Part shown: positions 1 to 21,917 of the stretch, one piece after another | Layout of the letters: the number at the start of each line of letters is the position of its first letter | How positions within the stretch are numbered: the first letter of the stretch is position 1 | IMG/VR virus record: IMGVR_UViG_3300047557_002160 | Coordinates: 1 to 21,917 of that record | Length of the DNA: 21,917 nt | Origin: a virus | Direction: 5' to 3' (one strand) | Notes under the pieces: model-generated | Databases searched by the model: none | The model's input: only the letters and a program-made list of their open reading frames with translations | What the model was told of the DNA's origin: nothing | Program-made: the position numbers and the translations under genes

Positions 1-1
1 G

Positions 2-1534
2 GCTAAGATGGCTGAGAAATCTGCCGTCAAAGTGGCATTTAGAGGAATAGCTGCTGCGGCGGGTCCTCTTGGTTGGATTGCTTTAATTATTCTCACTTTA
101 TGGGATGGATTAACTGATGCGTGGGATACATGGCAATCTACTGGAAGTTTGTATGAAACAATCAAAGCAGGTATTGCTGGACTTGTTGACTCACTTACAT
201 TCGGTTTATTCGATAAAGATACGGCTAAAAAAGTAATTGATGGAACTGTGGATTTCGTAAAAAACTTTCCTGAAAGATTATCAAACTTCATTAACGATAC
301 ATCAGATCACATTTTTACATTTGTGAATAATGCTATCGATAAAATGATGGAAATGAATCCACTAAAAGAAAAACCTTTAAGTGAGAAAGAACTTGGCAAT
401 ATTGTAGATCAACAGAAAGCAGCAGAAGAAGCAGCAAGGGCGGAAGCAGAGAGACAGAAAAAAGTAGCAGAAAATTTAGCCAAGGCACGTGAAATCATAT
501 TAATGAAAACTGAAGAGCGTGATAGGTTACTGGATGAAGTCGCTGTGTTGGAAGAACAAGCAAGTGGTAAACCATCAGAGACAACTAAAAAACTTCAAGA
601 AAAAAGAGAAGAATTGCGTACATCCGAAAAAGGTTTGGCTGATGCTATTCAGCGTGAACAACAGGCAAAAAAAGAAGCATATGCACCAAAACCCTCTGCG
701 CCAGGCGGTATCCCTCCATCAGCACCGACAAAAGTTTCGGGTCGTGATGCTCTTGTAAAAATTATTGTTAAAGAACTACAAGATGCGGGTATAACAAATC
801 GTTTTGCAATTATTGCGACATTGGCTAACGTGCAGAAAGAAACGGGCTTTAAAAACTTCGAAGAAAATATTCTAGCATACAAAAACACACCAAACGATAG
901 AATTCGTCAAGTGTTTACAACTAGAGTCAAAAATTTCTCTGATGCAGAGTTGCACGAAATAAAAAAGGACCCATATAAATTTGCTGAAGTCATTTATGGC
1001 AAAAATAATCCCATTGGTAAAGGCATGGGTAACACCGCTGAAGGTGATGGTTTCAAATATATCGGTCGTGGTTTTATTCAGTTAACCGGTAAAAACAACT
1101 ATGCTTTATATGGAAAATTAGCTGGTGTAGACTTAGTAAACAATCCAACACAGTTACTTGATCCTATTGTCGCTGCAAAAGTGACAGCACAATTTATTCT
1201 TAAAGCAGCAGGCAGTAAAGTTAATTCATTTACTTCTCAATCAGAAGCCAATCGTGCAATTACCCAAGCAATTGGTGGTAAGGCTCTCAATCTAGACAAA
1301 GGTATTGGTGCTGAAATTCTAGCCAAGGTTGACAAATATTCATCAGACTTTAATGGTGTTGAGTTATCAGCAACAAGCAAAGAAGTATCACAGGGGCAAA
1401 GAGAACAACTTAAACCTAAAGATGCTGATGTGGTTAATGTATCTCAAACAAATAATACAAAGAGTTATGATACAAAAACCGTAGCACCAAGGAAAAGTGA
1501 CTCTAACGAAGTAATGACGGCAAGAGTAGCATGA
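2..1534 (+). CDS. Virion-associated GH19 (chitinase/muramidase-like) protein, probably 5'-partial
   Basis: The frame is open to the left edge. The ATG at 8 is only the first in-window Met, has no visible ribosome site, and the paralogue at 1531 has about 120 extra N-terminal residues, so the true start is probably outside. Numbering from that Met: a hydrophobic segment (about 17-32); a scaffold motif around 64-79 (FGLFDKD..KKVIDG); a charged coiled coil rich in Ala/Glu/Lys (about 133-225); a Pro-rich linker; then a GH19 domain (about 244-445) with the probable catalytic Glu278 in QKETGF and the family signature GFKYIGRGFIQLTGKNNY (349-365). A short Asn/Thr-rich tail follows. GH19 enzymes cut chitin or the glycan strands of peptidoglycan; in a phage virion this would open the cell wall during DNA entry (inference). 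Its stop overlaps the next start (ATGA), so the pair is translationally coupled. Domain call strong, structural role less certain. Confidence 0.8.
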   Translation, partial: AKMAEKSAVKVAFRGIAAAAGPLGWIALIILTLWDGLTDAWDTWQSTGSLYETIKAGIAGLVDSLTFGLFDKDTAKKVIDGTVDFVKNFPERLSNFINDTSDHIFTFVNNAIDKMMEMNPLKEKPLSEKELGNIVDQQKAAEEAARAEAERQKKVAENLAKAREIILMKTEERDRLLDEVAVLEEQASGKPSETTKKLQEKREELRTSEKGLADAIQREQQAKKEAYAPKPSAPGGIPPSAPTKVSGRDALVKIIVKELQDAGITNRFAIIATLANVQKETGFKNFEENILAYKNTPNDRIRQVFTTRVKNFSDAELHEIKKDPYKFAEVIYGKNNPIGKGMGNTAEGDGFKYIGRGFIQLTGKNNYALYGKLAGVDLVNNPTQLLDPIVAAKVTAQFILKAAGSKVNSFTSQSEANRAITQAIGGKALNLDKGIGAEILAKVDKYSSDFNGVELSATSKEVSQGQREQLKPKDADVVNVSQTNNTKSYDTKTVAPRKSDSNEVMTARVA

Positions 1535-3228
1535 TAAGAGAAATATTAGGTAAATCCATTTCAAATAAACTGTTTGGTTTATCGAAACAGGATAAAGAAA
1601 AAGAAGAGCAAAGAAAAAATACTCTTCTTGGTGTTTCTGCACTCAAAATAATAGCCAAAAACATGCTCGTTCTTCCCCGCATGGGTAGAGACTTGAATGC
1701 ATCGGCAAAAGGCTTTAGTAAATTTTTTGCAAACGAAACAGGTGAAAAACCTGCAAAAGAAAGTTTGTTGAGCAAACTAGCACCACTCAAAGATCAAGTT
1801 ACACAAGTAAAACTAAAAGAGCCGAAAGAAAAAAGAGAAAAAAAAGAAAAGAAACGCAAGTCATTGCTTGAAATAATCTTTAAGCCATTGATTACAGCGG
1901 CTACTCTTTTATTTACAGTCTTTATCTTCAATAAAGATTTGGTACTTGAAGTTTTGGAAATGTATGGTGGCGTTGAAGGCATTATTGGTTCGGCACTAGA
2001 TTCACTCTATTCTTCAATCACTGGATTTTTCTCATCGTTTAATTTTGGGGAAATTGTGACGGATGAGATGTCAACTTTTATTGAGTTCATTTCTTTTGGA
2101 TTAATCACAAAAGATGATGCAACCAAAGTCTTAGAAGGTATTGGCACTTTCATCAAACCAGTAACAGACCGAATAGGTTCATTTATTGGCGGTATTGCAG
2201 ATTGGGTAAAAGAAAAACTTATGTCTTTTGGTCGTTCACTCGACAAAGGACTTGGTGTAGAAACGGCAGGTGTTAAAGAAGAAAGAAGAAAAGCACTCGA
2301 AGAAGACCCATACGCAAATGCAGTAGAAACAATCAAGGCACTTGATGAAGATATTTCTCTACTCAAATGTAGAGTCGTTTCACTTAAAGAGTATCTTGAA
2401 AATAAAAAGGAATATGAAAAAGAAAAAGCGGAAGGTCGTGCGGTAAGAGAAGCACCTACTCCACCTCCAGTAAATTTACCAGTAAAACGTGTTTCAGAAA
2501 AATCCATATTTTCTACTGCACCACTAGCAACACCCATCAAAGGAACTCCTAGTGATGTACCATCCGGTCAAATTGTAACTAAAGCAGATGGACCATTAGA
2601 TAGTCTTACAAAAAAAGCGGATCCTAATGTAGACACATCCAAATTTAATCCTGAGTTTCAGCGCCGCCTTGAATTAATGGCAACAGCATTCAAACAAGAA
2701 ACAGGTAAGATGTTGCTTATTACTTCTGGTTATCGTAGCAATGAAAAACAAAAAGAACTATATGATGCAGACTTAGCAAAAAACAATGGCAAACCAAGCG
2801 GCAAAGTAGCACAACCAATGGCACCTTTAGGGCAAGGTAAAGGTAGTGTTCACATGAAAGGTCTTGGTATCGACATTAACAGTAAAGGTGATTCTGGTTT
2901 AAATGTTCTTGCGGGTAGTAGAGACAAGCCGACTGGTTGGTTAGAAAAATTCGGACTGATTCGTAACGTTGAAGGTGAAGATTGGCACGTTACCATTGGC
3001 GGCGCACCACCAACTCCTGATGATAAAGAAGTACCTGATAAAAAAGGTAATGCAGTTGATGTTGCTACTGGTAAAGTTGTGCAAGGTGCTGATGTAGGTA
3101 AATCGTCAAACGAAATTGCAGCAGAACAACGTCAACAATCCAAACCAAAGAATCCTACAGTTATAAATGCTGGTATAACAAACAACAACACTGTCATTAG
3201 AGAAGAAAAGATTCTCAAACCGGCATAA
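1531..3228 (+). CDS. Virion-associated protein with C-terminal M15 (VanY-like) peptidase
   Basis: 565 residues. The N-terminus has LPRMGRDLN (48-56), a pattern I recall from large virion proteins of marine T4-like phages. Next come a Lys/Glu-rich stretch (about 96-112), a hydrophobic segment (116-134), amphipathic helices, and a second copy of the scaffold motif seen in the preceding gene (188-203, FGLITKDDATKVLEG). After a coiled coil (250-305) and Pro-rich linker lies an M15 metallopeptidase domain (about 370-490): SGYRS at 399-403, zinc ligands His441 and Asp448 in HMKGLGID, and EDWH with Glu483 and zinc ligand His486. M15 enzymes cleave peptidoglycan cross-bridges. The C-terminal tail (525-552) resembles that of the upstream GH19 protein. 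The two would cut glycan and peptide bonds respectively, probably from the same virion location. It starts at an ATGA overlap and is the last plus-strand gene here. Confidence 0.85.
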   Translation: MIREILGKSISNKLFGLSKQDKEKEEQRKNTLLGVSALKIIAKNMLVLPRMGRDLNASAKGFSKFFANETGEKPAKESLLSKLAPLKDQVTQVKLKEPKEKREKKEKKRKSLLEIIFKPLITAATLLFTVFIFNKDLVLEVLEMYGGVEGIIGSALDSLYSSITGFFSSFNFGEIVTDEMSTFIEFISFGLITKDDATKVLEGIGTFIKPVTDRIGSFIGGIADWVKEKLMSFGRSLDKGLGVETAGVKEERRKALEEDPYANAVETIKALDEDISLLKCRVVSLKEYLENKKEYEKEKAEGRAVREAPTPPPVNLPVKRVSEKSIFSTAPLATPIKGTPSDVPSGQIVTKADGPLDSLTKKADPNVDTSKFNPEFQRRLELMATAFKQETGKMLLITSGYRSNEKQKELYDADLAKNNGKPSGKVAQPMAPLGQGKGSVHMKGLGIDINSKGDSGLNVLAGSRDKPTGWLEKFGLIRNVEGEDWHVTIGGAPPTPDDKEVPDKKGNAVDVATGKVVQGADVGKSSNEIAAEQRQQSKPKNPTVINAGITNNNTVIREEKILKPA

Positions 3229-3251
3229 AAAAACGCCACCCGAAGGTGGCG
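3227..3251 (-). terminator. Rho-independent terminator with UUCG loop, downstream of gene 32
   Basis: Read on the minus strand, a 7-bp perfect stem (CGCCACC / GGTGGCG) with a TTCG tetraloop is followed directly by seven T. The plus strand has A residues before the stem and no T-run after it, so the terminator acts on the leftward transcript that ends with gene 32. It sits between convergent genes. Confidence 0.9.
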
Positions 3252-3278
3252 CCGCAGTTGATTAAGATAAAGGAGGAT

Positions 3279-4133
3279 TTAATCTTCTGCTAGAGACTTA
3301 AAGTAATCAAGTTCTTCATCATCTAAATCAGGTGAAGTCTTTGGTGTAAAGTCTTCAGCCTTAGTCTTTGATACTGGTGCAGCACCACTCAGACCCAAAA
3401 CCTTGTCTAGTTTAGACTTCAGTTCATCATATGACTTGAAGTGTTTAGGATCAAGAAACTCTTTGAGTGAGTGTTCTTTTTTCCACAATGCTTCAAGTTT
3501 AGCATCATCACCATCAAGCAAAGGTGAAGATTTTTCAAATTCAGACTTGTCATAGTTACGATAGCCTTCAACTTGACGAATCTTTAGTTTGAAGTTTGCA
3601 CCTTCCCAGAAATCAAAAGGATTAATTGGCTTCTCATCTTCGAACTGAGGATTCATAGCCTCAGTAATTTTGTCGAAGATTTTTTTGCCAAATTTATACA
3701 ACCTGACTTGACCTTCATTATCTGGATTTTTAGGATCAGAAACGACATAAATGTTTGCAATATAAAACAAACGGCGTTTCTGTTTACGTGCAATTTCTTT
3801 GTTCGCTTCAATACCAGAATTCCACAACACAGAGTTGTACTCTGATACTGGATCTTTCTGATTCAAAGTAGTCAAAGAGTTTTCAATGTACCAGCCGCCT
3901 GGACCTTGAAAGCCATGATCAAATAAACGAACCCAAGGAAGTGCTTCATCACCATCTGCTGCTGGTCCTGGCAGAAAACGAATTACTGCCATGCCATTGC
4001 CTGCTTTGTCTACTTCTGGCTGCCAAAAACGATCATCGCCTTTAGAACCTTCTGTGGGGGTATTGATTGATTCAACCGCTTTGGTGAGTTTGTCGAACGA
4101 ATTGCGGTTGCTTTTAAGTTTGGAAAAATCCAT
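3279..4133 (-). CDS. 32: Single-stranded DNA-binding protein, T4 gp32 family
   Basis: 284 residues, close to T4 gp32 (301). It coats single-stranded DNA at the replication fork and organises helicase loading and recombination. Visible features: basic N-terminus; the core signature DKAGNGMAVIRFLP (42-55); the HGF..GGWYIEN region (73-85); FGKKIFDKI and FWEGANFKLKIRQVEGYRNYDKSEF in the OB-fold core; and an acidic C-terminal tail (about 260-284) like the protein-interaction tail of gp32. The T4 zinc ligands are largely missing: His73 is kept, but the three Cys positions read Ser86, Asp94 and Ser97, and the protein has no Cys at all. The same loss is, as I recall, usual in cyanophage gp32. The ribosome site GAGGT lies just upstream of the ATG. 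A strong promoter lies about 60 bp upstream and a terminator downstream, so the gene can be expressed alone. Confidence 0.97.
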   Translation of the reverse strand: MDFSKLKSNRNSFDKLTKAVESINTPTEGSKGDDRFWQPEVDKAGNGMAVIRFLPGPAADGDEALPWVRLFDHGFQGPGGWYIENSLTTLNQKDPVSEYNSVLWNSGIEANKEIARKQKRRLFYIANIYVVSDPKNPDNEGQVRLYKFGKKIFDKITEAMNPQFEDEKPINPFDFWEGANFKLKIRQVEGYRNYDKSEFEKSSPLLDGDDAKLEALWKKEHSLKEFLDPKHFKSYDELKSKLDKVLGLSGAAPVSKTKAEDFTPKTSPDLDDEELDYFKSLAED

Positions 4134-4158
4134 ATATTACCTCGTATAAGTTAGTATG

Positions 4159-4701
4159 TTAAATTGTATGTGCATCTTGTCCACATGATTCATTATATAC
4201 TTTTATATATGTGTCGTCAAGTACAGACTGCACAGTTTTTATCGTTTTAGCCGTGTCTTTGTGAAGAATGCCTATGCCGCCTGCCATATTAAAATCATCA
4301 ATGACATCTTGAGTATCATCAATGAGTATAATATCAGATTTGGCATAGTTTGCTTTCAAATGACGACCAGGTACGATATTGGCTGTAAAGTCAATGTGGT
4401 GCCTTTTCAACCAAACCTTTTTCTGCCGCTTCACCTCTTCATGATGCATACGGCCACCAGAAGAAGAAAGTATCTCAATCGGTATGTCAAGTGTAAGTAT
4501 AAACTTGAGTAGTTCTTTGCCACCTGGATACCATTCAAGTGTTTCAAAGTTATTGCCATCTACAAAACGATTCCAGTTATCATCGTGTTTCTCACCACGT
4601 TCACGGCTGCTTGCCGCTTTTTGCTTAAAAATTTCTTTATACCGAGCATTGAAGTCTGATAGTACACCATCCATATCAAGATATATTTTCTGTATTCGCA
4701 T
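4159..4701 (-). CDS. HAD-superfamily 5'(3')-deoxyribonucleotidase-like protein
   Basis: 180 residues. HAD motif I is DMDGVLSD with nucleophile Asp9 and acid/base Asp11; motif II is the Ser-rich ILSSSGG (78-83); a Lys (116 or 121) fits motif III; IDDT (127-130) is motif IV. The layout fits the small NT5C-type 5'-nucleotidases, which dephosphorylate deoxynucleoside monophosphates, so a role in nucleotide pool control during phage replication is likely; the exact substrate cannot be read from sequence. The start has AAGGA about 6 nt upstream, inside the end of gene 59, and the two genes overlap by 26 bp. In T4, gene 59 is followed directly by gene 32, so this gene looks like an insertion into an otherwise conserved order. 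Its last codons also carry the gene 32 promoter. Confidence 0.85.
   Translation of the reverse strand: MRIQKIYLDMDGVLSDFNARYKEIFKQKAASSRERGEKHDDNWNRFVDGNNFETLEWYPGGKELLKFILTLDIPIEILSSSGGRMHHEEVKRQKKVWLKRHHIDFTANIVPGRHLKANYAKSDIILIDDTQDVIDDFNMAGGIGILHKDTAKTIKTVQSVLDDTYIKVYNESCGQDAHTI
4192..4220 (-). promoter_or_regulatory. Strong sigma70-type promoter for gene 32
   Basis: Minus strand: -35 TTGACG (4220-4215), exactly 17 bp (4214-4198), -10 TATAAT (4197-4192). It lies inside the 3' end of the HAD nucleotidase gene, predicting a start near 4185 and a leader of about 50 nt before the gene 32 ATG. Five of six and six of six consensus positions match. With the terminator at 3227 this defines a gene 32 monocistron. 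Confidence 0.7.
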
Positions 4702-5287
4702 CGTATTCCTTTTTGAGTATGAGTTTGTATTTTGTTGGTTCGAATGGTATGAACGGTGTGTACTTTTTTATTTTTCGGCTGATGTTTGGATAATGAATAG
4801 TGTCAGCAATTTTTGTATCCCATGACGGTAAAAAGTTGAGTAGTTTGTTTAATATGCAAATTGATTCAAGTGAAATTTCATCATGTAAAAGTTTCTGTAG
4901 CAATTCTGGATACTCACCGTCATGTACTATTAATGAATCATTTGGGCTCTCCTGACTCATTAGTGCTTCAATGTCGTTCGTAAAGGTATATGTCAAAGAT
5001 TGTATTACTTTCTGACGTTTGCGATATTCGGCACTGGATTCTTCCATAAGAAGGTTGCCCACCCAAACATTAGGGTCGTGAACGAGATTAGCAACAATAA
5101 AATCACGACCTTGTTCTTCATTGGTAAATCTGCGACTCAATTTATAGAAGTGCCATTTATCTTTACGATTCTCAAATGCACCAATACTTGTGCTTACTTT
5201 ACCATTATACTTAAAGTAATCGTAAGAATCTGAATTGAAGTGGAGTTTAAGAGAAGTGTATAAACAGAATGCTTCATAGCCCGTCAT
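4676..5287 (-). CDS. 59: Helicase loader, T4 gp59 family
   Basis: 203 residues against 217 in T4. gp59 binds fork DNA and gp32 and loads the gp41 replicative helicase. The N-terminal half matches the family layout: GYEAFCLYTSLKLHF (3-17), YDYFKYNGKV, then the motif NRKDKWHFYKLSRRF and FIVANLVHDPNVWVG, each with clear counterparts in T4 gp59 (YDVIKYN, KRRDKYFFQKLSEKY, FISNLVANQDAWIG). The C-terminal half is more diverged but keeps the ISLESICILNKLLNF helix that parallels T4 ISFETFILLDSFLNI. The start overlaps the gene 33 stop by 4 bp (ATGA), so translation is coupled. The order 33-59-32 supports the call. Confidence 0.92.
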   Translation of the reverse strand: MTGYEAFCLYTSLKLHFNSDSYDYFKYNGKVSTSIGAFENRKDKWHFYKLSRRFTNEEQGRDFIVANLVHDPNVWVGNLLMEESSAEYRKRQKVIQSLTYTFTNDIEALMSQESPNDSLIVHDGEYPELLQKLLHDEISLESICILNKLLNFLPSWDTKIADTIHYPNISRKIKKYTPFIPFEPTKYKLILKKEYDANTENIS

Positions 5288-5508
5288 ATCGGTAAACGAT
5301 TGCCTTTCACTTTTAACATATTCAAACGCTCTGCTTGTTCGTGTATTTTTGCTTTTAGATTTGGTGTAATGAGTGAAGCAGCAACCTCCAACTCCAAACC
5401 AGTTTCTTTACAGTGTTCGGTGATAGCCTCAAGATATGTGTAATCTGTATTGGCCACCAGTCGTTCTATCTGCAAAGAAAACTTCAGCATTTCATCTTTT
5501 GTCGGCAT
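5284..5508 (-). CDS. 33: Late-promoter transcription co-activator, T4 gp33 family
   Basis: About 74 residues from the ATG at 5508, which begins 1 nt after the upstream stop. A GTG at 5532 would add eight residues and overlap the upstream gene by 23 bp; it has AGGA at a long spacing, so the start is not certain. T4 gp33 (112 aa) binds the RNA polymerase beta flap and couples sliding-clamp-driven late transcription to polymerase carrying gp55. The matching stretch is TYLEAITEHCKETGLELE followed by LITPNLKAKIHEQAERLNML, parallel to T4 SYLEATTAFLEENSIPE and FIPSGIIEKIQSEAIDENLL. The protein is shorter at the N-terminus than in T4. Position directly before gene 59 matches T4. TATAAATA late promoters in this window are consistent with a gp33/gp55-type late system. 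Confidence 0.85.
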   Translation of the reverse strand: MPTKDEMLKFSLQIERLVANTDYTYLEAITEHCKETGLELEVAASLITPNLKAKIHEQAERLNMLKVKGNRLPI

Positions 5509-5509
5509 T

Positions 5510-5968
5510 TTATCTGTACGACATCTTTGCACCGCCTAATGTTCCTGGCATATCAGTTGACCATGAATACATTTGTTCTGTGGTCAAAGGCGCCATTGTA
5601 GGATATTGATTCAATGAAGACAAATCAATTGGCTTTATAGCGGCTATGTCGGCTGTAGTTAATGCTTGAATAGGTTCAGTTTTTAAACCAAATGGCCAGT
5701 TGTTATTTGGAATATTCTCAAAACTAAACTTTGGTTGTTCTGATATCTTTTGCTGTCCTGACTGTATGGCTTCACCGTATTCAAAATCATCAAAAGGTAC
5801 AACTTGAATCTGACCATCAATTTCGTAACCACAACCTCTTAGAAAATCCCTAAATTGATTGAGAATGTCATCAAGGAATAATTCACTGAAATTCATTTCA
5901 AGACTTTTGTTGCCATCACCCGAATCAAATCGAATTGTAAAATTGTGGTTATCAACATCAAAATTCAT
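5510..5968 (-). CDS. Conserved phage hypothetical protein
   Basis: 152 residues, not recognised as an enzyme. The N-terminal half holds an amphipathic helix FLDDILNQFRDFLRGCGYEIDG (31-52), a pattern common in small T4-like phage proteins. The C-terminal half is low in structure (Pro, Asn, Gln, Thr) and ends TLGGAKMSYR. No signal peptide or membrane segment. It has a good ribosome site (AAGGGAGA) upstream of the ATG and is followed within 1-2 nt by gene 33. In T4 the dsbA gene occupies this slot, but I see no similarity that would justify that name. Confidence 0.7.
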   Translation of the reverse strand: MNFDVDNHNFTIRFDSGDGNKSLEMNFSELFLDDILNQFRDFLRGCGYEIDGQIQVVPFDDFEYGEAIQSGQQKISEQPKFSFENIPNNNWPFGLKTEPIQALTTADIAAIKPIDLSSLNQYPTMAPLTTEQMYSWSTDMPGTLGGAKMSYR

Positions 5969-5983
5969 AATATATCTCCCTTT

Positions 5984-6202
5984 TTATTTACGATTAGCAG
6001 CATGTGCAATACAAACAATATCATCACTTTTGGCATATGAACACCGTACGGTTAGTGGATCAATGCCTTTTGCAATAGCGTTTTCAATATTTGCTGCCAT
6101 TAATTTACGGTCATTTAAACCGTAGATACACACCGCAGCAACGATTGAAAGTAAAACCAAAGTAACTGAAACTGTGGTTATACTACTCAATCCTTTCTCC
6201 AT
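5984..6202 (-). CDS. Small single-pass membrane protein
   Basis: 72 residues if translation starts at the ATG at 6202, chosen because GGAG lies 6 nt upstream of it. An upstream ATG at 6235 (ATGA overlap with the SleB-like gene) would add 11 residues but has no clear ribosome site; the ATG at 6205 is too close to the GGAG. Residues about 7-28 form one strongly hydrophobic segment (TTVSVTLVLLSIVAAVCIYG); the rest is probably exposed and contains ENAIAKGIDPLTVRCSYA with two Cys. Similar small membrane proteins with an AIAKGIDP motif occur, as I recall, in several marine phages. Function unknown; the N-in or N-out topology cannot be decided from sequence. Confidence 0.75.
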   Translation of the reverse strand: MEKGLSSITTVSVTLVLLSIVAAVCIYGLNDRKLMAANIENAIAKGIDPLTVRCSYAKSDDIVCIAHAANRK

Positions 6203-6231
6203 CATCTTCTCCTTTTTGCTTGATAAAATAC

Positions 6232-6783
6232 TCATGAATTTTTCTTTGCCTTATTATAGAATAAATGTCTGCCTATTTGAGCAGTGTATCTCATATTATT
6301 CCAACCTGGTTTTACATAGTCTGCATGAAAGAACAAAGCACCTTTTGTTGGATCTTTAAACTTCTCAGTGTAAAGATAGAACGCCAATGCTAACTCAGTT
6401 ACACTATTATACAACGAATTGCTCTCCAGTGTCAAGAGTCCTTTTCTCATCATATCCTTAGGACGATTTTCACATACCCATGAGAATTGGCAAACAGTGC
6501 CAACTTTTTGTTTCACAACGCCACAATAGGTATCTGGAAACACGCCAGACTGCATTCGGTTGTGTGTAACAAATGCTACAGCAAGCTGACCTAATCTTGG
6601 TTCCAATCCTGCTTCGAAATACATGTTCTGTGCTAGGCATTCTACTTCAGCCCTTGCATCGGGTGATAAATCTTGTAGTTGAACCCTAGGCTCAATCGGT
6701 ACTTTTATTTGTGCTGCTGCATGTCCAATGTAAATAACAAATGCTGCAAATATACTACAAAGTAATAGTGTGATGTAACGCAT
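6232..6783 (-). CDS. Secreted SleB-type cell-wall hydrolase
   Basis: 183 residues. Signal peptide: basic residue, hydrophobic core (3-19), AHAAAQ-type cleavage near residue 24. The mature part fits the Hydrolase_2/SleB family: ECLAQNMYFEAGLEP (48-62) with likely catalytic Glu57, GQLAVAFVTHNRM, FPDTYCGVV, then CQFSWVC (98-104). SleB-type enzymes are lytic transglycosylases or amidases that cut peptidoglycan glycan strands. The signal peptide places it in the periplasm, so it could act as a secreted endolysin not needing a classical holin, or in superinfection/cell-wall remodelling. It stands apart from the tail hydrolases at 2-3228. Good ribosome site (AGGAGA) 4-5 nt before the ATG. The middle of the gene contains a perfect sigma70 promoter sequence directed at the downstream genes. 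Confidence 0.88.
   Translation of the reverse strand: MRYITLLLCSIFAAFVIYIGHAAAQIKVPIEPRVQLQDLSPDARAEVECLAQNMYFEAGLEPRLGQLAVAFVTHNRMQSGVFPDTYCGVVKQKVGTVCQFSWVCENRPKDMMRKGLLTLESNSLYNSVTELALAFYLYTEKFKDPTKGALFFHADYVKPGWNNMRYTAQIGRHLFYNKAKKNS
6406..6435 (-). promoter_or_regulatory. Consensus sigma70 promoter inside the SleB-like gene
   Basis: Minus strand: TTGACA (6435-6430), 18 bp (6429-6412), TATAAT (6411-6406). Both hexamers are perfect. It would start transcription near 6399 and read into the membrane protein, the hypothetical, gene 33, gene 59 and the nucleotidase. It lies in coding sequence, so chance is possible, but two perfect hexamers at permitted spacing are rare. Confidence 0.55.
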
Positions 6784-6802
6784 ACTTTCTCCTATAAGTT
6801 AG

Positions 6803-6822
6803 GAGTGTGCCGAAGCACACTC
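6803..6822 (-). other. UUCG-tetraloop RNA hairpin between genes
   Basis: Minus strand: perfect 8-bp stem GAGTGTGC / GCACACTC around a TTCG loop. It lies after the stop of the 6830-7102 gene and about 20 nt before the SleB-like start. There is no T-run after it, so it is more likely an mRNA-stabilising or processing element than a terminator. Confidence 0.7.
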
Positions 6823-6829
6823 GGTCCCA

Positions 6830-7102
6830 TCAGGCAGACTTTTTGCTCTGTGATTTTTCTGCTGTAATGTTCGAAACGAACCCATTCAAGGACATTGCCT
6901 TGGTAATGATATCGTTTTCTGTGGGATAAGTTGGAAAGGCTGGATGTTCAGGTATCGCTTGTCCGTTTAGTTTAGCGGACTCTACCTTTACGTGCCATTC
7001 ATTGGTTAGGCGATCTTTGTTAGAGTGGTACTCTTCCAACAATAGTTCTTTCGCCATTTTTAGAAGTTCAAGACGAATCTCGAACGGTGTCAGATTACTC
7101 AT
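6830..7102 (-). CDS. Conserved phage hypothetical protein
   Basis: 90 residues, soluble, mostly helical by composition. The N-terminus TPFEIRLELLKMAKELLLEEYH (5-26) is a charged amphipathic helix, followed by a Pro-rich segment IPEHPAFPTYPTENDIITKAM and a Lys/Ser-rich tail. I recall similarly built small proteins (FEIRLELLKMAKD) in other T4-like marine phages, with no known function. Ribosome site AGGAG lies 6-7 nt upstream. The 77-nt gap upstream holds an inverted repeat; downstream is the UUCG hairpin. Confidence 0.75.
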   Translation of the reverse strand: MSNLTPFEIRLELLKMAKELLLEEYHSNKDRLTNEWHVKVESAKLNGQAIPEHPAFPTYPTENDIITKAMSLNGFVSNITAEKSQSKKSA

Positions 7103-7127
7103 TTGCTTCTCCTGTGTTGTGTGTGTT

Positions 7128-7155
7128 TACTGGCGAAGTGTGTGTGATGCCAGTA
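7128..7155 (-). repeat. Inverted repeat in the leader of the 6830-7102 gene
   Basis: TACTGGC (7128-7134) and GCCAGTA (7149-7155) form a perfect 7-bp stem with a 14-nt loop rich in CA/GT, located about 26 nt upstream of the ATG and after the preceding stop. No T-run follows on either strand. It could be an mRNA structure or an operator; nothing more can be said. Confidence 0.45.
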
Positions 7156-7179
7156 CATATATTTAGTTATTTTGTGCGT

Positions 7180-7848
7180 TCAATCCCACAATCCACGGTA
7201 GTATTTGCCAAAAAGGCGTAAACCATTGTCAATGCGGTCATACACTTTTCTTATACCATCATAATCACAAACATATGTGTGATTTGGTCCGTGTTCCATT
7301 CGTTTGAGGTTTGAATGTTCATCATCAGGCACAAACACCATATCAATTTCACCAGAACTATATTCGTTTTCCCATGAATCATCAACAAGATGCTCGAAGG
7401 CAAAAATCATTTCATCAAGCACCCAATTCCATCGTGCATGAATGTCTGCTTCACCTTCTTTGATTGTGTGTTCTTTATAAAAATCAAATGTAGATTGTGA
7501 ATCATAATCTTCAGTTGTTGTCGCACGAAGATGTTCTGGCACATCTTCCAAATCAACAAAAGGTGAACCGTGTTTTGTTTCTTTGAGTTTCTTCAACATC
7601 GGAAGAATGATTGGTGAAAGTGTGTGATCCATATTCCACACATCCCAGTAATCAATCTTGATATAGTTGATTCGTGGGTGAACAAAGTCAAGAAACTTCA
7701 TCCATGCTACACAGAATGGCTCAAGAATATTTTTGAGGCGTTCGATGATTGGTTCGTCATAATCAATTTCACGCCAAAAGAAAACTTTCTCCAGTATTGT
7801 GTATGGAGAAACCCAATGACTACGATAGTTTGACAAATAGATTTTCAT
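7180..7848 (-). CDS. Conserved T4-like phage hypothetical protein
   Basis: 222 residues, acidic, rich in Trp, Tyr, Asp and His. The opening KIYLSNYRSHWVSPYTILEKVFFW and the central HPRINYIKIDYWDVWNMDHTL..IILPMLKKLKETKHGSP, WNWVLDEMIFAFEHL and GLRLFGKYYRGLWD blocks match a family I recall as widespread in T4-like marine phages and cyanophages; its function is unknown to me. No membrane segment. Two features of its expression are odd: there is no Shine-Dalgarno sequence before the ATG, and the T-run of the tmRNA terminator ends 3 nt before the start codon. It must therefore depend on read-through or on an unseen promoter. Confidence 0.8.
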   Translation of the reverse strand: MKIYLSNYRSHWVSPYTILEKVFFWREIDYDEPIIERLKNILEPFCVAWMKFLDFVHPRINYIKIDYWDVWNMDHTLSPIILPMLKKLKETKHGSPFVDLEDVPEHLRATTTEDYDSQSTFDFYKEHTIKEGEADIHARWNWVLDEMIFAFEHLVDDSWENEYSSGEIDMVFVPDDEHSNLKRMEHGPNHTYVCDYDGIRKVYDRIDNGLRLFGKYYRGLWD

Positions 7849-7850
7849 GG

Positions 7851-7899
7851 TAAAAAAATGTTTAGTGGGGGATATTGGTTAATAAGGAATCCCCCTAAA
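7851..7899 (-). terminator. Rho-independent terminator at the end of the tmRNA
   Basis: Minus strand: left arm TTTAGGGGGAT (7899-7889), loop of about 15 nt, right arm ATCCCCC-A-CTAAA (7873-7861, one unpaired base), then CA and seven T (7858-7852). The left arm is also the likely 3' end of the tmRNA coding piece. Confidence 0.75.
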
Positions 7900-8120
7900 C
7901 CCCAACTAGCAATTTAGGCTGCTAGTGCGTAACGCTCATCGTTTGCGTTTACTTGTTTTGCTTGATTTACAGTCATCGCCTACTGTGTTGCCTTCTCCAC
8001 TATCTCACCCTGTCGAAACCATGTCTGGCCCCTCAGAAGCACACAATGTATAATATGCTTTTGGTGGACCAGGTGGGAGTCGAACCCACGTCCAGAATGC
8101 CTTCACTTTGAAGGGATTAC
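7886..8120 (-). ncRNA. ssrA: Circularly permuted two-piece tmRNA
   Basis: tmRNA rescues stalled ribosomes and tags the nascent protein for proteolysis. On the minus strand the acceptor piece comes first (about 8118-8062): T-arm GTGGG-TTCGACT-CCCAC, then CTGGTCC-A-CCA ending at 8062. A 30-nt spacer with a 7-bp hairpin (8060-8037) follows, then the coding piece from 8031: GGGCCAG, then ACATGGTTTCGACAGGG, the universal tmRNA 5' signature. GGGCCAG pairs all 7 positions with CTGGTCC, and pair 3 is G-U, the alanyl-tRNA synthetase identity element. A 5-bp hairpin (7986-7969) precedes the tag. The tag stop codon sits in the loop of a perfect 7-bp hairpin (7926-7905), as in tmRNA helix 5. GGGGGATT near 7890 can pair with AATCCCTT of the acceptor piece. 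Ends of the mature pieces are approximate. Confidence 0.93.
7914..7946 (-). other. tmRNA tag reading frame, peptide ANDERYALAA
   Basis: GCA (7946) through TAA (7914) encodes ANDERYALAA, one residue different from the E. coli tag ANDENYALAA and ending in the ALAA degron read by ClpXP/ClpAP. The resume codon could instead be the GCA at 7961, giving a 15-residue tag AKQVNANDERYALAA; sequence alone does not settle this. The preference for the shorter tag rests on its length and identity with the proteobacterial form. Confidence 0.85.
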
Positions 8121-8127
8121 AACAATT

Positions 8128-8295
8128 CTATTCTTTACTTTCAACTAGAACACATCGTGCAGTAATGTTATCTCTACCTCTCACTAACAATATTGCTGCT
8201 TCAACACACTCTTCAAATCTGTCGTATGTTTTCCATCTCATTTCTACTGGTTCACTACCTGCCATAATTACTGTTACAAATAGTGCATAGAACAT
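8128..8295 (-). CDS. Small conserved-looking protein, 55 residues
   Basis: 55 codons from ATG 8295 to TAG 8128, starting 13 nt after the halogenase stop and ending just before the tmRNA acceptor piece. The sequence begins MFYALFVTVIMAGSEPVEMR and continues with WKTYDRFEECVEAAILLVRGR, a balanced composition with a hydrophobic strand, an amphipathic helix and a final strand, as in a compact alpha/beta fold. It is not recognised. There is no strong ribosome site (only GAG about 9 nt upstream). Support is the clean fit between neighbours and protein-like composition. A plus-strand frame across the same bases is judged a shadow. Confidence 0.65.
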   Translation of the reverse strand: MFYALFVTVIMAGSEPVEMRWKTYDRFEECVEAAILLVRGRDNITARCVLVESKE

Positions 8296-8308
8296 TGAAT
8301 TACTCGTT

Positions 8309-9481
8309 TTATTTAATTAAAGCACCTAATTCATCACGAATTTGTAGGTTATCTATATTCATCATAAAACTTCTTAATGACCAAGTGGCAATTCCATCTT
8401 TACCTTTTATATTAAAACTATCATTATAACTTTTACTTTTTAAAGATTGTTTTACAGCTTGTGCAAAGGTACTATTGGTTTGAAAATCTTTTTCTAGTTT
8501 TTCTTTTCCTAATTTTTGAGCATATCTCCAAAATTCACTATCATACGCCGAACCAGAAAAATAGTGCATTGCTATCATCGACTCTATTTCATCCACGATA
8601 GAATCATAAAAGAAATTTGCTTTTTGTAAATCATACTCTTTAAGTTTCCACAAACTTATAGAAATTCTATTCAAAATAATGGCAACTGATGTTGATGTTG
8701 CTTCTAACGGTTCTAAAAAATAACTAGCGTTGCCATTATAAAAAACTCTATCGGTAAAATTATTTTTTCTTGAGTAATTATTAAATTTTAATTTTCTTTC
8801 TAACGCAGGTTTTAAACCGAATTCATCTAAGATGTCCTGTACGTCATTTTTTATATCTTCTTCTGTGCAAAATTTATCATTGTAAATATATCCAATCGCA
8901 CATCTATTCTTCAAAGGTATACCAAATACCCAACCATATTTTTTCGCAAAGGTTAAAGTATATAAAAACTTAGGTAATTCCCAAGGACATTGAAATATCA
9001 TTGCAGAATTTACTGGTATTGCATCATGAGTATTATAATCATCAAAACTTTTTGGAGAACCAGTAGATACTGTCACATAATCGCTATCAATTTTATTCGG
9101 ATCAATAATATTTGATTCTATGATTTTGACACGTGAATTATTTTTCAATCTTTCAAACACATAGTCTTGAAATTGTAAGGCATTAAAGTGTATGCCATAA
9201 TCACCCAAAGGAAATGTGTGTACGTATTCTTTTCCTTTGCCCCAATTCCTTTTCCAAACACCAAGTTTTGGTGTGGAATTAATTTTATCCATGTCAACAC
9301 TATCTACACCTAAAGTATCGGATATGTTTCTTGGAAATATAAGAGTTGTGCCTTCTCCAACTGGTGCAGTTTCAATGTTTGGGTCATATATCCAATCAAT
9401 CTCCCAATCAGTGTATCTCAAATAGTGTGCAACTGTTAAACAACCTACAGTTCCTTTTCCCACAACGGCGATTTTTTTCAT
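8309..9481 (-). CDS. Flavin-dependent halogenase, tryptophan-halogenase family
   Basis: 390 residues. Such enzymes use reduced FAD, oxygen and halide to make hypohalous acid that halogenates a substrate through an active-site Lys. Visible: dinucleotide-binding GKGTVG (8-13); VGEGTT (41-46); candidate catalytic Lys72 in STPKLGVW; GWVFGIPL (183-190), the counterpart of the family WxWxIP motif that separates the flavin and substrate sites, but with Val and Phe changes; and FLEPLEATS (255-263), the counterpart of the F(I/L)xPLEST flavin motif. Viral members are known: VirX1 from cyanophage Syn10 iodinates diverse substrates. Substrate and halide are unknown here. By eye the gene is more AT-rich than its neighbours, consistent with recent transfer. 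No flavin reductase is nearby, so a host reductase would be needed. There is no clear Shine-Dalgarno; the gene starts 6 nt after the preceding stop. Confidence 0.88.
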   Translation of the reverse strand: MKKIAVVGKGTVGCLTVAHYLRYTDWEIDWIYDPNIETAPVGEGTTLIFPRNISDTLGVDSVDMDKINSTPKLGVWKRNWGKGKEYVHTFPLGDYGIHFNALQFQDYVFERLKNNSRVKIIESNIIDPNKIDSDYVTVSTGSPKSFDDYNTHDAIPVNSAMIFQCPWELPKFLYTLTFAKKYGWVFGIPLKNRCAIGYIYNDKFCTEEDIKNDVQDILDEFGLKPALERKLKFNNYSRKNNFTDRVFYNGNASYFLEPLEATSTSVAIILNRISISLWKLKEYDLQKANFFYDSIVDEIESMIAMHYFSGSAYDSEFWRYAQKLGKEKLEKDFQTNSTFAQAVKQSLKSKSYNDSFNIKGKDGIATWSLRSFMMNIDNLQIRDELGALIK

Positions 9482-9487
9482 AATATA

Positions 9488-9649
9488 TTATTTTACAGTA
9501 ATACCATCTTCTTTCAACATTGCATTAAATTCGTTTCTCTTGGAAGCATACCAGCCCCATGAACCAAAGAATGTGGTACCAGGATTTGGTCCACATTCTC
9601 TCAAATAATTATCGAGTCTTTCGTAATATTCTTTTTCACTGATTGTCAT
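9488..9649 (-). CDS. Small protein (53 aa) upstream of the halogenase
   Basis: 53 codons from ATG 9649 to TAA 9488. Only 2 nt separate it from the preceding stop and 6 nt from the halogenase ATG, so it is almost certainly cotranscribed and coupled. The ribosome site is a modest GGA about 7 nt upstream. The sequence begins MTISEKEYYERLDNYLRECG and has a central GPNPGTTFFGSWGWYASKRNEF with a Trp/Gly turn and an amphipathic helix on each side. Not recognised. Position suggests possible partnership with the halogenase (inference only). Confidence 0.7.
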   Translation of the reverse strand: MTISEKEYYERLDNYLRECGPNPGTTFFGSWGWYASKRNEFNAMLKEDGITVK

Positions 9650-9651
9650 AA

Positions 9652-10182
9652 TTATTCCGTTGTAAATCTTGCAGAACCTTTACTTGTTCTACCAGGTTTC
9701 AGCGGCTTATCAGATTTTGGTTTTGTTTCTGTTTGAAACGGTGCATGTGCCTTATTAAAGGCCATTTTTCCTACGTTCTCTGTCTTGCCGTGGCCTGGGA
9801 ATCCTGTTTTGTTTGTTCCATGTAAGGTCGCTGTTTTTCCATCATGATGTAAGATTGAGTCTTGATTATAATGTTCTCCATGTTTTTTAACATCATGGAG
9901 TAGTTGTTTGCCGTGTTCATCTCCTTTTCCTTTTGCATGTACCAAAATAGACTTCTCTTTACCACCTTCCCAATGACCTTCTACTTCTTTGTGAGTATAG
10001 CCCTGTGCAGTGAGTTTCTTTTTCAGTTCTTCGTGGTTCTTTTTGTTTTGCTCTGGCGACACTTCGTCATGTGGTCGCTGTGAAGAAAGGATCGCATAAT
10101 GACGACCTTCTTCTGCATGTTTGTGCAATCTTGCTAGTGGATTGCCTTCATCTAGTTGTGTATGTTGTTTGAATGATAGCAT
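9652..10182 (-). CDS. Basic His/Lys-rich protein, candidate capsid-targeted internal head protein
   Basis: 176 residues, strongly basic and His-rich. The first 12 residues MLSFKQHTQLDE resemble the capsid-targeting peptides of T4 internal head proteins (a short amphipathic helix ending in L-x-E), and LDE-G at 10-13 fits the T4 gp21 prohead protease cleavage rule (hydrophobic-x-Glu before a small residue). The central part (about 25-120), with AILSSQRP, NKKNHEELKKKLTAQGY, EKSILVHAKG and HGEHYNQDSILHHDG, resembles DUF3293-like or polyvalent-protein domains, whose function is unknown. The tail is Lys/Thr/Ser-rich. If packaged, it would be injected with DNA. An upstream AATAAATA would suit late expression. 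Ribosome site GGAGG lies 4 nt before the ATG. Packaging is inference; it may simply be a cytoplasmic protein. Confidence 0.7.
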   Translation of the reverse strand: MLSFKQHTQLDEGNPLARLHKHAEEGRHYAILSSQRPHDEVSPEQNKKNHEELKKKLTAQGYTHKEVEGHWEGGKEKSILVHAKGKGDEHGKQLLHDVKKHGEHYNQDSILHHDGKTATLHGTNKTGFPGHGKTENVGKMAFNKAHAPFQTETKPKSDKPLKPGRTSKGSARFTTE

Positions 10183-10197
10183 GATGCCTCCAAAATG

Positions 10198-10863
10198 TCA
10201 AGCATATTTATTAATATACTCCATTAATGGTTGCCGATAGTCATGAATCTGTTTCTCAAAAATCTGTGCTGGTCCTTCTTCGGTAGCAATCACCACTACA
10301 ATATCATCAATCCAGATGCCAGTTCGTTCAGCAAACATCAGAGCATATGCTGTACATTGCATAAAGTAGTTCTGAATATACTCTTCATCTTTCTGCTTGG
10401 TGGAAGTTTTGAAGTCAATAACCGACAACTTACCGTCCCATTCAGCAATCAAGTCAACACGACCAGCAACTCTGAGTTTATCGGAATATAATGCCTGTTC
10501 TTGTGCATAGATTTTACCAACGCTTCGATCAAGGTCTGGCTTGATTTTGAAGAATAGTTCTTTCATATCGGGCATCAGCATTTGCATCTTCATTTCGGAT
10601 ATCTCATTATTGAGATAATCTTCACAAATCTTATGCACTTTTGTACCACGATTTGATGCCTTGCGTGATATTTGATTTGCACGTTCTTCACCAACAGCCT
10701 GACGCCATTCATAAATGGCTTGCTTGCCATAATGCGAAAGTACCGTAGTGATAGACTTATACTGGTTACCCTCAGGCGTAGTATAAATCCTACCACTATC
10801 GGTAGTTTCGGCGTTTAAATCAAATTGGAGTTGAGGTAAACTTACATGTTCAAATATTCGCAT
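10198..10863 (-). CDS. PD-(D/E)XK superfamily exonuclease (RecB/Cas4/MGME1-like)
   Basis: 221 residues. The nuclease core is visible: RGTKVHKICEDYL (72-84) with His77, a usual RecB-family position; GRVDLIAEW (134-142) with metal-binding Asp137; VIDFKTS (148-154) with Asp150 and catalytic Lys152; and QCTAYALMF (169-177), the QxxxY motif that marks RecB-like and Cas4-like nucleases. The N-terminal part contains a YTTPEGNQYKSITTVLS segment typical of phage members, which resemble mitochondrial MGME1. It would process DNA ends, probably single-stranded, in replication, recombination or host DNA degradation. No iron-sulphur Cys cluster of the Cas4 or AddB kind is present. The start overlaps the stop of the preceding small gene (TAATG). 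Confidence 0.85.
   Translation of the reverse strand: MRIFEHVSLPQLQFDLNAETTDSGRIYTTPEGNQYKSITTVLSHYGKQAIYEWRQAVGEERANQISRKASNRGTKVHKICEDYLNNEISEMKMQMLMPDMKELFFKIKPDLDRSVGKIYAQEQALYSDKLRVAGRVDLIAEWDGKLSVIDFKTSTKQKDEEYIQNYFMQCTAYALMFAERTGIWIDDIVVVIATEEGPAQIFEKQIHDYRQPLMEYINKYA
10205..10212 (-). promoter_or_regulatory. Possible T4-type late promoter (AATAAATA)
   Basis: AATAAATA on the minus strand, 7 of 8 matches to the T4 late -10 element TATAAATA, lies in the last codons of the exonuclease gene and 22 nt before the start of the basic protein gene, a workable distance. A single 8-mer in AT-rich DNA is weak evidence by itself. Confidence 0.35.
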
Positions 10864-11045
10864 TATGTAAAATAGTGATTTCGGCTGTGATGTGGATAAC
10901 TTTGTCTAGGGTACTTCTTTTCAATCTTTGCAGTGATGTTTTCTTTTTCCATTTGAGAAATTTCTGTAGTCATTTCTTTTTCAAGTTCTCTTGTAATGTA
11001 TTCGTTCAGTAATGCCACTTTTTTATGCAAAGATTTTTTAGCCAT
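10863..11045 (-). CDS. Small charged hypothetical protein
   Basis: 60 residues, Lys/Glu-rich and mostly helical in its first two thirds (heptad-like LLNEYITRELEKEM, 12-25), then a basic, His/Tyr-rich end SYPHHSRNHYFT. Not recognised. It has one of the strongest ribosome sites of the window (AAGGAG about 5 nt before the ATG), and its stop overlaps the exonuclease start (TAATG), so it is a real gene and coupled to the nuclease; an accessory role there is possible but unproven. Confidence 0.65.
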   Translation of the reverse strand: MAKKSLHKKVALLNEYITRELEKEMTTEISQMEKENITAKIEKKYPRQSYPHHSRNHYFT

Positions 11046-11078
11046 ATACGCTCCTTTGTGAAGGTTCGCATAATATAA

Positions 11079-11384
11079 TTACTGCCCAAATTTTCCTAAA
11101 TGTTTATCTACAAGCCGTTGTGTTTGTGCTTCTTTGATAGATTTCTTACCGTGTTTATTGGCCACAGAAGATTGTTTGTGGTTCTCGGAAACTTTTGCTA
11201 GAACTTCTTTAAATCCGTCTGGTACTTTACCAGTGATTGATACGCCACTGACAATAGACATGGCGCCAAGATGAACTTGTTGTATGTGTGGATTCGTTTT
11301 AAGATATTCTTCTTTGCTTGAAATGCTTAGAAGTTTCTCGAATGTTTCACCAGTTTCAGTATTATAAAAATCGTATGTTGGCAT
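11079..11384 (-). CDS. Conserved phage protein, FmdB-like fold without zinc cysteines
   Basis: 101 residues from the ATG at 11384, which overlaps the preceding stop (TAATG). A longer frame from 11426 would run 42 bp back into the upstream gene and lacks support. The opening MPTYDFYNTETGETFEKLLS resembles the first strands of FmdB-type zinc ribbons (MPTYxFxCxxCG), but the Cys positions are replaced and no Cys remains. EYLKTNPHIQQV and DGFKEVLAKVSENHKQS are blocks I recall from T4-like and podoviral proteins of unknown function. The end is basic. No clear Shine-Dalgarno, so expression probably depends on coupling. Confidence 0.75.
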   Translation of the reverse strand: MPTYDFYNTETGETFEKLLSISSKEEYLKTNPHIQQVHLGAMSIVSGVSITGKVPDGFKEVLAKVSENHKQSSVANKHGKKSIKEAQTQRLVDKHLGKFGQ

Positions 11385-11926
11385 TATGCAGGTATGTACC
11401 AATTGGGTATAGAACGTTTTGTCCATCGTGCAAAACGTGTCTTTTTTTCATTATAGTATTTATGATATGATGCTAGTGAATTGCCGGTTATTTTACAATC
11501 ATCAGGCATTGCAGGTGTAGGTTCAGTTTCACTTAAACCAACTGGAATTTTTTCTGGTAGTTTTGCCAGATCATCTCTCAGTCTTGCACATGCATGAACT
11601 TTACCATAACGATATGTATACTCGTCAAGTAAATAGCACCACATTTCATAGAGCCATTTGTAATTCAAATGATTTGCCCGAGCCCAAACATTTGACGGAT
11701 GATTAACATGTGATGCTTTCATCAATCGCTGTTCACGATCATCGGGCAAACGCCAACGTTTAATCTTACGACCGTTTGCAGTCAAGTCATAATACTCTTG
11801 GCCGTCACGAATTCGATGCGCCGTTGACAATAATTGTGCATACTCAATAATCATCTTAACCACGTGCTTATCGCAGTGGTATTCGGCGCATGTTTTCGGA
11901 TTGTGGTCTAGATAAAAGATGTTCAT
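11384..11926 (-). CDS. Conserved phage protein (MNIFYLD..CDKHVVKMI family)
   Basis: 180 residues from the ATG at 11926, which overlaps the lipoprotein stop (TGATG). A TTG at 11947 would add seven residues and is less likely. Signature: MNIFYLDHNPKTCAEYHCDK then HVVKMIIEYAQLLSTAHR, and later HPSNVWARANHLNYKWLYEM and ASYHKYYNEKK..RWTKR. Conserved Cys/His (CAEYHCDKHVVK) could bind metal. I know this family as frequent in phages without an assigned function. Database entries sometimes link it with pyrimidine-dimer glycosylases because of a C-terminal YHKYY-like stretch; I do not regard that as secure. Soluble and Trp/Tyr-rich, with a possible nucleic-acid role. Confidence 0.78.
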   Translation of the reverse strand: MNIFYLDHNPKTCAEYHCDKHVVKMIIEYAQLLSTAHRIRDGQEYYDLTANGRKIKRWRLPDDREQRLMKASHVNHPSNVWARANHLNYKWLYEMWCYLLDEYTYRYGKVHACARLRDDLAKLPEKIPVGLSETEPTPAMPDDCKITGNSLASYHKYYNEKKTRFARWTKRSIPNWYIPA

Positions 11927-12201
11927 CAGAAACAAAAGAATTTGCAACTTACATGACCTTCAGAAGGTCGATTTTTTTGTTGCATTTGTAAATGTGTGAG
12001 TTCTTTCAAGTGCTGATACTTGAGTTCAGCCTCACGGCGTTCCATTTCACGTTCTAATTGTTCAACACGAACAATTTTTTCACGCAACAGTTCTTGATCA
12101 TTCAGACTGCGTGGATTCATAACAGGATCACGAACAGTAGTGCCACATGCTGTCATAAGCAGCAGTGGCGCAAGAAAAATTAATTTACTTTTTGTCTTCA
12201 T
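11926..12201 (-). CDS. Small lipoprotein with coiled coil
   Basis: 91 residues. The N-terminus is a lipoprotein signal: MKTKSK, hydrophobic LIFLAPLLL, then lipobox LMTAC with the acylated Cys19 followed by Gly-Thr-Thr. After a short linker, residues 33-75 are a continuous charged helix (QELLREKIVRVEQLEREMERREAELKYQHL) typical of a coiled coil. The end has two further Cys. It is exported and anchored to a membrane, probably the outer one since residue 2 after Cys is not Asp. Candidates are an o-spanin-like lysis protein or an exclusion lipoprotein; neither can be proven. The start lies inside the preceding membrane-protein gene (17-bp overlap), with its own ribosome site (GAGGA, 6 nt upstream). 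Confidence 0.75.
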   Translation of the reverse strand: MKTKSKLIFLAPLLLMTACGTTVRDPVMNPRSLNDQELLREKIVRVEQLEREMERREAELKYQHLKELTHLQMQQKNRPSEGHVSCKFFCF

Positions 12202-12427
12202 CTTTATCCTCTGGTGTCATCTTACTCATAATATAAACCAATGCAATAAATTGCACGGCACCGTGGGAACCACCCATAGCAATAAGAGCCATGAAAAAAA
12301 CAACGATATGAAATTTTTGGCGCTCAGTAAAGAGATTGCCATAGAAATTTGCTGTACTAATAGCTTCAACGGCTTGTTCCTCAATCTGTAGATATTTGGT
12401 AACAAGCCACTGTTTAAGTTTTGACAT
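12185..12427 (-). CDS. Small two-TM membrane protein
   Basis: 80 residues from the ATG at 12427, which has a clear GAGGTG ribosome site. A longer in-frame form from 12517 was rejected because its first 30 codons look non-coding and lack such a site. Residues 1-38 are an amphipathic soluble part; two hydrophobic segments follow (about 40-52 and 57-69) separated by GGSHG; the end is highly charged (TPEDKDEDKK). Not recognised. The combination of a short membrane protein and an overlapping lipoprotein recalls lysis or membrane-defence gene pairs, and the hairpin topology with charged tail would also suit a holin, but there is no direct evidence. Confidence 0.65.
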   Translation of the reverse strand: MSKLKQWLVTKYLQIEEQAVEAISTANFYGNLFTERQKFHIVVFFMALIAMGGSHGAVQFIALVYIMSKMTPEDKDEDKK

Positions 12428-12528
12428 TTTCACCTCATAAAAGAAGGGGCACGTGGATGTCTCCCGACATTCATTGTTGTTTAATGGCGAGCCTATTGCA
12501 ACGCTGACGGCAGCCACCCCGAAACTGA

Positions 12529-12972
12529 TTACTCGGTGATTTCGGTTACTTCATCCTCAATCACAGGTGCGACAGGTGCATCGACCTTAGCAGGTTTTGC
12601 AGCCTTAGTTTTGGCAGGTTTTGCCTTCAAAGCGGCCAAGGATTTCACTGGCTTACTTGCAAACTTACTGGCAGAAGGTTTGAGTGTAGCCTGACCAGGC
12701 ACAAACGACTCAGCACCAACGGACTTCAAATAGTCCTTGATAACTTGAGGATTTGTAATCTGATAGCCAGTCACATTACGACCATCTTTGATAACCTTCA
12801 CAACACCATCAGTATTGGTTTTGATGTGCCAGATATAGGTTGACAAACGATAGGTATAGATATCGTTACCAAGTTTAGATTCAATCTCATCTTTAGTAAC
12901 AACATTACCTTCTTGCAACAGTGTCAACAGTTTGACAAAAGGAGGCAAAGAGCCTGATTTGGTACGTGCCAT
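12529..12972 (-). CDS. Winged-helix-like protein with histone H1-like Ala/Lys/Pro tail
   Basis: 147 residues. Residues 8-88 look like a compact winged helix: helix PFVKLLTLLQEG, helix TKDEIESKLG, recognition-type helix YRLSTYIWHIKT, then a beta wing VVKVIKDGRNVTGYQITN. The tail (about 97-135) is built from repeated K-P-A-K/A-A-K units as in histone H1 and other flexible DNA-coating tails, and ends acidic (EDEVTEITE). It probably binds DNA and may act as a regulator or nucleoid-like protein; the target is unknown. Ribosome site AGGAG lies 9 nt upstream, and a sigma70-like promoter sits 33 nt before the start, suggesting early expression. Confidence 0.7.
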   Translation of the reverse strand: MARTKSGSLPPFVKLLTLLQEGNVVTKDEIESKLGNDIYTYRLSTYIWHIKTNTDGVVKVIKDGRNVTGYQITNPQVIKDYLKSVGAESFVPGQATLKPSASKFASKPVKSLAALKAKPAKTKAAKPAKVDAPVAPVIEDEVTEITE

Positions 12973-13004
12973 AATAAAAACTCCTATTCAACAATGGAAA
13001 CTAC

Positions 13005-13033
13005 ATGATAACATGATACTGTAACTTTGGCAA
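13005..13033 (-). promoter_or_regulatory. Sigma70-like promoter for the winged-helix gene
   Basis: Minus strand: TTGCCA (13033-13028), 17 bp, TATCAT (13010-13005). Each hexamer has five of six consensus matches. The predicted start near 12998 gives a leader of about 25 nt with the AGGAG ribosome site, in a true intergenic gap. Confidence 0.55.
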
Positions 13034-13036
13034 GCA

Positions 13037-13429
13037 TTACAATACCTCGTTTTTCCGACCAAGACCTGCCGGATTGATACCAGGAGTAACATAGACATAA
13101 TTACCCTTGTGCATCGGCGCCGTACAGGACGCTACATCAGCCACAATCTCACGGTCGGTAGGTGAGAGTTTGTGATAGTCTTTCATAATACCAGTTTTAG
13201 TCAAAGCGCCTTTGTGAGTGTCTGGAAGACTCGGAATATGCTTCACCTCACGTGGCACACGATACGGCATCAACGGCTTGTCCTTGACCTTTTTAGGTGC
13301 AGCAGCAGGAAAACGACCACCGGACGGCAGAGGTATCTTGTTGATAGAAGCAATAAAGTCTTGCTGTTCTTGCAATTGCTTCTTTGTCAACTTGCGCTTT
13401 TTGGACTTGCTGTATATGCGGATCATCAT
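13037..13429 (-). CDS. Conserved phage hypothetical protein, basic N-terminus
   Basis: 130 residues. It begins with a very basic segment (KSKKRKLTKKQLQEQQDF, 8-25), then a Pro-rich linker (SGGRFPAAAPKKVKDKP), then HIPSLPDTHKGALTKTGIMKDYHKLSPTDREIVADVA, a block I recall in small proteins of many phages (IPSL.T..GA pattern), and ends with a Gly/Pro-rich segment. Function unknown. The two tandem ATG codons (13429, 13426) are equally possible starts. There is no Shine-Dalgarno; the perfect promoter just upstream would start the mRNA only about 3 nt before the ATG, so this is a predicted leaderless message. Confidence 0.75.
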   Translation of the reverse strand: MMIRIYSKSKKRKLTKKQLQEQQDFIASINKIPLPSGGRFPAAAPKKVKDKPLMPYRVPREVKHIPSLPDTHKGALTKTGIMKDYHKLSPTDREIVADVASCTAPMHKGNYVYVTPGINPAGLGRKNEVL

Positions 13430-13438
13430 AACAATACC

Positions 13439-13467
13439 ATTATATCAAGGGTTGAGCCACTTGTCAA
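13439..13467 (-). promoter_or_regulatory. Perfect-consensus sigma70 promoter, leaderless type
   Basis: Minus strand: TTGACA (13467-13462), 17 bp (13461-13445), TATAAT (13444-13439), then nine bases GGTATTGTT and ATG. Both hexamers and spacing are ideal. Its -35 overlaps the last codons of the SWIM gene. The nine-base stretch is nearly the same as at the promoter 390 bp upstream. Confidence 0.85.
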
Positions 13468-13820
13468 GAGGTAATCTTTTCTTTTACCTTTGTGATATGC
13501 TTACATTTGTTGTGATATTTGAAACCAATGCAGGAACAAGAATAATGCTTTTCTGACAATGTTACAATATATTCACCCTTTGAACCGGCGACTTTGAACT
13601 TGCGGATATTTGTTGTCGAACCTTTAAGTATTTTCAGATCGACAACATTTGCTAGATTGATAACAGATATTGGAAAATCTTTATTATCAGTTTGTAAACA
13701 GAATTCGTTAGCAGAAAGCCAACGGTAGGGATTGACAACAACACCAGTAAATGTTGTCGATTTAGTAATATATTGACAATTTATGGTAACTGTCGAACCA
13801 ACAGAAGGCAGAGTTTTCAT
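13464..13820 (-). CDS. SWIM zinc-finger protein
   Basis: 118 residues. The C-terminus carries a SWIM motif: C95-S-C97, eight residues, then C106-K-H108 (CSCIGFKYHNKCKHI), followed by a basic helix KVKEKI. SWIM fingers bind DNA or proteins in contexts such as Rad51 regulators and transposases. The N-terminal half (1-65) is a beta-rich region without a recognised domain (TVTINCQY, TGVVVNPYRWLSANEF). Small SWIM proteins with this CSC..F...KCKH ending occur in other T4-like phages, as I recall. There is no ribosome site; a perfect promoter ends nine bases before the ATG, so the mRNA should be leaderless and expressed early. Confidence 0.82.
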   Translation of the reverse strand: MKTLPSVGSTVTINCQYITKSTTFTGVVVNPYRWLSANEFCLQTDNKDFPISVINLANVVDLKILKGSTTNIRKFKVAGSKGEYIVTLSEKHYSCSCIGFKYHNKCKHITKVKEKITS

Positions 13821-13829
13821 AGTAATACT

Positions 13830-13858
13830 ATTATACTAGAAACTCCACCTTTTGTCAA
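13830..13858 (-). promoter_or_regulatory. Perfect-consensus sigma70 promoter, leaderless type
   Basis: Minus strand: TTGACA (13858-13853), 17 bp (13852-13836), TATAAT (13835-13830), then AGTATTACT and ATG. It sits in the 53-bp gap between the adhesin stop and the SWIM gene start. Starting about 7 nt after the -10 leaves a leader of roughly 2-3 nt. Confidence 0.85.
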
Positions 13859-13873
13859 GTGCTTATCAATTAA

Positions 13874-15556
13874 TTAAGGTACACCATATGCAATAACCAC
13901 AATACCAGAACCACCTGTTTGACCTGTACCATTTGGATCATGTCCACCACCACCACCGCCACTATTTACAAGTGCATTTGGTTTACCAGAAGGTGCTGAA
14001 AATAAAATTCCGCCTGGCGCACCACCAAATTGCGGATGTGCAACTCCAAAATTAGCCGGGTGGCTAGGTGTTACTAGTCCTCCTCCGCCGCCGGCATAAC
14101 CAACATTTGAACCGGTTATTGTGGAAAATATCCCTATTCCACCATTACCACCCGATGCTGTTGCAGGACCTAAAGGGGCTGGTGCTGAGGCATCAATACC
14201 TATGCTTCCAGCGCCGCCGCCACCACCAGAACCACTGCCGCCAGGGAAGAAGTAGTTTCCGGCACCACCATTATTACCTTCTGAAGGACTGTAACCACCT
14301 TCATTTCCAGGACCACCCGTTCTAGCACCACCCCAACCATCGCAAGCACCGCCACCACCAGAACCACCTGCTTTTCCAGAATTATCCGGTGAATTGACGC
14401 CACCTTGACCACCACCAGTTGACCAAAATCCGCCTAATCCAGAAGGAGTGATAAAGAAACCACTGTTGGAGCCCTTTGTATTAACAGCACCTCCACCACC
14501 AACAGCAACGCTATATGTTGTGCCGGGAGTTACAGGATATCCAGTGCCCTGACGGAAACCACCTGCACCGGCTGCACCATTAGTGCCTCCGCCGCCACCC
14601 GCAACAACCAAATAATCGATAGACGATACACCAGTGGGAACTGTAAATGAAGATGCGCTTGTAAATGTGACTCTTTGAGTGGTTGAATATTTAATAACTA
14701 TAACACCAGAACCTCCACCACTACCAGCCGTGCCCGCTGGACCTTCACCACCACCTCCACCGCCGCCTTTATTTGCAGGAGGAGTTGTTGCAGTCAACGG
14801 TGTCGATGGATGTGCAAGAGCGCCATTAGCGCCGCCATAATCAGTTTGACCGTTACCACCAGCAGCATATACAATTGTGGGCGCCCATACATAAGCGCCT
14901 CCACCGCCAGCATAACCTACGTTTGCACCTGATATAGAAGAATATACTCCTATGCCACCATTACCACCCCAAGGTGCTGCTGGTCTCATTCCATTAAATC
15001 CAGTGCCACCAGCGCCGCCACCACCGCCGCCACCTACGTTAGTGCCGCCGGGATAACCACCACCAGAACCACCATTATTTCCTTGTCCCGGAGTTCCTAA
15101 ACCTCCACCATAAGGACCACCATAACCAGTAAAAGCACCACCACCACCAGAACCACCAGATGTACCTTGACCACCTGGTGAATTATAACCACCACGGCCA
15201 CCACCCGTAGACCATGTTCCTCCAGCCCCAGTTGAAGTGACAAACAATCCACTATTTGATCCTTCTAACGCAAACGCACCGCCAGCACCAATGGAAATTG
15301 TGTATTGTGTGCCTGGAGTTACTGGAAAGGAAGAAGATGTTCTAAAACCACCAGCGCCGCCGCCACCGTAGGCACCTCCACCACCACCGGCAACAATCAA
15401 ATACTCAACGACCGTGACACCATTAGGTGCAGTCCAATTAGATGAAGAATTAAAAATAGTGACAACTGCATTTGCTCTGCTAATCAGTCCACTGCGTCTG
15501 GTCAATCCATAAGAACCAATTGAGCCTGCACCTAAAGAAGCAAGAATAGGAGGCAT
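13874..15556 (-). CDS. Glycine-rich tail-fibre adhesin with two tandem modules
   Basis: 560 residues, glycine-dominated. After a short N-terminal piece (1-30) come two copies of a module of about 260 residues: 31-290 and 295-560. Each begins with a strand pair ending in EYLIVAGGGGG or DYLVVAGGGGG, then GGAGGFR, PVTPGTQY/TTY, GSNSGLFVT/GFFIT, WSTGGG(R/Q)GG.NSP, long Gly runs, NVGYAGGGG, and a final GVIVIKY or GIVVIAY strand. This fits Gly_rich-type receptor-binding domains. The best known comparison is the polyglycine sandwich of phage S16 gp38-type adhesins, which gives distal tip specificity. It probably recognises the host surface. It follows the fibre gene at 15560 by 3 nt, under the same late promoter. 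The two modules differ in the Gly-loop region, as expected for receptor-binding loops. Confidence 0.8.
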   Translation of the reverse strand: MPPILASLGAGSIGSYGLTRRSGLISRANAVVTIFNSSSNWTAPNGVTVVEYLIVAGGGGGAYGGGGAGGFRTSSSFPVTPGTQYTISIGAGGAFALEGSNSGLFVTSTGAGGTWSTGGGRGGYNSPGGQGTSGGSGGGGAFTGYGGPYGGGLGTPGQGNNGGSGGGYPGGTNVGGGGGGGAGGTGFNGMRPAAPWGGNGGIGVYSSISGANVGYAGGGGAYVWAPTIVYAAGGNGQTDYGGANGALAHPSTPLTATTPPANKGGGGGGGEGPAGTAGSGGGSGVIVIKYSTTQRVTFTSASSFTVPTGVSSIDYLVVAGGGGGTNGAAGAGGFRQGTGYPVTPGTTYSVAVGGGGAVNTKGSNSGFFITPSGLGGFWSTGGGQGGVNSPDNSGKAGGSGGGGACDGWGGARTGGPGNEGGYSPSEGNNGGAGNYFFPGGSGSGGGGGAGSIGIDASAPAPLGPATASGGNGGIGIFSTITGSNVGYAGGGGGLVTPSHPANFGVAHPQFGGAPGGILFSAPSGKPNALVNSGGGGGGHDPNGTGQTGGSGIVVIAYGVP

Positions 15557-15559
15557 GTT

Positions 15560-16129
15560 TTAACCCAATCCAAATAAAGTATTTCCCGCAATTACAGTAT
15601 ACGCATTTGCTGCCGTTTTAAAAATGGAGTAACTGAAAAGATTTATTTCACCATTTGTAATGGAAGCAAGTACGGGTTTCGTATTTGCTGCATAGAGTAT
15701 ACAATTAGGAGTACCAGCAAAATCACCAGCTATTAAACCACCATCAATGTATAAGTTTGCGGAGTGTCTTTCTGTTCCGTGTTTTACAGCTATGGCAACT
15801 GAAGTAGTTTCACCAATCGTTGTTGCGGAATCAAAAGTATGTGTGCTATTTGCACGAAGATTAAAAGTTACATTGGCTGTAGTGTTGGCATTAAAGAAGT
15901 ATACTGTACTATTAGAAACGTCAATATTAACGTTACCGCCAACGGCTATTGTAGAGATATTGGCTTCTTCTAAAACACGTGTCAGAGAAACACTGAGGTT
16001 TTGCGCCAACTTTGGTGAAGTAATGGCAGCATCAGTTAGTTTTGGTGTGGTAACATTGGCATCAGCCAGTTTTGATGTGATGACATTAGCATCAGCCAAA
16101 GCACCAGATAAAATTCTTGTTAATGGCAT
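15560..16129 (-). CDS. Tail-fibre-like structural protein
   Basis: 189 residues. The N-terminus has imperfect repeats of A-DANVxTxKLADA (about 10-42), a heptad-like pattern common in phage fibre shafts. The rest is beta-rich: NSTVYFFNANTTANVTFNLRAN (72-93), TIGETTSVAIAVKHG, ANLYIDGGLI, and ending TAANAYTVIAGNTLFGLG, blocks I recall from fibre proteins of marine phages. It probably forms a trimeric fibre or the attachment part for the Gly-rich adhesin encoded next. A good ribosome site (AGGAG, 7 nt) and a consensus late promoter precede it. Confidence 0.78.
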   Translation of the reverse strand: MPLTRILSGALADANVITSKLADANVTTPKLTDAAITSPKLAQNLSVSLTRVLEEANISTIAVGGNVNIDVSNSTVYFFNANTTANVTFNLRANSTHTFDSATTIGETTSVAIAVKHGTERHSANLYIDGGLIAGDFAGTPNCILYAANTKPVLASITNGEINLFSYSIFKTAANAYTVIAGNTLFGLG

Positions 16130-16147
16130 AGTAATCTCCTATTCGCT

Positions 16148-16155
16148 TATTTATA
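16148..16155 (-). promoter_or_regulatory. T4-type late promoter (TATAAATA)
   Basis: Minus-strand TATAAATA is an exact match to the T4 late -10 element, recognised by gp55-RNA polymerase with gp33 and the clamp. It lies 18 nt before the fibre ATG, in a noncoding gap, with AGGAG between. It fits late expression of the fibre and adhesin genes. Confidence 0.75.
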
Positions 16156-16173
16156 CGAACAGGAGATTCGACC

Positions 16174-16350
16174 TTAACCTTTAAGAAGTTGTTGAGTGCC
16201 TTCGGAACGCAGGTCTTCCTCAAAGTCCTGCATGTTCAGTCTAGCCAGTTCAGACCTCAAACTATCAAGTTGAACTCTGTCGAGATTAGACTCGGCTATT
16301 TTTGCTTCAAGGTCTGCTATACGTTTTTTGATTTGATCTCTATAGGACAT
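16174..16350 (-). CDS. Small coiled-coil protein (58 aa)
   Basis: 58 residues from the ATG at 16350. A longer frame back to 16392 overlaps the preceding gene and is less likely. Nearly the whole protein is a charged helix with heptad spacing (RIADLEAKIAESNLDRVQLDSLRSELARLN pattern), ending EGTQQLLKG. It may form a dimeric or trimeric coiled coil. Function unknown. AGGA lies about 10 nt upstream. It is the last gene before the late promoter of the fibre genes. Confidence 0.65.
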   Translation of the reverse strand: MSYRDQIKKRIADLEAKIAESNLDRVQLDSLRSELARLNMQDFEEDLRSEGTQQLLKG

Positions 16351-16492
16351 AATCTTTTTCCTGCTTGAGCAAGCGGTAGAGAGATTTATCATGATGCTTT
16401 TGATTCTTCAATGGCTGATTCTCATACTGCTCACGGTTCTTATGAAATTTGGTTTTTTTCGGTTTCTGAAATTTCTTACCGCCAGACAACAT
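16340..16492 (-). CDS. Small very basic protein (50 aa)
   Basis: 50 residues from the ATG at 16492, chosen for AGGAG eight nt upstream; a longer frame from 16558 runs through the end of the ClpP gene. Composition is dominated by Lys, Gln, Asn, His (GGKKFQKPKKTKFHKNREQYENQPLK pattern), with few hydrophobics and no predicted fold, so it may bind nucleic acid or ribosomes. It overlaps the next small gene by 11 bp. Not recognised. Confidence 0.6.
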   Translation of the reverse strand: MLSGGKKFQKPKKTKFHKNREQYENQPLKNQKHHDKSLYRLLKQEKDYVL

Positions 16493-16503
16493 ATTTATTG
16501 CTC

Positions 16504-17037
16504 CTAAAAGATAATATCTGCAATACCATATTCTACCAAATCTTCTGCGGATAGCCAAACGTCAGTTGGTCGCAGAAACTTGGATTTAACATCCTTGACT
16601 GACAGTTTTGAACAGTCAGCAAGAATCTTTGCCATCTTGTGATGATACCTGTCACACTCTTTAGCATAAGCCCGCATGTCATGATATTTGCCACCCATTT
16701 CATCATTGAATTGGTGAATCATGATTGTCGTGTTCTTACCTACTGCACGATAACCTTTTTCACCAGCAGCAAATATCACAAATGCGGCACTCATTAAATT
16801 GCCATATGCAAGTGTACGAACAGGTACACCCACACCTAGCATTAAGTCAGCAAGCCCTATCGCATCGCCTAAATTGCCACCTTCAGAGTTAATGTGCAGT
16901 GTCAGTGGCTTTTCAATCTTATTGAACTTGGCATAAAGCAACCAGCGTGATGCTGCCTCAATATTTGTTGGCTCAATGCTACCAGACAAAAAATGGGCAT
17001 AGTGTTCAAATTGTATTTCGTTCTCTTTGTCGCTCAT
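16504..17037 (-). CDS. clpP: ClpP-like serine protease
   Basis: 177 residues, slightly shorter than bacterial ClpP (about 200). The catalytic triad is complete: Ser83 in AYGNLMSAAF, His108 in TTIMIHQF, Asp159 in RPTDVWLSAEDLVEYGIAD. The oxyanion region INSEGGNLGDAIGLADLM (50-66) is conserved. ClpP forms barrel peptidases fed by ClpX/ClpA or works alone on peptides. Roles in phages include taking over host proteolysis or acting as a prohead protease; here it lies between glycan genes and small genes, not in a head module, so the former is more likely. A tmRNA tag of the ClpXP type is encoded about 9 kb away. There is no good Shine-Dalgarno and a 32-bp overlap with galE, suggesting coupling. 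Confidence 0.9.
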   Translation of the reverse strand: MSDKENEIQFEHYAHFLSGSIEPTNIEAASRWLLYAKFNKIEKPLTLHINSEGGNLGDAIGLADLMLGVGVPVRTLAYGNLMSAAFVIFAAGEKGYRAVGKNTTIMIHQFNDEMGGKYHDMRAYAKECDRYHHKMAKILADCSKLSVKDVKSKFLRPTDVWLSAEDLVEYGIADIIF

Positions 17038-17974
17038 ACCAATTATATGCCGTTCTCAAAATAGATTTCAGATTGTGTTTGGGTTTGAATTTCAGATATT
17101 CTTTGGCCAAGTCAATATTGGCCACAAGTTTTGATGGATCGCCTTCTCTTCTTTTGCCAAATTCGTAGTTAATGTCAAGTTGAAGTTCGGACTTTGCAGT
17201 GTTAATAACCTGCAAGATAGAATAACCTTTGCCTATTCCTAAATTGAACAGCGTGGGTTGATTGTCGTATTTTGTTTGAAGATAGTTGTCTGCTAACACA
17301 TGAGCATCTGCTACATCGGAAACATGCACAAAATCACGAATACATGTACCATCAGGTGTATTATAATCGTTACCATTTACAATAAACTCCTTTTTATTAT
17401 TTAGACTTTCGAACATTAGCGGAATCAAATGTGTTTCGGGTTCATGCATCTCACCCATCTCACCATCTGGATCGGCACCTGAAAGATTGAAAAATCTAAA
17501 AATAATATGATTTGCTTTTGAATCACGAATCGCACACTCAGCAGCATACTTACTGTTTGCATACGGATTGTTATTTCCTACTTCGGCTTTTTCGGAGAGT
17601 GTCGTAAACTGAGGACTATAAAGACCGGCAGTAGAAGAATAAACAATATTCCTAACATTGTAACACCTCATAAAATTTAGTAGATTGCATGTACCGCCAA
17701 CATTGACATCCCAAAACAGTTCGGGAGATGTAACCGACTCACCAACTTCAATACGACCAGCAAGATGAAAAACGATATCGGGTGTCCAGTTTACAAATAC
17801 TCTAGACAAGTCTTGATATGTCCGAATATCACCAGGACAATAAACATCCCAGTAAATATCGCTCTGCGGTGTTTTGATATCAAAGCAGATTGTAAAATAA
17901 CCTGCTTTTCTTAATGCTTTTGCTAAATGTGAACCAAGATAACCAGAACCACCCGTTACCAGTGCTTTTCTCAT
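17006..17974 (-). CDS. galE: UDP-glucose 4-epimerase-like (GalE, extended SDR)
   Basis: 322 residues. Rossmann NAD motif TGGSGYLG (7-14), DIVFHLAG (66-73), Ser/Thr at SSTAGLYS (113-120), YxxxK with Tyr138 and Lys142 in NPYANSKYAAE, and RFFNLSGADPDGEMGE, the GalE-type RYFNxxGA region that binds the uridine sugar. RDFVHVSDVADAH and GxGKGYSILQVI are also typical. It interconverts UDP-glucose and UDP-galactose or related sugars. It starts in an ATGA overlap with the RmlC-like gene and ends inside the ClpP start, so it belongs to the same transcript. The precise sugar may differ, since family members shift specificity easily. Confidence 0.9.
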   Translation of the reverse strand: MRKALVTGGSGYLGSHLAKALRKAGYFTICFDIKTPQSDIYWDVYCPGDIRTYQDLSRVFVNWTPDIVFHLAGRIEVGESVTSPELFWDVNVGGTCNLLNFMRCYNVRNIVYSSTAGLYSPQFTTLSEKAEVGNNNPYANSKYAAECAIRDSKANHIIFRFFNLSGADPDGEMGEMHEPETHLIPLMFESLNNKKEFIVNGNDYNTPDGTCIRDFVHVSDVADAHVLADNYLQTKYDNQPTLFNLGIGKGYSILQVINTAKSELQLDINYEFGKRREGDPSKLVANIDLAKEYLKFKPKHNLKSILRTAYNWYERQRERNTI

Positions 17975-18462
17975 CTATCTCTTTCCGATAAAATAGGATT
18001 CTTGATTGGCCAAAAAATATTGAAACGTTCGTCGTTCCACTTCACAGTATATTGTGATGCACGATCATAATATTGATCTAGTTTGTAACTGAATACACAT
18101 TGCTCTGACATTACCAAATGTGCATTACCATGCTTTGGTGGTAACAACACTTGATAACCATTTCTATCAGACAAAGTAAATTCTTGCCATTGACCATATT
18201 GGTCAGAATCTTCATCAAGATTAATTACGATTTGATAGATTGTGCCATGTAAACACGAAACAAGTTTTGTTGTTCTATCGTCGCCATGTATGCCTCGTAA
18301 TGTATGTCGGCGTGATGTTGAAATGCTGTCAAGAATAAAGTTTACACCCAACTGTGCGTAGTTATCTTTGTGCCATGTCTCAATGTTTGTGCCACGATAA
18401 TCTTCATGTATAGTGGGTTTAATTAACTTAACACCTTTTAAGTTCGTATCTTCAATTATCAT
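17971..18462 (-). CDS. RmlC-like sugar 3,5-epimerase (cupin)
   Basis: 163 residues, close to RmlC (about 180). Family marks: EDYRGTNIETWH (20-31), TLRGIHGD (54-61) with likely catalytic His59, the cupin strand KLVSCLHGTIYQIVINL, and PKHGNAHLVMSEQCVFSYK (109-127). RmlC converts dTDP-4-keto-6-deoxyglucose to the rhamnose precursor; viral relatives also act on other 4-keto sugars. No rmlA, B or D was seen in the window, so its substrate would come from the host or from genes outside. It overlaps galE by 4 bp and the DUF2061 gene by 11 bp. Confidence 0.85.
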   Translation of the reverse strand: MIIEDTNLKGVKLIKPTIHEDYRGTNIETWHKDNYAQLGVNFILDSISTSRRHTLRGIHGDDRTTKLVSCLHGTIYQIVINLDEDSDQYGQWQEFTLSDRNGYQVLLPPKHGNAHLVMSEQCVFSYKLDQYYDRASQYTVKWNDERFNIFWPIKNPILSERDR

Positions 18463-18637
18463 CGGACTTTCCCCAACTCACTTTTAACCATAATCTTTCA
18501 TGAATATAATGCAGTATTGTTAAAACTATATTTGCCATGATTGCACCAGACCATCCAGCCCATATTGCAGTAACTAATGTGGCAACGACTCTCCATACGA
18601 CCGCTCTGACTATTGTTCTTTTATGTGTCTCGGTCAT
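18452..18637 (-). CDS. DUF2061 small membrane protein
   Basis: 61 residues from the ATG at 18637, which overlaps the glycosyltransferase stop (TAATG); a longer in-frame form begins at 18700 inside that gene. The signature is HKRTIVRAVVWRVVATLVTA (5-24) followed by a second hydrophobic stretch IMANIVLTILHYIHERLWLKVSWG, matching the two-helix DUF2061 family of unknown function. In bacteria such proteins lie beside sulphate or sugar-nucleotide genes. Inner membrane, both ends probably on the same side. Confidence 0.8.
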   Translation of the reverse strand: MTETHKRTIVRAVVWRVVATLVTAIWAGWSGAIMANIVLTILHYIHERLWLKVSWGKSDDN

Positions 18638-19389
18638 TAACCACTCACAATCGTTATGCCAGGTCCCACAACATATTCTTCTTTGAATTGTGTCTTCCAA
18701 GGAAAGCCATCAGGATATTGTTTAGCGTTTTCTGCATTTCCTTTTTCAAAGAATTCTGCTGTAACAGAGTTGGGATTGCCATCTAAACGATAGCACAATG
18801 AATATTCTCTTGAGCAAGAAAAGTTCGGAAAGTATTGTTTTAGTGCATTGAAGAATTGTCGATCTGCACCCCATTGACCATACCATGCAGCACCAAGTTT
18901 ACGTGCAATATCTGCTTTCACCATAAACGATGATGTATCAATATGATACGCATCTTTGTTGAAATAGATTGGCCATTGACCTAATGATTCGCAGTTATCT
19001 TCAGCAACAAAGTTACCGTCTTTATCTACAATTTTTCTGAGTGAGTATGCCCAATCAACACCCTTTTTGATTCTCTCAACAAGTTTCTCAACATGATTAG
19101 GCTCGAACCAATTATCTTCGTCGAGATAACATATAACATCAGCATTGACAAGAAAACCACATGCAGCATATACACGATGACCATACCAACCTTTGCCAAT
19201 GTTTTCTTCAAGACGGATTGTTTTGATTCGTGTTGCATCTTCCAATTGATACCAGATTTTACTCTCATGTTCTTTACCATCAAGAAAAAGATAATGTGTC
19301 AGGTTATCATAAGTTTGTTCTTCGACTGATTGAACACATTGTGCTAGTGTTTCAGACCCAATTGTTGGAGTTACTACCGCTACTTTCAT
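18637..19389 (-). CDS. Family 2-like glycosyltransferase (GT-A)
   Basis: 250 residues. Starts KVAVVTPTIGSETLAQCVQSVEEQTY (2-27), the canonical GT2 nucleotide-binding strand-helix. DxD metal site is DED (90-92) in VICYLDEDNWFEPNHVEKLVE. SSFMVKADIARKLGAAWYGQWGADRQFF (about 153-180) fits the acceptor-side region. No membrane segment. It moves a sugar from a nucleotide donor to an unknown acceptor: host surface glycan, a virion protein, or phage DNA. Ribosome site AAGGA lies 7 nt upstream, and the start overlaps the cytidylyltransferase gene by 38 bp. Confidence 0.85.
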   Translation of the reverse strand: MKVAVVTPTIGSETLAQCVQSVEEQTYDNLTHYLFLDGKEHESKIWYQLEDATRIKTIRLEENIGKGWYGHRVYAACGFLVNADVICYLDEDNWFEPNHVEKLVERIKKGVDWAYSLRKIVDKDGNFVAEDNCESLGQWPIYFNKDAYHIDTSSFMVKADIARKLGAAWYGQWGADRQFFNALKQYFPNFSCSREYSLCYRLDGNPNSVTAEFFEKGNAENAKQYPDGFPWKTQFKEEYVVGPGITIVSG

Positions 19390-19822
19390 TCCAGTTCCTT
19401 AATATCCAAGATGATGAATTTCTTTTGTCACTACCACCTACACCATAGGCAAAGTTAATGCCAGGCACACCTGCTTCTGCATTGTTTGTTTCGTTTCTGT
19501 CACCACCATTTGCAAACCAAATTTCAAAGTTGGATAGTATTGGAAGAATTTGTCGATAATGATTCCTAACCTGTTCAAGCAAATCACAAGCAGAGCCATC
19601 CGAATCATCAAACTCCCATACTTCATCAACCCAACGAATCGATTCAAGTATTGCCTTGCGTTCACGAATGTTCATGAATGGCTTACCTTTTTTGCGTGTG
19701 AGCCATGCATCAGAATTTACACCAACAATCAGTCTATTACCCATGCCTGCCGCTTCACGTAGCATAGCAAGATGACCCGAATGAATGGGATCAAAACCAC
19801 CAGACACCACAACTATTTTCAT
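19352..19822 (-). CDS. Cytidylyltransferase-like nucleotidyltransferase
   Basis: 156 residues. SGGFDPIHSGHLAML (7-21) has the HxGH motif (His14, His17) of class I-like nucleotidyltransferases; GVNSDAWLTRKKG and NIRERKAILESIRWVDEVWEF (51-71) are as in RfaE/HldE-C and glycerol-phosphate cytidylyltransferases; FANGGDR and KRNSSSWIL (133-141) fit the C-terminal nucleotide site. It would couple a sugar or polyol phosphate to CMP or AMP, making a donor for the neighbouring glycosyltransferase. The last residues are Ser/Asn-rich and overlap the next gene. It starts in an ATGA overlap with the preceding gene. Confidence 0.85.
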   Translation of the reverse strand: MKIVVVSGGFDPIHSGHLAMLREAAGMGNRLIVGVNSDAWLTRKKGKPFMNIRERKAILESIRWVDEVWEFDDSDGSACDLLEQVRNHYRQILPILSNFEIWFANGGDRNETNNAEAGVPGINFAYGVGGSDKRNSSSWILRNWNESSGSNSNNWV

Positions 19823-20250
19823 ATGACTAAATCAGGAAATGCTTCTTTAACTAAATTGGCGGTTAAGTGTTTTACTTTAAATCTTTTTTGTAGTACGTCA
19901 AGTATAATGGCAGCCTCATCACGATGTAAGGATTCTACCATAACTAGAAGTTGTTGTGTAGTTTTTTCTGCGGTAAATCCTGGCGGACGCATAGGATGAT
20001 TCTTGATGAACCGATACATTTTAGGCATCTGCGTATCAAGATAAGCATAGTTCAAACCAGCAGGTTCTTTTGCTGGTCGATACCTATCGGGTAATACAAT
20101 ATCAAACTCAATTGCAGGATTGAATACTAATTGAAGAAAGAAGCGAAAACGTTCATCACCTTCACGGCGTAGAAGGTTTATTCGTTCTTGTTTGGTTGTT
20201 GCATTTTCGAACTCCTCAAATATTTCGGAGTATAGTTTTTCAGAACTCAT
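19819..20250 (-). CDS. Conserved T4-like phage protein (DUF6433-like)
   Basis: 143 residues. YSEIFEEFENATTKQERINLLRR (7-29), FRFFLQLVFNPAIEFDIVLP, a Pro-rich YRPAKEPAGLNYAYL, and RRFKVKHLTANLVKEAFPDLV-like ending; these blocks fit a family I recall as present in most T4-like phages and lists as DUF6433, function unknown. The C-terminal part EAAIILDVLQKRFKVKHLTANLVKEAF is an amphipathic helical tail. It lies directly downstream of RNase H (12-nt gap), a position that suggests a replication-linked role. GGA about 6 nt upstream serves as ribosome site. Confidence 0.78.
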   Translation of the reverse strand: MSSEKLYSEIFEEFENATTKQERINLLRREGDERFRFFLQLVFNPAIEFDIVLPDRYRPAKEPAGLNYAYLDTQMPKMYRFIKNHPMRPPGFTAEKTTQQLLVMVESLHRDEAAIILDVLQKRFKVKHLTANLVKEAFPDLVI

Positions 20251-20262
20251 GGTTTTCCATTT

Positions 20263-21111
20263 CTAAAATTCATCGATAACTTCGATCAGGTTTTTCAATT
20301 TATTGGCTATCATGTAATTCATAAAATGCTGTTTGGTGTGACCAGTAGCACTTTCATATGTATCTATAATACTTTTCTGAAGTGGTTCTGGCACTTTAGT
20401 CAAATCAATCATCATTTCGTTGCGTTTGTAGTTACGCAGCATTTCACCTTCACAAAATTCTTCTGGCGACTGATTTAGCCAGTTAATAATCTTGGCTTCA
20501 GTAATGGGCTTCTGTCGAACACCATTCACAATGCTATCATCAGCAGATAAAATGTTCGGTATACCATCACCCTTATCACCACGAATAATCATTTGCTTCA
20601 ACTGTACAGCAGGCAAAGGTTCTTTGATAAACTTCTTCAGTATGGGTGAATACTGTTCAACATTGTCGAACTTTTGCAACTGTGCGAAATCTTTGTCGGA
20701 AGACAGAATCATTACCTTTTGATGTGCTGAATAACGTATCGTCAATGTGGCGATAATATCATCAGCCTCAGCAGTGTCAACATCAACCACTTTGTATGGT
20801 GAATGTTCTTTCAGTTCTTCTTTGATTTTGTGCAGACACTCAAAGATAGAATTCCAATCATGACCAGATGCATCACGTGTTTTCTTGCGGCCTGCTTTAT
20901 ACTGCGGAAAAAATTCACGGCGCCAGTAATTGCGATTGTCACAAGCAATCACAACTTCTGGTCCGTGTGTAGATTTGAATTTTTTGACATAGGTACGAAT
21001 TACATTCAATATCATGTGTCGCACCAGTGCCTCTTCAACCGGCTTTTTAGATGAGCCGATTTGTTCCATCAATGAAGAGATGGCTACTTGATTGTAGTCA
21101 AAGATTATCAT
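20263..21111 (-). CDS. rnh: RNase H / 5'-3' exonuclease, T4 Rnh (FEN family)
   Basis: 282 residues (T4: 305). It removes RNA primers from lagging strands. Metal-binding acids of the FEN fold are visible: Asp5 (IIFDYN), Asp58 (IACDNRNYWRREFFPQYKAGR), Glu115/Asp117/Asp118 (DTAEADDIIATL), Asp139/Asp141 (SSDKDFAQL), Asp179/Asp182 (RGDKGDGIPNIL). The arch region with Arg/Lys (64-79) is present, and the helix-hairpin region follows GDKGDG. In T4, rnh lies next to dsbA-33-59-32; here it is about 15 kb from that cluster. The start has AGGA at a long spacing (about 11 nt), preceded by two hairpins. Confidence 0.93.
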   Translation of the reverse strand: MIIFDYNQVAISSLMEQIGSSKKPVEEALVRHMILNVIRTYVKKFKSTHGPEVVIACDNRNYWRREFFPQYKAGRKKTRDASGHDWNSIFECLHKIKEELKEHSPYKVVDVDTAEADDIIATLTIRYSAHQKVMILSSDKDFAQLQKFDNVEQYSPILKKFIKEPLPAVQLKQMIIRGDKGDGIPNILSADDSIVNGVRQKPITEAKIINWLNQSPEEFCEGEMLRNYKRNEMMIDLTKVPEPLQKSIIDTYESATGHTKQHFMNYMIANKLKNLIEVIDEF

Positions 21112-21133
21112 TTTACATGTTGTCCTAGGATTG

Positions 21134-21185
21134 CGCCTTTGAATAAAAATAAAAAGGCGACTCGTAAGTGAAACTTAAACTTACG
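21134..21185 (-). other. Two hairpins in the rnh leader
   Basis: CGTAAGT / ACTTACG (21163-21169, 21179-21185; 7 bp, 9-nt loop) and CGCCTTT / AAAGGCG (21134-21140, 21153-21159; 7 bp, 12-nt A/T loop) lie between the 21206 stop and the rnh ATG. Neither has a T-run after its stem on the minus strand (the T-run is in the second loop), so they are not clear terminators. They may shape the rnh leader. Confidence 0.5.
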
Positions 21186-21205
21186 GTAGTAATAGCCACG
21201 TATCG

Positions 21206-21917
21206 TCATTTTACAGTTCTCAGTAATATTGTATCAGAGTTTATACGACCAGTCAATGCTTTTTCTGCGGCACGAATGTCATTCAGTGTGTTTCGTAACG
21301 CAACTTTGCCGGCTTTTAATACTTCTGGTATTGTTACGCCAGGTTTGCGTAATGTTTTACATACCGATTTACTTTCGGCAAAGTTTTGTATTGTTGAACC
21401 TTTCACATTCAGACCAACGGCATCAAGTGCATGATAAACACCAAGTTTTCGTGTTTTGGTATTGTACACCCACAATGATGATGCACCAATGATTGTTTTA
21501 GGATCAATCGATACAAGTTTCAATTCAGCAAAATCTTTTGCATAGTTCATTTTACCGACAATCTGTTCAGCCGACTTTGCCTTGCGTTTGCGTGGCTTGC
21601 GTGTTTTCACCGCTTCACCAGCAAGTTTCATACCGTCAACAATTACTTGGTCGCAATATGCTACCAATTTTTTAAGTTGTGCTTTTGTAAAGTTGGAATA
21701 TGCTTCTTTGACATCATCATCTTTTGTTGTCAAAACATTATCATACTCGGCACGGCGTGTTTTAAAATGTTCAATTATAAATTTTGTATGGGCGCCTTTT
21801 GCATCCATACCTGTCATTGTTGCATAAGGTGAAACATTTGCTTTGAACTCGGATGTTATCAATTCATCAATCTGACCTTCTAGTTCACCAATGCAATCAC
21901 TTGCTTTTCTTTTAATA
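21206..21917 (-). CDS. Conserved phage hypothetical protein, 5' end beyond window
   Basis: The frame stays open to the right edge with no convincing start inside (a TTG at 21862 is the first in-frame alternative start), so the gene is N-terminally truncated by the window. About 236 residues are visible. The N-terminal part is acidic/coiled (GELEGQIDEL); then a helical region AEYDNVLTTKDDDVKEAYSNFTKAQLKKLVAYC; a highly basic linker (KTRKPRKRKAKS); and a beta-rich C-terminal domain (ASSLWVYNTKTRKLGVYHALDAVGLNVKG) ending GRINSDTILLRTVK. I do not recognise a function. The basic linker and the position before rnh suggest nucleic-acid work, as inference. Confidence 0.75.
   Translation of the reverse strand, partial: IKRKASDCIGELEGQIDELITSEFKANVSPYATMTGMDAKGAHTKFIIEHFKTRRAEYDNVLTTKDDDVKEAYSNFTKAQLKKLVAYCDQVIVDGMKLAGEAVKTRKPRKRKAKSAEQIVGKMNYAKDFAELKLVSIDPKTIIGASSLWVYNTKTRKLGVYHALDAVGLNVKGSTIQNFAESKSVCKTLRKPGVTIPEVLKAGKVALRNTLNDIRAAEKALTGRINSDTILLRTVK

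Follow-up and report, generated by a model that had tools for sequence, protein, structure and literature searches.

A circularly permuted tmRNA gene of predicted betaproteobacterial type in a T4-like phage contig

The window, meaning the whole stretch of DNA analysed here, is a viral contig of 21,917 bp from IMG/VR, which is classed as linear and is probably a fragment. Its gene set is T4-like. At about 7852-8124 on the minus strand lies a complete circularly permuted (two-piece) tmRNA gene, flanked by a tryptophan-halogenase gene and a phrog_11543 gene. The surrounding features are as follows.

3279-4133: gp32, nearest to Pelagibacter phage HTVC008M and cyanophages (~57-65% identity)
4676-5287: gp59 helicase loader
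5284-5532: gp33-type late transcription regulator
8128..8295, minus strand: ORF of 55 aa without a family match, ending just ahead of 8124, where the pairing of the tmRNA begins
10198-10863: PDDEXK exonuclease
20263-21111: RNase H/5'-3' exonuclease

A long glycine-rich repetitive protein, phrog_2295 (function not known), is encoded at 13874-15556 and has partial matches in close relatives. The region 17006-19822 contains an apparent sugar-nucleotide cluster of epimerase-like, glycosyltransferase-like and cytidylyltransferase-like genes, of which only the cytidylyltransferase was checked by domain search. This cluster may modify the virion or the host surface.

ARAGORN calls a single permuted tmRNA at c[7823,8154]. 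In Rfam, beta_tmRNA (RF01850) matches with 183.3 bits (E 9e-58) over the full 331-position model, and the merged model tmRNA_permuted (RF04321) matches with 153.6 bits (E 5e-31) over its whole length; the gathering cut-offs of 84 and 47, respectively, are exceeded. A preliminary description of this DNA had proposed a phage-encoded circularly permuted two-piece tmRNA and had named a covariance-model search as a check, and both programs bear out the proposal. The range given there was 7886-8120. The gene does lie there, but the first helix starts at 8124, just beyond that range, and the 3' pseudoknot and T-run continue down to about 7852. The parts of the gene, 5' to 3' on the minus strand, are listed below.

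8062..8124, minus: acceptor piece, the tRNA-like 3' domain; helices paired in 100% of alignment cells (15 distinct sequences)
8124-8120 and 8099-8093, minus: 5' strands of helix P2, within the acceptor piece
8089-8073, minus: T arm, within the acceptor piece
8072-8066, minus: acceptor 3' strand, within the acceptor piece
8065-8062, minus: ACCA, with the CCA end at 8062
8032..8061, minus: excised spacer of 30 nt, with a 7-bp hairpin (8060-8054 with 8043-8037)
7914..8031, minus: coding piece, from ARAGORN, Rfam and covariation
8031-8025, minus: acceptor 5' strand, the start of the coding piece
8020-8012, minus: GGUUUCGAC, in the coding piece
8012-8006 and 7990-7986, minus: 3' strands of P2, in the coding piece
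7985-7970, minus: 4-bp hairpin in the coding piece, ahead of the resume codon
7914..7946, minus: tag reading frame, GCA AAC GAT GAG CGT TAC GCA CTA GCA GCC TAA, for ANDERYALAA and stop
7906..7925, minus: 6-bp hairpin CUAGCA/UGCUAG with the stop codon in its loop, kept in the closest relatives
7867..7905, minus: probable 3' pseudoknot, stem 1 7895-7889/7873-7867 and stem 2 7905-7902/7878-7875
7852..7866, minus: 3' flank, in which CUAAAC closes an extended stem and 7 T follow, a possible intrinsic terminator

The acceptor piece with its T arm and CCA thus precedes the coding piece, and the acceptor stem and P2, both supported by covariation, join the two. The acceptor stem has 7 bp, GGGCCAG/CUGGUCC, and includes the invariant alanine identity pair G3-U70. 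The tag reading frame has both a resume codon and a stop. Compared base by base, the CCA end, the spacer hairpin, GGUUUCGAC, the acceptor stem with G3-U70 and the stop codon in a hairpin loop all match the anatomy first described, and the piece ends given there, 8062 and 8031, are correct.

The flank at 7852..7866 was not called in the terminator scan, the loop limit of which it exceeds, and its T-run and stem are not conserved in relatives. No clear sigma-70 or T4-late promoter was found directly upstream of the tmRNA. The T4 late promoter sequence TATAAATA occurs at the chance rate and was rejected as a candidate. The folding energy of the single strand is modestly better than that of shuffled sequences (z -2.0). 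An extra local hairpin in the acceptor piece, CCUUC/GAAGG, showed weak covariation when tested. Neither a glutamine riboswitch nor any other riboswitch near the gene has an Rfam match in the window; a permissive riboswitch scan gave only chance-level matches, all outside the tmRNA.

The resume codon GCA corresponds to 7946-7944 and the stop codon to 7916-7914. The tag ANDERYALAA, already read as such at the outset, differs from the E. coli tag by one residue and is, according to ARAGORN, an exact match to Cupriavidus and Ralstonia. The resume codon had been left between 7946 and 7961 with a supposed shift of 16 nt; the actual spacing is 15 nt. AAAyGC at the lower site (7946) is invariant in the alignment. 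The upstream GC(A/G) lies 14, 15, 16 or 17 nt ahead of the tag start across relatives, and its frame is not kept even in contig L012, with 98-99% identity across the core. Because this distance varies, 7961 is ruled out, and on the alignment the resume codon is settled as 7946. Between the window and four contigs with the same tag, the tag codons show synonymous differences only, and likewise within the ANDAFYGEDRLAA group. The sample is small, and these changes are consistent with translation of the tag.

Some viral two-piece tmRNAs (L010, L059, L046, L004 and others) have unusually long predicted tags of up to 30 residues, such as ANADTFEFGALNFTGNTVGAANEGRFALAA. Close copies of one viral gene are read with either the 8-residue tag ADAELVAA or the 23-residue tag ANAFKPEVTVPMSVFADQELVAA; the two readings may be an artefact of the caller.

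A pattern scan of IMG/VR yielded 62 further contigs with permuted tmRNAs, in each of which ARAGORN also called one. The window and its closest viral relatives, 15 distinct sequences, were aligned. In the named structure, 85.5% of cells are paired versus 72.1% after shuffling, and pairing falls to 40-47% when partners are slid by 1-3 columns. Double-sided changes are seen in 35 of 57 pairs among the 15 distinct viral sequences, and none of 500 shuffles matches the observed pairing or the count of double-sided changes. Helices 1-4 of the tRNA-like domain are paired in all cells. All 15 sequences have G-U as their third acceptor pair, and three neighbouring acceptor pairs covary. The spacer hairpin is paired in 98% of cells with compensatory changes in six of seven pairs; since it covaries, it is a conserved element, and perhaps a processing signal. 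Stem 1 of the pseudoknot shows double-sided changes in 7/7 pairs (79.6% of cells paired), and stem 2 is weaker (58%). The stop hairpin (50.7% of cells) is the same in the closest relatives, and distant ones carry other forms or none. Conservation downstream of the tag, in the stop hairpin and pseudoknot stem 2, does not extend across all relatives. The four other contigs with ANDERYALAA are syntenic with the window at ~91% identity over the gene and its flanks. The covariation, the invariant G3-U70 and the synonymous-only tag changes together indicate that the window tmRNA has very probably been conserved for its function as an RNA.

The other Rfam models stay below their cut-offs: alpha_tmRNA (RF01849) with 49.6 bits against 50, cyano_tmRNA (RF01851) with 41.4 against 70, and the one-piece tmRNA (RF00023) with 27.6 against 47. 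As a positive control for the alpha model, the gene of Methylophilales phage Melnitz scores 106.7 bits with alpha_tmRNA. On these models, the window tmRNA is of the betaproteobacterial type and not of the alphaproteobacterial type. The preliminary description had favoured an alphaproteobacterial donor; the alpha score of 49.6 versus the beta score of 183.3, the Cupriavidus/Ralstonia tag and the Melnitz control speak against it. In the tree, the window groups with viral sequences, adjoining betaproteobacterial ones. The support for the viral clade is 96/90 with the tag columns included. When these columns are left out, the viral group is not resolved and the constrained grouping is not rejected (p-AU 0.62), and the claim is therefore limited to the nearest relatives being viral. 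The beta-type scores, the tag match and the tree together indicate that the donor, if recent, was not alphaproteobacterial.

Betaproteobacterial two-piece tmRNAs share with the window the gene order, the acceptor stem with G-U, P2, the resume region and the tag type; unlike them, the window copy is phage-encoded, and its nearest sequences are other viral copies. Among genomes sampled from the order to which one Burkholderiales MAG belongs, 4 of 150 had the beta type above the cut-off. When two families were then sampled around the positives of that order-level search, it was present in 19 of 151 genomes of one family and 61 of 151 of the other. With 183 bits, the window falls below the majority of the bacterial copies in one family, which reach 336 bits, and is comparable to those in another family of the Burkholderiales (142-169 bits). 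Genomes of 84,980 species were searched with a strict pattern of the viral form, and none matched; a looser viral pattern matched, in bacterial genomes, one Burkholderiales MAG. Phages have probably carried this lineage for some time.

A survey of 2022 found 53 of 133 unique phage tmRNAs to be two-piece, mostly in aquatic phages; the two-piece ssrA of Melnitz was published in the same work, and tmRNA lineages common to hosts and their phages were reported (PMC9004378). The 2025 tmRNA database contains 79 unique phage sequences (PMC11915505). The view of phage tmRNAs as one-piece, on which the preliminary description drew, is outdated given the 53 two-piece sequences, and the window gene therefore adds to a known kind.

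Beta-type permuted tmRNAs, unannotated in the records, are also seen in Pseudomonas phage SM1 (KU245542; L149 1477-1897), Alcaligenes phage vB_Af_QDWS595 (OK149171; L151 1452-1828) and the lake cyanophage Synechococcus phage BUCT-ZZ01 (ON615601; L153 1439-1857). Like the window gene they score above gathering (94-111 bits); unlike it they belong to unrelated phage groups and have longer spacers and different tags. As judged from these matches, the beta-type two-piece tmRNA is shared by unrelated phages, one of which infects P. aeruginosa. The tmRNA of P. aeruginosa itself is one-piece. Because SM1 has a beta-type permuted tmRNA, neither the permuted form nor the subtype should be used for host inference, and the earlier use of the permuted form as a pointer to an alphaproteobacterial donor is not supported.

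Melnitz (MZ577097) resembles the window in that a permuted tmRNA of a T4-like phage lies downstream of a PDDEXK exonuclease and upstream of gp33/gp59/gp32. It differs in being alpha-type, in a glutamine riboswitch at the 3' end where the window has no riboswitch match, in a long spacer and in its tag, ANDNYVPVDYALAA. The order in Melnitz is PDDEXK exonuclease, alpha-type tmRNA, gp33, gp59, thyX and gp32. In the window, L012, L054, L057, L053 and others, it is PDDEXK exonuclease, tmRNA and cell-wall hydrolase, followed by gp33, gp59 and gp32 where the locus extends; the position of the tmRNA between the exonuclease and gp33/gp59/gp32 is kept in several divergent phages. Since the gene orders of Melnitz and the window match, two tmRNA subtypes occupy one interval. 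Either one subtype would have replaced the other, or both would have been gained in a permissive place. No tmRNA was found in positions 1-9000 of Pelagibacter phage HTVC008M, around gp59 and gp32. It can be tentatively suggested, with the balance falling a little short of even, that the genomes of T4-like phages keep a standing slot in which alpha- and beta-type two-piece tmRNAs have been installed separately as ribosome-rescue RNAs, and that the beta type has become a lineage borne by phages, with tag evolution independent of the host tmRNA form.

In the window and L042, the tryptophan-halogenase gene (8309-9481) separates the tmRNA from the gene that follows upstream; L012, L021 and L049 have no such gene at this position. 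By this comparison, its presence or absence is a recent gain or loss.

It is likely that this T4-like phage bears its own functional betaproteobacterial-type two-piece tmRNA, which would serve normal trans-translation with host factors and keep rescue capacity high in infection. Points against this reading are the lack of a clear promoter directly upstream, the modest folding energy and the incomplete conservation downstream of the tag. From the observed gene, structure, conservation, tag and resume codon, the following course of processing, charging, SmpB use, tagging and benefit to the phage can be proposed. In a single transcript, host RNase P would cut at 8031, and the host enzymes that process tRNA 3' ends would generate the CCA terminus at 8062. 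The spacer hairpin would be discarded, and the acceptor stem and helix P2 would hold the two pieces together. Host alanyl-tRNA synthetase would charge the tmRNA via G3-U70. The requirements of trans-translation have been described (PMC3985003). A search of 12 tmRNA-bearing viral records, among them contigs of 146-221 kb that are possibly incomplete, turned up no phage SmpB; host SmpB is therefore presumably used, and together with EF-Tu it would bring the tmRNA to ribosomes stalled on broken mRNA. Translation would resume at GCA 7946, append A-ANDERYALAA and end at 7916-7914, and Clp-type proteases would degrade the tagged fragment. The most likely benefit would be a high rescue capacity while mRNA breaks down in infection.

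The window also encodes a ClpP-like protein (16504-17037), which Pfam assigns to Clp_protease and which can be aligned to solved ClpP across the region of the active site, and ClpP is present in several related phages. A functional tmRNA could then mainly tag host or phage proteins for degradation by the phage ClpP, for amino-acid recycling or timing, and a similar tagging role was proposed by the authors of the Melnitz study (PMC9004378). A joint role of the ClpP-like protein with the tag is possible. However, it is encoded 8 kb from the tmRNA, its best PHROGs are head maturation proteases, and ClpP was not found in some tmRNA-bearing contigs, which are fragments; tagging as the main function is unlikely.

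Slightly less probable still is a decoy, a real tmRNA that competes with and interferes with host trans-translation instead of supporting it. Mycobacteriophage DS6A has a tmRNA-like RNA that lacks a tag and, on expression in E. coli, reportedly inhibits the endogenous tmRNA (PMC11915505), and with no phage SmpB found, the phage RNA would compete for that of the host. A decoy would need neither the intact tag frame, resume signal and stop nor the synonymous-only tag changes of the closest relatives. Another alternative is that a host ssrA gene, whole or as a remnant, was captured recently and has no role in infection. It is conceivable in that phages which integrate into ssrA are known to acquire fragments (PMC9004378) and that Cupriavidus/Ralstonia have the identical tag, but it is largely refuted and very improbable given the intact structural elements, the covariation across phage relatives, the same genomic position in divergent phage contigs, the viral rather than bacterial nearest relatives and the strict viral-form pattern, unmatched among 84,980 species.

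The functional beta-type tmRNA preferred here corrects the lineage assigned to this gene from alpha to beta, and the form of a phage tmRNA is no guide to the host. Beyond the published two-piece phage tmRNAs, the beta type appears in unrelated phages, and alpha-type (Melnitz) and beta-type (window) genes appear at one genomic place. These related genes of phages, alike in the core and different in the tag, would provide a ready comparison set for asking how a phage benefits from having ribosome rescue of its own.
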